Shown here one piece after another: positions 1 through 64,000 of a stretch of DNA of 64,000 nt. The position numbers and the translations under genes were made by a program. Below the pieces are notes generated by a model that saw only the letters and a list, made by a program, of their open reading frames with translations, was not told where the DNA came from and searched no databases. The stretch's first letter is position 1, and each line of letters opens with the position of its first letter. The DNA is taken from assembly GCF_002923755.1 (NCBI RefSeq), contig NZ_PGFZ01000001.1, positions 590,146 to 654,145 of the forward strand, given 5' to 3'. The stretch is from Methylovulum psychrotolerans. GTDB lineage: Bacteria > Pseudomonadota > Gammaproteobacteria > Methylococcales > Methylomonadaceae.

Positions 1-3
1 TTT

Positions 4-28
4 TCCTGATTAGCAAGATGCTTCAGCC
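4..28. repeat. Left terminal inverted repeat of the IS
   Basis: Begins TCCTGATTAGCAAGATGCTT and is the exact reverse complement of 1028-1052 over 25 bases. The match stops one base beyond on either side. Confidence 0.92.
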
Positions 29-92
29 AAACCCAGTATTACGCGAAAGGACGGCGTCTACTAAAGGCATATCATTTAAGGGGCCGTATATC

Positions 93-1046
93 ATGGCGAT
101 GAACCGCATCCAATTCCAACCTGGGCTGTCACTGCCTGAGTTTCTTAAGCAGTTCGGCAGCGAAGCGCAATGTGAGGCCGAACTTGAGCAAGCCCGCTGG
201 CCTGAGGGTTTTGTCTGCCCCTGTTGTGGCGGAACCGGCCATAGTGTGTTTAAAACCGGCACCCACAAAACCTTCCAGTGCAAAGCCTGCCGCCGCCAAA
301 CGTCACTGACCGCCGGGACGCTCTTCCAAAGCACCCGCCTGCCGCTGACGGTTTGGTTTCTGGCGATCTATTTCATCAGTCAAGCCAAGACAGGGCTGTC
401 CGCATTGGCTTTGAAGCGGCTGATTGGCGTCAGCTATCCCACGGCTTGGCTGATCCAGCACAAGCTGATGGCGGCGATGTCCGAGCGTGACGCGGACTAC
501 ACCCTCAGCGGCAGGGTCGACATTGACGACGCTTATCTTGGTGGCGAACTCAGCGGCGGCAAAGCGGGCCGGGGGTCTGAAAACAAAGTGCCTTTTGTGG
601 CCGCGCTGTCGCCTGACGACGACGGGCATCCTTTATACATCAAGCTGTCCCCCGTTCCGGGCTTCACCAGCGAGGCTATTGCCGACTGGGCGGAAACTAA
701 CTTGGAACCCGGCAGCGCCGTCTTATCTGACGGGCTGGCCTGCTTCGCGGCGGTGACCCGGGCGGGTTGCCAACACGGGGCGATCATTGTCGGCGGGCGA
801 AAACCTAAAGAAATGCTTGAATTCCTATGGCTCAATACCATACTGGGCAACCTTAAGACCAGCCTTGGTGGTGCTTACCATGCGTTTGGGTTCGCAAAAT
901 ATGCCTCGCGTTATCTGGGGGCGTTCGCCTATCGCTTCAACCGCAGGTTCCAGCTCGATAGGCTTCCCATGCGCCTGCTTGTTGCCGCCATCGCCGTTGG
1001 GCCTCGCCCAGAGGTTTGGATCCGCTCGGCTGAAGCATCTTGCTAA
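93..1046 (+). CDS. IS1595 family transposase
   Basis: Transposase of the flanking IS. An upstream in-frame ATG at 18 lies inside the left terminal repeat, so the ATG at 93 is preferred (317 residues). The N-terminal third has a zinc ribbon (CPCC near the start and CKAC about 20 residues later). An ISXO2-like DDE domain follows, with Asp in the DIDDAYLGGE block, Asp in LSDGL, and a C-terminal block ending in YRFNRRF. In relatives I remember, the residue pair before that block carries an acidic residue (AEF or DEF). Here it reads GAF, so the third catalytic position may be altered. The stop codon is inside the right terminal repeat. Family assignment is firm; activity is uncertain. Confidence 0.88.
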   Translation: MAMNRIQFQPGLSLPEFLKQFGSEAQCEAELEQARWPEGFVCPCCGGTGHSVFKTGTHKTFQCKACRRQTSLTAGTLFQSTRLPLTVWFLAIYFISQAKTGLSALALKRLIGVSYPTAWLIQHKLMAAMSERDADYTLSGRVDIDDAYLGGELSGGKAGRGSENKVPFVAALSPDDDGHPLYIKLSPVPGFTSEAIADWAETNLEPGSAVLSDGLACFAAVTRAGCQHGAIIVGGRKPKEMLEFLWLNTILGNLKTSLGGAYHAFGFAKYASRYLGAFAYRFNRRFQLDRLPMRLLVAAIAVGPRPEVWIRSAEASC

Positions 1047-1052
1047 TCAGGA
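1028..1052. repeat. Right terminal inverted repeat of the IS
   Basis: Exact inverted copy of 4-28; it contains the last codons and the TAA stop of the transposase (1044-1046). Confidence 0.92.
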
Positions 1053-1161
1053 GAGATAAAGCGTTTTTCCGGGTCGTCATTACCGCTTTGGTCAAGTTCC
1101 ACAAACCTTAACAAATAAGACGCAACATACCAACCATAAGGCGCGACGTTTTTAGAATAGG

Positions 1162-2007
1162 TCATCCCCGCGCCACTCCCCTATTGCCATCTCGAATCCA
1201 CTCGCTCCAAGACCCGGCATATAGCTTAGACCCCAGTAAACCCGCCACCTCCATCGCCAAAAGATTATGGCAAGCCGTCACGCCAGAGCCGCAGTTATGC
1301 GCAACCGCTTCAGGGGCTAATTTGCCCAGCAAAGCGGCAAACTGCCCGCGCAACACGTCGGCGGGCAAAAACCGTCCGTCTTGCGCCAAATTCCATTGGA
1401 AAGGGCGGTTTAACGCCCCTGGGATATGTCCCGCCACCGGATCTATCGGTTCCTGCTCACCGCGATAACGTTCGGGGGTGCGGGCATCAATCAGGCACAG
1501 CTTGGCCGTCGCCAAACCATTTTCCACAGCCCGCGCATCCAGCCAAGTGCTGGTATCCAGATACGGCCTAAACACGCAAGGCTTCACTTGCGGCAATACT
1601 GTGGTGATCGCCAAGCCTTGTTGCCGCCAATAAGTAATGCCGCCATCCAACACCGCGACGTTACGGTGCCCCATAGCGCGTAACAACCACCATAACCGCC
1701 CGGCAAACGCGCCCGCCGCATCATCGTACACCACCACTTGGCTATAGTTGCTGATACCCCACGCGCCCAAAGCCTTCGCCAACACCCGAAAATCCGGCAA
1801 CGGATGGCGACCCGTCTGGTCGGTGATGGCGGAGGACAAATCCTTATTCAAATCGGCATAACGGGCGGTGGGGATATGGCCGAACTGATAGGCATTACGG
1901 CCTGCATCGCTATCCGCCAAAGAAAACCGGCAATCGACGATAACCCAATCGGGATGGCCTAACTGGGCTTGCAATTGGCTGGCGGAAATTAGGGTGGTAT
2001 AGTTCAT
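1162..2007 (-). CDS. sseA: 3-mercaptopyruvate/thiosulfate sulfurtransferase
   Basis: A 281-residue tandem rhodanese protein. The N-terminal rhodanese fold (about 5-135) is inactive-type. The C-terminal fold (about 150-275) carries the active-site loop CGSGVTA, the form typical of 3-mercaptopyruvate sulfurtransferases (SseA) rather than of thiosulfate-specific enzymes. It transfers sulfane sulfur via a persulfide on that cysteine, probably in the cytoplasm. Its ATG overlaps the stop of the upstream quinone oxidoreductase gene in an ATGA, so the two are translationally coupled. The substrate is inferred from the loop only. Confidence 0.88.
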   Translation of the reverse strand: MNYTTLISASQLQAQLGHPDWVIVDCRFSLADSDAGRNAYQFGHIPTARYADLNKDLSSAITDQTGRHPLPDFRVLAKALGAWGISNYSQVVVYDDAAGAFAGRLWWLLRAMGHRNVAVLDGGITYWRQQGLAITTVLPQVKPCVFRPYLDTSTWLDARAVENGLATAKLCLIDARTPERYRGEQEPIDPVAGHIPGALNRPFQWNLAQDGRFLPADVLRGQFAALLGKLAPEAVAHNCGSGVTACHNLLAMEVAGLLGSKLYAGSWSEWIRDGNRGVARG

Positions 2008-2975
2008 AAAGCGACCTGTAAGATGATTTTGCCGAAATGCTGGTTGCTCTCCATCATGTCATGCGCCAGCGCGGCTTGGTTAAGGGGAAAAGTGGCATGG
2101 ATAATCGGCTTGACCGTACCTGCCGCTAACAAAGGCCAAACGGTTTGATAGAGTTGCCGGGCAATGGCGGCCTTAAAACCATCATCCCGCGCCCTTAAGG
2201 TAGACCCGGTCAAGGTCAGGCGTTTTAACATCACCGCCCACAAATTCAGCTCGGCTTTTGCGCCCTGCTGCACGGCTATTTGCACTAACCTGCCCTCTTC
2301 GGCCAAGCATTTGATATTACGCGCCAGATACGCGCCGCCGACCATATCCAATACCACATCAACGCCCCGCTGCGCCGTTAACGCTAAGACTTGGTCAACA
2401 AAATCCTGCTCATGATAATTAATCGCCGCATCAGCGCCCAAAGCCCGGCACAACTGGCATTTTTGCTCAGACCCCGCCGTCACATAAACGTTAGCCCCTA
2501 AGGCCTTAGCCAACTGTATCGCTGTCGTACCGATACCGCTACCACCGCCATGCACCAACAAGGTTTCGTGGGCGGCTAAACGGGCGCGGTCAAAGACATT
2601 ACTCCAGACGGTAAAAAATGTTTCCGGCAAAGCCGCCGCTTCAACAAACGACAAACCTGACGGCACCGGCAAGCATAAAGCCGCCGTCGCCAGACAATAT
2701 TCGGCATAACCGCCGCCCGTTACCAAAGCGCACACCGCATCACCGACCCGGACATGTTTCACCTCATCACCTACCGCCACCACCGTTCCGGCGATTTCCA
2801 ACCCCGGAATATCCGACGCACCGGGCGGCGGCGGATACAGCCGCTGCCGCTGCATCACATCCGGGCGGTTGACACCGGCGGCGGCAACCCGCACTAAAAC
2901 CTGCTGCCCCGAAGGCACAGGCACAGCGCGTTCGGAGGGCGTTAACAGCGTCTGGTTAATTTCAATAACACGCAT
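2004..2975 (-). CDS. NAD(P)H quinone oxidoreductase, PIG3-type
   Basis: A zinc-free medium-chain dehydrogenase/reductase of the QOR/PIG3 group, 323 residues from the ATG at 2975 (a 16-residue upstream extension in frame looks non-coding). The N-terminal GroES-like catalytic fold contains PSGQQVLVRVAAAGVNRPDV. It is followed by a Rossmann domain with the NADPH-binding stretch GGGSGIGTTAIQLAKALGA near residues 145-165. The family reduces quinones or other electrophilic carbonyls with NAD(P)H. It is coupled to sseA downstream by a four-base overlap, which hints at a shared redox or sulfur-stress role, but that is inference. Confidence 0.88.
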   Translation of the reverse strand: MRVIEINQTLLTPSERAVPVPSGQQVLVRVAAAGVNRPDVMQRQRLYPPPPGASDIPGLEIAGTVVAVGDEVKHVRVGDAVCALVTGGGYAEYCLATAALCLPVPSGLSFVEAAALPETFFTVWSNVFDRARLAAHETLLVHGGGSGIGTTAIQLAKALGANVYVTAGSEQKCQLCRALGADAAINYHEQDFVDQVLALTAQRGVDVVLDMVGGAYLARNIKCLAEEGRLVQIAVQQGAKAELNLWAVMLKRLTLTGSTLRARDDGFKAAIARQLYQTVWPLLAAGTVKPIIHATFPLNQAALAHDMMESNQHFGKIILQVAL

Positions 2976-3100
2976 GGCAATAATACCTTTAAAATAGGCC
3001 GCTATTATAAACCCTTTCTCCACCGCTGAAATAACCGCCCGTTCGCTTGGGCAGGCTATTCGGCGGCAAGCATTCCAACCGTCATAAACTAGGACAACAA

Positions 3101-4141
3101 ATGATTAAGGCAGGTATTGTAGGCGGCACCGGTTATACAGGTGTTGAACTGTTACGGATTTTAGCACGGCATCCAGACGTTGAAGTCAGCGTCGTCACCT
3201 CCCGCGCCGATGCCGGGGTGCGCGTCGATACGGTATACCCTAGCCTACGCAACTTCGTGGCCGTCAGCTTCAGCCAACCGGAAATCGACACCTTAGCCCA
3301 ATGCGACGTGGTCTTTTTCGCCACCCCCAACGGCACCGCCATGCAAATGGCCGAAGCCTTACTGGCACGCGGCATAAAAGTCATCGACCTGTCCGCCGAT
3401 TTTAGATTGCAAAATATCCCCGAATGGGAGCAATGGTACGGCATGACCCACGCCTGCCCCGATTTGGTCAAACACGCCGTCTACGGCCTGCCCGAAGTCA
3501 ACCGCGCCGCCATCCAACAAGCCAAACTGGTCGCCTGCCCAGGTTGCTACCCGACCGCCGTGCAACTGGGCTTTTTACCGCTGATCGAAAACCGCCTGAT
3601 CGACACCCAGCAGCTGATTGCCGACGTAAAATCCGGGGTCAGCGGTGCCGGGCGCAAAGCCGAACTGGCAACCTTAATGAGCGAAACGGGCGAAAGCTTT
3701 AAAGCCTATGGAGTCGGCGGCCATCGGCACTTGCCGGAAATCCGCCAAGGCCTCAGCCATGCTGCTGGCGAAACCGTGCAACTGACCTTTGTCCCGCACC
3801 TGACCCCGATGATACGCGGCATCCATGCCACCTTATACGCGCAAATCAATGCCAGTGCGGATACCCTGCAAGCCATCCAAGCCCTATATGAGCAACGCTA
3901 CCAACACGAGGCCTTTGTCGATGTCCTGCCGCAAGGCGCCCATCCCGACACCCGCAACGTGCGTGGCAGCAATAACTGCCAAATCGCCTTGCACCAGCCC
4001 CAAGGCGGCAACACCTTAGTGGTGCTGTCGGTTATCGACAACCTCGTCAAAGGCGCGTCAGGACAAGCCGTGCAGAATATGAACCTGATGTTCGGGTTGG
4101 CGGAAACAACGGGACTGGATATTGTGGCGTTATATCCGTAA
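3101..4141 (+). CDS. argC: N-acetyl-gamma-glutamyl-phosphate reductase
   Basis: Third step of arginine biosynthesis: NADPH-dependent reduction of N-acetylglutamyl-5-phosphate to the semialdehyde. 346 residues, normal length. The N-terminus [17 protein letters not shown] is the NADP-binding motif. The catalytic cysteine sits in VACPGCYPT (about residue 150), followed by [10 protein letters not shown] and the GGHRHLPEI segment, all hallmarks of ArgC. The ATG at 3101 is preceded by AGGA at a good distance, and the 18-residue upstream extension is not conserved-looking. It stands alone here, transcribed divergently from the quinone oxidoreductase gene. Confidence 0.96.
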
Positions 4142-4156
4142 GCCCAGTTTATCACC

Positions 4157-4185
4157 GTAGAGACGTTGCACCGCAACGTCTCTAC
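4157..4185. repeat. Palindromic dispersed repeat, copy 1
   Basis: A 29-bp near-perfect palindrome (starts GTAGAGACGTTGCACC) immediately after argC. 28 bases are repeated exactly at 50102-50129. The arms are GTAGAGACGTTGC and GCAACGTCTCTAC with a three-base centre, so a transcript would fold into a stable hairpin. This resembles REP-like intergenic repeats. Confidence 0.85.
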
Positions 4186-4215
4186 GCTCCCGCCCCTATT
4201 GAGACAGGACAATAG

Positions 4216-4590
4216 ATGCTAAACCAATCGCTGGCACTCGCCATCACTGGCTACCAAAAATACCTCTCCCCCTATAAAGGCTTCCGCTGCGCCCACCGTG
4301 TCTGGCACGGCGAGCTATCTTGCTCCGAATATACCAAACAAACGCTATTGCAAGACGGTGTTTGGCGATCTGTGCCGAAAATCAGAGCGCGTTTTCAAGC
4401 CTGCAAAGCTGCCGCTTTAGCACTCTCAGAACAACACAACCGCGAGCGGGACAATAATAGGAAAAAATGGCGGGATAAAACAGGTGATGTTTGCGAATGC
4501 TGCAATCCCTTAGAGCTAATATCGCCCGAAGGTTGTAGCTCCTTCCACATAGACTGTGGTGGGGTTGATGCTTGTGCGTGTACGCCGTAG
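4216..4590 (+). CDS. yidD: YidD-like membrane protein insertion efficiency factor
   Basis: A 124-residue protein whose first 60 residues match the YidD (COG0759) pattern: a short amphipathic helix, then YQKYLSPYKGFRC and SCSEYTKQTL with the signature cysteines and the CSEY motif. The family helps YidC-dependent insertion of inner-membrane proteins. This copy is a divergent subtype. The spacer HRVWHGEL replaces the usual short FYPT, and there is a long hydrophilic tail ending in a cysteine-rich stretch (CECC, then CSSFHIDC, CACTP). The genomic position is not the usual rpmH-rnpA-yidD-yidC locus, so this may be a second, specialised YidD. A GAGACAGGA precedes the ATG. Confidence 0.72.
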   Translation: MLNQSLALAITGYQKYLSPYKGFRCAHRVWHGELSCSEYTKQTLLQDGVWRSVPKIRARFQACKAAALALSEQHNRERDNNRKKWRDKTGDVCECCNPLELISPEGCSSFHIDCGGVDACACTP

Positions 4591-4923
4591 TCACGGGAAC
4601 ATTATTGCGATACAACGCCGTAGTGTCGGTTTGCCGTTCAGAAAAACCTTACTCAGCCGCTACCATAGCCTGCCGTAAAAAAATTATCCAATATTTCACG
4701 GAAAACAGCTTTTTTACGTTATCAATTGTTCTTAATGCGCAATCAATGTCCGACCGGACGATTAATTACATCAAGGGATGGGAATAATGTCACAGCAGTA
4801 GGTAAGTACCTCACTGCAATAATTAAGCGGCTTGCGTAAGCTATGTCCTAACAAAGCGGTTACCCCAAGATTGCAACCGCCTTGCTAAACCACTGGCTAT
4901 TTTACTTAATTAGGACACGACTC
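4591..4923. other. Intergenic stretch, no gene seen
   Basis: About 330 bases between the yidD-like gene and the secreted protein. A 71-codon open frame crosses it but has no recognisable ribosome site and odd composition. An AGGA at 4912-4915 serves the next gene. Confidence 0.5.
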
Positions 4924-5613
4924 ATGAAAACTTTACGCAACGCAGTAACCGCTTTATTGACTGTTGGCACTTTGGCTGGCGCAACCGCCGCTTCCGCCTT
5001 ACCTGCAAACTGGAGCGACCAACTGCCCGCTTGGACATCGACCGCTTCTTCTTGCGCAATTGATGAATCTTCCGCCAGCAAATACGAAGTGACCGGCACA
5101 CAATTCCGCTTCTTGGGAAACAATGTCAGCAATTTTGGCCTTTTTTCTGCCGCTGCTAAACAAAGCTTAAGCTCCATCAGTACCACACCGAGCTATCAGC
5201 CCATCACTGTGCGCTGCAATGTCACTCCCGTTTATGACTATGTTCCGGCTATCCCCCCAGCCGCAGGCGATTTCGTCGGCACACCTGCGTCATGGATCAG
5301 CGCAGATTGGAATTCCTTAATTGTCGGCTATAAGGATACTGATGGCATCAGTGCCAAAGCCCAAGTCAGCGCATCACTGAAAAAAATCAGCCGTACCACC
5401 ATGACTGAATCCACTATCGCCACGTTTAACAGCAATCTGTCGGCTAATGTCGCGGCCAATGAAGATGTCATACAATTCAACCATAAGTTTGATTTCCACG
5501 CCAATGACTACTATGTAGAAATCAACTTAATCCGCCAAGACGCTACCGTGACCACGCCAGTGGCTTACAGTGTCCGTCTGGCAAAAGGTAGTGTCGGTAC
5601 TATCTTACACTAA
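4924..5613 (+). CDS. Secreted protein of unknown function
   Basis: 229 residues with a clear Sec signal peptide: MKTLRNAVTALLTVGTLAGA, probable cleavage after ASA-LP near residue 25. The mature part is rich in Ser, Thr, Ala and Asn, has two cysteines that could form one disulfide, and looks beta-rich. I do not recognise a family. The ATG at 4924 is preceded by AGGA with 8-base spacing, while the longer frame starting 42 bases upstream adds a non-signal extension. It is monocistronic as far as can be seen. Confidence 0.75.
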   Translation: MKTLRNAVTALLTVGTLAGATAASALPANWSDQLPAWTSTASSCAIDESSASKYEVTGTQFRFLGNNVSNFGLFSAAAKQSLSSISTTPSYQPITVRCNVTPVYDYVPAIPPAAGDFVGTPASWISADWNSLIVGYKDTDGISAKAQVSASLKKISRTTMTESTIATFNSNLSANVAANEDVIQFNHKFDFHANDYYVEINLIRQDATVTTPVAYSVRLAKGSVGTILH

Positions 5614-6067
5614 CGGTCTGATGCGGCTGGGTGCAGTACAGCCCACCAGCCGCCTGCAATGAATTTGACGGCGTTAGTGACTACACTAAGGACACCATTA
5701 ACGCCATCTTATCAGCTCTGTTAATGTAAAGCGTGGACTTGCCCTGTCCTCACAAAAGAGTGTGTTTTGTAGGGCATGATAACAAAGCAAAGACACATAG
5801 AATACCCGATTAACTCCCCGATCAACTACACCCGCACCAACTTGTCCGAACACCTAGAGCAAGCTAGTCGCCAAAAAAGCACGCGATGTGCGTTGGCAAG
5901 CCGGACGGGAGCCCACCGTGAAATAAAACTGTTAGCTAATTTTTAGTTTAGCATTTTCGCTTCAGCCACCGTTCAGCCGTTGCATTCTACTCTATAGCCG
6001 ACACAACAAGGACATTAGGTTTTCCCGCATGGGAAAGCGATTGGCAACGACACAAAAGGTAAGCAAA
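5614..6067. other. Intergenic stretch, nothing recognised
   Basis: About 450 bases with no convincing coding frame on either strand. Confidence 0.5.
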
Positions 6068-6247
6068 ATGACTCTGCAAAACGCTGATAATACCCACAAT
6101 AACATCATCGAATCGATGAACCAAGCTTTTGGCGATCATGAATTTTATGGCTTGGAGTATGTTTTGGACGAATGGCTGGAAAACACGCCCGCCCCTGGCT
6201 ACCAAAATAAAATCGAATCGTTTGGTTTTTGGGATTTTCGGGATTGA
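6068..6247 (+). CDS. Small hypothetical acidic protein
   Basis: A possible 59-residue protein beginning MTLQNADNTHN and ending in an aromatic-rich tail (FGFWDFRD). An AAGG lies 9-10 bases before this ATG. A longer start at 6029 is also open. No family recognised. Amino-acid composition is protein-like, but the opposite strand is also open over the same stretch, so coding status is only moderately supported. Confidence 0.45.
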   Translation: MTLQNADNTHNNIIESMNQAFGDHEFYGLEYVLDEWLENTPAPGYQNKIESFGFWDFRD

Positions 6248-6409
6248 CCGCCCCATTGCCTACTCTATATAGGGCGAGTATTAAGCGGGTGTGAACAGTC
6301 CCTTGAAATTAGGATATAATCGGTATCTTTTTTTCAACTATTAAGATCAGCGGCGGCCTGTTACTGGCTTAACGTAACGGCACGGTGGTCAGGATTAAAA
6401 ACACACGCC

Positions 6410-7508
6410 ATGCAAGAAATAAACCCGATCAAAAATAAAATTGCCGACCTGAAAAGCCGTGGAGACGCGCTCAGGGGGTATCTTTGACTTCGATAACAAA
6501 AGCGAACGCTTAGTTGAAGTCTTAAGGGAACTGGAAAACCCCAAAATTTGGGATAAGCCAGAGCTCGCCCAAGCCCTAGGCAAGGAACGCGGCCAATTGG
6601 AGCTGGTGGTCAACACCATCCTCGATTTGGAGCGCGGCTTGGCCGATGCCGAAGAGTTGCTGCTGATGGCAGTTGAAGAAGACGACGAGGATACGGTTGA
6701 GACTGTCGTTGCCGACTTGGACGGCTTCGAGACACGGGTCGCCGATTTGGAATTCCGGCGCATGTTCTCCGGCGAAATGGATGCCTGTAATGCCTTTTTG
6801 GATATTCAATCCGGCTCCGGCGGCACCGAAGCGCAAGATTGGGCTTCGATTATTGAGCGCATGTTCTTACGCTGGGGCGAGCGCAAAGGCTTTAAGACCG
6901 AGTTGATCGAAGAGTCCGATGGCGATGTCGCGGGCATCAAAAGCGCCACCATCCGCTTTGAAGGCGAATATGCGTTTGGTTGGTTGCGTACCGAAACCGG
7001 CGTACACCGTTTGGTCAGAAAATCCCCCTTTGATTCCGGCAACCGCCGCCATACCTCGTTCGCATCCGTGTTCGTGTCACCTGAAATTGACGACGATATT
7101 GACATCGACATCAACCCCGCCGATTTGCGTATCGACGTGTACCGTGCCAGCGGCGCGGGTGGCCAGCACGTCAACCGTACCGAGTCCGCCGTGCGTATTA
7201 CCCACAACCCAACCAATACCGTGGTGCAGTGCCAAAGCGACCGCTCGCAACACAAAAACAAAGACACCGCCATGAAACAGCTTAAAGCAAAGCTGTATGA
7301 ACTGGAAATGCGCAAACGCAGCGCAACCCAACAGGCTTTGGAAGACAGCAAATCCGATATTGGCTGGGGCAGCCAGATCCGCTCTTATGTGTTAGACCAA
7401 TCCCGGATTAAGGACTTGCGCACCGGGGTGGAAACAGGCAACCCGCAGGCAGTATTGGATGGGGATTTGGATATGTTTATTGAGGCGAGTTTGAAGAGCG
7501 GGTTGTAA
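6410..7508 (+). CDS. prfB: Peptide chain release factor 2 (programmed frameshift)
   Basis: Recognises UGA and UAA stop codons. The gene is split: codons 1-25 from the ATG at 6410 run into an in-frame TGA at 6485-6487, and the remaining 340 codons lie in the +1 frame, giving 365 residues, as in the classical autoregulated prfB. The body has the RF2 hallmarks: an N-terminal helical domain, the [10 protein letters not shown]-like block, an SPFDS anticodon-like tripeptide loop region ([13 protein letters not shown]) and the SGAGGQHVN catalytic GGQ motif. It lies upstream of phrB and lysS; prfB-lysS neighbourhood is the usual gammaproteobacterial order, interrupted here by two genes. Confidence 0.96.
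6473..6488 (+). promoter_or_regulatory. RF2 +1 programmed frameshift site
   Basis: AGGGGG TAT CTT TGA C: an internal Shine-Dalgarno-like AGGGGG (6473-6478) three bases before the slippery CTT and the in-frame TGA (codon 26). This is the canonical sensor by which low RF2 promotes +1 slippage and its own synthesis. Confidence 0.96.
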
Positions 7509-7556
7509 GTGTGCCTATAAATTTACTAAGCTAATCCCCGCCTCTATACTTTGCCA

Positions 7557-7682
7557 ATGAACAAAAACGAACGTGAATTGTTACAGTTACGCGGTAAGGT
7601 GTTGGGTTGTCATTGTAAGCCAGCGGCATGTCATGGTGACGTTTTGGCGAATTACTTAAACTCACTTGATGACGGTAAATAA
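7557..7682 (+). pseudogene. DUF4326-like C-terminal fragment
   Basis: A 41-codon frame from ATG at 7557 whose core, LRGKVLGCHCKPAACHGDVL, matches the conserved C-terminal motif of DUF4326 proteins (GKxLGCxCxPxxCHGD). Family members are normally about 100 or more residues. The N-terminal two thirds are missing and only 48 bases separate it from the prfB stop. It is either a remnant or a minimal version that keeps the Cys/His cluster. Confidence 0.6.
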
Positions 7683-7697
7683 TAAAAGCTGAATGAT

Positions 7698-9050
7698 ATG
7701 CCCCACTATAACACCGCCCTGTTCCTGTTCCGCCGGGATTTACGCCTAAGCGACAATACCGCCCTAAACGCCGCCTTACAGTCCGCGCAACAGGTCATCG
7801 CCGGGTTTGTCTTCGACGAACGGCAAATTAACCCGCATCCGTACCAAAGCCAACCGGCCTTACAGTTTATGCGCCAATCCTTGGCCGATTTGGCGGGGCA
7901 GTTGCAAGCGGTTAACGCTAATCTGGCCTTATTCCAAGGCTTGCCCGTACAGGTGATACGCGACTTGCACCAGCAACACACTATCCAAGCGGTGTTCATT
8001 AACCGTGATTACAGCCCGTTCAGCCGCCAGCGTGATGCGGAAATTGCCGACGTTTGCCGACAACTGAACATCGCCCTGCATAGCTTGCCTGACGCGCTGC
8101 TGACCGAGCCGGAACAGGCTTTGAAACACGACGGCAGTGCCTATAAAGTGTTCACGGCATTTTATCATCATGTTCAAAAGCGGCCTGTGCCAGCCCCGCA
8201 AGCTTTAGTAAACGGGCGGTTTTTAAGCGTGGCCTCCACTGCGCCGCCAGACAGCCTCACGGCTGTAGGCAACTGGGGCGGACAAGGCGGGCGTACGGCG
8301 GGGTTAGCCCGTTTGGCACAACTCCAACACTGCACCGATTACGCGCTAGAGCGGGATTTCCCGGCTTTGGCGGCGACTAGCCAACTCTCAGCGCATCTAA
8401 AATTTGGGACATTATCGGTGCGGGAAGCCTTTGCGGCAATTACCCGGCAACTCGGTGCCGAACACCCTTTATTGCGGCAATTGTATTGGCGTGATTTTAT
8501 GACCCATATCGCTTACCATTACCCAACAGTGTTCGGCCATGCCTTCATCGGCAAATTCGACGGGCTGGTTTGGGATAATAACCGCGCCTATTTTCAGGCC
8601 TGGGCAGAGGGGCGGACAGGGTTTCCTATTGTCGATGCCGGCATGCGTGAGCTGAATGCCACGGGCTTTATGCACAACCGGGTACGCATGATCACCGCCT
8701 CGTTTTTGGTGAAGGATTTGCGCATTAGCTGGCGGTGGGGCGAACGTTATTTCGCCCAACATCTGACCGATTACGACCCCTGTGTCAACAACGGCAATTG
8801 GCAATGGGCGGCCTCGACTGGCTGTGATGCCCAGCCGTATTTTCGGATTTTTAACCCGTGGCTACAACAACAAAAATTTGACCCTCAAGGCGACTATCTT
8901 TACCGCTGGCTACCCGAATTGCGTTCCGTACCGATAAAAACCCTACACCAATGGCCGCAGAAACATTACGGCGACTTTTACCCCGCGCCAATCATTGACC
9001 ACAGCACCGAGGTGCAGATTACGAAAGCACGGTTTAAAGCGGCAGGGTAG
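7698..9050 (+). CDS. phrB: Deoxyribodipyrimidine photolyase
   Basis: A 450-residue class I CPD photolyase that repairs UV-induced cyclobutane pyrimidine dimers using blue light. The N-terminal alpha/beta antenna domain starts with LFLFRRDLRLSDNTAL. The C-terminal FAD domain contains HLKFGTLSVREAF, the WRDFMTHIAYHYP helix, GFPIVDAGMRELNATGFMHN-type FAD contacts and the electron-transfer tryptophans in NGNWQWAASTGCD. Length and motifs are complete. Start ATG at 7698 is the first in frame. Confidence 0.95.
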   Translation: MPHYNTALFLFRRDLRLSDNTALNAALQSAQQVIAGFVFDERQINPHPYQSQPALQFMRQSLADLAGQLQAVNANLALFQGLPVQVIRDLHQQHTIQAVFINRDYSPFSRQRDAEIADVCRQLNIALHSLPDALLTEPEQALKHDGSAYKVFTAFYHHVQKRPVPAPQALVNGRFLSVASTAPPDSLTAVGNWGGQGGRTAGLARLAQLQHCTDYALERDFPALAATSQLSAHLKFGTLSVREAFAAITRQLGAEHPLLRQLYWRDFMTHIAYHYPTVFGHAFIGKFDGLVWDNNRAYFQAWAEGRTGFPIVDAGMRELNATGFMHNRVRMITASFLVKDLRISWRWGERYFAQHLTDYDPCVNNGNWQWAASTGCDAQPYFRIFNPWLQQQKFDPQGDYLYRWLPELRSVPIKTLHQWPQKHYGDFYPAPIIDHSTEVQITKARFKAAG

Positions 9051-9156
9051 TAGAACAGCGCTAAGCCTCCTACCCTAAAAGCCTTTGCTATCCTAGGCTT
9101 TTTCCACTATAAATAAGCGACACACTTTTCATTTTACATTCCAAACATTAACAACC

Positions 9157-10653
9157 ATGTCCGAAATACAACAAGACGAACAAGAACAGATTAAACAACG
9201 CCGTAGTAAACTCAATGAGTTACGCGAGAGCAGCATTGCCTTCCCCACCGATTTCCGCCGTGATACCATCGCGGGCGACTTGCTTGCCCACTATGCCGAC
9301 AAAACCAAGGAAGAGCTGGAAGCCGAACCGTTACGCGTAAAACTGGCCGGGCGCATTATGACCCGGCGGGTCATGGGCAAGGCCAGCTTTTGCCATATCC
9401 AGGACATGTCCGGTAAAATCCAATTGTATGTCACCCGTGATGCCTTACCGGAAAGCTTTTACAACGAGCAATTTAAAAAATGGGATATCGGTGACATTAT
9501 CGGTGCCGAAGGCGTGTTGTTTAAAACCCAAACCGACGAGCTAAGCGTTAAGGTCGACGGTATCCGCTTGTTGACCAAAGCCTTACGCCCCTTGCCGGAA
9601 AAATTCCACGGCATAGCGGATCAAGAAATCAAATACCGCCAACGGTATTTGGACTTGATTATGAGCCAAGACTCGCGCAACACCTTTTTTATCCGCTCGA
9701 AAATCGTCGCTTATATCCGCCAATTTCTGCTTGAGCGGCAATTTTTAGAAGTGGAAACGCCAATGATGCAGGTGATTCCCGGTGGGGCGACGGCGCGGCC
9801 TTTTACCACCCATCATAACGCCTTAGACATGGATATGTTTTTGCGTATCGCCCCGGAACTGTATCTCAAGCGCTTGGTAGTCGGTGGTTTTGAGCGGGTC
9901 TTTGAAATCAACCGCAACTTCCGTAACGAAGGCTTATCGACCCGCCATAACCCCGAATTTACCATGTTGGAGTTTTATCAGGCCTATGCGGAATATCAGG
10001 ATTTGATGGACTTGACCGAAGCCATGCTGCGCGGCATTGCCGAAACCGTGGTCGGGCATACCGTCATTACCTATCAGGGTGAAGAATACGATTTTGGCAA
10101 ACCGTTCCAACGCCTGACCGTTGTCGAATCCATCCTGCATTTTAATCCAGAATTGACGGCGGCAGACTTAGCGACCCGTGCAGCTGCGGCAGCCGTTGCC
10201 GAAAAGCTGCGGATTCCGGTCAAAGAAGGCTATGGCCTGGGCAAAATCCAGATTGAAATCTTTGAAAAAACCGTTGAAAGCCGCTTAATGCAGCCGACCT
10301 TTATCACCGCATACCCAGTGGAAGTGTCGCCCTTGGCAAGACGTAACGACAACGACCCGCATGTGACCGACCGTTTCGAGTTTTTTGTCGGTGGCCGTGA
10401 AATCGCCAACGGTTTTACCGAGTTGAACGATGCCGAAGACCAAGCCGCACGCTTCCAAAAACAAGTGGAAGAAAAAGAAGCGGGTGACGATGAAGCCATG
10501 CACTTTGATGCCGACTACATCGTCGCCTTAGAACATGGTATGCCGCCTACGGCAGGCGAAGGTATCGGCATTGACCGCTTGGTGATGCTATTTACCGACT
10601 CGCCCTCTATCCGTGATGTGCTGCTGTTCCCGCACATGCGCCCTAAGCTGTAA
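9157..10653 (+). CDS. lysS: Lysyl-tRNA synthetase, class II
   Basis: Charges tRNA-Lys. 498 residues with the class IIb layout. An OB-fold anticodon-binding domain spans about 60-165 ([21 protein letters not shown]). It is followed by motif 1 (LEVETPMMQ with the GGATARPF block), motif 2 ([22 protein letters not shown]) and motif 3 ([15 protein letters not shown]). All signature residues are present. A rho-independent terminator follows, so this closes the transcription unit. Confidence 0.98.
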
Positions 10654-10675
10654 CGCCAATAAATCTGTCAAAAAT

Positions 10676-10706
10676 AGCCCCGCATGGGTTTTGCCGGGCT
10701 GTTTTT
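10676..10706 (+). terminator. Terminator after lysS
   Basis: AGCCC (10676-10680) and GGGCT (10696-10700) form a stem with further partial pairing inside, followed by GTTTTT. It lies 23 bases beyond the lysS stop. Confidence 0.75.
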
Positions 10707-10766
10707 GAAATAGTATCGTGAGGCGGTTTCCTTGGAGCGCGTGCATTTTGCCTGCGTTTCAAATCC

Positions 10767-13367
10767 TTAGTTATCCATAGCCTGATCAAGCCAACGCCTT
10801 TGGAACTCATCAGCGGGCAGCGGCGGCGAAAGGTAATAGCCTTGGATCAGGTGGCAACCGTAAGACCGTAACAACGCCAACTGGGATTCAGTTTCAACCC
10901 CTTCGGCAACAACTGTCATCTTGAGTATTTCCCCTAAAGAGACGATAGTCTTAATAAATGCCGCTTCCTTGGAAGCAGGATCTCCGGTATAGGCCTGTAT
11001 GAAAGAGCGGTCGATTTTAAGAGTTTGGAGGGGTAGTTTTTGCAAACAGGATAAAGAAGAATAACCTGTGCCGAAATCATCCATCGCGACATGGATACCC
11101 CGTTCGCGGACTTGGCGCAACCGTCTGGTGGCCTTTTCGACATCCAGCATGATTAAGTTTTCCGTCACTTCCAATTCAATCCATTCGGGTTTGGTTCCGG
11201 TTTCGGCCAGAATACGGTCAAGCACGGCAATAAAGTCATCGGCCAACAGTTGCCGGGGCGAGAGGTTGATCGCCGTCCGAAACCCTGGCTGTTTATCCGC
11301 CCAGAGCTTGGCTTGCAAACAGGCGGTCTTGAGTATCCATGTGCCGAGCGGAATGATTAACGCGGTTTCCTCGGCGAGGGCAATAAAACGGTCGGGGGGT
11401 ATCATGCCGAAACCGGGACGTTGCCAGCGGACTAAGGCCTCCGCACCTATTACGCGTAAAGAACAATCGGCTTTAGGTTGATAATAAAGCCGAAATTCTT
11501 CTTGTTCTATCGCCAACCGTAAAGCATTTTCCAACAAAAGCCTTTGCTGGGCGGCCTCATTCATCCCCGCTTCAAAATATTGGAACATACCCCGGCCTTT
11601 GGCTTTGGACGCATACATGGCGGTATCCGCATGCTTGGTCAGGGTGTCGAAATCATTGCCGTCATCGGGGAAAACGGCTATGCCGATGCTGACCCCGATG
11701 TAGACGGTATGTTCGCCAATTTGCACCGGACCGGATATGACCTCAAGCAGTTTCTGGGCTAGCTCAGTGGCGGGGCCGATACCGGATAAGCCCGGCAAGA
11801 TGATAGTGAACTCATCGCCACCCAGACGGGCTACGGTATCTGTTTGGCGCAGGCAGCTTTGGATCCGCACGGCGATGGCCTGTAATAAACTGTCCCCCGC
11901 CCAATGTCCGAACGAGTCATTGATAATCTTAAAGCGATCCAAATCCAGAAAAAACACCGCGACACGGCTATTGTTGCATTGTGCCAAAAAAATTTCGTGT
12001 TCAAAACGGTCTCTAAACAGCAAGCGGTTAGGAAGATGGGTCAGCACATCGTAATGCGCCAGTTGTTTAAGCTCTTCTTCCGTCCGCTTCTGGTGGCTGA
12101 TGTCCGTGGAAATGGCTACATAATGGGTCAGTTCATTGCGTTCGTCGGTGACGGCGTTGATGCTCAGCAGCATCGGGCAGAATTCGCCGTTTTTTCGCCG
12201 ATCCCAGATCTCCCCTTTCCAAACCCCTTTGTCCAATAGGGTTTGCCATAAGCTTTGGTAAAACGCCTTATCATGGAGTCTCGATTTCAAGATCCGGGTA
12301 TTTTGACCCAATATTTCAGAACGCCCATAGCCAGTGATTGCGCAGAATGCAGCATTGACTTCCAAGAAAACGCCTTGCGGATCGGTGATAAAAATAGCCG
12401 CACTGCTGGTTTCGAAAACTTTAGCGCTCAGCCGCAGTCGGGTTTCCCGATTTTTCAATTCGGTGATGTCTAACGCCGTTATGACTGCACCTTCCAATTT
12501 CCCCTGCCTGCCATGCAGCAAACTACTTTTTAGCCAATAGATAGAAGAAGGATGGTCTTGATTTTTTTTTAACAGCCCATGTTCACCGCTATAGTTTCCA
12601 TACAGCCGGATGGTTTCCAGCAACACGGAGCGGACAGTCCACGGCAAAGCGGGTAATTGCCCGGCAAGTTGCTGGCGTTCGGTAGAGGATAACAAGTCGT
12701 CAATGTCGGTTCCTAGCAACTCCGCTTCGGAAAAGCCCAATTCGCGCCCGGCTGCCATATTTAGCCGGAGAATCTGGCCTTTGGTGTTAATGACTAATAG
12801 GAGATCGTCAATAGTATCTGTGATGCGCTCGACAAAGTGACTAAGTGCCTGCTGTTGCTGCACCTTCTCTTTAAGCTTAGCCGTTTGTTGTTCAGATTCG
12901 CAAAGCATGGCATTCATGCTTTGGGTGATGACTAAGATTTGCCTTTCCTGTTTAAGGTTAGCCAATCTTAGGCTAGCGATTTCTTCCTGCAATTGTGCCA
13001 GTCTTTCCCCAGTGCCGGGACTTTGGCTTTCGGCCACTGTTAACGGCAGGGTACCGCTCAAGGACATCCAAAATCGTCCCCCCTCTTCTTTGACATGGAA
13101 TCCTGACGTTTTCAGGTCGATACGCAAGCTATGCGCCGGACAAACAAGGCGGTCGCCATTGGGCAAAGAGCATTGTGTCAGGTTATAGCCTTCATGAGGA
13201 CAGAGGGCGGGAATGGCCCGAAAAGTATCCTGAAGTTTGAAAATCAGAACATCAATAGGCTGGTGACCATTTGGCAACCATAACCGGCCTGCCCAGCGCG
13301 GCGGTTCAGTTGTATCGAGAAATGTCACCGATTCGACAACGGCATAGTGAATATTTTGCTGACTCAT
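10767..13367 (-). CDS. Rieske-PAS-PAS-GGDEF-EAL c-di-GMP protein
   Basis: An 866-residue signalling protein. Residues 1-110 form a Rieske [2Fe-2S] domain with both ligand pairs intact (C56-P-H58 and C76-P-A-H79). A coiled-coil linker (about 115-175) and two PAS domains (about 180-300 and 310-425) follow. Next comes a GGDEF diguanylate cyclase domain with intact RLGGDEF, then an EAL phosphodiesterase domain with intact EALVRW and DDFGTGYSS. No membrane segment is seen, so it should be cytoplasmic. Its ATG overlaps the stop of the hydrogenase protease gene (ATGA), so it is the last gene of the hydrogenase operon. Inference: electrons from H2 oxidation reach the Rieske cluster and tune c-di-GMP synthesis or breakdown. 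The net activity cannot be predicted. Confidence 0.93.
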   Translation of the reverse strand: MSQQNIHYAVVESVTFLDTTEPPRWAGRLWLPNGHQPIDVLIFKLQDTFRAIPALCPHEGYNLTQCSLPNGDRLVCPAHSLRIDLKTSGFHVKEEGGRFWMSLSGTLPLTVAESQSPGTGERLAQLQEEIASLRLANLKQERQILVITQSMNAMLCESEQQTAKLKEKVQQQQALSHFVERITDTIDDLLLVINTKGQILRLNMAAGRELGFSEAELLGTDIDDLLSSTERQQLAGQLPALPWTVRSVLLETIRLYGNYSGEHGLLKKNQDHPSSIYWLKSSLLHGRQGKLEGAVITALDITELKNRETRLRLSAKVFETSSAAIFITDPQGVFLEVNAAFCAITGYGRSEILGQNTRILKSRLHDKAFYQSLWQTLLDKGVWKGEIWDRRKNGEFCPMLLSINAVTDERNELTHYVAISTDISHQKRTEEELKQLAHYDVLTHLPNRLLFRDRFEHEIFLAQCNNSRVAVFFLDLDRFKIINDSFGHWAGDSLLQAIAVRIQSCLRQTDTVARLGGDEFTIILPGLSGIGPATELAQKLLEVISGPVQIGEHTVYIGVSIGIAVFPDDGNDFDTLTKHADTAMYASKAKGRGMFQYFEAGMNEAAQQRLLLENALRLAIEQEEFRLYYQPKADCSLRVIGAEALVRWQRPGFGMIPPDRFIALAEETALIIPLGTWILKTACLQAKLWADKQPGFRTAINLSPRQLLADDFIAVLDRILAETGTKPEWIELEVTENLIMLDVEKATRRLRQVRERGIHVAMDDFGTGYSSLSCLQKLPLQTLKIDRSFIQAYTGDPASKEAAFIKTIVSLGEILKMTVVAEGVETESQLALLRSYGCHLIQGYYLSPPLPADEFQRRWLDQAMDN

Positions 13368-13816
13368 TCAGAAACAAGGCTGCATATCAGGCGGATGGTA
13401 TCAGGTATGGCCTGTGCGGTAGTGTCGGACAGGCCGGAATAAAAAGGGCTGGCACCAGCTATTTCGACACCGACAATTATAATAGCCGGCAACGGCTGGC
13501 GGATGACCTTAAGAGCTTCCAGCAAATAGGGGATTCCCAAACCATGGCCCGTCAGCCGCTGAGGGTTTTCGGCCAAATCTTCCGGCCTCAATAGGCAAAT
13601 TTCGCCGACATCCCCAAAATTGCTGAGGGCATCGACCAGAACCGCCTTATCGCAATGTTCCAGAAACCGGAGCGCGTTCAAACCTGCTATCCCTGCATTA
13701 AACACCTTGATGGTGTCTGGCCATGCCAATTGGCACAATTGTGTATAAACGTGGCTACCAAAACCATCATCACCATGCAGTTCGTTACCGAAACAGACTA
13801 TATGGCATGTCTCCAT
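13364..13816 (-). CDS. [NiFe] hydrogenase maturation protease
   Basis: 150 residues from the ATG at 13816, one base after the large-subunit stop. It is a HyaD/HupD/HoxW-type endopeptidase that trims the C-terminus of the large subunit after nickel insertion. The signature GNELHGDDGFG with the nickel-sensing acidic residues is present near the N-terminus, and VLVDAL and GHGLG follow. It overlaps the downstream Rieske-GGDEF-EAL gene by four bases. Its presence argues that the neighbouring large subunit is processed. Confidence 0.92.
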   Translation of the reverse strand: METCHIVCFGNELHGDDGFGSHVYTQLCQLAWPDTIKVFNAGIAGLNALRFLEHCDKAVLVDALSNFGDVGEICLLRPEDLAENPQRLTGHGLGIPYLLEALKVIRQPLPAIIIVGVEIAGASPFYSGLSDTTAQAIPDTIRLICSLVSE

Positions 13817-13817
13817 A

Positions 13818-15356
13818 TTAAAGCCATAATGTTGTGCGTTTGCCTGTATCGAGCACATGCACGGTGCAGACCAGACACGGGTCGTGTGAGCGGATAATAT
13901 GGCCTATTTCCACCAAATCCTCAGGGTCATCGACCGCCAGACCGAGCAAACTGCTCTCCCAATGCCCATGCCGGCCTTCGCTATCCTTAGGCGATGCGTT
14001 CCAAGCGGTTGGCGTGACGACTTGATAACGGCTAATAACGCCGTCGGTGATTTGCACCCAATGACCCAATGCCCCGCGTGCCGCCGTTACCAAACCAAAG
14101 CCTTCGCCGTCCGGAATATCTTTTTCCGGGGGGTTAATGATATGCGGGGCGTTAGGGTGCGCCGCTAATTGGTGCAGGGTTTCGCGCATTTTCAGCAACA
14201 GCCGGGCGGTACGGTGTAAGCGGGCGAATTGGCGTAGCCAAGCATTGCCGCCTTCGGCCTGATACAGCGAACAGATCAATGCCTCACCATTAATGAGGGC
14301 ATCGGCCAAGGGGCCGGTTTGCACGACTTTATTTTGATAACGGGGAGCCTTACACCAAGTATAGCGGTCAGAATGGGGTTGATAATCAGGAATGGTTTGC
14401 CCCTGAAACGGATGGCGGCCGCCTGCATAAGGTTGAAACCAAGAATAGCGCACATGTTCGGTAATCTCGGCTTGCTCAAACGCTTCGATAATACCCGTAT
14501 CGCCATTAAGGAAACCGGCCTTGAACAAGCGTTGGTGCTGTGGCGGGAAAGTGCCGGCAGCGTCCGGGTCGTCATAAGCGCCATAACTGAGCATGTGCGG
14601 CGTTCCGAACCCTACGCGGTGTAGGCCGATATCGCGGCTCATTTGGGTGAACAGTCCGATGGCGCTGTCTGCATGGCTGCCTTTTGCGGTTAGCCAAGCG
14701 AAGAAGTCATCAGCCGATTGCAACGCCAACCAAGTTTCTAGGTCGCCCCCCAATACCATCTGCTCAAAGCCACGGGTCAGCTTATTGACAATAGACAGGC
14801 TATCAATAATGTGGCGCTGGCTTGCCGGGGTCGTTACCCCTCCGGGTAACATATAAGAGGAGTGTGGCCATTGGCCGCCAAATAGGGCGATTATCTCGAC
14901 GATATGGCGCGAATATTCGAGGGCGCCGCAGTGCGCCCAGCCTTTGAACGGCAGAAAAGCCGCCCGGGCTTTTTCATAAAGCGGTTTATGGCGATATTTG
15001 GGATGACAAAAGTCCGCCGTGAAGAACAGGAAGGATTGCCGCAAATCGCTTTGCACCGTTTCGGCCATCAAGCACAGGTTGCGGATACGGACTGCGGCCG
15101 GCGGTACGGGGATACGCCCGACTTGTTCTAGTGCCAGCACCGCCGCATTTAATTGCGCCGTGCCGCAGATGCCGCAGATGCGTGGCGTAATCACCAGAGC
15201 ATCTTTCGGATTCCGATCCACAAGAATTTGCTCGAACCCCCTATAGAGGGAACCGATACAGCGGGCATCGACGATTTTGCCGTCTTCCAATTCCAACTGG
15301 AAATCCAAATCGCCTTCAACGCGGTTCAGATCAATTTGGATGGTTCTTCTGGACAT
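13818..15356 (-). CDS. [NiFe] hydrogenase large subunit, group-2-like
   Basis: 512 residues carrying the NiFe active site. The L1 motif RICGICG has C61 and C64. The L2 motif DPCLVCTVH has C494, C497 and H500, followed by a 12-residue tail that the adjacent protease could remove. No Tat signal is seen, consistent with a cytoplasmic enzyme. It lies two bases downstream of the small subunit. Overall style (RNRVEGDLD-type start, short L1) is that of group 2 uptake or sensory enzymes such as HupL/HoxC. I place it provisionally with the putative sensory group 2c because of the linked GGDEF-EAL gene. Confidence 0.93.
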   Translation of the reverse strand: MSRRTIQIDLNRVEGDLDFQLELEDGKIVDARCIGSLYRGFEQILVDRNPKDALVITPRICGICGTAQLNAAVLALEQVGRIPVPPAAVRIRNLCLMAETVQSDLRQSFLFFTADFCHPKYRHKPLYEKARAAFLPFKGWAHCGALEYSRHIVEIIALFGGQWPHSSYMLPGGVTTPASQRHIIDSLSIVNKLTRGFEQMVLGGDLETWLALQSADDFFAWLTAKGSHADSAIGLFTQMSRDIGLHRVGFGTPHMLSYGAYDDPDAAGTFPPQHQRLFKAGFLNGDTGIIEAFEQAEITEHVRYSWFQPYAGGRHPFQGQTIPDYQPHSDRYTWCKAPRYQNKVVQTGPLADALINGEALICSLYQAEGGNAWLRQFARLHRTARLLLKMRETLHQLAAHPNAPHIINPPEKDIPDGEGFGLVTAARGALGHWVQITDGVISRYQVVTPTAWNASPKDSEGRHGHWESSLLGLAVDDPEDLVEIGHIIRSHDPCLVCTVHVLDTGKRTTLWL

Positions 15357-15358
15357 AA

Positions 15359-16300
15359 CTAAGGATCCATCGTCTTGTTCAGCACCCGTTCGGGCGCGGC
15401 TTCATGGGCCAAGCTTTTGTAAGCCATATAATTAGCCCGTTCTACGCCCATCGGCAAATGTACCGGAATGCTGCCAATTTTTTCGGTATCGAACAAATCA
15501 TGATCCAACGGAAAGTCAGGAGAAGTGCAGCCGAAACACGGCACACCCGCGCGGGTCTTGCTGCTGCGGCCATTCCACAGTTCGGTATTGCAAATCGCCA
15601 TCGTGACCGGCCCTTGGCAACCCAGATTAAAAAACATGCAGGCTTTTCCGCCGAATGCGGCGTCTTCCACATCGTATTCATGGTATTCGTTACGCGTACA
15701 GCCCTGATGCACCGTGGTATTGAAAAAGACTTTAGGACGGTTAATATGGTCCAGTTCCACCGGAAGCCCCATTGCCAGCATGGCCAGCGTTTTGGTCATG
15801 GCATTGGGATGGGCGGGGCAACCTGAGATATTAATGACCGGCAAACCCTTACGCGAACGCCAATCTACCGACAATAAGCCGCCGGGGGATTTTTTGTCGA
15901 ACTGTAAACCGAGGCAGTCAGTAGGATTGGGCGGGGCGGAATGGACACCGCCATAAGCCGCACAAGTGCCTAATGCCACAACATATTCCGCTTTTTCGGC
16001 CAGTTCCCTAACCAAACTCATTTTTGAACGCCCACGATAAGGATCGTACATGCCCGAACCATCCGGGCCGGTGATGATACTGCCTTCAATACATAAAATA
16101 TCGAGGGTTTGTTGTCCTGCGAGAATGGCTTCGATTAATGTTTCCAGCCGCCCCGTCGGTTCCATAGATAAAGAAGGTTGCCAGAGCATTTGTATACCGT
16201 ATTCATCCACAAGTTCTTCCACTGACGGGCTGTCGGCACAAAGAATCGACATAGTATCGCCACCGCAGGAACCCGTTTGCAGCCAAAGTAACGTTGTCAT
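15359..16300 (-). CDS. [NiFe] hydrogenase small subunit, group-2-like
   Basis: 313 residues from ATG at 16300, which has AAGGAG six bases upstream; longer in-frame starts run through that ribosome site. There is no twin-arginine signal peptide, so it is cytoplasmic. Cluster ligands visible: proximal C12 followed by D15 instead of the usual second cysteine (SCGGDTM), then Cys in LGTCAAYGG and SGCPAHP. The distal and medial sets lie in HQGC, KAC, LGCQGP and VPCFGC. The first gene of a four-gene operon running leftward. An Asp near the proximal cluster is known from some O2-tolerant enzymes, so oxygen tolerance is plausible but inferred. Confidence 0.93.
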   Translation of the reverse strand: MTTLLWLQTGSCGGDTMSILCADSPSVEELVDEYGIQMLWQPSLSMEPTGRLETLIEAILAGQQTLDILCIEGSIITGPDGSGMYDPYRGRSKMSLVRELAEKAEYVVALGTCAAYGGVHSAPPNPTDCLGLQFDKKSPGGLLSVDWRSRKGLPVINISGCPAHPNAMTKTLAMLAMGLPVELDHINRPKVFFNTTVHQGCTRNEYHEYDVEDAAFGGKACMFFNLGCQGPVTMAICNTELWNGRSSKTRAGVPCFGCTSPDFPLDHDLFDTEKIGSIPVHLPMGVERANYMAYKSLAHEAAPERVLNKTMDP

Positions 16301-16490
16301 AACCATCTCCTTGAGACTATTCGCCAGAAATACTACCCGCCAAGCCTTTTTAGCCTTAACAACATTAAAAACCATGCTTGTGGCCGATACATTACAAGCT
16401 TAAGCAAGTATTAGTATTTTAACCGCTATCGAAATTATCTATAAGATATTATTAATTTTCAAGTTTTTTCGGCAATAAGCTTAAACACAT

Positions 16491-17147
16491 TTACAAAAAA
16501 TCGCCTGACCCTTCTTTCGCCGCACAGACAGCAACCCATTGCCCTAACGTAGCAAAAGTAGCGGTTGCCGAAGCCAATACGGCATTGATCTCCGCCTCTG
16601 GTTGGGAGTCAAAACATTGCGTCATTAAAACGGCAAAACCGCGCCATTGCGTTTCTAAATCCGCCCCATAACAATGGTAAAAATTCAATGCTGAGCTAAC
16701 ATCATCACCTAATTGTTGGCTTAAATGCCGGCCTATCACCCGACCGCCCAATAACGAGCCTTCTAAGACATACAATGCACCCATTTTTTGGGCAAACGTT
16801 GTCAAATCGGGTAATGCTTCGCAGATAGGCAAGTTGCCAGCACTATTAATGCCCAAAACGTTTAGATCTTGTTGCAACAAATGGGTTTTGCGGCGATAGA
16901 GCAATTGGCTATGCAGTTCGGTGGGTAAATTATCAAATAACAGAGGTTCTATGCCAGAAAAGTAACCGTAAAAATAGCTTAACAACTGGGCATATTCGTT
17001 TAAACGATAATCTTTGGCAAATAAGCGTTTAAAGCAAGGTGCTTTTTCTAGGTGCTGATGGGCGGCTTGCGTGTCATTTTTTAGGCGCACCATAATATTC
17101 GGGTGATTATTATCGGCGGGAAGGCTTATCGAAGGTTGCGTTTGCAT
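16491..17147 (-). CDS. Biliverdin-producing heme oxygenase
   Basis: 218 residues of the HemO/BphO/HO fold, opening heme to biliverdin with O2 and reduced ferredoxin. The proximal heme ligand is in the T-x3-H-x3-E pattern (T26, H30, E34). The distal helix has the glycine-rich block VLEGSLLGGRVIGRHL typical of bacterial heme oxygenases. It is divergent from the ferredoxin gene (244-bp gap). It supplies biliverdin for the bilin reductase at 26270; no bacteriophytochrome gene is visible nearby. It lies 191 bp upstream of the hydrogenase operon on the same strand, probably as a separate unit. Confidence 0.92.
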   Translation of the reverse strand: MQTQPSISLPADNNHPNIMVRLKNDTQAAHQHLEKAPCFKRLFAKDYRLNEYAQLLSYFYGYFSGIEPLLFDNLPTELHSQLLYRRKTHLLQQDLNVLGINSAGNLPICEALPDLTTFAQKMGALYVLEGSLLGGRVIGRHLSQQLGDDVSSALNFYHCYGADLETQWRGFAVLMTQCFDSQPEAEINAVLASATATFATLGQWVAVCAAKEGSGDFL

Positions 17148-17391
17148 AATTTTACTGTATAAAAATATAAAGACTGCTGGTTAAGGCGCATTTTAAGGGA
17201 TAACATAACCCATAGTTTAGCCTTTAATAGCCCGCATTTGCCAGACCTTGCCAAATTTAAGGGCGTTCAGGTTTTGCAATTCAACAAAAATGCCGCCCCC
17301 CCCGTCTATATTTTAGCCCCGCCTTTAGGTCACCGGCATCCCTATCACCTTGTTAATTATTATTTTAAGCAATACACATAGAGAGGACATA

Positions 17392-17874
17392 ATGGAAGCA
17401 ATAAAAGTAAGGTTTGAAGCCCAAGGCTTGCGCACCGTCGAGGTCATGCCCGAAACCCATTTATTGGACGTACTGCTCGAACGTCATGTTGAAGTGAAGC
17501 AGTTATGTAGCAGACGCGGCCTCTGCGCGACCTGCCATGTTTATGTGACCAAACATCCTGAACAGTTAAGCCCCCCTACGCCCAGAGAAAGCCTGACGTT
17601 AGCGGTATTAACGGGCGCCCAAGCTAATAGCCGCCTTTCTTGCCAAGCCAAAGTCTTGGGTGAAGGGGTAGAAGTGGCGTTACCGGACGGCTTATATATC
17701 GATTCTTTCGAGTCTTTAGAACAGCTAATTGGCCAGCGCACCCAAGTACCCATATTACACCCCGTTACAGGCGATATACTGGTTCCTGCCAATAAAATCA
17801 TTATCCGCTCGATTATTGAAAAATTACAACATTTAAATGTCGATATAGAAAAAGTCAAAAACGGTGACTTATAA
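17392..17874 (+). CDS. [2Fe-2S] ferredoxin, adrenodoxin/plant-type fold
   Basis: 160 residues from the ATG at 17392 (GAGAGG upstream). The N-terminal 100 residues form a beta-grasp ferredoxin with ligands in CSRRGLCATC and a downstream Cys in SRLSCQAKV. A further 55-residue extension follows. Likely electron donor for the divergently encoded heme oxygenase and for the ferredoxin-dependent bilin reductase at 26270; this role is inferred from the neighbourhood. The 3' end (codons for IEKVKN) is part of an 18-bp sequence repeated exactly at 20613-20630. Confidence 0.9.
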   Translation: MEAIKVRFEAQGLRTVEVMPETHLLDVLLERHVEVKQLCSRRGLCATCHVYVTKHPEQLSPPTPRESLTLAVLTGAQANSRLSCQAKVLGEGVEVALPDGLYIDSFESLEQLIGQRTQVPILHPVTGDILVPANKIIIRSIIEKLQHLNVDIEKVKNGDL

Positions 17875-17903
17875 CAACCACCAACGGCACTTGCGTCCGG
17901 GCT

Positions 17904-17927
17904 ACCGTGTAACCGTGTAACCGTGTA
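17904..17927. repeat. Three tandem 8-bp units
   Basis: ACCGTGTA repeated three times without error, shortly after the ferredoxin gene. Beyond it, CTAAAGGCCT (17962-17971) and its exact inverse (18006-18015) form a 10-bp inverted repeat with a 34-base loop, possibly a terminator stem. Confidence 0.8.
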
Positions 17928-18057
17928 ATAGGTACGCGCGGTTAGACCCATCACGCAAAAACTAAAGGCCTATTGCGCCCGCAACTGCTTATACGGCGGA
18001 GCACAAGGCCTTTAGCCGTTTATTGTGTAAAACCGACAGATAACTGACTTATGTCCC

Positions 18058-18465
18058 TTATAACTTCGCCGTTTTCTCATTTAACAATTCCTGCAATTGG
18101 TTGACCCTTCTGACCAATTCATTAATGCGCAATTTTTCTTCGGCGGCGGCCAAAAGCGCTATTTGCTGATGCTCGTTCAGGGCATCAAACACTTCGACAA
18201 TTTTCACGGCCTTATACGGGTCGGCGGCATTCGGACGCGGCTCATCTTCGGTTTTTACCGCAGTCAAAACAAATTTAACATCAAAACCATGCCGAGCCAA
18301 TTGCGCCAAGTGATGCGCAGGCATCTTTACGCCATTTTCCCAAGAAATGACCGACCGTGATGTGACGCTACATAATAAGGCGACATCATACTGGGACAGC
18401 CCCAATCTTAACCTTTCTGTACGAAAGCGGGCGGCCACTTCTTTTATGATGCTTTCTTTCTGCAT
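18058..18465 (-). CDS. XRE-family repressor-like protein, copy A
   Basis: 135 residues. An N-terminal helix-turn-helix of the Cro/C1 type (about 10-65, RLRLGLSQYDVALLCSVTSR and SWENGVKMP) is followed by a linker and a C-terminal leucine-heptad region (EKLRINELVRRVNQLQELL) that probably dimerises. It is nearly identical to the protein at 27335-27763. Palindromes GAAG-N4-CTTC in front of this gene and of the neighbouring gp16-like gene are plausible operators. The pair looks like a phage-derived immunity switch. Confidence 0.85.
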   Translation of the reverse strand: MQKESIIKEVAARFRTERLRLGLSQYDVALLCSVTSRSVISWENGVKMPAHHLAQLARHGFDVKFVLTAVKTEDEPRPNAADPYKAVKIVEVFDALNEHQQIALLAAAEEKLRINELVRRVNQLQELLNEKTAKL

Positions 18466-18506
18466 TTATCTTTATTAACATATGAAATATATTTCTTTAA
18501 ATTCCC

Positions 18507-18518
18507 GAAGAATTCTTC
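18507..18518. promoter_or_regulatory. Possible operator before XRE copy A
   Basis: GAAGAATTCTTC, a perfect 12-bp palindrome about 40 bases upstream of the copy A start. It shares the GAAG-N4-CTTC arms with 18745-18756 and 28351-28362. Confidence 0.5.
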
Positions 18519-18744
18519 ACTTTAGCACCGCTTAATAAAAAACTACCCCTATCGAATTGTCTTAGGCATAAAACCAATAAAAACGCTGGGCAGTGTATTA
18601 ACCAGATAACAATACTTCTCAACCTATCCGAGCATAGCCTCCCCATAACATTTCTCCAGCTTATCCTCAGCCGTTTCGACGTTAACTCCAGATAGTACCT
18701 TCCGACCTCAGGTAATGTTTTCTTCGTATTTTTTGTTGACATGT

Positions 18745-18756
18745 GAAGTATTCTTC
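18745..18756. promoter_or_regulatory. Possible operator before the gp16 pseudogene
   Basis: GAAGTATTCTTC just downstream of a TTGACA (18736-18741), the same arrangement as at 28342-28370 in the intact copy. Confidence 0.5.
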
Positions 18757-18794
18757 TTTAAAGTTCAATGCAAATATCCATTGGCCTAGAACGC

Positions 18795-19250
18795 ATGAAA
18801 TTAAAAACTCCAGACAAAGCGAAAGAGATGTTTATAAAAGGGTATCAGCTTTACTGAATAAGCCCGTGTACATGGCATACCCTGCCATGTTGTCAGCGAC
18901 TTATTGCATGGTAAATAGTGGTGCGAAAGCCTTTTAATATCAATTTTGCAGAACCCATGCCCTATAGGCTCACCGAAAGAATATAGGAAGCACCGTTCAT
19001 TCCGGCATACCTTCAGGGACATAAAGGGATTTGTTCTCACGAGCGCCGGAGCCGTAGACCGCGTAAGCGAATCTGCATAGTGGCCATAGATGGCTAACCC
19101 GTACGGGAGCCTATCTTTTGGCATTGGGTGTGCCCTTTATATATGGTTTAACGAATGTTAAAAAACACATAAAGGCCTACTTTTAGTTCATTGGTGTAGG
19201 CGAGACCAATCATACAAGACCGCCGTATTATTAGGATCAAAAATGGCAAT
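18795..19250 (+). pseudogene. Broken BcepMu gp16-like gene
   Basis: Degenerate copy of the gene at 28410-28694. The start (MKLKTPDKAKEMF) is clear. Two single-base deletions then shift the frame and a stop follows. The DNA match continues to about 18914, is interrupted by roughly 270 unrelated bases, and resumes near 19187-19250 with the segment encoding the GQSHKAAVLLG-like part. Not functional. Confidence 0.82.
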
Positions 19251-20353
19251 TAGCCAGAGGGGATTTTGCCCTCCTGCCAAAGCGGCGTTGCGTAAACGCT
19301 TACCATTATTATCTTATAACTACCTTGCAATCATACCGGGCGAACGCTTTTTATCCATATTGTCATATACCAGTTACAGCAAAAATCAAGCCCAATAACA
19401 GAAATGAATATGGCGACCATAAGCTTCTGGGTTATTTTTACCCACAAGAAACAGCATACCGGTGAACGACCAAACGGCGCAGAGCTCCATAAAACCGCCC
19501 ACTATAGTTTCATCAAAATTAACGAAGAAACAGATCAATATTTGCCTTGGTTTCTTTAGGCTCCCTATATGGCCTAAGCCTATCTGAAAACGGGCAACCC
19601 AAAGACCGTTACCGCCTTTAGAAAGAAAGCCCTGAAGCGTTTAGGCGCGATAAGCAAATAATACAATACCATAAAAATCATATACTTGCACGTTATTTAT
19701 AAAAAACAAGTTAAGTACAAATAAATCAAAAAATAATTATCAACAGAATAGCGTTAGATGGTAAAAAACTTACCCATCTACATGAAAAAAATGGCTCAAT
19801 ATGGGGTTGTTGGCTGTTTGACAATAACCGTCTTTACCGCATTTTCTGACATTAGGGACAAACTCAAGAAAGCTCAGATATAGCGGTACAACGTTTGTGA
19901 TATGCCCCGATAAGAGGGGCTCCAGCTAGGAACGCAACAGCAACCAGAAGCCTTCCATGGTGTTCGGATGGGCTTCGCAAAACCTGTCGCCGCATTTTGA
20001 GAGGGGCAGTCCTATAAATTTTAGTGGCTTTTAAAAATGGACTTATGATTATTTTCTCATACTCTATGTACTGAAGGGATCAGGACGGCGAATAATTTGA
20101 CGATCCGACGGGCTACTTATTTGTCGAAAAGATGATGGCAACAACAGTGACCTGTCAATTGCAGGGCTGCAACCGTCTCGATGACATCACCGCGATGTCC
20201 GCGTATTTAACAAATGAGGCTGCCTGCCAAAAAAAGGAAAAGTTGATGCCGTCAAATTAGCGGCTTAAATAAGGGTGGGCATGAACGGTTATAAAAAAAT
20301 TGCAGCAAATTTAAAAATGGACTTATCGTCATTTTCGTCATATTATACATGAG

Positions 20354-20432
20354 CTGATGTTACGCAGTAGCGTGCTTTATCCCCGTTTGCCGCGCCGAGC
20401 ATAGCAGGTTTTGTCGGGATCAGCCCAAAGGG
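20354..20432 (+). repeat. Partial copy of the 44251 MITE-like element
   Basis: About 80 bases, starting CTGATGTTACGCAGTAGCGT, match the left end of the element at 44251-44567 with a few substitutions. The right end is absent. Confidence 0.75.
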
Positions 20433-20612
20433 CATAAATACCCAACCCGTCCCTCCGGTATGGAGGATGAATTTATGTGAAACTCAAAACCCAGATAGAA
20501 CCTTGATGTTAAAGCAGCCTGTCTGGCAATGTGATTTTTTATGTGCAGAGAAAATTTACACAATTTAACTATTGGCAGAGTTTTCGCTCTCTCTGTCGAT
20601 ACCTAACTTTAC

Positions 20613-20630
20613 TATAGAAAAAGTCAAAAA
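20613..20630 (+). repeat. 18-bp copy of the ferredoxin gene end
   Basis: TATAGAAAAAGTCAAAAA is identical to 17844-17861. In both places it is read in the frame IEKVKN and a TAA stop follows a few codons later. Confidence 0.7.
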
Positions 20631-20699
20631 TACTGGTCTATAAAAAAGCTCAACGACCCTTGCTTTCGGCAGGGTATTACATTGTAAACGGAGGAGTTT

Positions 20700-21377
20700 A
20701 TGGCGATTGACGTAACCGATGGCGGTTTTCAGGGGTATCACAATTATTATTATCCTGACGAATTTTTTAAAGCAGATCCAGAAAAAGGGGCCATTTATCT
20801 GAATGATGGTGAGCGGGCGGCGAAAGTCAGCGAATCGTTCATTAACGGCCTGCATTTAGGGATTGAAGAAGAAATCGGCGATTCTGCCGGACTCTTGATG
20901 TATAAAACCGGCCACCAATGGGCGTTGTTGGACATGAAACGCTTTAACAACCGGATGCGCCATGAATATGGCGGCGGTAAGTTGGATATTTGGCAAATGA
21001 ACAAGCAGTTTGTTATGGAAACATGGTGGTGGCCGTTGACCATCCAAGGCTTTGGCGGTTGGCGTTTGACTATGGGCGACAAGGATAACGAGGCTTTACA
21101 AAGTAAAGGCCTGACCGTCATTGAGTTACGCAACTCGGCGGTGGCCCAGTCGATGGCTTTAGCGGGCAAGCCGGTTTGCCACATGTACGCTGGCCTTTTT
21201 GCCGGGGTGTTTTCCTTTTATGACCGCGAAGAACGCGGCTGTATCGAAATCCAATGCTACGCCATGGGCAATGATGTCTGTAAGTTTTTGGTCGGTTCGC
21301 AAAAACTGATGAACGCGGCGGAGTTTTGGTCTAAAGAAGGCGCTACGGCGACGGAAATACTCGAAAAACTCGGCTAA
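20700..21377 (+). CDS. V4R-domain protein, bilin cluster
   Basis: 225 residues with a V4R (vinyl-4-reductase-like) small-molecule-binding fold in the C-terminal half, ending in RGCIEIQCYAMGNDVCKFLVG, whose Cys and His-type positions are typical of V4R. The N-terminal part (HNYYYPDEFFKADPEKGAIYLNDG) introduces the fold. A GGAGG ribosome site precedes the ATG. First gene of the run of nine same-strand genes up to the CDGSH gene. Two V4R proteins are part of described BBAG clusters, where a role in bilin or tetrapyrrole handling is suspected. The exact ligand here is unknown. Confidence 0.88.
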   Translation: MAIDVTDGGFQGYHNYYYPDEFFKADPEKGAIYLNDGERAAKVSESFINGLHLGIEEEIGDSAGLLMYKTGHQWALLDMKRFNNRMRHEYGGGKLDIWQMNKQFVMETWWWPLTIQGFGGWRLTMGDKDNEALQSKGLTVIELRNSAVAQSMALAGKPVCHMYAGLFAGVFSFYDREERGCIEIQCYAMGNDVCKFLVGSQKLMNAAEFWSKEGATATEILEKLG

Positions 21378-21390
21378 TAAGGCAACTATT

Positions 21391-22095
21391 ATGGTAGACA
21401 CCTACACGCCTAGGCAACTGGACTATTTCAAAAGTACGCTGGTTATTTTAAATGCAGCCTTGACGGACACGCCTTTAGCTGCCGACCCGTTGCCATTGGC
21501 GGCGGCAGAGGCATTGGCTCCCCCGCCTGCCCCAACAATACCAGAGCCGGCAGCAGCACTAACGTTGGCCGAAGCAGCCCCGGTAATGGCTTTAGCCAGT
21601 AGCGCTGTTGATAGTGAACCGTTGCCCGAAGCCATTACGACGGTGGTAGGCACACCGACGTGTGCGGTCTTTTTCCAAGCCTTACCTTGGCAAGCCGATC
21701 CGATGGCGCCGATGATGGCGGCCAGTGCGGAGCCTAGCGTTGCCGCCGTGCTGACATTACCTGTAGAGCCGCTGCCCGAACCGATTAAACCCGTAGAAGG
21801 TAAGCCTAGCCAGGCATTTTTTCGGGCGTTACCTTGGCAAGGCACAACAGTATCTGTCAGCTTTACTGATGCCGCCTTACCACCTGCGCAAATGCCCAAA
21901 GGCAGCAAGGCGTTTTTCCGAACCCTACCTTGGCAAGGCCATAGTGCAGCTCCCGGCATAAACAGCGGCGACTTTGCCGGCATTGCCGCTATCGCTACAC
22001 AAACCGCCCTGCAAGCGGCACAGCGGAGCGTCGGCAAGCAAGGTATACCAGCGGCAAGTTTTTTTAAAGCCTTGCCTTGGTCGAGCCGCGTTTAA
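21391..22095 (+). CDS. Disordered protein with four FFxxLPW motifs
   Basis: 234 residues, no known domain. A short helical N-terminus (about 1-25) is followed by a long Ala/Pro-rich, probably disordered chain. The chain carries four copies of a motif: FFQALPWQ (94-101), FFRALPWQG (143-151), FFRTLPWQG (175-183) and FFKALPWSS (224-232), the last at the very C-terminus. Spacing is 49, 32 and 49 residues. Conserved short motifs on a flexible chain suggest a scaffold that binds up to four copies of a partner. The best candidates are the V4R proteins or the globin encoded on either side, 13 and about 30 bases away. I know of no described family. Confidence 0.85.
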   Translation: MVDTYTPRQLDYFKSTLVILNAALTDTPLAADPLPLAAAEALAPPPAPTIPEPAAALTLAEAAPVMALASSAVDSEPLPEAITTVVGTPTCAVFFQALPWQADPMAPMMAASAEPSVAAVLTLPVEPLPEPIKPVEGKPSQAFFRALPWQGTTVSVSFTDAALPPAQMPKGSKAFFRTLPWQGHSAAPGINSGDFAGIAAIATQTALQAAQRSVGKQGIPAASFFKALPWSSRV

Positions 22096-22128
22096 CATCA
22101 TTTAATTTCTTTTGGTATGCGCACATTT

Positions 22129-22725
22129 ATGACTACACTTAATACCCAAACCCCTGCCAAGTTACGCGACAACCCTGAAATCGCCAAACTTTTTTTAGCT
22201 GCCGAAAGCCGCCATTTCACCGATGCCGAATTCCAGCAGTATCTGGCTTTAGTGCCTGATTATGCTGACCGGGTCGCTGCCGCACAAGAAGTCATTGCGG
22301 CGGAATTGGCCACCGTCACTACCACGATCAAACAAGTTTTTTTCTTATACCCGTTTGCCAAATACCACGAATTCCCGAAAGACAAATGTGTCCGTGATGT
22401 CAGCTATGTCAGCGTCTATGCGACCCATAGCATGTTAATGGCCGAGCCGGATTGGTTCCGTGACAAGCTGTTAATTTGGTTAAAAACCATTTTGCAAGCG
22501 TTCTCCTATCCTGCGCGAGAAGAACGCCCCGGCGTGACTCCGGCTCAAGAACTGCCCTACCCTGAAATTACCCGCCACGCCGATACCTTACCGAAAAGGC
22601 AGCGGGCCATTTACGAAACTTACGCGCGGTTGCTGATGAACTATAAGCAAGTGCTGTCGCCACAAGCCTTTGCCTTGTTGCAACCGCACTTACAGTTAGC
22701 CGTTGATATCCTTGCTTCAGAATGA
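22129..22725 (+). CDS. Phycobiliprotein-like globin (BBAG candidate)
   Basis: About 198 residues, all-helical. The central part reads DKCVRDVSYVSVYATHSML, matching the C-x-R-D bilin attachment and binding signature of phycobiliproteins (Cys84-Arg86-Asp87 region of phycocyanin). Here these are C87, R89 and D90. The following helix (WFRDKLLIWLKTILQAF) fits the phycobilisome-globin pattern. No light-harvesting genes accompany it. The heme oxygenase and bilin reductase in the same locus make it a candidate bilin biosynthesis-associated globin, a group described as paralogous to phycobiliproteins. An ATG 12 bases upstream (22117) is an alternative start; neither has a good ribosome site. Confidence 0.8.
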   Translation: MTTLNTQTPAKLRDNPEIAKLFLAAESRHFTDAEFQQYLALVPDYADRVAAAQEVIAAELATVTTTIKQVFFLYPFAKYHEFPKDKCVRDVSYVSVYATHSMLMAEPDWFRDKLLIWLKTILQAFSYPAREERPGVTPAQELPYPEITRHADTLPKRQRAIYETYARLLMNYKQVLSPQAFALLQPHLQLAVDILASE

Positions 22726-22735
22726 GTATGACACC

Positions 22736-23413
22736 ATGACGACTACCTTTGATGAAACCGGCGCGTCTGCCCAGCAGCTCAGCGCCCAAATTTTACAAAA
22801 GATTTTTAGCGAGGCAGCCCAAACCTTCGATATGAATGCCGGCACCGTGTTCGGCAATACCGATGTCCGGGTCATTTACTTGTCATCTGATATTATCCAT
22901 GCCATTTACGATGTCCTGAAATATGAGTCGGGTGATGCTTGGTCACTCATCTTAAAAAATTGCGGCGTTATTTGGGGCAAACGGGTCAGCCTGTCTTTAG
23001 AAAAAGAGCTGCAAGCCGCGACGCTGCAAAAAACCGCCGCACTCAGTGTCGACAGTTATATTGCCCTATTGGAAGCCTATTTCGCCAATCATGGTTGGGG
23101 GAAAATGCGCTTTTACTTAGATAGCGCCGAAAGCCACGGCATCGTCCGCGCCAATTTAAGCAACAGCCTATTTGCCAATACCTTAAAACACCTGGACACA
23201 CCTGTCGACTTTATGATCGCCGGTATGTTGCAAAGTATTTTTTCCGGTATCAGCGAACAAGAACTGGATTGCCTCCAAGTGTCTTATCAGTATTCGGGAG
23301 CCAATGCGAGTGAGTTCCTGATCAGCGGTGCAGAACGCATCGCCGCGTTAGGGCGATTAAAGATACATGAGCTGGATCCCAATGAAGTCTTGGCACGATT
23401 ACAAACCACCTGA
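22736..23413 (+). CDS. Second V4R-domain protein
   Basis: 225 residues from ATG at 22736, ten bases after the globin stop. The N-terminal half contains a helical segment (SGDAWSLILKNCGVIWGKRVSLSLEKE cut here to its sense: GDAW...WGKRV). The C-terminal V4R fold ends in ELDCLQVSYQYSGANASEF, with the conserved Cys where V4R proteins place it. Its 3' end overlaps the kinase gene by about 45 bases in another frame, which implies co-translation. Paralog of the protein at 20700 by domain but not close in sequence. Function is inferred as tetrapyrrole or bilin binding. Confidence 0.82.
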   Translation: MTTTFDETGASAQQLSAQILQKIFSEAAQTFDMNAGTVFGNTDVRVIYLSSDIIHAIYDVLKYESGDAWSLILKNCGVIWGKRVSLSLEKELQAATLQKTAALSVDSYIALLEAYFANHGWGKMRFYLDSAESHGIVRANLSNSLFANTLKHLDTPVDFMIAGMLQSIFSGISEQELDCLQVSYQYSGANASEFLISGAERIAALGRLKIHELDPNEVLARLQTT

Positions 23414-25109
23414 CGGTGACTTGTTTCCTGAGCGCTATAACGTCGAGGAAATGCTGAATGAGAGCGCCGCCAGTATGGTCTTACTGGGGTATGACACCCA
23501 GTCGGCCATTCAGGTGGTGATCAAATGCTTTAAGCCTTCTGCCAAAGGGGCTTATTTGCGCGAGATCAATGCCGCGTTTGATCTCAGCCACCCTAATGTG
23601 CAGCGTTGTTTGGATACCTTCCACCGCGCCGATGGTATGGCCTGTATTGTCTATGACTATCTGGAGGGCGGCAGTCTGGCGCAATTATTAGCGGAGCAAG
23701 GCAAGCTGGATCTTAAAACGACCATCCTTTGCTTGCAGGCCATCTTGACGGCTTTGGCGTATTTGCATCGGCTTAACCGCATCCATTGCGACATTAAGCC
23801 AGAAAATATCATGTTACGCCCACAAGCCCAGGGCCCGGCCGATTTTGTCCTGATTGATTTGGGGGCGGTGTGCATGTTACGCGAAGCCCAAGAGGGGCAG
23901 CATGTCCAAGGCACTCCGGCCTATATTGCCCCCGAACGGATTAAAAACCGCTTCTTTTTCAACAGCGACTTATACAGCCTAGGGGTTATCGCTTTTGAAA
24001 TGGCTTGTGGGCGGCGGCCTTTTGTCGGTACCGTTAAAGAAATAACCCAAGCCAACTTAGCGTCCGTCCCGTCTTTGAGCGGTATCCAACCGACAGGGTT
24101 ACGCGATTTTATTGACCATTTATTGGTGAAAGACCCTCAACAACGGCTACAGAGTGCCGAGGCGGCGTTAGCTTTATTAAACAAGATATTAATTTGCCCA
24201 AGCCAGTGGCAGACTGCCGTCTTAACCCCCGTTAGCATCCATGCTAGGTGGCGGTTGCAGCTAGAGGAAGAACCTGTGGCAATAGATTGCTTCCATATCA
24301 ATGGCTACCCTTTAATCGGCTTAATGTATGAGGGTTATGAAACCCTTATTGACCCTCAGCAACCGCAGCAGCCGCTATGGAGATTTTTGACCCCTTATCC
24401 GCTGCAAATTTTGGGCGTTGACAGGCTAGCCTATGCTACGCCTTCACGGGTGCAGATTGTTGAGTTGACTAAGGAAGGAGGCAGTGCGGAATGGCTGCTC
24501 AAAGAATGCCTGAACGACCTCAAAACGTGGCATGTCGGCTACAGTAAGCTCGTGTGGAGCAATACTTTTTTTTATTATTACGACAAACTTAGGCAAGAGC
24601 CTGCCGCCATTCGGTTTGGGGTAAGCAATTATTTGCTCAAGCCCCAAGTGCATATCCTCAGTGACGGCTGCATCGTCACCAGTGAGGGCCTCGCCAATAA
24701 CAAAGTGGTGTTCCGTGATCCGAATACAAAAATGTTAAGCGAATGGCAACTAGAGGGTATGGTCATTAGCTTAAGTTACGACAACCATAACATTTTAGTG
24801 GTCACACTGAACCTGAATGACAGCAATGTCTATAGCTTATGGTGCTTAGCAATACACCACCCCCCCCGTAAGCTGGTCTTAACAGGTACTATCAGCCATA
24901 TTTTTGCTATTAATGGCGTCGCTTTCTGGGTAAGTGACCGCACTGGGCTGTATTGTTGCGACACAACGTTACGTCCGCAGTCGATAAGCACTTTGCCCAG
25001 CCAAGCGCTTAAAATTGCCGCCACTTATGATCACCGCTTCATCGTTGCCCTATGTAAAGATGATCACGGACTATTTATGACTTTATTGAAAAACCGAGCC
25101 GTTTTATGA
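23367..25109 (+). CDS. Ser/Thr protein kinase with propeller-like C-terminus
   Basis: 580 residues from the first ATG. Kinase domain about 20-275: the VIK lysine (K53), the catalytic loop IHCDIKPEN (D142, N147), DLG in place of DFG (D164) and APE (188-190) are all present. The glycine-rich loop is degenerate (LNESAASMVLLG). The C-terminal 300 residues are beta-rich with repeated WD-like strands and resemble a sensor propeller. The start is uncertain: ATG at 23367 or 23382 both overlap the V4R gene, and a TTG at 23421 would reduce the overlap. It overlaps the next gene by four bases. It is encoded with a Cx5R phosphatase in the bilin operon, which suggests reversible phosphorylation of cluster proteins. 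Confidence 0.9.
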   Translation: MSWIPMKSWHDYKPPDGDLFPERYNVEEMLNESAASMVLLGYDTQSAIQVVIKCFKPSAKGAYLREINAAFDLSHPNVQRCLDTFHRADGMACIVYDYLEGGSLAQLLAEQGKLDLKTTILCLQAILTALAYLHRLNRIHCDIKPENIMLRPQAQGPADFVLIDLGAVCMLREAQEGQHVQGTPAYIAPERIKNRFFFNSDLYSLGVIAFEMACGRRPFVGTVKEITQANLASVPSLSGIQPTGLRDFIDHLLVKDPQQRLQSAEAALALLNKILICPSQWQTAVLTPVSIHARWRLQLEEEPVAIDCFHINGYPLIGLMYEGYETLIDPQQPQQPLWRFLTPYPLQILGVDRLAYATPSRVQIVELTKEGGSAEWLLKECLNDLKTWHVGYSKLVWSNTFFYYYDKLRQEPAAIRFGVSNYLLKPQVHILSDGCIVTSEGLANNKVVFRDPNTKMLSEWQLEGMVISLSYDNHNILVVTLNLNDSNVYSLWCLAIHHPPRKLVLTGTISHIFAINGVAFWVSDRTGLYCCDTTLRPQSISTLPSQALKIAATYDHRFIVALCKDDHGLFMTLLKNRAVL

Positions 25110-25750
25110 ATTTTCTTAGCGATTACTTTAACCCTCCCCGTCCCTTAACAGCCCCACGCCCGATACATTGTGTATTTTATTCACATATTTGGACAATATA
25201 TACCTTGGCGGAATTAGCGCTGGTAAACCCGAAAACCGATATAATTCTGGAACTGGCGACGGCCTCCCATTTTGCCGCCGCCCTGAATCCCTTCAACAGT
25301 CACCATGAATCCCTGCCCAGCCTGTTGCAAACCACTAAGTATCTGCACCAGCTAGGCAGCCGCTTTAAGGATATTGCCGCACCGATGGTGCTCGCCCCTG
25401 CCCAAGCCGTCGCTACGCCAACCCTGCTGGCGGCATTAGCACTGGTGCGCAGCAATCCCAGTCCGGTAAATAAGGCAGTGGTTATGGTACATATTAATGA
25501 TGCCGCCACCTTTGCCGCCGCCTACAGTGAAATGAGCCGATTTTCTATCCTCTGGGATATTGCCGACCAGCCGAATGCCAGTTTGCCGGCTTTAGCACAT
25601 ATTTTGGTGGCGGAAGACTGTATGGATGCGCAACGCTGGGGCGGCATTCATTTATGCCAACACCCGCACAGACGTTTACCCGACCATCCGCAACGCGAAA
25701 CCGCCTTAAAGGAATTATTGGCGGAATTTCCCCTGCTCAGTATTGCCTAA
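25106..25750 (+). CDS. Unknown protein between kinase and phosphatase
   Basis: 214 residues, coupled to the kinase gene by an ATGA overlap. I do not recognise a family. The sequence alternates hydrophobic strands and helices (CVFYSHIWTIYTLAELAL, KAVVMVHINDAATFAAAY, AHILVAEDCMD), which suggests a soluble alpha/beta fold. There is no signal peptide and no obvious metal motif apart from the HLCQHPHRR cluster near the C-terminus. Position implies a role in the bilin signalling cluster; nothing more can be said. Confidence 0.75.
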   Translation: MNFLSDYFNPPRPLTAPRPIHCVFYSHIWTIYTLAELALVNPKTDIILELATASHFAAALNPFNSHHESLPSLLQTTKYLHQLGSRFKDIAAPMVLAPAQAVATPTLLAALALVRSNPSPVNKAVVMVHINDAATFAAAYSEMSRFSILWDIADQPNASLPALAHILVAEDCMDAQRWGGIHLCQHPHRRLPDHPQRETALKELLAEFPLLSIA

Positions 25751-25754
25751 GCAA

Positions 25755-26261
25755 ATGCAAGCTTATCCACTGCTAATTTCTGGCTTACCCAACAGTGACA
25801 CCCTACAGGTTTGGCAAAAAAATGGTATCCGCTGTTTGTTAAATGTTTCGGGAATAGATATATTTGAACTTTACCCCGATTATAATCTGGCGGCTTTCAC
25901 GGTTGCCCAGTTTACTTTTGCCGACATTTTCACCCTAGCGCAGCCTGTAGAAGCAGCGGCTTTAGCCGATAGTGACCTTGGGGGCCGTTATGTGCAACTA
26001 ACCGACAGCCGCCAACGCCAGGCGCTGTTAGCGGCAGCGCAGTACTTACAGGCACAATTACAAAACCGCATACCCACCAGCGTATTTTGCCATCGCGGCC
26101 AAGGACGCTCGCCCTTGGTTGCCGCCGCCGCTTACCAGCACTTCTACCAAGAAACTGGCCAACAAGCTATTGCCCGGATACTTGCCCAACATCGCCCGGC
26201 GGTTTTTACCCACCTGAGTTTGTCGGCACTACACTGGTGCGCCTCCCAACTACCGACTTGA
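25755..26261 (+). CDS. Tyrosine/dual-specificity phosphatase-like protein
   Basis: 168 residues from ATG at 25755 (a TTG at 25743 is also possible). It has the cysteine-phosphatase P-loop VFCHRGQGRSP, a C-x5-R motif with catalytic Cys and Arg at about 112 and 118, followed by Ser. An upstream Asp in QLTDSRQ is a candidate general acid. The overall size fits the DSP/PTP-like fold. It follows the kinase and unknown gene and is immediately followed by the bilin reductase gene, whose possible TTG start overlaps its stop. Likely partner or antagonist of the kinase. Confidence 0.75.
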   Translation: MQAYPLLISGLPNSDTLQVWQKNGIRCLLNVSGIDIFELYPDYNLAAFTVAQFTFADIFTLAQPVEAAALADSDLGGRYVQLTDSRQRQALLAAAQYLQAQLQNRIPTSVFCHRGQGRSPLVAAAAYQHFYQETGQQAIARILAQHRPAVFTHLSLSALHWCASQLPT

Positions 26262-26269
26262 CCGACCTC

Positions 26270-26956
26270 ATGCGCTTCCGACCGCTCATACAACAGACGT
26301 TAAAAATACTGGCTCCCCTACCCTGTCAGGCAGTGGCTTTACCCGAAACGTTTAGCCATATTGCCAGACCCGAATTGGATGGTACATTGGTTATGGAAAC
26401 ACAGTTTTTTCGTGTTGCCGAACACGGGCAACTGCGCCTTGTCCATATCTACGCACCAAAAATCAACATTTTGACACTGTTTTTTTTCCCGGATGCCCAC
26501 TGGCAACTGCCCATTTATTGTGTGGAACTGGTCGTTTTGGGTATGCAGCCCATCGTCGCCCTATTGGATTGCGTATGCCTGATGCCGATGGCCTGTTCGC
26601 AACACGTTGCCAATTTTATGGCAGCGGCACACCATAGCCGCCCCGACCTGAACCAAGCCATTGACCCCCCCGACTGGTTTGGGGAATGCCGTTCAGGAGC
26701 GGATTTTTTTTTACGCCCTGATAACGAAGCACAAATGGCGGCAATAGGCCAAATACATCTGGACTTACTGGCCGGCCCTATGCAAGCTTTACTGGCAAAC
26801 GCCCAGACGCTCTGCCCATCGGAAACGGTACGGCACCGACAGCTTTTACAAGCCTATAAACATCACCACCATCTAAATGCCCCAGGCTTGAGGCTGATGA
26901 ACCGGAGTTTTGGCGAACAATGGACAGCCGATTATATGGCGGCACTGTTTCAATAG
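26270..26956 (+). CDS. Ferredoxin-dependent bilin reductase, PcyA-type (pre-PcyA)
   Basis: 228 residues from ATG at 26270; a TTG at 26258, overlapping the phosphatase stop, is an alternative. The family reduces biliverdin stepwise with ferredoxin electrons. It has PcyA-like landmarks: an N-terminal PLIQQTL helix, LPIYCVELVVLG matching LPMFGCDLVGG of PcyA, and a C-terminal LMNRSFGEQWTADYM matching the conserved ending of PcyA. By eye, the catalytic Glu (E43) and His (H59) are kept, but the position of the catalytic Asp in LDIL of PcyA is Asn (N66 in INIL). Together with the cluster this points to the pre-PcyA group, which makes other bilins than phycocyanobilin. Two long T runs keep the frame. 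Confidence 0.85.
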   Translation: MRFRPLIQQTLKILAPLPCQAVALPETFSHIARPELDGTLVMETQFFRVAEHGQLRLVHIYAPKINILTLFFFPDAHWQLPIYCVELVVLGMQPIVALLDCVCLMPMACSQHVANFMAAAHHSRPDLNQAIDPPDWFGECRSGADFFLRPDNEAQMAAIGQIHLDLLAGPMQALLANAQTLCPSETVRHRQLLQAYKHHHHLNAPGLRLMNRSFGEQWTADYMAALFQ

Positions 26957-27003
26957 ACAAAATGCCTAACCCACCGCTATTTCTAGTTAGTGATGAGATT
27001 TTT

Positions 27004-27243
27004 ATGACGACCAAAAAAACGTCCCACCCCGTCGATGTCGAAGCCGGGCGCAGTTATTCATGGTGCGGTTGCGGCTTAAGCCCTACCCTGCCATTATGCG
27101 ATAAAACCCACCTTTGCACTGCCCAGCCCCCAGTCAGGCCGCCGTTAACTTTTCTTGCCGAACAATCTGTGACGGTATTCTTATGCACCTGTACACGCAC
27201 AGAAAACGCGCCCTATTGTGACGGCTTCAATTGTAATCCTTAA
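27004..27243 (+). CDS. CDGSH-type iron-sulfur protein
   Basis: 79 residues from ATG at 27004. Two CDGSH half-sites: CGCGLSPTLPLCDKTH is complete (three Cys and His, with Lys in the usual Gly place). CTCTRTENAPYCDGFN has the three cysteines but Asn where the cluster-binding His should be. The family binds labile [2Fe-2S] clusters. An Fe-S protein is also reported in related BBAG gene clusters. It closes the bilin gene run, 47 bases after the reductase. An in-frame ATG at 26962 would extend it by 14 residues. Ten consecutive C follow the stop. Confidence 0.85.
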   Translation: MTTKKTSHPVDVEAGRSYSWCGCGLSPTLPLCDKTHLCTAQPPVRPPLTFLAEQSVTVFLCTCTRTENAPYCDGFNCNP

Positions 27244-27334
27244 CCCCCCCCCCGTTTACTTTTTCTATCCGGCAGACTGTTGATCAACCGCTTCTCATTG
27301 TGGCAAGTTGGCAGGTGATTAATAACGGTGCCGC

Positions 27335-27763
27335 TTATGGCTTCGGCACTTTCTCACTTAACAATTCCTGCAACTGGTTTACCCTTTTGGTTAATTCGTT
27401 AATGCGCAATTTTTCTTCGGCGGCGGCCAAAAGCTCCATTTGCTGATTCTCGTTCAGGGCATCAAACAGTTCGACAATTTTCGCGGTCTTATACGGGGGA
27501 AAAGCTACGTTTGCATTCGGGTGCGTTCCATCTTCGGTTTTTATGGCGGTCAAAACAAATTTAACATCAAAACCATGCCGCGCCAATTCCGCCAAGTGAT
27601 GCGCAGGCATCTTTACGCCGTTTTCCCAAGAAATGACCGACCGTGATGTGACGCTACATAATAAGGCGACATCATACTGGGACAGCCCCAATCTTAACCT
27701 TTCTGTACGAAAGCGGGCGGCCACTTCTTTTATGATGCTCTCTTCATTTATCTTTATTAACAT
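27335..27763 (-). CDS. XRE-family repressor-like protein, copy B
   Basis: 142 residues, nearly identical to the protein at 18058-18465 in the helix-turn-helix, the linker and the C-terminal heptad region (EKLRINELTKRVNQLQELL). It has a slightly longer N-terminus (MLIKINEESII) and a small insertion (NVAFPPYKTA). It points toward the bilin cluster and is separated by 646 bp from the intact gp16-like gene on the other strand. Likely regulates that gene through the GAAG-N4-CTTC site. Derived by segmental duplication. Confidence 0.85.
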   Translation of the reverse strand: MLIKINEESIIKEVAARFRTERLRLGLSQYDVALLCSVTSRSVISWENGVKMPAHHLAELARHGFDVKFVLTAIKTEDGTHPNANVAFPPYKTAKIVELFDALNENQQMELLAAAEEKLRINELTKRVNQLQELLSEKVPKP

Positions 27764-28341
27764 ATGAAATATTTCTTTAAACTTCCACAAAATTCTCCAC
27801 TTTACCACCGCTTAACAAGGAAACTAAACACACACTAACGCCTTAGGAAGGAAATTAATAACAATATGTAACGGCTCAACCCTTACCGCAACAACCAATA
27901 ACTCATAAAAATGACTTAAATATTAAAAAATAGTATTTTTCTGGATTTTTTAGGCTAGTTAGTTTTTTAATGGTTTTGTGCCGCCAATAAAGCAATCTAT
28001 AGGTGTTTTTATATTAGTTAAAATGCGCTATATATGGATTTTAAAGATATAAATAGTCTCATAAAATTTTAAATTATTTTATATCTATACAAAGGTAAGT
28101 TTTTATTAAAACATTAACTATTCTATTTGCCATGATTAATAAAATGCCTAGACACTTGTACTTCCAAAGAAGAGAGCGGCAAGTATTTACAAAAATACTC
28201 CATCAAAGCATTAACTAAACAACTGCACCTTTCAACCTATCCGAGTATGACTCTCCGTAACCTTTCCCCAGCCCCCTCACCCCCCGACCAACTTCAGGTA
28301 ATAACAAGCCCCCCTGTAGTGATGTTTTCTTCTTTTTTTTG
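27764..28341. other. AT-rich spacer between XRE copy B and gp16 gene
   Basis: The two ends resemble the shorter spacer of copy A (18466-18740), but roughly 300 very AT-rich bases in the middle have no counterpart there. No gene seen. Confidence 0.6.
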
Positions 28342-28370
28342 TTGACACATGAAGTATTCTTCTTTAAAGT
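28342..28370 (+). promoter_or_regulatory. Promoter with embedded operator before gp16-like gene
   Basis: TTGACA (28342-28347), 17-base spacer, TAAAGT (28365-28370). The palindrome GAAGTATTCTTC (28351-28362) fills the spacer, so a bound repressor would block RNA polymerase. The XRE protein is the obvious candidate. Confidence 0.6.
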
Positions 28371-28409
28371 TCAATATAAATATCTACCTGCCTGATCAGA
28401 CAAACACGC

Positions 28410-28694
28410 ATGAAGCTGAAGACTCCCGACGAAGTAAAAGAGATGTTTTATAAAAAGGGTATCAGCCTTACTGAATGGGCCCGTACACATGACATACCCC
28501 GCCATGTTGTCAGTGATTTGTTGCGTGGTAAGTGCATTGGTAGGCGGGGCCAATCACACAAGGCCGCAGTATTATTGGGGATAAAAGATGGTAATGAAGC
28601 AGATGGCTTGAATAGTTGGCAAAAGCTTAATAACGGAACGGATACGCACACCATCAGTGGGCGTGGTAACAGTCTGGATAAAATCAAATTCTAG
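28410..28694 (+). CDS. BcepMu gp16-like phage DNA-binding protein
   Basis: 94 residues. The core KTPDEVKEMFYKKGISLTEW, followed by a helix-turn-helix-like PRHVVSDLLRGK and the block GRRGQSHKAAVLLGIKDG, matches the small regulator family named after gp16 of phage BcepMu. Such proteins sit in early regions of Mu-like phages next to a repressor, exactly as here with the XRE gene. No transposase or structural phage gene follows, so this is an isolated module rather than a prophage. Confidence 0.78.
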   Translation: MKLKTPDEVKEMFYKKGISLTEWARTHDIPRHVVSDLLRGKCIGRRGQSHKAAVLLGIKDGNEADGLNSWQKLNNGTDTHTISGRGNSLDKIKF

Positions 28695-29013
28695 CCTTAC
28701 GCAAAATCTTGACTTTTTGGCAATTTCTCGCATCTTAGTTTGTAGCTATGGGGCGGCTTAGGTCAAAGCCCAGCAAAAAGCGGCGGCGGCTATAGATGAG
28801 ATTTAACAACAAGAAGCCATTTAATCGCAAGCGACCCTACAAAACAGCTCGCCATATCCCATTAAAACGGACGAAAAACCAGAATAACCGACACTTGTCT
28901 GAGTTTTTGGCCTACGCTCATCCGAAACGGACAATTCAAGGGCTGTTGCCGCCTCCTAAATGAGGCTTGGGCAGGCCGCATAAACAAACCCTCTTCATTT
29001 TTGGAGCCAACCC
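28695..29013. other. Intergenic stretch, nothing recognised
   Basis: About 320 bases with no coherent frame. Short segments resemble decayed phage-type coding sequence, but nothing can be named. Confidence 0.45.
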
Positions 29014-30594
29014 ATGCCGCTTTTACGTTTAGCCATCCTCGCACCGTCCGCCACCGAACAAGAACTGGCCCTTATCCGCCAAGCCGCCTCTTTGGCTATC
29101 CGTTGTTTAAACAGCGACTGGTCCCTGACCGACAATGCCCAGGCCAACTTGCTTTTGGTGTGGATCAATTCAGAAAAGGATGTGCAGGCGTTCAAAATTT
29201 TACAGGAAAAATATACCGACAAACGCCTGATCGTCTGGGCCAGCAACGAATTGCCGGTACAGACGAGTTGGCATCTGCCTTACCCCAAACGCAATACCGT
29301 ACCGACGGTGTTGGGCATCGCCAACCTGTTCAGCCGTGTGCAGGCCCATTTTCTGCCCGCCGAAAACATCCCCAAGCCCGATGCCTTCGACCCCGAACAA
29401 AGCCTGATCGGCATTGTCCGCGAAGCCTTGGCGGACGGCAAAGCCCGTATCTGTACTTATGATGCTTGTCCGCCGCTATATTTGTTGCCTAACGAACAGG
29501 CTTTTTATCTCGACGGCGGCCTTGAACAACTGATCCCTATGGTTTTGGCAGACCGCCAGGCTATCCGGGCCACCGAAGCGAGCGACCATGACGTGTTAAA
29601 AACGGTCAGCTATGTGCAGTTTTCTTCACGTCTGTCGCAATACATGTTTCTGGAAGAAGACAGCGTGTTTCAGGACATTAAAGTGAAAAAATACAAACGC
29701 TACGCCATCAACGAGTTGCTTTGGTTTTCCGCGCTCCTGGCTTCGCGCGGACGCTTGCCGCACGGTATCGGCGCCGACGAAACCGTGCTGCTGAAGCATC
29801 TGCCCGAATACCTGCGCCTGGAGTATTACGGCAAAGACTATAAGCCGTTGGCGGACCGCCTGGTCGGCAACGCCGTCAACCTGACCGAAATGCCTGACGG
29901 CACCCCCTGCTCCTGGTTTGAGGCCTGCGCTTTCTACAATGCTTGCGCGGCCCTGAGTTTGCTTGAATCCGGCGAGACGGCGTTACGCAGCGTCTTGGTC
30001 AAACACCATGCGCGTGAGCAATTGGCGCAAATTTTTGCGCCGGTGGCGCAACAAAATAAAGGCCGCATTAAAATCGTCATCGGCGGCAGCGTCGGTTCGG
30101 GCAAAACCGCCGCCATCGGCACGCTCAGCGATTTTTCGCCCATCAGCACAGAAACCCGGCCCAGCGACACCGTAACCCGGAAAAAGTCGACCACCACCGT
30201 CGCCATGGATTACGGCGAAATGCGCTTCCATGACAACCTGAAAATCTTTCTTTATGGCACGCCCGGCCAAAAACGCTTTGATTTTATGAGCCAGTTATTA
30301 TTTGATAACGCCTGGGGCGCCGTGCTGCTGATTGATAACCGCGAAGACGACCCGTTTGCCGAATTGGCCTATTATTTGGATATGGTCAAAGATTTCCGCC
30401 ATAAAATTCATTTGGCGATAGGCATAACCCATTATGACCTCTGTGCAACCCCCTCCATTAAAGACTATGCCGACTATCTGGGCCAAAATGACCTGTCTTA
30501 TCCGGTGATGTCGGCGGATGCCCGCGACATCAGCAGCTTAACCCATATATTAGGCAGTTTAACGCATCAGCCCGCCTTGGCACTGGCTAGCTAA
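29014..30594 (+). CDS. GTPase (COG2229-like) with unknown N-terminal half
   Basis: 526 residues. The C-terminal about 170 residues form a small GTPase of the COG2229/MglA-related kind: P-loop GGSVGSGKTAAI, a switch region with TTTVAMDYGEM, and FLYGTPGQKRF as Walker-B/G3. The G4 position reads THYD, a plausible TKxD variant. The first 340 residues are not a family I can name. A receiver-like start (LRLAILAPSATEQELALIRQ) is followed by a segment reminiscent of helical winged domains (ELLWFSALLASRGRLP). GGAG precedes the ATG. It lies outside the duplicated phage modules, so its link to the bilin cluster is uncertain. Confidence 0.78.
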   Translation: MPLLRLAILAPSATEQELALIRQAASLAIRCLNSDWSLTDNAQANLLLVWINSEKDVQAFKILQEKYTDKRLIVWASNELPVQTSWHLPYPKRNTVPTVLGIANLFSRVQAHFLPAENIPKPDAFDPEQSLIGIVREALADGKARICTYDACPPLYLLPNEQAFYLDGGLEQLIPMVLADRQAIRATEASDHDVLKTVSYVQFSSRLSQYMFLEEDSVFQDIKVKKYKRYAINELLWFSALLASRGRLPHGIGADETVLLKHLPEYLRLEYYGKDYKPLADRLVGNAVNLTEMPDGTPCSWFEACAFYNACAALSLLESGETALRSVLVKHHAREQLAQIFAPVAQQNKGRIKIVIGGSVGSGKTAAIGTLSDFSPISTETRPSDTVTRKKSTTTVAMDYGEMRFHDNLKIFLYGTPGQKRFDFMSQLLFDNAWGAVLLIDNREDDPFAELAYYLDMVKDFRHKIHLAIGITHYDLCATPSIKDYADYLGQNDLSYPVMSADARDISSLTHILGSLTHQPALALAS

Positions 30595-30907
30595 ACGAAA
30601 TAGTTTGATACTACCTTAAATCAACGGGTTACTCATGATGCAACTAATATGCGGGCATTTGCTTTGCCGGATAGGGCTTAAGCGGGTTATTACAGGATAT
30701 TTGCTCTGTGTTTGATGGTGCGCCATGTTAATATCAAATTTTTAACACATCCCATAAGCCGTTACAATCCTTGGCATTACGCTTTCAAGGATTTAGTTGG
30801 GGGCTAGATAATTACTAGATAACAATAACAACATGGTCACATAATTTAGCAAAATTTTTATTGTCAAACCAACCTAGCCCGCCCAACGGTTAAAAATCCC
30901 TGCTTGC
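30595..30907. other. Intergenic stretch between convergent genes
   Basis: About 310 bases between the convergent GTPase and maeB genes. No gene or clear terminator recognised. Confidence 0.45.
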
Positions 30908-33229
30908 TTAAACGCCACCTGCCGCCCAAACACTATCCACCACACACAACGCCGTCATATTGACAATCCGCCGCACGGTCGCTGAAGCGGTCAGGATATG
31001 CACAGGCTTAGCGCAACCTAACAGCACCGGCCCAATGGCAATGCCGTTGCCCGCCGTCGCTTTCAGCAAATTATAAGAAATATTCGCGGCATCAATGTTT
31101 GGCGAGACTAGCAAATTGGCGCTGCTAGTTAAGGTGGTATCAGGTAGGGTGTGTTTCAGCATGGCATAATCAATAGCGTTGTCGGCGTGCATTTCTCCAT
31201 CCACTTCCAAATCGGCATCTTTAGTGCGGATAATCGCCAAGGCCTTGCGCATTTTTTGCGCGGACAGGCTGTTGCTGGAGCCGAAGTTAGAGTGTGACAG
31301 CAACGCCACTCTAGGGATTAGGCCCAAATGGCGCATTTGATCCGCCGCCAGCAAAGTAATTTCGGCAAGCTGTTCGGCGCAGGGGTCTTCGTTGATATGG
31401 GTATCGACCAAAGCGATTTGCCGATCCGCCAGCACCAAGTAGTTCATCGCTGCGTACAAGGTGCAATCCGGGCGTTTGCCCAGCACTTGGTCGATGTAAT
31501 GTAAATGCAGCCTAGGCGTGCCGAACGTGCCGCAAATCAGGCCGTCGGCATCGCCTTTATGGACGAGCATCGCCGCGATTAAGGTATGGCGGCGGCGCAT
31601 TTCCAGCTTGGCATATTGTTCGGTAACGCCTTTGCGCAAAGTCATGCTCAAATAGCTTTGCCAATAATCGTGGTAACGCTCGTCCTGATCGGGATTAACG
31701 ATAGAAAAATCTACCCCTGCTTTCATGCGCAGGCCTAATTTGTCGATATGTTGCTGGATGATGGCAGGGCGGCCTATCAAGGTCGGCACGGCAATTTTTT
31801 CATCCAAAACAATTTGTACCGCGCGTAACACCCGTTCGTCTTCGCCTTCGGCAAAGGCGATGCGTTTGATGGCAGGGTCGGCATTTCTCGCCTTATGGAA
31901 CGCGGGCTGCATAAACGAGCCGCTATGGTAAGCGAATTGGCGCAACCGTTCGGTATAGGCCTCCAGATCGGCTATCGGCTGGGTGGCGACCCCCGACTCG
32001 GCGGCGGCTTTGGCGACTGCCGGGGCGATGTGGCTCATCAGGCGCGGGTCAAAAGGCAATGGGATCAGGTAATTCACCCCGAAAGACAAGTCTTGGCTAC
32101 CATAAGCATTGGCGACCACATCCGAGGGTTCCGCTTGCGCCAATTGGGCGATGGCGTGAACCGTGGCGATTTCCATTTCACGGGTGATGGTGGTCGCGCC
32201 GCAATCTAAAGCCCCACGGAAGATATAAGGAAAGCACAGCACGTTATTGACTTGGTTAGGGTAATCCGAACGGCCTGTGGCAATGATCGCATCGTCACGC
32301 ACGGCGCGGATTTCTTCGGGCAGGATTTCCGGGGTCGGGTTGGCTAGCGCCATAATGAGCGGGTTGGCCGCCATGCGTTTGACCATGTCCGGCTTTAACA
32401 CCCCGCCCGCCGACAAGCCCAGAAACACATCTGCATTAGGGATAACTTCCGCCAAGGTACGCGCGGGGGTGTCTTGCATAAAACGGGCTTTGTCGGCATC
32501 CATCAACTCCGTACGGCCTGTATAAACCACTCCCGCCAAATCAGTGACGAAGATATTCGCCAGCGGAAACCCCATATCGACCAACAAATCCAAACAGGCC
32601 AACGCCGCCGCCCCTGCACCGGACACCACCAGCTTACACTGGCGGAAGTCTTTGCCCACCACTTTCAGGCCGTTGAAGATCGCCGCGCTGACGATAATCG
32701 CCGTGCCGTGCTGGTCATCATGAAACACCGGGATTTTCATGCGCCCGCGCAATTGCCGCTCGATATAGAAACATTCCGGGGCTTTAATATCTTCCAGATT
32801 GATACCGCCAAAAGTCGGCTCTAAGGCGGCGATAATGTCGCAGAGCTTGTCCGGGTCAGACTCGTTAATTTCAATGTCAAACACATCAATCCCGGCAAAC
32901 TTTTTAAACAGCACCGCTTTGCCTTCCATCACCGGTTTCGCGGCCAGCGGGCCGATATTGCCCAACCCCAGCACCGCCGTGCCGTTGGTGATGACCGCCA
33001 CCAAATTGCCCCGCGACGTGAAACGGGCGACATTGTGCGGGTCTTCAACAATTTTTTCGCAAGTGGCGGCCACGCCGGGCGAATAGGCCAAGGACAAATC
33101 GCGCTGGCAGGTCAGTTGTTTGGTCGGGGTGACGCTGATTTTGCCAGGCGTTGGAAATTCGTGGTAATCCAAAGCGGCTTGGTTTAGTTGTTGGCGGCAC
33201 TGTTCTGCTTTCGGGAGAGAATCATTCAT
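30908..33229 (-). CDS. maeB: NADP-dependent malic enzyme (MaeB type)
   Basis: 773 residues, the two-part MaeB layout. The N-terminal malic enzyme has a catalytic and a NAD(P) Rossmann part (about 15-430, with [11 protein letters not shown], the metal-binding HDDQHGTAI and [13 protein letters not shown]). The C-terminal phosphotransacetylase-like domain (about 440-770) is regulatory in studied homologs. It decarboxylates malate to pyruvate, producing NADPH. Monocistronic on the minus strand, with full family length. Confidence 0.96.
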
Positions 33230-33268
33230 ATTGGGTAGAAATCCTATTACGGTAAGACGTTGGGCGTA

Positions 33269-33302
33269 GCCGTCCTGAGCCTGTCGGGTAGGCTATGACG
33301 GC
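33269..33302. repeat. Interrupted inverted repeat, hairpin
   Basis: GCCGTC...AGCCT, loop, AGGCT...GACGGC between the lipoprotein and maeB genes. Two stem blocks separated by a two-base bulge; no U-run, so a terminator role is uncertain. Confidence 0.55.
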
Positions 33303-33328
33303 AGGATAAAATAAGTGCGGCTCGCCGT

Positions 33329-33949
33329 TTATGGTTTGACCACGCTGGTTTCAGGGGCAACGGGTTCGCTCAAAGCCGCTTGGCAGCCTTGGCGATAAAA
33401 TTGCAATGACGGGGTAAACGGGGTAATGTCGATAGTCAAAGTAGTCTCTTGGGTAAACTTGGCGATAGCGGGGGCTACGGCACGTTGGAAGTTCACGCTT
33501 AAGTCTTTGGCCAGAGCCTCTTGGGCTTCGTCTTGGCCTAAAGCAAACGGGTTATCATCCAGGTTGGTGGCATTAACGGCCTGTTGTAAGACATCCGCCG
33601 AAAAGGCTTGGATGCGGTCAGAAAATTCGGCAAATACCTTATCGCCGCGCTCACGCTTGATACGCTCTATATCTTCAGGATAGGCGTAAATCAGAAAACT
33701 GCCTTGCGCCCCTTGCGCCGTGTTCTTACAAGCCAAACCATCCATAATCCTGACCAGATGTAGCTTTTTGCCGCCTTTATCCAAGGTCATGGCGGGGTTT
33801 TGGCCGGAAGCCGACGTTTTGTCCGGTTGGGCGGCGGGCGGCGGAACCACGGCGGCAGGAGCTGGGGTGTCACGTTTGACTTCCTGGGTGGAGCAAGCGG
33901 CCAACGCTATCAAGACACCAACCGTTAAAAAATTTAAGCTTGCTTTCAT
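33329..33949 (-). CDS. Predicted outer or inner membrane lipoprotein
   Basis: 206 residues with a lipoprotein signal (GVLIALAAC, lipobox cysteine at about 19), then a Pro/Ala-rich spacer and a soluble domain of about 150 residues. No family recognised. The two further cysteines (LACKNTA and QGCQAAL) may form a disulfide. It lies on the same strand upstream of maeB and divergent from the MscK-type channel. Confidence 0.78.
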   Translation of the reverse strand: MKASLNFLTVGVLIALAACSTQEVKRDTPAPAAVVPPPAAQPDKTSASGQNPAMTLDKGGKKLHLVRIMDGLACKNTAQGAQGSFLIYAYPEDIERIKRERGDKVFAEFSDRIQAFSADVLQQAVNATNLDDNPFALGQDEAQEALAKDLSVNFQRAVAPAIAKFTQETTLTIDITPFTPSLQFYRQGCQAALSEPVAPETSVVKP

Positions 33950-34174
33950 AAGAATGTCCTGCTGACTTACTATAAGGTGGGATATAGGCTTATTATAATC
34001 GGTAAGAAAGCATAACGGTTAAGAAAGCCGCTAAGATGTGCCATTTTTTGTTATTATCGCCCTTTCGTCTCCGGCACATTTGAACCATCAGCACCAATTG
34101 ACTCTAACCGTATACCCTTTCCTCCCCCCTCTTTTGACCCTAGACCTACCCTAACCTTGCTTTTGCCTTGCCTA

Positions 34175-37100
34175 ATGAAACAGACAGATAAACGTAGACC
34201 TTATTTTTACGCCCAATGGCCCTTGCTGACCGTGTTATTAATACTGGGCATAGGAGCCGTCCAAGCGGCTAACACCCAAACCGGACAAAAACCCCCCATA
34301 TCGGCCAGCACCGCCCTACAGGCGAAAATTGATGCCGTTACCGCCCGCCAAGATTTTGACGAAACCACCAAAACCAGCGTCTTAAAATTTTATCATTCCG
34401 CGCAAGATAATCTGGCAAATATCGAACTGTTTAACTCAAAAACCGAAAGCTTTAAGCAAGCCACCAAGCAAGCACCCGAAGCGATCAAAAAACTCCAAAA
34501 AGACCTCGAACAAATCCAACAAAAACAAGCCAAACAAAAGCCGGAAAGTTTTACCGACATCGCCACCGACGAACTGGAGCAACGCCTGATTATCGAGAAA
34601 GAAAAGCTCAGCAACTTGGATGAGCAACTCAAAAATCTCGATACCGAACTGACCCTGCAAAACAGCAGACCGCCCTTAATCCGCCAAGAAACGCTCACCG
34701 CCCAGCAGGACTTAGATAACAGCCAGAAAAAATCGGCAAGCCCCGCCACGTCCACCACCTTAAAAATAGAGTCAGAAGCCGAGCAACTTTATCTAAAAAC
34801 CCTCATTGATGCCCGCACCGCCGAGCTGAAAATGCTCGATATTGAAGCCATCAGCAACCCCGTCCGCGTTGACCTGTTAAAAGCCCAGTACCAACTGTTA
34901 GACTCACAAAGAAGCATGGAAGCGCCGATCTTGACCGCCATCGACAGCATTTTGGCAGAACGCCGCCTACAGGCCGCTAAAGAAGCCCAAGATGCGCTCA
35001 GCCAAGCAGAAAAGGACTTGGCAGGCAAACATCTGGTCATTCAGATGCTGACCCGCGAGAACATCCAATTCAGCAAGGATTTACAGGCGACCACCAGCAA
35101 AACCGACGCGTATAACGAGCAAGAAGCCAAGCTCGACAGCCAAGTCACCGAAATTGACAATGACTTTAAAAGTGCCGAAAAAAAAATCAGTCTGGCGGGC
35201 TTAAGCCCTGCCCTAGGCAAAATTCTCCGCGAGCAGCGGCGTAACCTGTTGATCGACATCCAACAAGGCCTACAATCGGAATCCGTCCAAAACGAGACTG
35301 CGTTAACCAGTCTGGAATTGTTTAAGGTGGAAGACAAGCTCCAAAAACTCGCCGATGTCGACCATGAGCTGCAACAGATCATGTCCGCGCAGGTTGACCC
35401 GCACATGCCCAATGAGCAACGGATGATGATCCAAGCAGAATTGCGGGTCTTGCTGAACAACCAGAAAGAACTGCTCAATAAAGTCATGGTCGCCGATGAC
35501 ACTTATCTGCGCTCTTTAGGCGATTTTGATTTTGCCAGACAACAAATGGTCGCCCAAGCCACAAAATATGCCGCTTTTTTAGACGAACGCCTGCTCTGGG
35601 TCCCCAGCTCCGAACCCATTAACGCCGATTTTTTGCCCGGCCTTTACCACGCCGGGCAATGGCTGTTATCGCCGATGAATTGGGCGGAGGTCATTAAAGA
35701 CACCCTAAAATCCCTGTATTACCACGCGTTTGCCGCCGTCTTGGCAATTGCCAGCTTATTGGTCTTGGTGTTTTCCCAACATTGGAACAAAACCCATTTA
35801 CTGGCCATTGCCGAACAGGTCGGTAAATTTTATAGCGACCATTTTCTGTACACGGTTAAGGCCTTACTGCATTTGCTCCTGCTTATCTTACCGTTGCCGC
35901 TACTGCTGTTTTACTGGGGTTGGTTTTTAAGCCATACCTGGAATATCAATGAATTCAGTAAAGTGGTGGGCACAGGCTTCCAAGTCTCCGCCGTGCCGAT
36001 GTTCTTCTTGCAATTTTTTTACCGCCTGTTTGCCCCGCAAGGGATTGCCCGCAAACATTTCCAATGGCAAGCCGAAACCGCCAGCCTGTTCCGGCGACAA
36101 ATCGCTTGGCTACGCTTCATTGCCGTGCCTAGCGTATTTCTGATTAACAGCACGGGCGCATCCGGTGTCGCCTTATACAGCGATAACATCGGACGCTTGG
36201 CTTTAGTGCTCAGCATGGTCGCGATGGCGGCGTTTTTCCGTAACATCCTGCATCCGACCCGCGGTCTCTTACAATATGTCATTGCTGCTGCCCCACAAGG
36301 CTGGCTCCACCAATCGCGGTATTTTTGGTATCCGGGGGCGATATCCTTACCTCTCATCATTATCGGCTTTGCCGTGGCCGGCTATTATTTAAGCGCCTTA
36401 GAGTTACAGCAACAACTGATCATCACCTTACGGCTAGTGTTTGTCCTGGTGGTGATACACTCGCTGGTGTTCCGCTGGCTGACCTTGGTCAATCGGCAGT
36501 TAGCGATCGCCAACGACCAGCAACGCCGCAAATTGGCGGCACAGCCAGAAAAGCCCCATATTGTCGGCGCTGAAGATGTGGTTGTACCGATTGAAGAGCC
36601 GTTGATTGACATACCTAAAATTAATGCGCAAACCATCAAACTGCTGAATGTCTTTATCTGTGTGGCCTTGCTGATCGGCATTTGGCTGATTTGGAAAAAT
36701 ATCTTGCCCGCCTTCTCGTTCCTAGACCATATCCAACTCTGGGAATATCAGGTGACTGAAGGCAAGCAGGACACCATGAAACCCGTCACCCTAACTAACC
36801 TGCTATTAGCTGGGGTCTATGTGTTTATCACCGTGGTCTCGGTAGTCAATTTTTCTGGGCTGATGGAAATAGTCTGGTTCCGCCGCCTATCGGTAGAGCC
36901 GGGCAGCCGTTATGCCATTAACAAACTTGCCAAATACCTGTTAATCTCCATCGGCTTCCTCTGTGTCGCCAATGAATTGGGCGGCAGTTGGACGCAAGTG
37001 CAATGGTTGGTGGCGGCGCTCAGTGTCGGCTTGGGCTTTGGTTTGCAGGAAATTTTTGCCAACTTAGTGTCCGGGATTATCCTCTTGTTTGAGCGGCCTA

Positions 37101-37588
37101 TCCGCGTCGGCGATACCGTCACCATTGGCGACGTAACCGGCAGAGTCAGCCGCATCCAAATGCGGGCCACTACCATTATGGACTGGGACCAAAAAGAATT
37201 AGTGGTGCCGAACAAAACCTTCATCACCAACCAATTGGTTAACTGGACGCTCAGCGACTCCATCACCCGCGTGGTGATCCCCATCGGCATCGCCTACGGC
37301 ACAGACTTGGAAAAAGCCCATCAGCTCATGCTCGAAACCGTGCAAAACACACCAATGGTACTGACTGACCCGGAGCCAGTGGTCGTATTAACCGGATTTG
37401 GCGACAGCTCACTGATGTTTTCTATCCGCGTGTTCGTCAGTGAAATGGCGCACCGCCTGCAAGTCGTCCATAACCTGCACCTGCGCTTAGACCGCGCCCT
37501 ACGCGAACATAACATCGAGATACCTTTTCCGCAGCGGGAAGTGCATGTGCGCGAAACCGTGACGACCCAGGAGACACCGCCAAAATAG
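34175..37588 (+). CDS. mscK: Mechanosensitive channel, MscK/KefA-type
   Basis: 1137 residues from ATG at 34175. A signal-peptide-like hydrophobic start (LLTVLLILGIGAVQAA) leads into a long periplasmic coiled-coil region (about 45-480). Multiple membrane helices (about 510-900) and a C-terminal MscS domain follow. The pore-lining helix region contains VGLGFGLQEIFANLVSG, followed by LLFERPIRVGDTV and the beta domain. This is the layout of MscK/MscM channels that gate under membrane tension to protect against osmotic downshock. MscK versus YjeP-type cannot be separated by eye. Confidence 0.9.
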   Translation: MKQTDKRRPYFYAQWPLLTVLLILGIGAVQAANTQTGQKPPISASTALQAKIDAVTARQDFDETTKTSVLKFYHSAQDNLANIELFNSKTESFKQATKQAPEAIKKLQKDLEQIQQKQAKQKPESFTDIATDELEQRLIIEKEKLSNLDEQLKNLDTELTLQNSRPPLIRQETLTAQQDLDNSQKKSASPATSTTLKIESEAEQLYLKTLIDARTAELKMLDIEAISNPVRVDLLKAQYQLLDSQRSMEAPILTAIDSILAERRLQAAKEAQDALSQAEKDLAGKHLVIQMLTRENIQFSKDLQATTSKTDAYNEQEAKLDSQVTEIDNDFKSAEKKISLAGLSPALGKILREQRRNLLIDIQQGLQSESVQNETALTSLELFKVEDKLQKLADVDHELQQIMSAQVDPHMPNEQRMMIQAELRVLLNNQKELLNKVMVADDTYLRSLGDFDFARQQMVAQATKYAAFLDERLLWVPSSEPINADFLPGLYHAGQWLLSPMNWAEVIKDTLKSLYYHAFAAVLAIASLLVLVFSQHWNKTHLLAIAEQVGKFYSDHFLYTVKALLHLLLLILPLPLLLFYWGWFLSHTWNINEFSKVVGTGFQVSAVPMFFLQFFYRLFAPQGIARKHFQWQAETASLFRRQIAWLRFIAVPSVFLINSTGASGVALYSDNIGRLALVLSMVAMAAFFRNILHPTRGLLQYVIAAAPQGWLHQSRYFWYPGAISLPLIIIGFAVAGYYLSALELQQQLIITLRLVFVLVVIHSLVFRWLTLVNRQLAIANDQQRRKLAAQPEKPHIVGAEDVVVPIEEPLIDIPKINAQTIKLLNVFICVALLIGIWLIWKNILPAFSFLDHIQLWEYQVTEGKQDTMKPVTLTNLLLAGVYVFITVVSVVNFSGLMEIVWFRRLSVEPGSRYAINKLAKYLLISIGFLCVANELGGSWTQVQWLVAALSVGLGFGLQEIFANLVSGIILLFERPIRVGDTVTIGDVTGRVSRIQMRATTIMDWDQKELVVPNKTFITNQLVNWTLSDSITRVVIPIGIAYGTDLEKAHQLMLETVQNTPMVLTDPEPVVVLTGFGDSSLMFSIRVFVSEMAHRLQVVHNLHLRLDRALREHNIEIPFPQREVHVRETVTTQETPPK

Positions 37589-37790
37589 TCGTGGCAACCT
37601 TTAAACACCCATTTTTTAGTACGCTATCAAGCAGATAAACCAACAAGTTAGCGATACCGTCCTGATCCGGCACGCGGGATTTTCGCACCCGCGCGTATTT
37701 AATCTGTCTATTATTTGACAGATGTTTGCCGTAACAGTACCTTAGATAGCTTTTTAACATTACCCCACCCTGGTTGCCCAAGAGTTGTAC

Positions 37791-38975
37791 ATGGAACAAT
37801 TTCAAAGAATAAGTCGCTTACCCCCTTATGTATTTAATATTGTCAACGAGCTGAAAGCCAAGGCGCGAGCGGCGGGCGAGGACATTATTGATTTTGGTAT
37901 GGGTAACCCCGACCAACCGACCCCCAAACATATCGTTGATAAAATGATAGAGGCAGCGCAGCGTGACGACACCCACCGCTACTCAATGTCTAAAGGCATC
38001 CCGCGCCTGCGCAAAGCCATCTGTAACTGGTACAAAACCCGTTTCGATGTCGACCTGAACCCCGAAACCGAAGCCATCGTCACCATCGGCTCAAAAGAAG
38101 GTCTGGCACATTTGGCCTTAGCGACCTTAGGCCCTGGCGATGTCGTGCTGGTGCCTAACCCCGCCTACCCGATCCACCCCTACGGCGTGGTGATTGCGGG
38201 CGCAGACTTGCGCCATGTCCCGCTCATCCCTGGCGTGGATTTTTTTGAAGAACTGCACAAGGCGATTGTCGATTGCTGGCCTAAGCCGAAAATGCTGATC
38301 ATCAACTTCCCCGGCAACCCGACCGCCCAATGTGTCGAACTGGACTTTTTTGAGAAAATCATCGCCCTGGCCAAAGAGCATCATATCTGGGTCGTGCATG
38401 ACATAGCCTATGTCGATATTGTTTTTGACGGCTACAAAGCCCCGTCCATTTTGCAAATTGAAGGCGCGAAAGACATTGCCGTGGAATTTTTCTCCATGTC
38501 AAAAAGCTACAACATGCCGGGCTGGCGGGTCGGCTTTATGTGCGGCAATAAAGAATTGGTGTCGGCGTTGGCGCGGATTAAATCCTATCTGGACTACGGC
38601 ACCTTCACCCCGATCCAAGTCGCCGCTATCGCCGCCCTGGAAGGCCCACAAGATTGTGTGGCGGAAATCGCCGAAATGTACCGTAAACGCCGTGATGTCC
38701 TCTGCGAAGGCTTAGCGTCGGCAGGCTGGCCGGTCGAAAAACCCAAGGCCACCATGTTTGTTTGGGCAAAAATCCCCGAAGCCTACCAAGCCATGGGGTC
38801 ATTGGAGTTTTCTAAAAAACTGCTCCTGGAAGCCAAGGTCGCGGTCGCGCCAGGCATCGGTTTCGGCCAATACGGCGACGACCATGTCCGCTTCGGCCTG
38901 ATCGAAAACGAACACCGCACCCGCCAAGCCATCCGCGGTATCCGCATGATGATGAAGAAAGATAAGGTTATTTAA
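37791..38975 (+). CDS. alaC: Alanine-type PLP aminotransferase
   Basis: 394 residues from ATG at 37791. A class I/II fold-type I aminotransferase: substrate and cofactor contacts in [20 protein letters not shown] and NFPGNPT. The PLP lysine is in [15 protein letters not shown] and the phosphate-binding Arg is in that same block. Closest by sequence style to AlaC-type glutamate-pyruvate aminotransferases, often mislabelled as aspartate or diaminopimelate aminotransferases. Substrate is therefore probable, not certain. Confidence 0.88.
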
Positions 38976-39017
38976 CGCCACCACAGGACAACCTTTCCCG
39001 GCTACACTCAGGTAGCT

Positions 39018-39068
39018 GGGAAATTGCCTGACAGAAGCGGACTTATTCACCAGAAAATAGCCGCACTA
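39018..39068. repeat. About 50-bp dispersed repeat, copy 1
   Basis: Matches 46573-46622 with few substitutions; the most conserved part reads CCAGAAAATAGCCGCACTA. Sits downstream of alaC in an otherwise empty 410-base spacer. Confidence 0.75.
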
Positions 39069-39261
39069 TCGGGTCTTCATTTCGCGTATTTGGGCTGAAG
39101 CTGCGAAAACAGACAAGAACGCCTAGCATTAGTGGCAATAGAAAGTCAAATGCGATTGCCCTGCATTAATACGTCCTCTATTGCACGCTTTCCCACAAAT
39201 TCTTACGGCCACCCGCATTGATCCAACTTTTTTAGCAAGGCTGATTATAGTGCTTGAATTA

Positions 39262-39284
39262 TTAAACGATAATCATTATCATTA
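39262..39284 (+). promoter_or_regulatory. Fur box with overlapping promoter
   Basis: GATAATCATTATCATTA (39268-39284) matches consecutive Fur hexamers. TTGAAT (39254-39259) and TATCAT (39277-39282) with a 17-base spacer form a promoter covered by the site, so Fur with iron would repress it. The genes downstream are all iron-uptake genes. Confidence 0.8.
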
Positions 39285-39288
39285 ATAT

Positions 39289-39360
39289 CAAGCGATGAAT
39301 GACCTCTCGCTACTTCTCGTTTAACGCACAGGCGCATTGGTTGTGCGTTAAACATTTTTT
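39289..39360 (+). ncRNA. Possible Fur-controlled small RNA or leader
   Basis: From the start site predicted by the promoter above to the intrinsic terminator is only about 70 bases with no open frame. The unpaired part is pyrimidine-rich (GACCTCTCGCTACTTCTCG). This architecture equals that of RyhB/PrrF-type iron-responsive RNAs, but no sequence homology is claimed. It may instead be an attenuated leader of the hemP-tonB operon. Confidence 0.4.
39319..39360 (+). terminator. Intrinsic terminator upstream of the iron operon
   Basis: Perfect 12-bp stem GTTTAACGCACA (39319-39330) with TGTGCGTTAAAC (39342-39353), 11-base loop, then ATTTTTT. It lies between the Fur-type promoter and the first gene. 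Confidence 0.82.
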
Positions 39361-39388
39361 GGGCATCCAACCCGAATAGGCGAGCCTT

Positions 39389-39661
39389 ATGCAACAACAA
39401 TATACCCCTGAAAAAACCGAATTGATCCGGCTCCATGCGGCAACCTGTTTCTCAATGACGCAATTTATCAATGGTCACCATTGCCCGAAACTGGCACATC
39501 TCATCGTGCGGCAATTAAGCCTGTTGGTTGCGCATCCTGATTTAGAAGAAGTGTCCGCTAGCCGTGACATGTATTTGCAACTTTTGGAACACTGGCAAAA
39601 AGTAACGTCCCATTTGTTGGAACAGCAAGCTATCCGTAGTCAGACGGCGAAATTTCACTAA
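39389..39661 (+). CDS. Hypothetical protein ahead of hemP
   Basis: 90 residues, predicted mostly helical, no signal peptide; contains CFSMTQFINGHHCPKLAHLI. No family recognised. It begins 28 bases after the terminator-like hairpin and is followed by hemP after 19 bases, so it appears to be the first gene of the iron operon. Possibly a small regulator or accessory factor; unproven. Confidence 0.68.
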   Translation: MQQQYTPEKTELIRLHAATCFSMTQFINGHHCPKLAHLIVRQLSLLVAHPDLEEVSASRDMYLQLLEHWQKVTSHLLEQQAIRSQTAKFH

Positions 39662-39680
39662 CATTTTTGCATCCGAATTT

Positions 39681-39878
39681 ATGAAAAACAATACGAATAC
39701 CATTACCCTGAGGAGCCATCCCAGTGTCGTGATCTTGGAACAGGAAAATTCCCCAAGCCGACGGCGGGTCAGCAGCGGCGAATTGTTCGGCAAACAGCAA
39801 GAGCTGGTGATCGAACACAATGACGAAGAATACCGTTTGCGCATCACCAGCAACGACAAATTGATTTTAACCAAATAA
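39681..39878 (+). CDS. hemP: Hemin uptake protein HemP
   Basis: 65 residues. The second half, SSGELFGKQQELVIEHNDEEYR followed by LRITSNDKLILTK, is the conserved HemP core. HemP is a small iron-regulated protein encoded ahead of heme or siderophore receptor operons and reported in some species as an activator of them. It sits between the Fur site and tonB, as expected. Confidence 0.88.
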   Translation: MKNNTNTITLRSHPSVVILEQENSPSRRRVSSGELFGKQQELVIEHNDEEYRLRITSNDKLILTK

Positions 39879-39957
39879 CAACACCCCGCAAGCCACCCAG
39901 CCCCATCGGGCCAGGCAGCCAGCCCAACAAACTACCATGTAACCATGAGAGGCGGCC

Positions 39958-40824
39958 ATGCCTAGACCTGCTTTAAAAATAGTGCCGTTTCCGGTGCGTA
40001 CCGACCCGATAATTACGGCGCAAAATAATCCCGACCGCCGTGTGCTGGCCGTAGTCAAAACACGTCCGCCAGTCTCCACGCCACCTGATACCCGCCCTCA
40101 CTTCATGCGTCATGGCGGCTATGCCTTGGCGGTAGTGGCGACCATCGCCCTGCATGGCTTATGGCTTAGTACGGCGACCGACAGCGTGCCGCACCCGCAA
40201 GCAACAGCACCGACGATACTGAAGGTATCTTGGTTGCCTGCGCCTGTGGTGCAAGCGGCGGCAACACTGCAACCAAAAGTCAATGTTCCGCCCAAGCCCC
40301 CGGCCAAATCCCAAGCCTTGCCGAAAGCGCGTAACAAAACGCCTGATAAGCTGTTAGCCAAACCAAGCAAAAATGTGTTTGCCAGCAACCAAGGCAAGCG
40401 TAGCGTGGCGACAAACACTGTGGCGACAAACACTACCGTCGTAACGCCGCCTAACTTTGTGCCTAGCCACGTCGCCGCTATCGCCAATCCCACGCCTCCC
40501 GCCAGTGCCGCGCCTGAGCCTAAAGCCATTGCCGAACCCATAACCTTGCCACATCTAAATGCCGATTATCTGCACAATCCTGCCCCGGATTATCCGACGG
40601 CTTCGCGGGAATTGGGCGAACAAGGACGGGTGTTGGTACGCGCCAAAATCAGTGCCGACGGCAAGGTCGAGCAAATCCTGCTCCGCAAAAGCAGTGGTTA
40701 CGCCCGGTTGGATGAGGCGGCGTTGGCAGGTGTCAAACAATGGCGGTTCGTACCCGCACAGCAAGGTGCAGAGCAGGTTGCCGCTTGGGTGGTCGTGCCA
40801 GTCGCTTTTTCATTGGAGGGTTAA
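39958..40824 (+). CDS. tonB: TonB-family energy transducer
   Basis: 288 residues. A cytoplasmic N-terminus of about 45 residues precedes a single membrane helix (YALAVVATIALHGLWLS). A proline/alanine/lysine-rich periplasmic spacer follows (with a duplicated VATNT unit), then a C-terminal TonB domain (PDYPTASRELGEQGRV and KQWRFVPA). It transmits proton-motive energy from ExbBD to outer-membrane receptors. GAGAGG precedes the ATG. The long N-terminal cytoplasmic segment is typical of betaproteobacterial/methanotroph-type TonBs. Followed by exbB after three bases. Confidence 0.92.
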   Translation: MPRPALKIVPFPVRTDPIITAQNNPDRRVLAVVKTRPPVSTPPDTRPHFMRHGGYALAVVATIALHGLWLSTATDSVPHPQATAPTILKVSWLPAPVVQAAATLQPKVNVPPKPPAKSQALPKARNKTPDKLLAKPSKNVFASNQGKRSVATNTVATNTTVVTPPNFVPSHVAAIANPTPPASAAPEPKAIAEPITLPHLNADYLHNPAPDYPTASRELGEQGRVLVRAKISADGKVEQILLRKSSGYARLDEAALAGVKQWRFVPAQQGAEQVAAWVVVPVAFSLEG

Positions 40825-40827
40825 CAG

Positions 40828-41517
40828 ATGGATTTACCACATTTTTTAGCACAGAGCGATAGCGTCGGGCAAACTTTGTTTGGGCTATTGCTGGGCATGT
40901 CGATGGCAAGCTGGTTTTTCATCCTTGTCAAAGCTTGGCAAGGCCGCGTGGGCCGTCGCCGTAGCCAACGGTTTTTGGCGCAATTTTGGGAAGCGGCCTC
41001 TTTGGATGATGTCGCCCAGTCGTTAAACCGGCATCCTGCCAACGAACCCTTTGCCCATTTAACCCACCATGCCATCAGTTCCTCCCGGCATCATGCCGTT
41101 CACGGTGCGCATCGTCTGCATGAAGCGGGTTCGGCTACGGAGTTTTTGACCCGTGCCATGCGTCGCGTCATTGACGAAGAAACCGCTAAGCTTGAGTGGG
41201 GGCTAACCGCTTTGGCTTCCATCGCCAGCACTGCGCCGTTTGTCGGTTTGTTTGGCACGGTATGGGGTGTTTACCACGCACTGATCGGCATCGGTAAAGG
41301 TGGGCAAGGGACGCTGGACCAAATCGCCGGGCCTGTAGGCGAAGCATTGATTATGACCGGATTGGGTTTGGCAGTCGCCATACCCGCTGTATTGGCTTAT
41401 AACGATTGCTCACGCTCGAACCGCTTGACGTTGGCAAAGCTTGATGCCTTTGCCCATGATTTGTTTGCATTTTTGACCACGGGTGCTGCCGTGCCGCCAC
41501 AAACGGGAGGCCAATGA
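40828..41517 (+). CDS. exbB: ExbB/TolQ-type proton channel subunit
   Basis: 229 residues of the MotA/TolQ/ExbB family. Three membrane helices: about 15-35 (LLLGMSMASWFFILVKAW), about 125-150 (IASTAPFVGLFGTVWGVYHA) and about 170-190 (EALIMTGLGLAVAIPAVLAY). The last two carry the conserved Gly/Pro pattern of the proton channel. It works with ExbD and TonB encoded on either side and overlaps exbD by four bases. Confidence 0.94.
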   Translation: MDLPHFLAQSDSVGQTLFGLLLGMSMASWFFILVKAWQGRVGRRRSQRFLAQFWEAASLDDVAQSLNRHPANEPFAHLTHHAISSSRHHAVHGAHRLHEAGSATEFLTRAMRRVIDEETAKLEWGLTALASIASTAPFVGLFGTVWGVYHALIGIGKGGQGTLDQIAGPVGEALIMTGLGLAVAIPAVLAYNDCSRSNRLTLAKLDAFAHDLFAFLTTGAAVPPQTGGQ

Positions 41518-41942
41518 TGGCGTTCGGAGGTTTTGACCAAAACAAAAATGCGCCTCCCGTTGCGGAAATTAATATGGTGCCGCTAATCGACGTGATGTTG
41601 GTGCTGTTAATTATTTTTATGATCGCCGCACCCTTGATGACACATACCGTGAAAATCGACTTGCCAAAAACAGGTGGGGCGGCGCAACCCGAACAACCGG
41701 AGGCGGTCAGCTTGTCAATCAATGCCGACCAACATTTGTTCTGGAACAACAAGCACTTGTCACGCATGGAGTTCCAACAACATCTACAGGAAATTGTCAC
41801 ACAAACCCCGCAACCGGAAGTGCATATCCGTGCCGACCAAGCCGTGCCGTACCGACTGATAGCCGAAACCTTGTCAGATGCCGCCCAAGCGGGCGTAACC
41901 CGGATTGGCTTTGTCGCCGCGTCTGAATCAAGCAAGCAATAA
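41514..41942 (+). CDS. exbD: ExbD/TolR-type biopolymer transport protein
   Basis: 142 residues. A short cytoplasmic N-terminus is followed by one membrane helix, INMVPLIDVMLVLLIIFMIA, with the essential Asp that carries protons. The periplasmic C-terminal domain (QPEVHIRADQAVPYRLIAE) has the ExbD fold. Starts by ATGA overlap with exbB. Confidence 0.94.
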   Translation: MMAFGGFDQNKNAPPVAEINMVPLIDVMLVLLIIFMIAAPLMTHTVKIDLPKTGGAAQPEQPEAVSLSINADQHLFWNNKHLSRMEFQQHLQEIVTQTPQPEVHIRADQAVPYRLIAETLSDAAQAGVTRIGFVAASESSKQ

Positions 41943-42039
41943 TAGTTTTGATTTTATTGAAAATTTTATTTTAAATCAGCCACCCAGCATTTCCCCAGCT
42001 AGGCAGCCATTTTGAACACTATAAACCTGAGGGGGAAAC

Positions 42040-44250
42040 ATGAATAAGGCTATAAATCAAAAAGCCAAATGGCGGTTAGGTACGTTCGTGCCGCTGGGGG
42101 CAATGTTGAGCGGTTTAGTCATGGCAGGCGAGCCTGCCGTCACTTATCCTGCCAAGACGGACACCCGCCATTATCAGCCGCACCGCCACCCTGCGGAAGA
42201 CGACGAAACCGTACTGGAAGATGTCAAAGTCAAAGCCGCACAAGCGCCGAAACCCAACCGCTTCAAGGCGGAAACTTCCACAACAGGTGGTAAGGCCGAG
42301 ATGGCACTCCGCGATATTCCGCAATCGGTCAGTGTCGTCACAAAAGAGCTGATCAAATCTCAAAATGCGTTCAATTTGCGGGATGCACTAAGAAACGTCA
42401 GTGGCCTAACCATAGCTGCTGGTGAAGGTGCACGCACAGGCGATTCCATCACTTTACGCGGATTTGCAGCCAATACCGACAATTATTTGGATGGTGTGAA
42501 AGAAAATGGGCAATACAACCGTGACACTTTTTTTATCGAGAAAGCTGAAGTGCTGAAAGGCGCGTCATCCATTCTATTTGGGCGCGGAGCCACTGGTGGG
42601 GTGATTAACCAAGTCGCCAAAAAACCGACGGGCAAAACAGGGGTGACGGGTGCTTTCACTTACGGGTCTTATGATTTTAAGCGCACGACCCTTGATGCTG
42701 AATCGGCTTACCAAAACCTGTCGGCGCGGCTGAATTTCCTGTTCCAAGATAACGGATCGTTCCGCGATTACAACGACACTCAGCGGCTAGGCTTAGCACC
42801 GTCGTTCCGCGTGAAAGTTGACGACGACACCAGCATGGATTTGAGTTTGCTGCATCAGGAAGAACAGGGGGTGTTCGATTACGGTGTGCCGATGTATCGC
42901 GGCAAACCCGCCGATGTGCCGATCAACACTTATTACGGTTTTACCGATAATCGCTTGCTGGATACTGACACCAACGTCGCTACAGTCGCCCTTAACCACC
43001 GGTTCAACAGTGATTTTTCAGTGAAAAATACCGTGCGGGTCGGAGCGTACCAACGTGATTATCTGACCCATTTATTCGGAGCAGTCACAGACACGGGCGC
43101 AACGTCCACAGTGGCACGCACCCAAGCCTTGCGCCGTAATGAGCAGGACAATGTCTATAACCAGACTGATTTTACCTATAAAAAACCGTTATGGGGTTTC
43201 AACAACACGCTGATGTTCGGTAGCGAATTCGGTTGGGAAAATTACGGTTTCAAATCTAAAAGCTCAACCGGAGTCAGTAGCATTTCGATATTTAATCCGG
43301 TGATATCCGCCAGTAGCACGGGTTTGGCGAGCGATTTTAGCGGCACATTGGCAACTGACCGTTACACCAAGGCACAAACTTACGCGGGCTATGTGCTGGA
43401 TCAGTTTGAAATTACGCCGGAATGGAAGTTATTGGCGGGTACGCGTTATGACCAATTTGATGCCCAGCAACTCGACCGCATCAGCACCAATAATTTCAGC
43501 CGCAGCGATAGCCAATGGAGTCCGCGCAGTGGCTTGGTTTGGCAACCGGACAAAGCGCAGTCGTATTATTTTAGCTACGGCACTTCGTTTAACCCCTCGG
43601 CGGAAAGTTTATCTATCACCGCGGCCAACGCTAATTTGCCGCCGGAACATAACCAAAATTTTGAAATCGGTGCGAAATACGATGTGTTTGGCGGGCGTTT
43701 GGGCGTGACCGCCGCTTTGTTCCGTCTGGAAAAAACCAATGCCCGCACCACTAACCCCAACGATTCCGCGCTGAGTATTTTGGCGGGCGAACAGCGCACC
43801 GATGGTTTTGAATTCGGCTTGGCGGGTGAAGTGTTGCCGCGTTGGGATATGTCGATGACTTATGCGTATTTGGATGCCAAAATCACCAAATCGACCACTA
43901 CGGCAGTGGGTACGGTCAGTGGCCTGACCAAATCGTTCGAAGGCATGAGCGCAACCAACGTGCCGGAACACAGCGGCGTATTTTGGAACAGTTACCACAT
44001 TACGCCGCAGTGGGAAGTCGGGGGAGGCGTGTTCTACGCTTCCGACCGCTATGCTGATAGCGTTAACGAAGTGACCTTACCCGCGTATGCACGTTTGGAT
44101 GCTGTCGTTGCGTATCACCAGAAACATTACGATGTGCAGATGAATGTTTTTAACTTGGCGGATACGGTTTATTACGAATCAGGGCAGACAAGCTCGGCCT
44201 TACCGGGCGTACCGTTGTCGGCACAGGTGACGGTTAATATGAAATATTAA
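42040..44250 (+). CDS. TonB-dependent catecholate siderophore receptor, Fiu-like
   Basis: 736 residues. Signal peptide (about 1-30), a TonB-box-like region (ETVLEDVKVKA, about 55-65), a plug domain (DIPQSVSVVTKELI, RGFAANTDNYLDGV, RGATGGVINQVAKKP) and a 22-strand barrel ending in the aromatic terminus VTVNMKY. Family: outer-membrane ferric-siderophore receptors of the CirA/Fiu/PiuA type. The downstream PiuC/YbiX hydroxylase gene mirrors the E. coli fiu-ybiX pair, which favours catecholate-type substrates. GAGGGGG precedes the ATG. Its TAA stop is the last base triplet before the inserted MITE-like element. Confidence 0.92.
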   Translation: MNKAINQKAKWRLGTFVPLGAMLSGLVMAGEPAVTYPAKTDTRHYQPHRHPAEDDETVLEDVKVKAAQAPKPNRFKAETSTTGGKAEMALRDIPQSVSVVTKELIKSQNAFNLRDALRNVSGLTIAAGEGARTGDSITLRGFAANTDNYLDGVKENGQYNRDTFFIEKAEVLKGASSILFGRGATGGVINQVAKKPTGKTGVTGAFTYGSYDFKRTTLDAESAYQNLSARLNFLFQDNGSFRDYNDTQRLGLAPSFRVKVDDDTSMDLSLLHQEEQGVFDYGVPMYRGKPADVPINTYYGFTDNRLLDTDTNVATVALNHRFNSDFSVKNTVRVGAYQRDYLTHLFGAVTDTGATSTVARTQALRRNEQDNVYNQTDFTYKKPLWGFNNTLMFGSEFGWENYGFKSKSSTGVSSISIFNPVISASSTGLASDFSGTLATDRYTKAQTYAGYVLDQFEITPEWKLLAGTRYDQFDAQQLDRISTNNFSRSDSQWSPRSGLVWQPDKAQSYYFSYGTSFNPSAESLSITAANANLPPEHNQNFEIGAKYDVFGGRLGVTAALFRLEKTNARTTNPNDSALSILAGEQRTDGFEFGLAGEVLPRWDMSMTYAYLDAKITKSTTTAVGTVSGLTKSFEGMSATNVPEHSGVFWNSYHITPQWEVGGGVFYASDRYADSVNEVTLPAYARLDAVVAYHQKHYDVQMNVFNLADTVYYESGQTSSALPGVPLSAQVTVNMKY

Positions 44251-44567
44251 CTGACGTTACGCAGTAACGTGCTTTACCCCCGTTTGCCGCGCCGAGCATC
44301 GCAGGGTTTGTCGGGATTAGCCCGAAGGGGCGCGGCAGGGATGCCGCGCGTCGGTAAAGGGGCAGGAGCCCCTTTTACCGACCCCCGACAAAACCGAGAA
44401 GCGCAGGAAGAAGCGGCAATCGGGCCGCCTTTTCTTTGGATACTTTCTTTTGGCGGAGCAAAAGAAAGTATCTCGCCTTCGGGTGCGAGAACCCGATTAA
44501 AAAAACGTCGCGATAGCGACTCATCGCTACATTTTTCAATATCGCAAAAATGACTGCGTAACATCAG
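44251..44567. mobile_element. MITE-like non-autonomous element
   Basis: 317 bp with imperfect terminal inverted repeats: CTGACGTTACGCAGT at the left and, in inverse, CTGATGTTACGCAGT at the right. The element is flanked by a 7-bp target duplication ATATTAA (44244-44250 and 44568-44574). It contains no credible gene; internal palindromes centre on TACTTTCTTTTGGCGGAGC and GCAAAAGAAAGTA-type arms. Inserted exactly at the receptor stop codon, the TAA being preserved in the duplication. A partial copy is at 20354. Confidence 0.8.
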
Positions 44568-44723
44568 ATATTAATGTCGGTTAGCAGACCTAACTTAATA
44601 TTTTGCACCGATTGCGGCGGGTTACGCGACCGTTGGCCCGCCGCCCTTTTGTTCATGCCTTTTGGATATGACACATCCTATGCCATTCAAACAGTTACCA
44701 AAAAACATCATTTAACTCACCCA

Positions 44724-45422
44724 ATGAACACCAGCCAATCTACAACCACCCATTCCCCTAAAAAAACGCAAGGCGGCTATCTTTTTCTGCCCAAACCTTT
44801 CGCCCGTGGCGCATTCTTAAAATGGTTACGCCGCACCCATGCCTGGCTGGGCTTATGGGGCGCGATGCTAGGGTTGCTGTTTGGTGTGTCAGGCATCCTG
44901 CTGAACCATCGTGACATCCTAAAAATCCCCGCCGTCAAAATAAGCCAACACGAACTGCAATTGCCATTGCCCGAACCGCACCCCAGTGATCCTAAAGCCT
45001 TGGCGGCTTGGTTGGGTCAGACTTTAAATATCGACATCAAACATGCCAAAATTCGCCTAGAACCCGCCAAACAGATCATCTGGAACAATACCGACTTCCT
45101 GCAACCGCCACTGTGGCAAATTACCGTGCGTAATCCCAAACGCATGTTACAAGCCGACTATTGGCAAGGCAACGCCTTTGTCAGCGTCAAACAAGGCGAA
45201 GGCAATATTTTCGCCTTGTTGACCAATCTACACAAAGGCTCAGGCATGGGCATCGGCTGGATATTATTGGCGGACACGCTGGCGGGCAGTTTAATCGTGC
45301 TGAGTTTGACCGGAACGTTGCTGTGGACAGGATTGCACGGCAGACGCATTGTGGCAGTCGGTTTAGTGCTGGCTTGCTTGAGTTTGGGTTTGTTTTTCAC
45401 CTGGCAAGCGATAGGCGAATAA
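44724..45422 (+). CDS. PepSY-domain inner-membrane protein
   Basis: 232 residues from ATG at 44724 (the longer frame starting 150 bases upstream runs back toward the MITE). One N-terminal membrane helix after [20 protein letters not shown] (with [10 protein letters not shown]), a periplasmic PepSY-type segment (about 75-165) and two C-terminal helices. Such PepSY-associated membrane proteins accompany siderophore receptors and some act as ferric-siderophore reductases (FpvG/PiuB-like). That role is likely but not shown. Three bases separate it from piuC. Confidence 0.82.
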
Positions 45423-45424
45423 CC

Positions 45425-46108
45425 ATGCTGATCCACATACCCGAACTGCTCAACCCACAAACTTTGCGGCAATGTCGTGATTTGCTCACTGATGCCGCTT
45501 GGGTAGATGGACGAGTCACCGCCGGAACGCAATCGGCGCAAGTTAAAAACAATTGGCAATTGTCCGAGCAAAGCCCCGAATGTCAGACCTTGCGCCCGAT
45601 TATCGCCGATGCCTTAAATCAAGACGCATTATTTTTATCCGCCGCATTGCCGAAACGGATTTTTCCGCCTTTATTCAACCGCTACCAAGGTGCGCACAAC
45701 GCCTTCGGCAACCATATCGACAACGCCCTCCGCGCTTGCTCCGTCACTGGGCAACGCATCCGCACCGACTTGTCGGCAACGGTGTTTTTAAGCGACCCGG
45801 ACAGTTACCAAGGCGGAGAGTTGGTGATTGAGGACACTTACGGGCAACACGCGGTGAAATTAGCGGCGGGCGATATGGTCCTGTACCCTGGTTCCAGTCT
45901 ACATCGTGTCGAACCGGTCACCAGCGGTGTGCGGCTTGCGTCATTTTTCTGGATAGAAAGCATGGTGCGGGAGACTGAACGCCGCCGCCTATTGTTTGAG
46001 ATGGACATGGCCATCTTGGAACTGCGCAACACCCAAGGCGATACGGCCGCTGCCGTCAATTTGACGGGCTGTTACCACAACTTATTGCGGATGTGGGCGG
46101 ATGTATGA
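45425..46108 (+). CDS. piuC: PKHD-type Fe(II)/2OG hydroxylase PiuC/YbiX
   Basis: 227 residues. A Fe(II)- and 2-oxoglutarate-dependent dioxygenase with the metal triad HxD...H in FGNHIDNA and SSLHRVEPV, and the 2OG-binding Arg in GVRLASFFW. Family members (YbiX, PiuC) lie next to catecholate siderophore receptors and respond to iron limitation; their substrate is not established. Longer upstream frames overlap the PepSY gene and are rejected. Confidence 0.92.
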
Positions 46109-46572
46109 GCGCCCAATAATTAATCACGGGTAAACCCTCGGCTCTGCCGGAGACACAGCAAAAGTTTGACATTAAGCGGTTAATCCGTCCATGATTCGAC
46201 GACCCTCGGAAGTCCCTGTGGGACAAGCTTAGGCCGAACGGTTAATCCTAAATCCGAAAACCTGACCGCTTAAAGTATACTTATGCCAGGACAAAGGGAT
46301 AGGAGCCTAAGAAGGGGAGTCGCTATTTTTGCGAAAGATTGCTTCGGCATCCTTGCCGGTCAATCAGCAAAAATCACGCGACCGCTTATGCCTTCGGCTG
46401 CCCCAGCCGTCCTGGTCACTCGCTCGCCACCCAACAAGGGGTGGCTCACATGCTCTCCAATGACTCGACGCGATTTCGTATAGCCTGCATTTTCACTTCC
46501 GCTTCGCTTCGTGAAAACTCAGGCACTATCGCTTCTGGGGACTACTCGACTCCTGTCTCGCAGCGCTAGCAG
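46109..46572 (-). ncRNA. Structured non-coding region, possible mobile-element RNA
   Basis: No credible gene, but several perfect hairpins. CGGC/GCCG lies at 46139-46149, GTCCC/GGGAC at 46212-46224 and CGGCTG/CAGCCG at 46395-46409. GCCACCC/GGGTGGC lies at 46426-46445. A long composite stem spans 46470-46532 (GCGAT/ATCGC, GCCTG/CAGGC, TTTTCAC/GTGAAAA). The arrangement suggests a folded RNA. On the minus strand parts remind me of IscB-associated HEARO/omega RNA, but no IscB gene is present and the match is from memory only. Strand is a guess. Confidence 0.35.
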
Positions 46573-46622
46573 GGGAATTGCCCAGCAGAAGCCGACTTAT
46601 TCTCCAGAAAATAGCCGCACTA
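46573..46622. repeat. About 50-bp dispersed repeat, copy 2
   Basis: GGGAATTGCCCAGCAGAAGC onward; same unit as 39018-39068. It provides the last codons and stop of the broken minus-strand gene that follows. Confidence 0.75.
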
Positions 46623-46997
46623 GAGGAGTCTGCGGAGAAATGACACTGGCACACAGCATGGATGTGGCAATCAGCCATTCCTCATACGGCGGTATTCCGA
46701 CTGCCAGTGTTGTTTGCAGAAAATTATCTGCGACCCGTGATGCCCAGCCACCTTCAAGCACCTTGAACACAAAATAGCCCTGTTCCAGCTCCCCTTCATG
46801 CCAAAACGCCAGCATATCGCCTTCATCCATGACTTGAAAGGCTCGCGGATACTGAAAAAAACCTCAACAAACGCTTCACTCTCTTGCGCCCGACCAATCA
46901 ATAGACGCAACCCGTGGCGCGAATACGCGATTTCCACTATTTCCGCACCAGCACTCCAGTGACAAAACGCTCCAATCGGTTCAGTGCGCATTGTCAT
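46597..46997 (-). pseudogene. Frameshifted hypothetical gene
   Basis: Two overlapping frames make one protein of about 133 residues if one T is added to a seven-T run on the minus strand (46855-46861). The first part, MTMRTEPIGAFCHW to AFVEVFF, then joins QYPRAFQVMDEGDMLAF and runs to VRLFSGE. The ATG overlaps the stop of the glutamine amidotransferase gene (ATGA), supporting a real former gene. Family not recognised. It may be a true mutation or a sequencing error in the homopolymer. Confidence 0.7.
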
Positions 46998-47710
46998 GAA
47001 TCCCGTACTATCGCCATAAACCGCGCCAACAAAGCATTAGCCGCCTCCGTATCGGCAACCGCCGCCTGTAAGGCCGTCACATCCACCGCATTCGCCGTTA
47101 ACGCCCCTGCCTGTTCGTCGATATACGCCCGCATAATCGCCGCCGAAAATTCGGGATGGAACTGCACCCCCCACGCATTAGCGCCCAAACGGAAAGCATG
47201 GGTCGCCTCAAAAGCATTCGCAGCCAAACACACCGCCTCAGCGGGTAAAGCACTGACGGTTTGGGCATGGGTGACATGCGCCAGAAACGTGGTCGGCAAA
47301 CAGCCTAACAGACGGTCTGCCCGCCCCGCTGCCGTCAGTTGCACGGCTACCGTGCCTATCTCCCGCCCTTGCGGATGATAAGCCACCTGCCCTGCCATCG
47401 CCTGCGCCAAGAGCTGATGACCAAAGCAAATCCCCAGCAACGGGATACGCTGTGCCAACACCTGCGGCAACCATGCCGCCACCGCCTGCATCCACCCAGC
47501 CTGATCCGTCACCATCGCGGGCGAACCGGTAATGATGACCGCCGCCAAACTTTCCGCCGCAGGCAACACCGCCCCGGCGGCGACATCCACCACATCGACC
47601 ATCTCGGCGGACAATCCGCAGCCAGCGATAATCCAATCCTCAAAATCCCCCGACTTTTGCCGGATACCCGGAAAAGTCGATCCCGTTTTGATAATGGTTA
47701 AGGCAAACAT
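46994..47710 (-). CDS. Class I glutamine amidotransferase-like protein
   Basis: 238 residues of the GATase1 fold. Nucleophile Cys in LGICFGHQLLAQ (about residue 95) and His-x-Glu in GVQFHPEFS (about 180) complete the triad. No synthetase domain is attached. Similar stand-alone proteins resemble the GuaA amidotransferase half or gamma-glutamyl hydrolases of the PuuD kind; the substrate is unknown. Coupled to the broken gene downstream. Confidence 0.86.
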   Translation of the reverse strand: MFALTIIKTGSTFPGIRQKSGDFEDWIIAGCGLSAEMVDVVDVAAGAVLPAAESLAAVIITGSPAMVTDQAGWMQAVAAWLPQVLAQRIPLLGICFGHQLLAQAMAGQVAYHPQGREIGTVAVQLTAAGRADRLLGCLPTTFLAHVTHAQTVSALPAEAVCLAANAFEATHAFRLGANAWGVQFHPEFSAAIMRAYIDEQAGALTANAVDVTALQAAVADTEAANALLARFMAIVRDS

Positions 47711-47729
47711 AACGGCTTAGCGCAACAAA

Positions 47730-48233
47730 TTAACGGGCTTTAAAAAACACATAATCCGCCGTATAGGCGACGCGCTTTTCACTGCCCAAATGGTTGCTGT
47801 TGCAACCCGACACAGGCGGCAAACCGCCGACCGTTTTAATCCGGGTGATAAAACGGGTTTGTGCCAACAAGCCTTTACCTTCATGGCCGACTGCTTCCAG
47901 CAATAGCCAAGGAACCGATGTGTCAGGGCTTACATCCAATTTTTCCAACACCTTGCCCGTCACCTTACTGCCGTCCGCTGCTTCCCACGTCGGCCCCGCA
48001 AAATGCTTGCCGATGACCTGGCCTTGATTATTGCGCAGCACCGCCTCCGGTGCCAGATATTGCCAAGCGTATTGACCTTGGCTAAAGGTACACTGATAAA
48101 CCTGCTCACCCTGGGCATGGGCCGCCCCAAACGCTTCATGGCCGACAGGCGGCTTAATCGCCGCCGGACCTTGGCACTCGGCAAAGGCCGTTCCAGCCAG
48201 CAACAGCGTCCCTAACAACAGCATTCTTAACAT
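47730..48233 (-). CDS. DUF3455 secreted protein
   Basis: 167 residues from ATG at 48233. Sec signal peptide (MLRMLLLGTLLLAGTAFA), then a DUF3455 domain with paired cysteines (CQG, YQCTF, SGCNSNH) and the blocks EQVYQCTF, HFAGPTWEA and PWLLLEAVGHEG. Function of the family is not known. It follows the SDR gene closely on the same strand. A GTG 12 bases upstream is an alternative start. Confidence 0.84.
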   Translation of the reverse strand: MLRMLLLGTLLLAGTAFAECQGPAAIKPPVGHEAFGAAHAQGEQVYQCTFSQGQYAWQYLAPEAVLRNNQGQVIGKHFAGPTWEAADGSKVTGKVLEKLDVSPDTSVPWLLLEAVGHEGKGLLAQTRFITRIKTVGGLPPVSGCNSNHLGSEKRVAYTADYVFFKAR

Positions 48234-48238
48234 AGGCT

Positions 48239-48934
48239 TCACCACGGCATTACGTTGCCATCATACTTAATAAAATCACCCGATTGTCCTAAGGTGAACC
48301 GGGCGATGACTTGGCGCATTCCGCTAATGCTCTCCTCTTTTTCGATTAAGGCATTAGGGCCGCCCATATCTGTTTTAACCCAACCGGGGTGCAGCGTCAA
48401 GACCCCAATGGCTTGCGGTTTTAAGTCGATGGCTAAGCTCTTCATCGCCGCATTCAACGCCGCCTTACTGGAACGGTAATAGATGCTGCCGCCACTGGTG
48501 TTGTCGGTAACGCTGCCCATCAGGCTGCTGACATTCACCACCAATTTCTGCCCACTACGCAGTAACTGCGGCAAAAACGCCTCGGCCATTTTCATCGGTG
48601 CTTGGGTATTGATGACAAACGACTGCAACCAGAGCGGATAATCCAGTTCCCCAAAAGCATTCGTACGGTTATCGCCATATACGCCCGCATTGTTCAGCAA
48701 CACATCCAGCTGAATATCCGCCAATTTCGCCGCCAGGGCATCAATAGCGGCGAAATCGGCCACGTCTAAGGCCTCCACTTGGATGCCGGGATATTGCCCC
48801 GCCAACGCCAATAAAGCCTGCGCTTGGGCAGGCTGGCGGCAACAAGCGATCACTTGCCAACCGTCTTGCACATACTGTCGGCAAAACTCCAACCCTAAAC
48901 CCCGGTTAGCACCGGTTATTAATACTGTAGCCAT
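48239..48934 (-). CDS. Short-chain dehydrogenase, C-factor-like
   Basis: 231 residues from ATG at 48934. Classical SDR: nucleotide motif ITGANRGLGLEFCRQ, NNAGVYG, catalytic Ser region VNVSSLMGS and the YRSSKAALN active-site Tyr-x3-Lys. Resembles CsgA/C-factor type SDRs and sniffer-like carbonyl reductases. Substrate unknown. Probably transcribed with the DUF3455 gene downstream, and insulated from sodB by a terminator. Confidence 0.9.
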   Translation of the reverse strand: MATVLITGANRGLGLEFCRQYVQDGWQVIACCRQPAQAQALLALAGQYPGIQVEALDVADFAAIDALAAKLADIQLDVLLNNAGVYGDNRTNAFGELDYPLWLQSFVINTQAPMKMAEAFLPQLLRSGQKLVVNVSSLMGSVTDNTSGGSIYYRSSKAALNAAMKSLAIDLKPQAIGVLTLHPGWVKTDMGGPNALIEKEESISGMRQVIARFTLGQSGDFIKYDGNVMPW

Positions 48935-48947
48935 GTTTTTCTCCCAT

Positions 48948-48984
48948 AAAAAAGCCCCCTGCATCGGCAAAGACACAGAGGGCT
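48948..48984 (-). terminator. Terminator after sodB
   Basis: Minus strand: AGCCCTCTG, loop, GCAGGGGGCT followed by TTTTTT; stem arms at 48977-48984 and 48953-48960. Confidence 0.8.
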
Positions 48985-49009
48985 AGATAGCAACCGTAAA
49001 AACCGGAAC

Positions 49010-49591
49010 TTACGCGGCGAAATTAGCAGCGGCGAAATTCCAATTTACCAACGCCCAAAAAGCTTCCAAATATTTAGGACGCGCATTGCGGTAGTCGATG
49101 TAATAGGCATGTTCCCAAACGTCACACGTCAACAACGGCGTTTGGCCTGTAGTTAACGGGCAACCGGCATTGCTGGTGCTGACTAAGCCTAAGCTACCGT
49201 CGGCATTTTTCACCAACCACGCCCAACCGGAACCAAAGGTGCCGACCGCGCATTTAGTGAATTCTTCTTTAAACTGGGCAAAAGAGCCGAATTTTGCATT
49301 AATCGCCTCAGCCAACGCACCGGTAGGTTCGCCGCCTGCGTGAGGCGCCAAGCTGTTCCAGTAAAAGGTGTGGTTCCAGACTTGTGCGGCATTGTTGAAA
49401 ATGGGGCCGGAAGATTTCAGGATGATTTCTTCCAATGATAAGCCTTCAAATTCGGTGCCAGGAACCAAATTGTTCAGGTTAGTCACATAGGTTTGGTGGT
49501 GCTTACCGTGATGAAACTCTAAAGTCTCTTCAGAAATATAAGGGACCAATCTGTTGCTAGCATAAGGCAAAGCAGGAAGTTCGAAAGCCAT
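49010..49591 (-). CDS. sodB: Superoxide dismutase, iron type
   Basis: 193 residues. Metal ligands in the usual places: H27 (EFHHGKHH), H74 (WNHTFYW), D and H of [25 protein letters not shown] and the residue pattern around GSGWAWL favour the Fe enzyme. Dismutates cytoplasmic superoxide. A terminator follows. Confidence 0.96.
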
Positions 49592-49947
49592 TTGATTATC
49601 CTAAATAAACGTTAAAAGAAAGGGGTCGGCAAACCACTGGCTACATGAAATACCCAGTAATGTGCTAAGCTATAACTGTAGCACTGCTGGGCAATTAAAT
49701 AAAGCCGGACTTGCTTAAATTGTCTGCCAGAGCGCAACCCAGTGCCGCCCAAGCCCCGCCGCGCCAGTATTTTCCGTCCAAACCCACCAAAAACGTCAAA
49801 CCTAAGCGACTGTTTTAGTATAAAAACCTGATAACAGTGCTACACAGTATCGGCCAATATCCTGCTTTTTTATAAAAAAATCATCCTCAGGACTGGTTTA
49901 TTTTTATTCTTGCTATATAATGCGCCGCTTAACCAAACAGTTTCTAT
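49592..49947. other. Intergenic stretch before tRNA-Leu
   Basis: About 355 bases that must hold the sodB promoter (leftward) and the tRNA promoter (rightward, near TTTATTTTTATTCTTGCTAT). No gene seen. Confidence 0.5.
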
Positions 49948-50034
49948 GCCTCGGTGGCGAAATTGGTAGACGCAAGGGACTTAAAATCCCTCGGTGGTAA
50001 CACCGTGCCGGTTCGACTCCGGCCCGAGGCACCA
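49948..50034 (+). tRNA. tRNA-Leu (UAA)
   Basis: Starts GCCTCGGTGGCGAAATTGG and ends in an encoded CCA. Acceptor GCCTCGG pairs with CCGAGGC. The anticodon stem AGGGA/TCCCT encloses CTTAAAA with anticodon TAA. A long variable arm (CGGTGGTAACACCG) marks a class II tRNA. T-arm GGTTCGACTCC is canonical. Confidence 0.98.
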
Positions 50035-50042
50035 AAAAATTC

Positions 50043-50077
50043 AAAGGCTTACGCATTTTATGTGTAGGCCTTTTTTA
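50043..50077 (+). terminator. Terminator after tRNA-Leu
   Basis: AAAGGCTTACGCA and TGTGTAGGCCTTTTTT form a stem with one or two mismatches and a T-run. Confidence 0.75.
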
Positions 50078-50101
50078 TTGCCTGTTGAAAATGCCGCCAT
50101 T

Positions 50102-50129
50102 GTAGAGACGTTGCACCGCAACGTCTCTA
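50102..50129. repeat. Palindromic dispersed repeat, copy 2
   Basis: Exact over 28 bases with 4157-4184; hairpin-forming, between the tRNA terminator and the GIY-YIG gene. Confidence 0.85.
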
Positions 50130-50211
50130 GCCACCTCTCCACTGGGGAGGCCTCACCACCCGAATCGGCCATTGTCCAACAATCCACCCATATACACTTA
50201 ACGCAATAGCT

Positions 50212-51087
50212 ATGTTCAACGCAAAATTTGGTAAAACCATCAAATTGTTCTTAATGGATGCCGACCCGGATGGACGCATAATCTGTGAACTGTCAAACTG
50301 GACAGGCAAAGCCTATAGAATCCCGCGCGGCAAAGTGAAGGACTGTGCCAATCGTCAAGAACTTAATGGCACTACGGTATATTTATTATTTGGCAAAGCT
50401 GAGTCGTCCGTCGCCAAACCTAAGGTTTATATTGGCGAAGCCGAAAACGCCTATAGCAGACTGGTACAGCATATTGGCGAAAAAGAATTCTGGAACGAAG
50501 CAGTGGTATTTATTAGTAAGGATGAAAATCTAAATAAAGCCCATATCAAATATCTGGAATCCCGTCTCCACGAAATTGCCTCCACCGCTTCCCGTTACGA
50601 CATCCAAAATGCCAATACCCCTACACGATCGGCAATTTCAGAAGCCGATCAGGCGGAAATGGAGGAGTTTATTGAGTATATCAAAATGCTCATTAATACT
50701 ATGGGCTTCAAGGTTTTTGAAGCCTTTATCAAAGAGGAAATAGCCCAAACGGATTTTCTCTATATAAACGCCGCTAGAGGGGCGCATGGCAAGGGCAAAC
50801 GGGTTGCGGATGGTTTTGTGGTGTTTAAAGGCTCTGAGATAGCCCCAGATACTGTCCAGTCAATGTCTAAAAGCCTCAAATCCTTTCGTGACGAATTGCT
50901 GGAAAATAGGGTTATTGAAGACATGGATGGCAAATTAATCTTTCAACGCGACTATCTTTTTAGCAGCCCGTCAACTGCCGCCGCCATTGTCATGGGGCGC
51001 AACGCCAATGGCCTTGTCGAATGGAAGGACAGTAACGGCAGAGTTTTAAAGTCCATTGAAGAACAAGAAATACAAGCCGCCCTATAA
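50212..51087 (+). CDS. GIY-YIG nuclease family protein with DUF4357
   Basis: 291 residues. The GIY-YIG core lies at about 50-140 with TTVYLLFG and KVYIGEAENAYSRL as the paired motifs, followed by helices (LNKAHIKYLESRLHEIA). A C-terminal DUF4357 domain lies at about 245-285 (SPSTAAAIVMGRNANG, VEWKDSNG). Proteins of this architecture are predicted endonucleases of accessory regions, sometimes near restriction genes. It lies just downstream of a tRNA-Leu gene, a common integration site, but no integrase is seen. Confidence 0.86.
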   Translation: MFNAKFGKTIKLFLMDADPDGRIICELSNWTGKAYRIPRGKVKDCANRQELNGTTVYLLFGKAESSVAKPKVYIGEAENAYSRLVQHIGEKEFWNEAVVFISKDENLNKAHIKYLESRLHEIASTASRYDIQNANTPTRSAISEADQAEMEEFIEYIKMLINTMGFKVFEAFIKEEIAQTDFLYINAARGAHGKGKRVADGFVVFKGSEIAPDTVQSMSKSLKSFRDELLENRVIEDMDGKLIFQRDYLFSSPSTAAAIVMGRNANGLVEWKDSNGRVLKSIEEQEIQAAL

Positions 51088-51092
51088 CATCA

Positions 51093-51710
51093 CTACTTCC
51101 TCGCCTCAATCAACTTAATCATATCACCGCTTTGCTCATCCACGCGCACCGACACAAAAGGGCACGCCTTAACGTTCTTAACGGTATTGCGGTCGATATT
51201 CGCGCCGAACAGGCGCAAGACCAGCGGGTTGAGGCGGTGCATCAGCCACGCCAGCGGCGGCCTGGAACTGAGCACATGCTCCAGCAATAAAACTTGGCCG
51301 CCGGGCTTGCAGACCCGGTGCAGTTCTTTAAGGCCTTTTAAGGGCATGGGTACAGAGCAGAATACGAAACTGGCGACCACTGTGTCGAAACTGTTATCGG
51401 CAAAATACAAAGCCTGCACATCCATCAATTCCAGATCGACCACCACTTTTTTGCGTTCACGCTGCTGCTGTGCCTGCTTCAGCATCCCCGGGCTAAAATC
51501 AATCGCGGTAATGCGGGCGTAACCCGGATAATGGGCAAAATTTTTCCCCGTCCCCACCCCAACTTCAAGGATATGATAACCGTCTACTTTCGCCCACAGG
51601 CGTTTGCGCCATCTTTTAAAAAACAGGCCTTCGATAACGGCCTCCAAGACTTCAAAATAAGGGGCTATACGGTCATAGCGTTTTCTGACGGTTTCGCTAT
51701 CGGTTTTCAT
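51093..51710 (-). CDS. Class I SAM-dependent methyltransferase
   Basis: 205 residues from ATG at 51710. Rossmann methyltransferase with motif I LEVGVGTGKNF, post-I AIDFSPGMLKQA, motif II region DNSFDTVVASFVFCSVP and post-II LKPGG-like CKPGGQVLLLEH. Sequence style resembles UbiE/PmtA-type enzymes acting on quinones or phosphatidylethanolamine. The C-terminal segment (HRLNPLVLRLFGANIDRNT) looks membrane-associating, which fits a lipid substrate. Not proven. Confidence 0.86.
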   Translation of the reverse strand: MKTDSETVRKRYDRIAPYFEVLEAVIEGLFFKRWRKRLWAKVDGYHILEVGVGTGKNFAHYPGYARITAIDFSPGMLKQAQQQRERKKVVVDLELMDVQALYFADNSFDTVVASFVFCSVPMPLKGLKELHRVCKPGGQVLLLEHVLSSRPPLAWLMHRLNPLVLRLFGANIDRNTVKNVKACPFVSVRVDEQSGDMIKLIEARK

Positions 51711-51805
51711 AAGCACTCAGGGGTTGGTAACAGGAAAGCGGGCATGGTACAGCGGGATAGGCGGGGGCGGCAATACATTTTGGCAGGGCAGCCAAGGGGG
51801 TGGGC

Positions 51806-51958
51806 TTATGGTTTGCCGTAGATTTTCAGGACTAAGCGGTAAAACCAAGCGGGGCGGAACACCACCACCCACATCAGCCATAAGCCGGTAATGGGGATGG
51901 GGCCGATTTCCAGCAACGTAACGACCAGCAATACCAAAAGGCAAACAATGCGTGTCAT
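51806..51958 (-). CDS. Small membrane protein, about 50 residues
   Basis: A short frame from ATG at 51958: MTRIVCLLVLLVVTLLEIGP, then IPITGLWLMWVVVFRPAWFY and a basic tail RLVLKIYGKP. Two hydrophobic helices with a Pro/Gly turn and a positive C-terminus make it a plausible inner-membrane peptide. It lies between the methyltransferase and DUF2490 genes on the same strand, 21 bases after the latter. Confidence 0.65.
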   Translation of the reverse strand: MTRIVCLLVLLVVTLLEIGPIPITGLWLMWVVVFRPAWFYRLVLKIYGKP

Positions 51959-51979
51959 TACGAAGCCCCCTGAGGCTAA

Positions 51980-52693
51980 TTAGAAATTGATAAACACCGA
52001 CCCCATAATCAAGTGTCGCATGGTGTCGCTGGTGTGGGTAAGATTCTCCACATATTGGTTCATATAACCCAATTCGGTACGGACATTTTTATTAAACGAC
52101 CAACCCAAACCGGCAAACGCGCGGTTTTGGTCAAAACCCGCCTGGCCGCCATAAGGCGTGTCGTTAAGGCGGATAAAAAACTCATCCCAAGCAATCAGGC
52201 TCAAACGCGGCTCGGCTTGCAGCGGGTGCATAAAGCGCACCATTTGCCGTGGCCGGACACGCACATTGCTGTCTTGTAAAAAGTTACTTTCTACCAACGT
52301 CCGTAAGGATAAGGTACCGAAGCTGGTCGGCAAAACATAGCGCAGACCCGGCCAAACATCTTGCTGGGAGACAAAGCTCTTGCCGATATTTTGTGTCGGC
52401 AACCAAGTGTAACCCGCCCAAACAGTAAGACGCTCAGTGAGCGAATAACCCACTGCCGCCCGCACCATACCTTGATACCAATGGCTAAAATCGCCGTCAT
52501 AACGGGATTGGCCTTCCAGCCAGATACGGGTTTTTTCCAGTTTCGGGTCGATAATTTTTAAACTGCCCTCACCTACCATTTGCAGCCAGCTACCGTCATC
52601 CTCAACAAAGGTGGGGGCAGGGCCTGCGGCAGTGGCTGGCGGCGCTAAAGCGCCAAAACCCATTATCATGGCTAATGCCAGTAATTTTTTCAT
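51980..52693 (-). CDS. DUF2490 outer-membrane-barrel-like protein
   Basis: 237 residues. Signal peptide ending ATAAGP (about residue 23). The mature part alternates amphipathic strands (RIWLEGQSRYDGDFSHWYQG, LTVWAGYTWLP, VRTELGYMNQYVEN) and ends in an aromatic terminus GSVFINF, as expected for a small outer-membrane barrel. Matches DUF2490 by these blocks. Function unknown. Confidence 0.86.
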   Translation of the reverse strand: MKKLLALAMIMGFGALAPPATAAGPAPTFVEDDGSWLQMVGEGSLKIIDPKLEKTRIWLEGQSRYDGDFSHWYQGMVRAAVGYSLTERLTVWAGYTWLPTQNIGKSFVSQQDVWPGLRYVLPTSFGTLSLRTLVESNFLQDSNVRVRPRQMVRFMHPLQAEPRLSLIAWDEFFIRLNDTPYGGQAGFDQNRAFAGLGWSFNKNVRTELGYMNQYVENLTHTSDTMRHLIMGSVFINF

Positions 52694-52802
52694 AGTATAC
52701 GCCTATTTGCATTCACAATCGTTGTACCCGTGATGCGGTTATCAGTGATGTCGCACACAAAATAAAGCTGATCCAATGTGCGGCGGCTATCAGCTCATGA
52801 CG

Positions 52803-52840
52803 ACAAGAAAGGTGCGGGCATCAACAGCCCGCACCAGAAT
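52803..52840 (-). terminator. Terminator after the SulP gene
   Basis: Perfect 9-bp stem GGTGCGGGC (52811-52819) with GCCCGCACC (52827-52835), 7-base loop; read on the minus strand it is followed by TTTCTTGT. Confidence 0.82.
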
Positions 52841-52842
52841 GT

Positions 52843-54501
52843 TTAACTAAAAGACAGCGTCTTATGCTTACGCGCGGCTAACGGGTGTTGCGAATAGGCT
52901 TCATGGTATTCCAATCCGTAAAACTCACATTTGCCGCCTTGGGCTTCATAGTCATGTTGGAAGTGGTGCATATATTCCATAAAGCTGTGGTCGAGCAAAA
53001 AGGCATCGTTTAACTGAAAAATGACCGTCTTACCTTGCCCTACCGTCATCATGGCATCTTTTAAGGCCATAAAGTTAGAGAAAATGGCCGCACCGCTGAT
53101 TTTTACCCATACCGTATTGTCATCAGCCTGTTGGATTTCAAAGTGGATTTTAAACAAATTATTAAACTTAACGCCCCGGCTGATATGGATTAACAGCTTA
53201 ACAACAATCCCTAAGGCAACCCCGACCAATAAATCGGTGGCGATAACACCGACAATCGTCACCACAAACAAGAAAAACTGCTCTTTACCCAAACCCAAGA
53301 CTTTGCCGAACTCTTTGGGCGAAGCCAGACGGAAGCCGGTAAAGACTAATAATGAAGCCAGTGCCGCTAAAGGAATACTATGGATCAGGCGCGGGAAGAA
53401 GGCCACAAACAGTAACAAAAAGACACCGTGGAAAAAGTTCGCCCAACTAGTTTTAGCGCCATTAGTGACATTGGCGGAACTGCGGACAATCTCGGCGATC
53501 ATCGGCAAGCCGCCGACCAAACCTGCCACCAAATTGCCTGCACCCACCGCCATTAAATCCTTATCCAAATTGGCTTGGCGTTTATAGGGATCCAGTTTAT
53601 CCACCGCCATCGCGCTTAACAAGCTTTCTAAGCTGCCGACCAAACAGATACTGACCACCGCTTCCCAAAATTCGACGGTGGCGAATTTTGAAAAATCAGG
53701 AAAGTAAAAGCTGGACATAAAATTATCAGAAATGGCCACCAAAAACTTCGGCCCTATAGTCGCTTCATGATGCGGCAAAATCGTCGCATCGGGCAAAAAC
53801 AAATACACATGCTCATGGTCAAGGTCAAACACCTTACCCAAACCTATCCCGACCAACACCACGATTAACGGGGCGGGGATCATTTTCAGATAGCGGTTTT
53901 TCACCACCGTCCACAAGATCAAAATAGCCAAACCGGAAAAACCGATAATGGCAATTTCAGGATTCATATTAATAAAGCTATTGGGAATCTGGGCGATAGT
54001 AGAAATCAGACTGCTGCCTTTGGTAGGCGCACTGCCAAGCACGGTATGGATTTGTTTCGCCATAATAATGATGCCGATGGCCGCCAACATTCCGTGGACT
54101 ACCGAGGCCGGAAAAAACGAACTCAGCCGACCAGACTTAAAATAGCCCATCAGAATCTGAAACACACTGGCGACCACAATCGCCGCCAAGGTGTAACGGT
54201 AGCCCGCCATGGCATCGCCTTCGCCTAAAGACTGCACAGCTCCCAAGACCACGACAATCAGACCTGCCGCCGGGCCGTTAATAGTCACATACGAACCACT
54301 GATACGCGACACCAATACCCCGCCAATCACAGCGGTGATGATACCGGCTGACGGCGGAAAGCCAGAAGCCATAGAGATGCCTAAGCATAACGGCATAGCG
54401 ATCAAAAATACCAGAAAACCCGACAACAAGTCACTGTGCCAGTTTTCTTTTAATCCGGCCAAGCCGGTTTGCGGCAACGCGGATGGGCTTACCTTACTCA
54501 T
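52843..54501 (-). CDS. SulP-family anion transporter with STAS domain
   Basis: 552 residues. About twelve membrane helices (for example FLVFLIAMPLCLGISMASG, GSYVTINGPAAGLIVVVLG) and a cytoplasmic STAS domain at the C-terminus (about 440-540, GKTVIFQLNDAFLLDHSF). SulP proteins move sulfate, bicarbonate or C4-dicarboxylates. The start and the AMAVDKLDPYKRQANLDKDL region resemble the BicA/DauA-like branch, and bicarbonate is plausible, but no carbonic anhydrase gene is adjacent. Monocistronic with its own terminator. Confidence 0.92.
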   Translation of the reverse strand: MSKVSPSALPQTGLAGLKENWHSDLLSGFLVFLIAMPLCLGISMASGFPPSAGIITAVIGGVLVSRISGSYVTINGPAAGLIVVVLGAVQSLGEGDAMAGYRYTLAAIVVASVFQILMGYFKSGRLSSFFPASVVHGMLAAIGIIIMAKQIHTVLGSAPTKGSSLISTIAQIPNSFINMNPEIAIIGFSGLAILILWTVVKNRYLKMIPAPLIVVLVGIGLGKVFDLDHEHVYLFLPDATILPHHEATIGPKFLVAISDNFMSSFYFPDFSKFATVEFWEAVVSICLVGSLESLLSAMAVDKLDPYKRQANLDKDLMAVGAGNLVAGLVGGLPMIAEIVRSSANVTNGAKTSWANFFHGVFLLLFVAFFPRLIHSIPLAALASLLVFTGFRLASPKEFGKVLGLGKEQFFLFVVTIVGVIATDLLVGVALGIVVKLLIHISRGVKFNNLFKIHFEIQQADDNTVWVKISGAAIFSNFMALKDAMMTVGQGKTVIFQLNDAFLLDHSFMEYMHHFQHDYEAQGGKCEFYGLEYHEAYSQHPLAARKHKTLSFS

Positions 54502-54791
54502 AAATGTTTCCTCAGATTAATCGGGCTGTTTAGAGCTTAAATTGCAATTAACATGCCAATATAATTTATTTTATACCTCATTGGTTTTAATGTTTTTTTT
54601 TGTAAAAACCACCCATTATGGACATCCAAAAGGGCAAAACAACCGATTTCCGGTTGATTTCAACCGCCCACCACCAATACTGATTGCTTAGCAACAAATT
54701 GCTGGTACGTTTAAATTTGCAACCATCATTGCCTAATCATTAGGCGTTGCGTATCATTCTGGACTAACACTAACTACGGCAGGAAAAAACG

Positions 54792-55154
54792 ATGTCCCAG
54801 ATTCCCGAAAACAAACGTCGGCATGTGCGTGTACCCACTAATCTGGCGTATCGCTTTGTTGTCGAAAACCAAGAATATGTCGGTCAAGTCGGTAACATCA
54901 GTTTAAGCGGTGCGTTCTTATCCGCACCAAACCCTCCGCTAAACCCTTCGCATCTGTGCCAATCAGGTATTCTGCAAATCTGCCTGCACCATGAGGCCCT
55001 GACACTAAAATGCGACATTATCTATGCGGCAACCATCGAAGGGACTTTTCCGGTTGGTGTCGGTGTCTGTTTTAGCGAAACCGATGCACCAACCCAGCAG
55101 TCCATAAAAGCATTAGAGGCGGCACTAGGATTAAAAAGTCATCCGCCTCATTAA
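54792..55154 (+). CDS. PilZ-domain c-di-GMP-binding protein
   Basis: 120 residues, a single PilZ domain. The c-di-GMP-binding motifs are present: KRRHVRVP near the N-terminus (RxxxR type) and GNISLSGAFL (D/NxSxxG type). A stand-alone effector for the c-di-GMP enzymes encoded at 10767 and 59532 is possible. Divergent from the SulP gene. AGGAAAAA before the ATG serves as ribosome site. Confidence 0.9.
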   Translation: MSQIPENKRRHVRVPTNLAYRFVVENQEYVGQVGNISLSGAFLSAPNPPLNPSHLCQSGILQICLHHEALTLKCDIIYAATIEGTFPVGVGVCFSETDAPTQQSIKALEAALGLKSHPPH

Positions 55155-55294
55155 GCTACTGGCACGGTTCCTCGCCTAACCCTGGGTAAAATGCGGAAAT
55201 CGTCAGGCCAATGCCAATAAACTCATACTAAAAACGCGCAGTTAAGCTACACTAATGGAATAGATTACTTTCCCCACCTTTGGAGCTAAAGATT

Positions 55295-55537
55295 ATGAGC
55301 GACACTATCTCAAATAACGCCGTCATTTACGCCACCCTTGCCTTAAACAGCGAAGTCGCTTTACAACGCGAATACTTGGCATCAGATGATGTGCCGGAAG
55401 ACGAGCGCGAAAATGAAGAAGACATTCTTGCCGACTTAGAACAGGCTTTCATGGAGTTTATCGACATTTACAAAGTGCGTTGTAAAGCCGACCCTGAACT
55501 GCCCACGTTAGATGAACTGTTAAACAGCCAACTCTAA
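55295..55537 (+). CDS. Small acidic hypothetical protein
   Basis: 80 residues from ATG at 55295 (GGAG upstream). Mostly helical and acidic (DVPEDERENEEDILADLEQAF). No family recognised. Six bases before yffB, probably co-transcribed with yffB and dapE. Confidence 0.78.
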   Translation: MSDTISNNAVIYATLALNSEVALQREYLASDDVPEDERENEEDILADLEQAFMEFIDIYKVRCKADPELPTLDELLNSQL

Positions 55538-55543
55538 TGCCAG

Positions 55544-57024
<1,481 letters not shown>

Positions 57025-57189
57025 AGACAGCCCTAAATAGCCAATCATGTACCGCAATATTCTAGGCCAGCAATTTATTCCCTAACTACCGTGGCAATTC
57101 CCTATGGATATGCTAACCTTAATGATGTTATGGGAAAGCCATAGCAGGGTGTAATACATTGCAACATTTTTATTAAATGGGTGGTTATC

Positions 57190-58455
57190 ATGGCAATTTT
57201 AAAAGGCGATAAGCAAGCAAATATTATCAACGGTAGTGCGGAAAATGATGCCATATTCGGTTATGGCGACAACGATGTTTTGACGGGTGGTTTGGGTAAT
57301 GATGTTTTGAATGGCGGAACGGGTGCCGACCAGTTAAGTGGCGGCGATGGCAACGATATTTATATCGTGGATAATGTCGGCGATGTGGTTTCAGAAACGC
57401 TAGGGGCGGGATTTGACGCTGTCCGCTCCTCAATAAGCTGGACATTGGGCGACAACGTAGAAAAATTGGTGCTGATAGGGAAAGCGGCTATTAATGGCAC
57501 GGGTAATGGCTTGGACAATAATCTAGTCGGCAACGCCGCCAACAATATCTTGGTAGGCGGTGCGGGTAACGATTTCTTGGAAGGTGGCTCAGGAGCCGAT
57601 ACCTTGATGGGTGGCGCAGATGACGACCACTTAACCATCGATGACTTTAACAGTGATGTCATCGATGGCGGCACAGGCATGGATAGCCTGCAAATAAAGG
57701 CCAGTAACCAAACCTTGGATTTACGTTATGCGCCAACGATAACCAATATAGAAACCATCCGCTTGGCGGACAGCCACAGCACCTTGATGGTGTCGGCAGA
57801 AAGCATCATTAACCTCAGCAGCGATAGCGATACGTTAAAAGTTGACGGCAGCGCCAATAACACGCTGATGATGGAAAACGGCTGGGCAGATAACGGCATT
57901 ACCGGCAATTATCATATCTTCACCAAAGATAATGCGGTTTTGCAAGTCAATGCCGCCATTACCGATATCGAAATAATCCCTCACTTCAGCGCTTACACCA
58001 TTTCAGATGTGGCAACCGCCGCCCGTGTCGGCGGTAGTTTCGATAGCGGCGTGCAGACAATCACGATTGATTTTGGCGGCAAAGCTTATAATAATTGGGC
58101 GTTAAGCTCCATTGACCTGAGCGGTTTTGGCTTGGAAGATAAGCTGGTTATTGCCCAAAAAGATGGGGCGATCAATTCTAGCAGAGCTTATTACCATAAC
58201 GGTTCGCACGAGCGGACAAAATACATCAGCCAATCTAGGTCTTCTACGTCTTATACAGGCTTCCATTTTGTCGCTAGGGATAGGGTGTCTTGGCAAGCTG
58301 GGGCAACCCATGCTTTACTCGTCAGTTCGTCTTCTACGTTCTATTCTTCGACGCGCACCAGTTCTGCCCAAGCCCGTCCGGGCATCCCCACCAATCAAAT
58401 CCTGCTCACAGGCCTGCCCGCAGGTTTGGCCGATAGCCACTTTGTGTTTGTGTAA
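57190..58455 (+). CDS. RTX-type calcium-binding repeat protein
   Basis: 421 residues from ATG at 57190. Two groups of glycine-rich nonapeptide repeats (about 20-60 GGLGNDVLNGGTGADQLSGG and about 120-150 GGAGNDFLEGGSGADTLMGG) that would bind calcium and form beta-rolls. The remaining 270 residues are beta-rich and of unknown function. There is no N-terminal signal peptide, consistent with type I secretion through an uncleaved C-terminal signal. No type I secretion genes are nearby. Substrate or adhesin role unknown. Confidence 0.85.
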   Translation: MAILKGDKQANIINGSAENDAIFGYGDNDVLTGGLGNDVLNGGTGADQLSGGDGNDIYIVDNVGDVVSETLGAGFDAVRSSISWTLGDNVEKLVLIGKAAINGTGNGLDNNLVGNAANNILVGGAGNDFLEGGSGADTLMGGADDDHLTIDDFNSDVIDGGTGMDSLQIKASNQTLDLRYAPTITNIETIRLADSHSTLMVSAESIINLSSDSDTLKVDGSANNTLMMENGWADNGITGNYHIFTKDNAVLQVNAAITDIEIIPHFSAYTISDVATAARVGGSFDSGVQTITIDFGGKAYNNWALSSIDLSGFGLEDKLVIAQKDGAINSSRAYYHNGSHERTKYISQSRSSTSYTGFHFVARDRVSWQAGATHALLVSSSSTFYSSTRTSSAQARPGIPTNQILLTGLPAGLADSHFVFV

Positions 58456-58482
58456 CAGACCGCCACACTAAGGAAACCTACC

Positions 58483-59334
58483 ATGAACCCCGCCGAACCC
58501 CAAGCATCATCCCCCGTCAAACTGCCTTATTTTGATTACCTGCTCGCTTTACTCAAAGACGGCAACGAAGCCGTAGCCAAAAGTTTTGGCCGGCACGTCC
58601 ACTGGGGCTATTGGGAAACGCCTAAGCAAGCCACCCTGACGACCGACGACTTTGCCGAAGCCGCCGAAGCCCTGTCGGCGCAAGTGTGCTTGGCGGGCAA
58701 TATCCACAACGGCCTCAGCGTGCTGGATGTCGGTTGTGGGTTTGGCGGCACTATCGCCCATATCAACGAGCGTTATGTGCGCATGGACTTGGTGGGCTTA
58801 AATCTGGACGAACGGCAACTGCAACGCGCCCGCGCCACGGTACTGGCCACCGAGCAGAACCAAGTGGCGTTCCGGCAAGGCAACGCCTGCGCCCTGCCCT
58901 TTCCCGACCAGTCGTTTGATGTGGTGCTGGCAGTGGAATGTATTTTTCATTTTCCCGACCGCAAGCAGTTTTTTCAGGAAGCCTACCGCGTCCTTAAGCC
59001 CGGCGGTTATTTGGCCTTATCGGATTTTGTCGCCGACACCAAACTCTTACCGCTGACCCGCCTAAAACTGCCGGACTGGGCATTCTACGGCAAATGCAAT
59101 TTGCAATTTTCCGCCGCCGATTACCGGCGACTTGCCGCAGCCACCGCGTTTACGCGCGTGACCGAGCGTGACATCACCGTAAACACCTTGCCCACTTATA
59201 GTTATCTGAGAAAATTGGCTCGGCAACAAGCCCGGATTATCAGCAAAAGCGCGGTGCTCGAAACCTTAGCGGCGGAAATCGCCAGCCGCTTGGCCTTATT
59301 GAACTATATGGTTTATGGTTTTAAAAAGAATTGA
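58483..59334 (+). CDS. SAM-dependent methyltransferase
   Basis: 283 residues. Class I methyltransferase: motif I LDVGCGFGGTIAHI, LVGLNLDERQLQRA, ALPFPDQSFDVVLAVECIFH and LKPGGYLALSDF. The style matches small-molecule methyltransferases of the sterol/tocopherol/RebM group. It lies 27 bases after the RTX gene and may share its transcript, but a functional link is not obvious. Confidence 0.86.
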   Translation: MNPAEPQASSPVKLPYFDYLLALLKDGNEAVAKSFGRHVHWGYWETPKQATLTTDDFAEAAEALSAQVCLAGNIHNGLSVLDVGCGFGGTIAHINERYVRMDLVGLNLDERQLQRARATVLATEQNQVAFRQGNACALPFPDQSFDVVLAVECIFHFPDRKQFFQEAYRVLKPGGYLALSDFVADTKLLPLTRLKLPDWAFYGKCNLQFSAADYRRLAAATAFTRVTERDITVNTLPTYSYLRKLARQQARIISKSAVLETLAAEIASRLALLNYMVYGFKKN

Positions 59335-59531
59335 AGCAGCACAGCCTTGCTGCCCAATCGGCAGTTTCCCTGCCCTTGGTTGATACGGTGCAATCCATTA
59401 TTGGTGAGCGGGTGAAATCCAGACATTACAATTCCCACAGGTAAAATTTCGCTTTCGCTGCCTCGTCTCCCGCGTTATGATTCTGATAGGCCTATGTCAC
59501 TAACGACTAAAATAAAAGGCAGGGCATATTA

Positions 59532-61112
59532 ATGGACAATCACCTTATCAGCCAGCTTGAGAAACTCATCGATATTGGCATTGCTTTGTCTGCCGAACAG
59601 GACAGTAGCCGACTGTTGGAAATGATTTTACAGGGGGCAAAACAAATCACCCGTGCAGATGGGGGGACGCTATACAGTATCGAAGGCAATGCCATAAAAA
59701 TGGCTATTGTGCTGTCCGATAGCTTGGGCATCAATTTGGGCGGCAGTTTTGGCGTTCCGGTGACGATGCCGGATATTCCTTTGTATTTTGAAGATGGCGC
59801 ACCAAACTTAAAAAATGTGGTCAGTTGTTCTTTCCATCATAATAAAACCATCAATATAGCCGATGCCTACCATAATCAGGACTTTGATTTTGCAGGCACG
59901 AAAGCGTTCGACCTACAAAACCAATACCATTCAAAGTCTTTCCTGGCCGTACCGATGCGCAACCATGAAGGTGACATTATCGGCATTTTGCAGCTTATCA
60001 ATGCCATAAACGCCAGCGATAATAAAGTGATGGGGTTTGATGAAATATCCCAACACATTACCGAAGCTTTGGCATCACAAGCGGCGATTGTCCTGACCAA
60101 GCAATGTCTGATCGACGATTTGGCAAATATGTTCGAATCGTTGGTGCAATTGATCGCTACGGCGATTGACAATAAATCCCCTCATACCGGGGAGCATTGC
60201 CGCCGGGTGCCGGAATTGACCATGATGGTCGCCGAGGCGGCACATAATACCCGGCACGGTTATTTGCGTGATTTTGTCATGACCGATGCCGACCGCTATG
60301 AGCTTAAAATTGCCGGCTGGCTGCATGATTGCGGCAAAATCGCCACGCCCGAATCGGTCATTGATAAGGCGACTAAATTACAGACGATAGTTGACCGGAT
60401 AGTATTGCTGGAGACCCGTTTTGAGGTAGTAAGGCGGGATAGGGAAATTGCTTTGCTGAAACAACAAATCCAGGCTTTAGAGCAAGGGCAGACACCGGAG
60501 AGTGCCGGCACACAGGCCTATTTGGCGGCATTGGCCGAACTGGATGAAGATTTGGCTTTCATCCGGCAGGCCAATAAGGGCGGGGAATTTATGCCACCTG
60601 AAGACCAGGAGCGTATCCGCGCCTTTAAGCACAGAAGCTGGCGCTTAGGTGGCGAAATGCAGCCTTTGCTAAGCGATGATGAAATTGATAATTTGACCAT
60701 TGCCAAAGGCACGCTGAATGCTGAGGAAAGGCGCATCATTAACCAGCATATCGATGTCACGATTGCCATGCTGGAGAAAATCACGTTTCCTAAGCATCTG
60801 CAACATGTCCCCGAATATGCCGGCGGCCACCATGAAAAAATGGATGGGACGGGATATCCTAAAGGCTTGTACCGTAGCCAGATGTCCATCCAAGCCAGAA
60901 GCATGGCGATTGCCGATATTTTTGAAGCCTTAACGTCTAAGGACAGGCCTTACAAGCAAGGCAAAACCTTGTCCGAATCCTTGGCTATCTTAAAAAAAAT
61001 GAAAGAAACCAACCATATTGATCCTGACCTGTACGATGCGTTCATTGAGCAAAAGGTTTACCGGCATTATGCCGAAAAATTTCTTGATGATTATCAGTTG
61101 GATGTTGAGTAG
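59532..61112 (+). CDS. GAF and HD-GYP phosphodiesterase with insertion
   Basis: 526 residues. An N-terminal GAF domain (about 10-190) is followed by an HD-GYP domain (about 200-510). The metal and catalytic signatures are present: HTGEHCRRV, LHDCGK, and GGHHEKMDGTGYPKGL (HHExxxGxGYP). Expected to hydrolyse c-di-GMP. Unusual: about 110 residues, partly coiled coil (RRDREIALLKQQIQALEQGQ), are inserted between the LHDCGK block and the NAEERRIINQH helix, where normal HD-GYP proteins continue directly. No membrane segment seen. Confidence 0.92.
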   Translation: MDNHLISQLEKLIDIGIALSAEQDSSRLLEMILQGAKQITRADGGTLYSIEGNAIKMAIVLSDSLGINLGGSFGVPVTMPDIPLYFEDGAPNLKNVVSCSFHHNKTINIADAYHNQDFDFAGTKAFDLQNQYHSKSFLAVPMRNHEGDIIGILQLINAINASDNKVMGFDEISQHITEALASQAAIVLTKQCLIDDLANMFESLVQLIATAIDNKSPHTGEHCRRVPELTMMVAEAAHNTRHGYLRDFVMTDADRYELKIAGWLHDCGKIATPESVIDKATKLQTIVDRIVLLETRFEVVRRDREIALLKQQIQALEQGQTPESAGTQAYLAALAELDEDLAFIRQANKGGEFMPPEDQERIRAFKHRSWRLGGEMQPLLSDDEIDNLTIAKGTLNAEERRIINQHIDVTIAMLEKITFPKHLQHVPEYAGGHHEKMDGTGYPKGLYRSQMSIQARSMAIADIFEALTSKDRPYKQGKTLSESLAILKKMKETNHIDPDLYDAFIEQKVYRHYAEKFLDDYQLDVE

Positions 61113-61184
61113 GGCTGCTGTTGGCAGCTACTGGTTCTTGCTTTAGGGTAAGATCGCTTTTTCCCCGTAAATTTTCCGTTTCCC

Positions 61185-62363
61185 ATGTCGACTACCCTCT
61201 CTTTAAGCTATTTACATGCCGCCATGCGCGAATGGCGGCGGCATTTGCACCAATATCCCGAAACAGCGTTTGAGGAAACCCAAACCGCACAATTTGTCAC
61301 CGCTAAATTGCGTGAGTTTGGCTTAGATGTACATGAGGGCTTGGGCGGGACAGGCGTGGTGGGTACGTTGCGTGCCGGCACGGGCGGGAAAAAAATCGCC
61401 TTACGCGCGGATATGGACGCGCTGTTTATTCAGGAACACAACGGGTTTGCCCATAAATCCCGCCATGACGGCAAGATGCACGCCTGTGGCCATGACGGGC
61501 ATACCGCGATGTTGTTGGGGGCGGCTTGTCATCTGGCGCAACAGCCGGATTTTGACGGTACGGTGTATTTTATCTTCCAACCTGCCGAAGAATGCCGAGC
61601 CGGGGCGAAGGCAATGATTGATGACGGTTTGTTTGCGTTGTTTCCCGCGGATTGCGTGTTCGGGATGCACAATTATCCCGATATTCCGCTCGGCCAGTTT
61701 GCCGTTAAGCCGGGCGCGATGATGGCGGCTTTTGATTGCTTTGAAATTATCCTGCAAGGCCAAGCCACCCATGCGGCAATGCCGCATTTGGGCAATGATG
61801 CCGTGGTCGCCGCCGCACATTTGATTACGGCCTTGCAAACGATTGTCAGCCGTCACCTTAACCCTGCCGACGCGGCGGTGGTCAGTATCACGCAAATCCA
61901 TGCGGGTAACACTTGGAACGCCATTCCCGATAGCGTGACCTTAAGGGGGACAGTGCGCTGTTTTAAACCGGAACTGCAAACGCAAATCGCCGCCCAACTC
62001 CGCCATCTTACCGGGCAGATTGCGGCGGCGTTTAACGTCAGCGCCACGGCTGTGTTCAATCCCGAAAATCCCGGCTATCCGGTGACATGGAACAGTGCCG
62101 CAGAAACCGAGCAGGCCCGCCAAGCCGCGATTGCCATAGTAGGGGAAGCGGGGGTTGACGGACAACCCGCTTCCAGCATGGGGTCGGAAGATTTTGCCTT
62201 TATGTTACAGGAAAAGCCGGGCTGTTATCTGTGGATAGGCAACGGTTCGTCCGCCAATAGCTGTTTGCTGCATAATCCGCATTATGATTTTAATGATGCG
62301 ATATTGCCGATAGGGGCAGCGTATTGGGTGGCATTGGTGGCGACGGTATGTCCGGTATTATAA
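61185..62363 (+). CDS. M20-family amidohydrolase, HipO-like
   Basis: 392 residues. Di-metal M20D aminoacylase/hippurate hydrolase type: MREWRRHLHQYPETAFEET, RADMDAL, HACGHDGHTAMLLGAA, FQPAEE and the late SMGSEDFA. Such enzymes cleave N-acyl or N-benzoyl amino acids or IAA-type conjugates. Substrate not predictable. Confidence 0.9.
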   Translation: MSTTLSLSYLHAAMREWRRHLHQYPETAFEETQTAQFVTAKLREFGLDVHEGLGGTGVVGTLRAGTGGKKIALRADMDALFIQEHNGFAHKSRHDGKMHACGHDGHTAMLLGAACHLAQQPDFDGTVYFIFQPAEECRAGAKAMIDDGLFALFPADCVFGMHNYPDIPLGQFAVKPGAMMAAFDCFEIILQGQATHAAMPHLGNDAVVAAAHLITALQTIVSRHLNPADAAVVSITQIHAGNTWNAIPDSVTLRGTVRCFKPELQTQIAAQLRHLTGQIAAAFNVSATAVFNPENPGYPVTWNSAAETEQARQAAIAIVGEAGVDGQPASSMGSEDFAFMLQEKPGCYLWIGNGSSANSCLLHNPHYDFNDAILPIGAAYWVALVATVCPVL

Positions 62364-62432
62364 CTTAAAAATGTTGACAAGCCGCCTAATGTCCTGCAAG
62401 GTTAAGCCTTTTTTGCCTGATAGGGAGTCGCC

Positions 62433-62894
62433 ATGCAAATATGGGTCGATGCCGATGCTTGTCCTAAGCCGATTAAAGATATTTTATTTCGGGCGGCGGA
62501 ACGCACTGCCATTACCACCACACTGGTCGCTAACCAACAGTTGCCGATACCGCCGTCGCGTTATATCAAAATGCTACGCGTGCATTCGGGCTTTGATGTC
62601 GCCGATAATGAAATCGTCAGCCGCTTAAGTGCGGGGGATTTGGTGATTACCGGTGACATTCCTTTGGCTAGCGAAGTGCTGGCTAAGGGTGGTCATGCCA
62701 TTAATCCGCGTGGCGAACGCTATAACCAAGAAACCATCAAGGAACGCCTAAATATGCGGGATTTTATGGATACGCTACGGGCCAGCGGCATTGATACCGG
62801 CGGCCCCGCCGCCTTAAGTGCGCGTGATGTGCAGGCCTTCGCCAATCAGTTAGATGGGTTTTTAGTCCGGCGACAACTTAACGGTCAGGTTTGA
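62433..62894 (+). CDS. yaiI: YaiI/YqxD family protein (DUF188)
   Basis: 153 residues. Hallmark start [18 protein letters not shown] and the block [24 protein letters not shown], with [18 protein letters not shown]-like fold of unknown function, conserved in many bacteria. GGGAG precedes the ATG. Confidence 0.92.
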
Positions 62895-62939
62895 TACAGA
62901 TTTTTAAGCCAACGGTTTAACGCTGTTTTACCGACTTGT

Positions 62940-63521
62940 TTATTTTGGGTGTTTAGCCGCCGTCACTGCGGCCAGTTTAGCCTCCAGTTTATGGCAACGG
63001 TCCATAGATAGGTGCCATAAGTCCAGTACCGAATCCAACATTAAATGGGTAGTCGCTGCGTCATAGTTGACGGCGTGCCGTGCCTCGTAAGCTTGTTCGG
63101 GTGTCGCACCGTGGTGGATGGCAAAAATTTGTGCCGCCATAATCCGGTCTATGCCGAGTATGTGGTAGATCAGCCATGAGGTGATGAAGCTCACCAACTT
63201 TTCTGCAATATCCCCCACCTCCTCTTCCGAGTACAAATGTTCCTGCATGTTTTGGATGTCGTAGATAAACGATTTGTGTTCCATCCGGTGAACATTGATA
63301 TGGCGGGGGTCTAGGTGATGATGTTGCATCAGCAGTTCTTCATCGACAAAATGCTGGCCGGCGTATGCCATTAATTCTGTCAGTATGGCATCGATCGGCG
63401 CTTGTCTGCATACCCCTTCGGTCACATTTTCGGGCAATAGGTTAAGTAGTTCGAATAATTTTTTATGTTGTATGTCGACAGATTCTATTTTTACCGAAAA
63501 ATGGTCTGACCAAGTTAACAT
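62940..63521 (-). CDS. Bacteriohemerythrin
   Basis: 193 residues from ATG at 63521. Hemerythrin four-helix fold with the di-iron ligand pattern: H in DIQHKKLFELL, H and E in YAGQHFVDEELLMQHHH, H in HKSFIYDI. The N-terminal LTWSDHFSVKIESVD start is typical. Binds O2 reversibly; in methanotrophs such proteins are known to supply O2 to membrane enzymes, a role that is only suggested here. The last 60 residues are an extra helical tail not in minimal hemerythrins. Confidence 0.88.
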   Translation of the reverse strand: MLTWSDHFSVKIESVDIQHKKLFELLNLLPENVTEGVCRQAPIDAILTELMAYAGQHFVDEELLMQHHHLDPRHINVHRMEHKSFIYDIQNMQEHLYSEEEVGDIAEKLVSFITSWLIYHILGIDRIMAAQIFAIHHGATPEQAYEARHAVNYDAATTHLMLDSVLDLWHLSMDRCHKLEAKLAAVTAAKHPK

Positions 63522-63817
63522 CCGCTTCTCCAAATAATGTGCCCAACCAGCCATACATGTTAGTGCATGATAGATAAGACTATGGTTTTTAATGTTTTTT
63601 CGACTTAAGCAATGTTTGCCAGTTTTTTTATATTATCTTGTTGGGTATTTATATTTTTTCATGGGAATTGCCCAATTTAAGCGTCAGTTCTGGTGTAAGC
63701 TATTTTACCCCTTATATTGTAGGGTTAAAAATTTATTAAATCCCTACAAGCAATCGGTGCGGCTTTAACCTTGTGGGGCAATTGCCGTCATTATGCTGTC
63801 TTTTCTAAGTTCTTGTT
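63522..63817. other. Intergenic stretch between divergent genes
   Basis: About 300 AT-rich bases; promoters for both neighbours presumably lie here. No gene recognised. Confidence 0.45.
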
Positions 63818-64000
63818 ATGCTCAATCGTATTTGGAGTGGTTTTTTTCTGGTGGCTTTTCTTGTCGCCTCAATTAAGGTGTTATACTTTGGCGACCAGCA
63901 AGTATTTGCCGAGATGTTGGCTGCTTTATTCGCGCAGGCCAAAGCGGCGTTTGAGATTGCCTTGGGGCTGACCGGGGTGTTGGCATTATGGTTGGGGATT
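63818..64000 (+). CDS. SpmA-like nucleoside-recognition membrane protein, partial
   Basis: 61 codons from ATG at 63818, open to the window end. The start MLNRIWSGFFLVAFLVASIK and later ALGLTGVLALWLGI match the N-terminus of spore maturation protein A / nucleoside-recognition (Gate) domain proteins, which occur widely outside spore formers. Two membrane helices are visible. Role uncertain; truncated by the window. Confidence 0.75.
   Translation, partial: MLNRIWSGFFLVAFLVASIKVLYFGDQQVFAEMLAALFAQAKAAFEIALGLTGVLALWLGI

Follow-up and report, generated by a model that had tools for sequence, protein, structure and literature searches.

A bilin synthesis and biliprotein gene cluster with a kinase, a phosphatase-like protein and a repeat protein in the methanotroph Methylovulum psychrotolerans

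The window analysed here is a stretch of 64,000 nucleotides from Methylovulum psychrotolerans. Open reading frames and profile searches place a heme oxygenase (HO), a ferredoxin, two V4R proteins, a globin of the phycobilisome fold (BBAG), a bilin reductase (FDBR) and a CDGSH protein within positions 16491 to 27243. An initial annotation made from the sequence had listed these genes, and each gene it named was found where it had been placed. HMM searches returned Heme_oxygenase, Fer2, V4R (first protein), Phycobilisome, Pkinase, Fe_bilin_red and zf-CDGSH above the Pfam cut-offs. Two of its assignments, the second V4R protein and the phosphatase, are weaker, and these window proteins score below the cut-off.

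HO (16491-17147; Heme_oxygenase 2.7e-10), predicted to convert heme to biliverdin, is the sole PF01126 match in the genome. It is transcribed from the minus strand, away from the other cluster genes, all of which are on the plus strand. The ferredoxin (17392-17874; Fer2 5.6e-9) is a [2Fe-2S] protein of the adrenodoxin/ISC type with a C-terminal extension, for which we infer a start at 17392. V4R-A (20700-21377; V4R 3e-15) is of the clade A type by its grouping in a tree. It is followed by REP (21391-22095), likely a scaffold, which is rich in Ala and Pro and carries four FFxxLPW motifs; relatives have homologues at the matching position. The next two genes encode BBAG (22129-22725; Phycobilisome 2.4e-9), a phycobiliprotein-like globin with a CxRD motif, and V4R-B (22736-23413). 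KIN (23382-25109; Pkinase 3.5e-41) is a Hanks-type Ser/Thr kinase, UNK (25106-25750) is a cluster-specific protein of unknown family and PTP (25755-26261) resembles dual-specificity/tyrosine phosphatases. FDBR (26270-26956; Fe_bilin_red 4.8e-16) is a ferredoxin-dependent bilin reductase whose start is most likely 26270, not 26087. The CDGSH Fe-S protein (27004-27243; zf-CDGSH 5.6e-14), a CISD3 relative, has two CDGSH-type stretches and a start placed by inference near 27004. A Ras-like GTPase with a long N-terminal region (29014-30594, plus strand; ATP_bind_1 3.2e-10, Ras 1.3e-4) lies beyond it.

The initial annotation had matched the locus to the pre-PcyA/BBAG clusters. The match is correct, and the type is pre-1/BBAG-1. 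Published pre-1 clusters have HO, an Fe-S protein, two V4R proteins, one or two globins and the reductase together; all are together here, the second V4R by a weak profile match. The locus is almost certainly the published M. psychrotolerans Sph1 pre-1/BBAG-1 cluster (POZ53545, POZ53552 and POZ53557), judged from species, gene content and accession spacing. The globin and reductase accessions (POZ53552, POZ53557) are five apart, and the window has the same gene spacing. HO, the BBAG-1 globin and the pre-1 reductase from M. psychrotolerans have been expressed in E. coli (Rockwell, Martin and Lagarias 2023, PMC10151467). The published BBAG-1 and pre-1 proteins come from the locus of this species, so the cluster is not a new example. 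The main text of that paper focuses on the core genes; the words phosphatase, CDGSH and GTPase are absent from it, and kinase appears in a reference title only. The core genes are already known, and what is added here, beyond that main text, is KIN, a probable phosphatase, UNK and the repeat protein in the same conserved operon. An origin of the core set by chance or misannotation was ruled out by the profile scores and by the recurrence of the gene order in other genomes.

V4R-A was found in 6/237 genomes of the family, so the cluster is rare. UNK was found in 7/237, always with other cluster genes: all six V4R-A holders plus one genome, G199. KIN, UNK, PTP and FDBR have one fixed order in 6/6 readable loci. 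The overlap of V4R-B with KIN is 32-38 nt in 4/5 loci measured, and that of KIN with UNK is 4 nt in 3/4. This conserved order and co-occurrence support the earlier suggestion that the system includes the kinase, the phosphatase, the unknown protein and the motif-repeat protein. G199 keeps HO, KIN, UNK, PTP and FDBR, has lost V4R-A and BBAG, and has V4R-B cut to 78 aa; the halves may therefore work apart, or this locus may be decaying. The GTPase gene is part of the recurring neighbourhood, adjoining the cluster in 4/6 readable loci and missing from 2/6, while CDGSH is present in 3/6 and missing from 3/6. In the search of contigs for relatives, a single-protein query was used and one locus was found.

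Two HTH-bearing insertions interrupt the operon in the window. The first (17875-20699, with an HTH gene at 18058-18465) separates the ferredoxin from V4R-A, where five relatives have 18-38 bp. The second (27244-29013), similar and paralogous to it, lies between CDGSH and the GTPase, where the gap is 33 and 39 bp in two relatives.

FDBR matches PcyA chains (best E 2.1e-12) and is the one bilin reductase that the profile detects in the genome. Val119, Thr130 and Glu147 (long-frame numbering) stand at the positions of PcyA Glu76, His88 and Asp105, and none of these three PcyA residues is present in any of six reductase sequences. By this residue mapping FDBR lacks the three catalytic residues of PcyA, as expected of a pre-1 reductase. 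The pre-2/BBAG-2 and pre-3/BBAG-3 clusters also pair a bilin reductase with a globin, but pre-2 and pre-3 reductases are reported to keep Asp105 (PMC10151467); as a further difference, the cluster genes scanned here include no B12-binding protein. In the reductase tree of the same report, POZ53557 diverges below PcyA, and the M. psychrotolerans enzyme was weakly active in E. coli, apparently forming small amounts of phytochromobilin.

BBAG, encoded beside HO and the reductase, is the only Phycobilisome-family protein in the genome, and its profile relatives are allophycocyanin and phycocyanin chains. A light-harvesting phycobilisome would have alpha and beta subunits and reaction centres; here there is one family protein, and Photo_RC has no match in the genome. 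The description of the host as having no photosynthesis genes holds to the extent of that profile. The genome has a single HO, a single FDBR and a single Phycobilisome-family protein, and nothing in it matches the phytochrome PHY domain, so BBAG is the sole candidate for a bilin-binding protein that the Phycobilisome and PHY profiles detect. Its CxRD motif is KCVRD, with Cys91 (long frame). Among six BBAGs the Cys position is Cys in 4/6 and Ala in 2/6, while Arg and Asp are kept in 6/6, so covalent bilin attachment at this position is not general.

These proteins could form a bilin photoreceptor or photoprotective system that signals through the kinase. Bilin synthesis, a CxRD globin and a kinase do share one operon in a genome that has no PHY protein. 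The BBAG-1 globin POZ53552, almost certainly this protein, is reported to bind bilin but to be poorly loaded and photoinactive in each combination tried, and BBAGs are described as not highly fluorescent (PMC10151467). The weak reductase and the poorly loaded, photoinactive globin argue against a simple light sensor, as does the missing Cys in 2/6 BBAGs, and we consider a photoreceptor very unlikely.

The model of KIN (pLDDT 81.9) matches kinase folds; its C-terminal domain is all-beta, with 27 strands, and is likely a seven-bladed propeller. UNK matches no Pfam or NCBIfam family (window protein). We claim no fold for it because its model is weak (pLDDT 63.6) and Foldseek found nothing similar to it at E 0.001 or below. 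PTP has C-x5-R and matches DSPc at E 0.019, and 6/6 relatives match DSPc (best 5e-7) and keep C-x5-R; PTP gave nothing significant against PDB sequences. The assignment of PTP as a phosphatase is a weak one.

The ferredoxin is 41-43% identical to four Acaryochloris ferredoxins, two in clusters and two nearby, an identity that marks it as a homologue of the Fe-S protein of the cyanobacterial clusters. Its position 88 (long frame) is Thr or Ser in 10/10 proteins; the phosphorylation sites of Fd5 are probably T18 and T72. Pre-1 clusters are described as having one V4R protein of clade A and one of clade B. V4R-A groups with Acaryochloris V4R-A (90/94) in a small tree in which V4R-B stands apart from cyanobacterial V4R-B. 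V4R-A found nothing among PDB sequences. V4R-B matches V4R at E 0.014, and 6/6 relatives match weakly (best 0.0022); in the alignment it lacks the cysteines that V4R-A has in C-x4-C and C-x7-C type arrangements.

Clusters of the slr0144-slr0152 type have a V4R pair, an adrenodoxin-like ferredoxin (Fed5) and one or more globins, as here. Unlike this cluster, they have no heme oxygenase or bilin reductase, and their ferredoxin is placed later. For the repeat protein, the comparison was made with two Acaryochloris plasmid clusters. The motif of the methanotroph protein, [FY]Fxx[LF]PW, was counted in 26 copies. Both Acaryochloris clusters have a protein with three copies of F[FL]xxxxWxG, without the Pro of the methanotroph motif, right after V4R-A. 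From its position and motif it is likely the counterpart of REP, and we propose such a protein as a further feature of the type; V4R pair, Fe-S protein, globin and repeat protein after V4R-A are all found here. FFxxLPW has four DNA matches on other contigs of the genome, none in an open frame of at least 40 aa with the motif. The Synechocystis cluster includes a kinase, SpkG, of the Hanks-type Ser/Thr class to which KIN belongs by profile and fold. The annotated flanks of the two Acaryochloris clusters contain no kinase of this kind, though one of the two does have a histidine kinase upstream.

Intracytoplasmic membranes are a feature of type I methanotrophs and of most members of this family. 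The cluster could aid assembly or repair of membrane complexes, with a role for the internal membranes and methane monooxygenase comparable to that of slr0144-slr0152 for photosystem II in thylakoids. The cyanobacterial cluster has been tied to PSII assembly and thylakoids, and V4R proteins are reported absent from most thylakoid-less Gloeobacterales. Yet V4R-A is confined to the six genomes above although most of the family have such membranes, and the profile scan of the cluster recognised neither a membrane-protein gene nor one for methane monooxygenase. We regard this role as quite unlikely.

Several Fe-S proteins in one cluster could also indicate a redox enzyme system, in which ferredoxin, FDBR, CDGSH, V4R and BBAG act on a bilin or another hydrophobic substrate and the kinase only tunes the activity. 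V4R domains have been reported to bind small hydrophobic molecules, and in one relative (G213) a Fer2-FAD-NAD reductase adjoins HO. That reductase was seen in G213 only, CDGSH is present in just half of the readable loci, and the profiles found no further enzyme family among the cluster genes, which makes this reading unlikely.

Very improbable, in our estimate, is heme breakdown for iron recycling, with BBAG holding the bilin as waste. Recycling would not call for V4R, kinase, phosphatase and repeat proteins kept in one order. In its favour, this cluster holds the genome's sole PF01126 heme oxygenase, the window has a TonB/ExbB/TonB-dependent receptor set 12.7 kb downstream (39958-46108), and in G122 the neighbour of HO encodes a periplasmic binding protein (Peripla_BP_2) of the type for iron/cobalamin uptake. 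The TonB set is outside the cluster.

We tentatively favor a scaffolded ferredoxin/V4R/biliprotein complex regulated by phosphorylation, by analogy with the cyanobacterial proteins. HO would make biliverdin, as in published enzymology, the pre-1 reductase would reduce it with electrons probably drawn from the ferredoxin of the cluster, and BBAG would bind the resulting bilin. REP, through its FFxxLPW repeats, may hold the ferredoxin, V4R-A, V4R-B and BBAG together, much as Slr0144-Slr0149 associate; interactions among the latter were reported as validated by AP-MS in Synechocystis. KIN, translationally coupled, may phosphorylate a member of the complex, most likely the ferredoxin, as SpkG is reported to be needed for phosphorylation of Fd5 (Slr0148). 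PTP could reverse this phosphorylation, and the GTPase may act downstream of the kinase/phosphatase pair. What the system senses is probably not light but a chemical state (O2, supply of heme or iron, or reduced ferredoxin), because a cell can make bilin only when heme, O2 and reducing power are all available together. Against a regulated complex are the absent Cys in 2/6 BBAGs, the half-locus of G199, the weak phosphatase assignment, the patchy GTPase and CDGSH, and the Acaryochloris flanks.

We felt that a further step was doubtful: that the unit ancestral to cyanobacteria was a phosphorylation-controlled multivalent complex, in which an aromatic-Trp repeat protein tethered V4R-A, V4R-B, ferredoxin and bilin globin, together with a ferredoxin kinase. 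It would have become the PSII assembly cluster, with repeat proteins at the Slr0145 position and SpkG, while methanotrophs would still read bilin or redox state. Should the two groups share the repeat protein and the ferredoxin kinase, both proteins belong in the account of how bilin biology came to cyanobacteria. BBAGs are described as having no known function yet (PMC10151467), and what the related V4R proteins of cyanobacteria do is likewise described as open. The reported E. coli reconstitution, with HO, reductase and globin, loaded the globin weakly (PMC10151467); KIN, the PTP-like protein, UNK and REP are concrete missing parts to add to it. The host is cultured and non-photosynthetic, so genes can be removed in ways that photosynthesis complicates in cyanobacteria.

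Hydrogenase genes share a strand with HO in the window. A search of eight neighbouring loci by tblastn found no hydrogenase subunits, and the genes beside HO there belong to other families, so the hydrogenase operon was rejected as part of the system. No RNA family reached the gathering score within positions 16000-31000. Viral relatives were not confirmed for BBAG or V4R-A. Plasmids gave no relatives of KIN at E 1e-30 and none of BBAG at E 0.01, yet the two Acaryochloris plasmid clusters hold distant relatives of BBAG.

The bilin synthesis and binding cluster that the initial annotation had placed at 16491-27243 is real and was correctly recognized, and the genes it named are present. Heme oxygenase (HO, 16491-17147) is on the minus strand, divergent from the rest. 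On the plus strand are a ferredoxin (17392-17874), a V4R protein (V4R-A, 20700-21377), a motif-repeat protein (REP, 21391-22095), the phycobilisome-fold globin (BBAG, 22129-22725), a second V4R protein (V4R-B, 22736-23413), a kinase (KIN, 23382-25109), a protein of no family (UNK, 25106-25750), a phosphatase-like protein (PTP, 25755-26261), the ferredoxin-dependent bilin reductase (FDBR, 26270-26956), a CDGSH protein (27004-27243) and a GTPase (29014-30594). The start codons of the cluster genes, those of the ferredoxin, FDBR and CDGSH among them, were chosen by us. HO, the ferredoxin (Fer2), V4R-A, BBAG (Phycobilisome), KIN (Pkinase), FDBR (Fe_bilin_red) and CDGSH (zf-CDGSH) all scored above their Pfam cut-offs, which upholds the assignment of FDBR and BBAG to bilin-related families. 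The second V4R assignment fared less well, as V4R-B was below the cut-off. PTP was also below its cut-off. For each of these two proteins, 6/6 relatives scanned, the window's included, weakly match the family in question (V4R for V4R-B, DSPc for PTP).

Profile searches of the window's own genome identified one PF01126 heme oxygenase, one FDBR and one Phycobilisome-family protein, and no matches to PHY or Photo_RC. With one Phycobilisome-family protein and no PHY domain, BBAG is therefore the sole bilin-protein candidate visible to the Phycobilisome and PHY profiles in this genome.

The initial annotation had also claimed correspondence to the published pre-PcyA/BBAG clusters. This holds, since gene content and reductase residues fit the pre-1 type. 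In Rockwell et al. 2023 (PMC10151467), pre-1 clusters are described as combining HO and an Fe-S protein with a pair of V4R proteins and one or two globins, and are related to slr0144-slr0149 of Synechocystis. Three M. psychrotolerans proteins, POZ53545, POZ53552 and POZ53557, were expressed there; the reductase had weak activity, the globin was photoinactive and poorly loaded, and BBAG functions were said to be not yet known. The BBAG and reductase accessions are 5 apart, as are the two genes in the window, where FDBR comes fifth after BBAG. Based in part on this spacing, the locus is almost certainly the published cluster from the same strain (Sph1). In the main text of that paper the words "phosphatase", "CDGSH" and "GTPase" are absent, and "kinase" is found a single time, in a reference. 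Among the matches listed in a literature search, mostly DOI-string matches, there was no further relevant work on BBAG or pre-PcyA. As far as these sources show, the conserved accessory module and the repeat protein probably shared with cyanobacteria are apparently unpublished.

FDBR was mapped on PcyA chain 2d1e. In the window protein Val, Thr and Glu occupy the positions of PcyA Glu76, His88 and Asp105; over six reductases these positions are V/V/V/A/A/A, T/T/T/N/N/A and Glu in 6/6. Pre-1 reductases lack Glu76, His88 and Asp105, according to PMC10151467. FDBR thus fits the pre-1 type, all three PcyA residues being replaced. A profile of five BBAGs matched phycocyanin and allophycocyanin chains with a best E of 8.9e-5, to be read beside unrelated ATR chains at 2e-4. 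The BBAG CxRD position aligns with the CxRD of these phycocyanin and allophycocyanin chains. Its Arg and Asp are kept in 6/6 BBAGs, while the Cys is present in 4/6 (G000, the window's own genome, and the relatives G078, G122 and G689) and is Ala in 2/6 (G213 and G140). Covalent bilin attachment through this Cys is therefore not general among BBAGs.

The bilin cluster is rare and patchy in the order, family, class and phylum samples searched. The FDBR profile found 7/251 genomes of the order, the window's own included, six of them above the family cut-off. V4R-A at 1e-15 found 6/237 genomes of the family, and only the window's own in the class (1/369) and phylum (1/398) samples. UNK at 1e-5 found 7/237 of the family, namely the six V4R-A genomes plus G199, and again only the window's own in the phylum sample (1/398). 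The cluster is present in G078, a genus relative. Pre-1 clusters have been reported from other phyla too (PMC10151467).

Cluster genes recur together in relatives, and the membership of the accessory genes, which the initial annotation had added to the system, is supported: the order KIN-UNK-PTP-FDBR was found in 6/6 readable loci (G000, G078, G122, G140, G213 and G199), and UNK co-occurs with further cluster genes in its 7/237 genomes. Genes, order and co-occurrence are directly observed. G689, whose contig ends inside KIN and which has part of UNK on a different contig, and G216, which retains only a 63-aa reductase piece, lie outside this count. V4R-B and KIN overlap by 32–38 nt in 4/5 loci measured (the fifth has a 4-nt gap), and KIN and UNK by 4 nt in 3/4 (the fourth has a 4-nt gap). 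CDGSH is found in 3/6 readable loci and the GTPase in 4/6, once on the opposite strand. KIN Lys53, Asp142 and Asp164, which we take to be kinase motif residues, are invariant among the aligned kinases. In the KIN model (pLDDT 81.9) an all-beta domain of 27 strands comes after the kinase fold; from the strand pattern, with no matched structure, we read this domain as a putative propeller. UNK has no family assignment beyond one weak match (0.02) in 1/6 members, and its predicted model was too weak to use. In G140 an 83-aa charged frame of no assigned family lies between PTP and FDBR (L014 9785-10036). The G199 cluster appears decayed (L010 4344-10685). HO, KIN, UNK, PTP and FDBR are still open, V4R-B is cut to 78 aa, and the ferredoxin, V4R-A, REP and BBAG were not found at this locus, where a PAS/LuxR-type gene stands in their place.

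In the methanotroph loci V4R-A is followed by REP homologues with [FY]Fxx[LF]PW motifs. We counted 26 copies across six rows; for G213, whose protein is divided between two contigs, the row covers a single part. Two Acaryochloris marina plasmids, pREC2 and pREC3, carry, in this order, V4R-A, a small protein, a second globin with weak scores (Phycobilisome 0.0093 and 1.5e-4), V4R-B, a ferredoxin and a globin. In both plasmids the small protein contains F[FL]xxxxWxG three times. Among 271 ORFs of at least 100 aa from the window and seven loci, at least two FFxxxxW motifs occur in five, three REP and the two Acaryochloris proteins; a looser pattern with at least three copies adds the G140 REP and a 1143-aa ORF of the window that is unrelated. 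When the pREC2 protein was shuffled, at least three loose motifs arose in 6/20,000 cases and an equally high best motif score in 13/3,000. Counting against the link, the Pro of the methanotroph motif is not kept in Acaryochloris, and BLAST similarity is marginal in low-complexity sequence with filters off; the comparison covers one cyanobacterial strain. Because of gene order, the Acaryochloris repeat protein would follow as the occupant of the Slr0145 position. In pREC3 its 112-aa ORF is intact (L017 9624-9962) and missing from the PLSDB gene table, whose own description says that it is not complete.

In an 18-sequence V4R tree, for which the program warns of long branches meeting, methanotroph V4R-A joins Acaryochloris V4R-A (support 90/94) and V4R-B stands apart from Acaryochloris V4R-B. 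Placement of V4R-A in clade A is thus fairly supported by the tree. V4R-A also shows similarity to MsvR in its V4R part, at 9.2e-9, which does not reach the cut-off set in that model for the whole protein. The V4R-A residues Cys160, 181, 186 and 194, kept in 6/6 aligned proteins, could bind metal or sense redox state.

The cluster ferredoxin shares 41–43% identity with four Acaryochloris ferredoxins, of which two lie in the clusters and two nearby. Its position 88 (long frame) is Thr/Ser in 10/10, and Thr83 is invariant. Earlier Synechocystis papers report Slr0144-Slr0149 interactions validated by AP-MS (PMC9880817), loss of Fd5 (Slr0148) phosphorylation without the putative kinase SpkG (PMC11863333, PMC10651672), and, for Fed5 (Slr0148), operon mates comprising V4R and allophycocyanin-like genes, with a kinase in some species (PMC4284462). 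Because of these data and the ferredoxin conservation, we infer that ferredoxin, V4R, BBAG and REP would form a complex under control of the kinase and phosphatase; the kinase target, the phosphatase action and the signal are likewise putative.

Downstream of HO in the window, on its own strand, lie hydrogenase genes that were not found in eight neighboring loci of relatives. This region (10767-16375, minus strand) encodes both the small and the large hydrogenase subunit, a maturation protease of HycI type and a Rieske-PAS-GGDEF-EAL protein, possibly a hydrogen-linked c-di-GMP system. HO neighbors a Peripla_BP_2 protein in G122 and methyltransferases in G140. In G213 it adjoins a Fer2-FAD-NAD reductase (L028 2585-3607), seen once, which could be the electron donor for the cluster ferredoxin. 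TonB, ExbB and a TonB-dependent receptor (39958-44250) lie 12.7 kb from the bilin cluster, so a link to iron or heme is possible. With PepSY and 2OG-Fe(II) oxygenase genes extending to 46108, the region 39958-46108 is perhaps an uptake locus for iron chelates.

Two insertions interrupt the window's cluster. One separates the ferredoxin from V4R-A (17875-20699, 2825 nt, versus 18–38 nt in five relatives), and the other separates CDGSH from the GTPase (27244-29013, 1770 nt, versus 33 and 39 nt in two relatives). They carry paralogous XRE-type HTH genes, the two stretches sharing 88% identity over 499 nt and 76% over 330 nt, and are possibly a small mobile unit. Given the first insertion, native expression of the ferredoxin may be uncoupled from the remaining cluster genes. 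The segment 18597-18914 resembles a degraded copy of the HTH region at 28210-28531 (76% identity), and a 93-nt repeat links 20340-20432 with 44237-44329 (87% identity).
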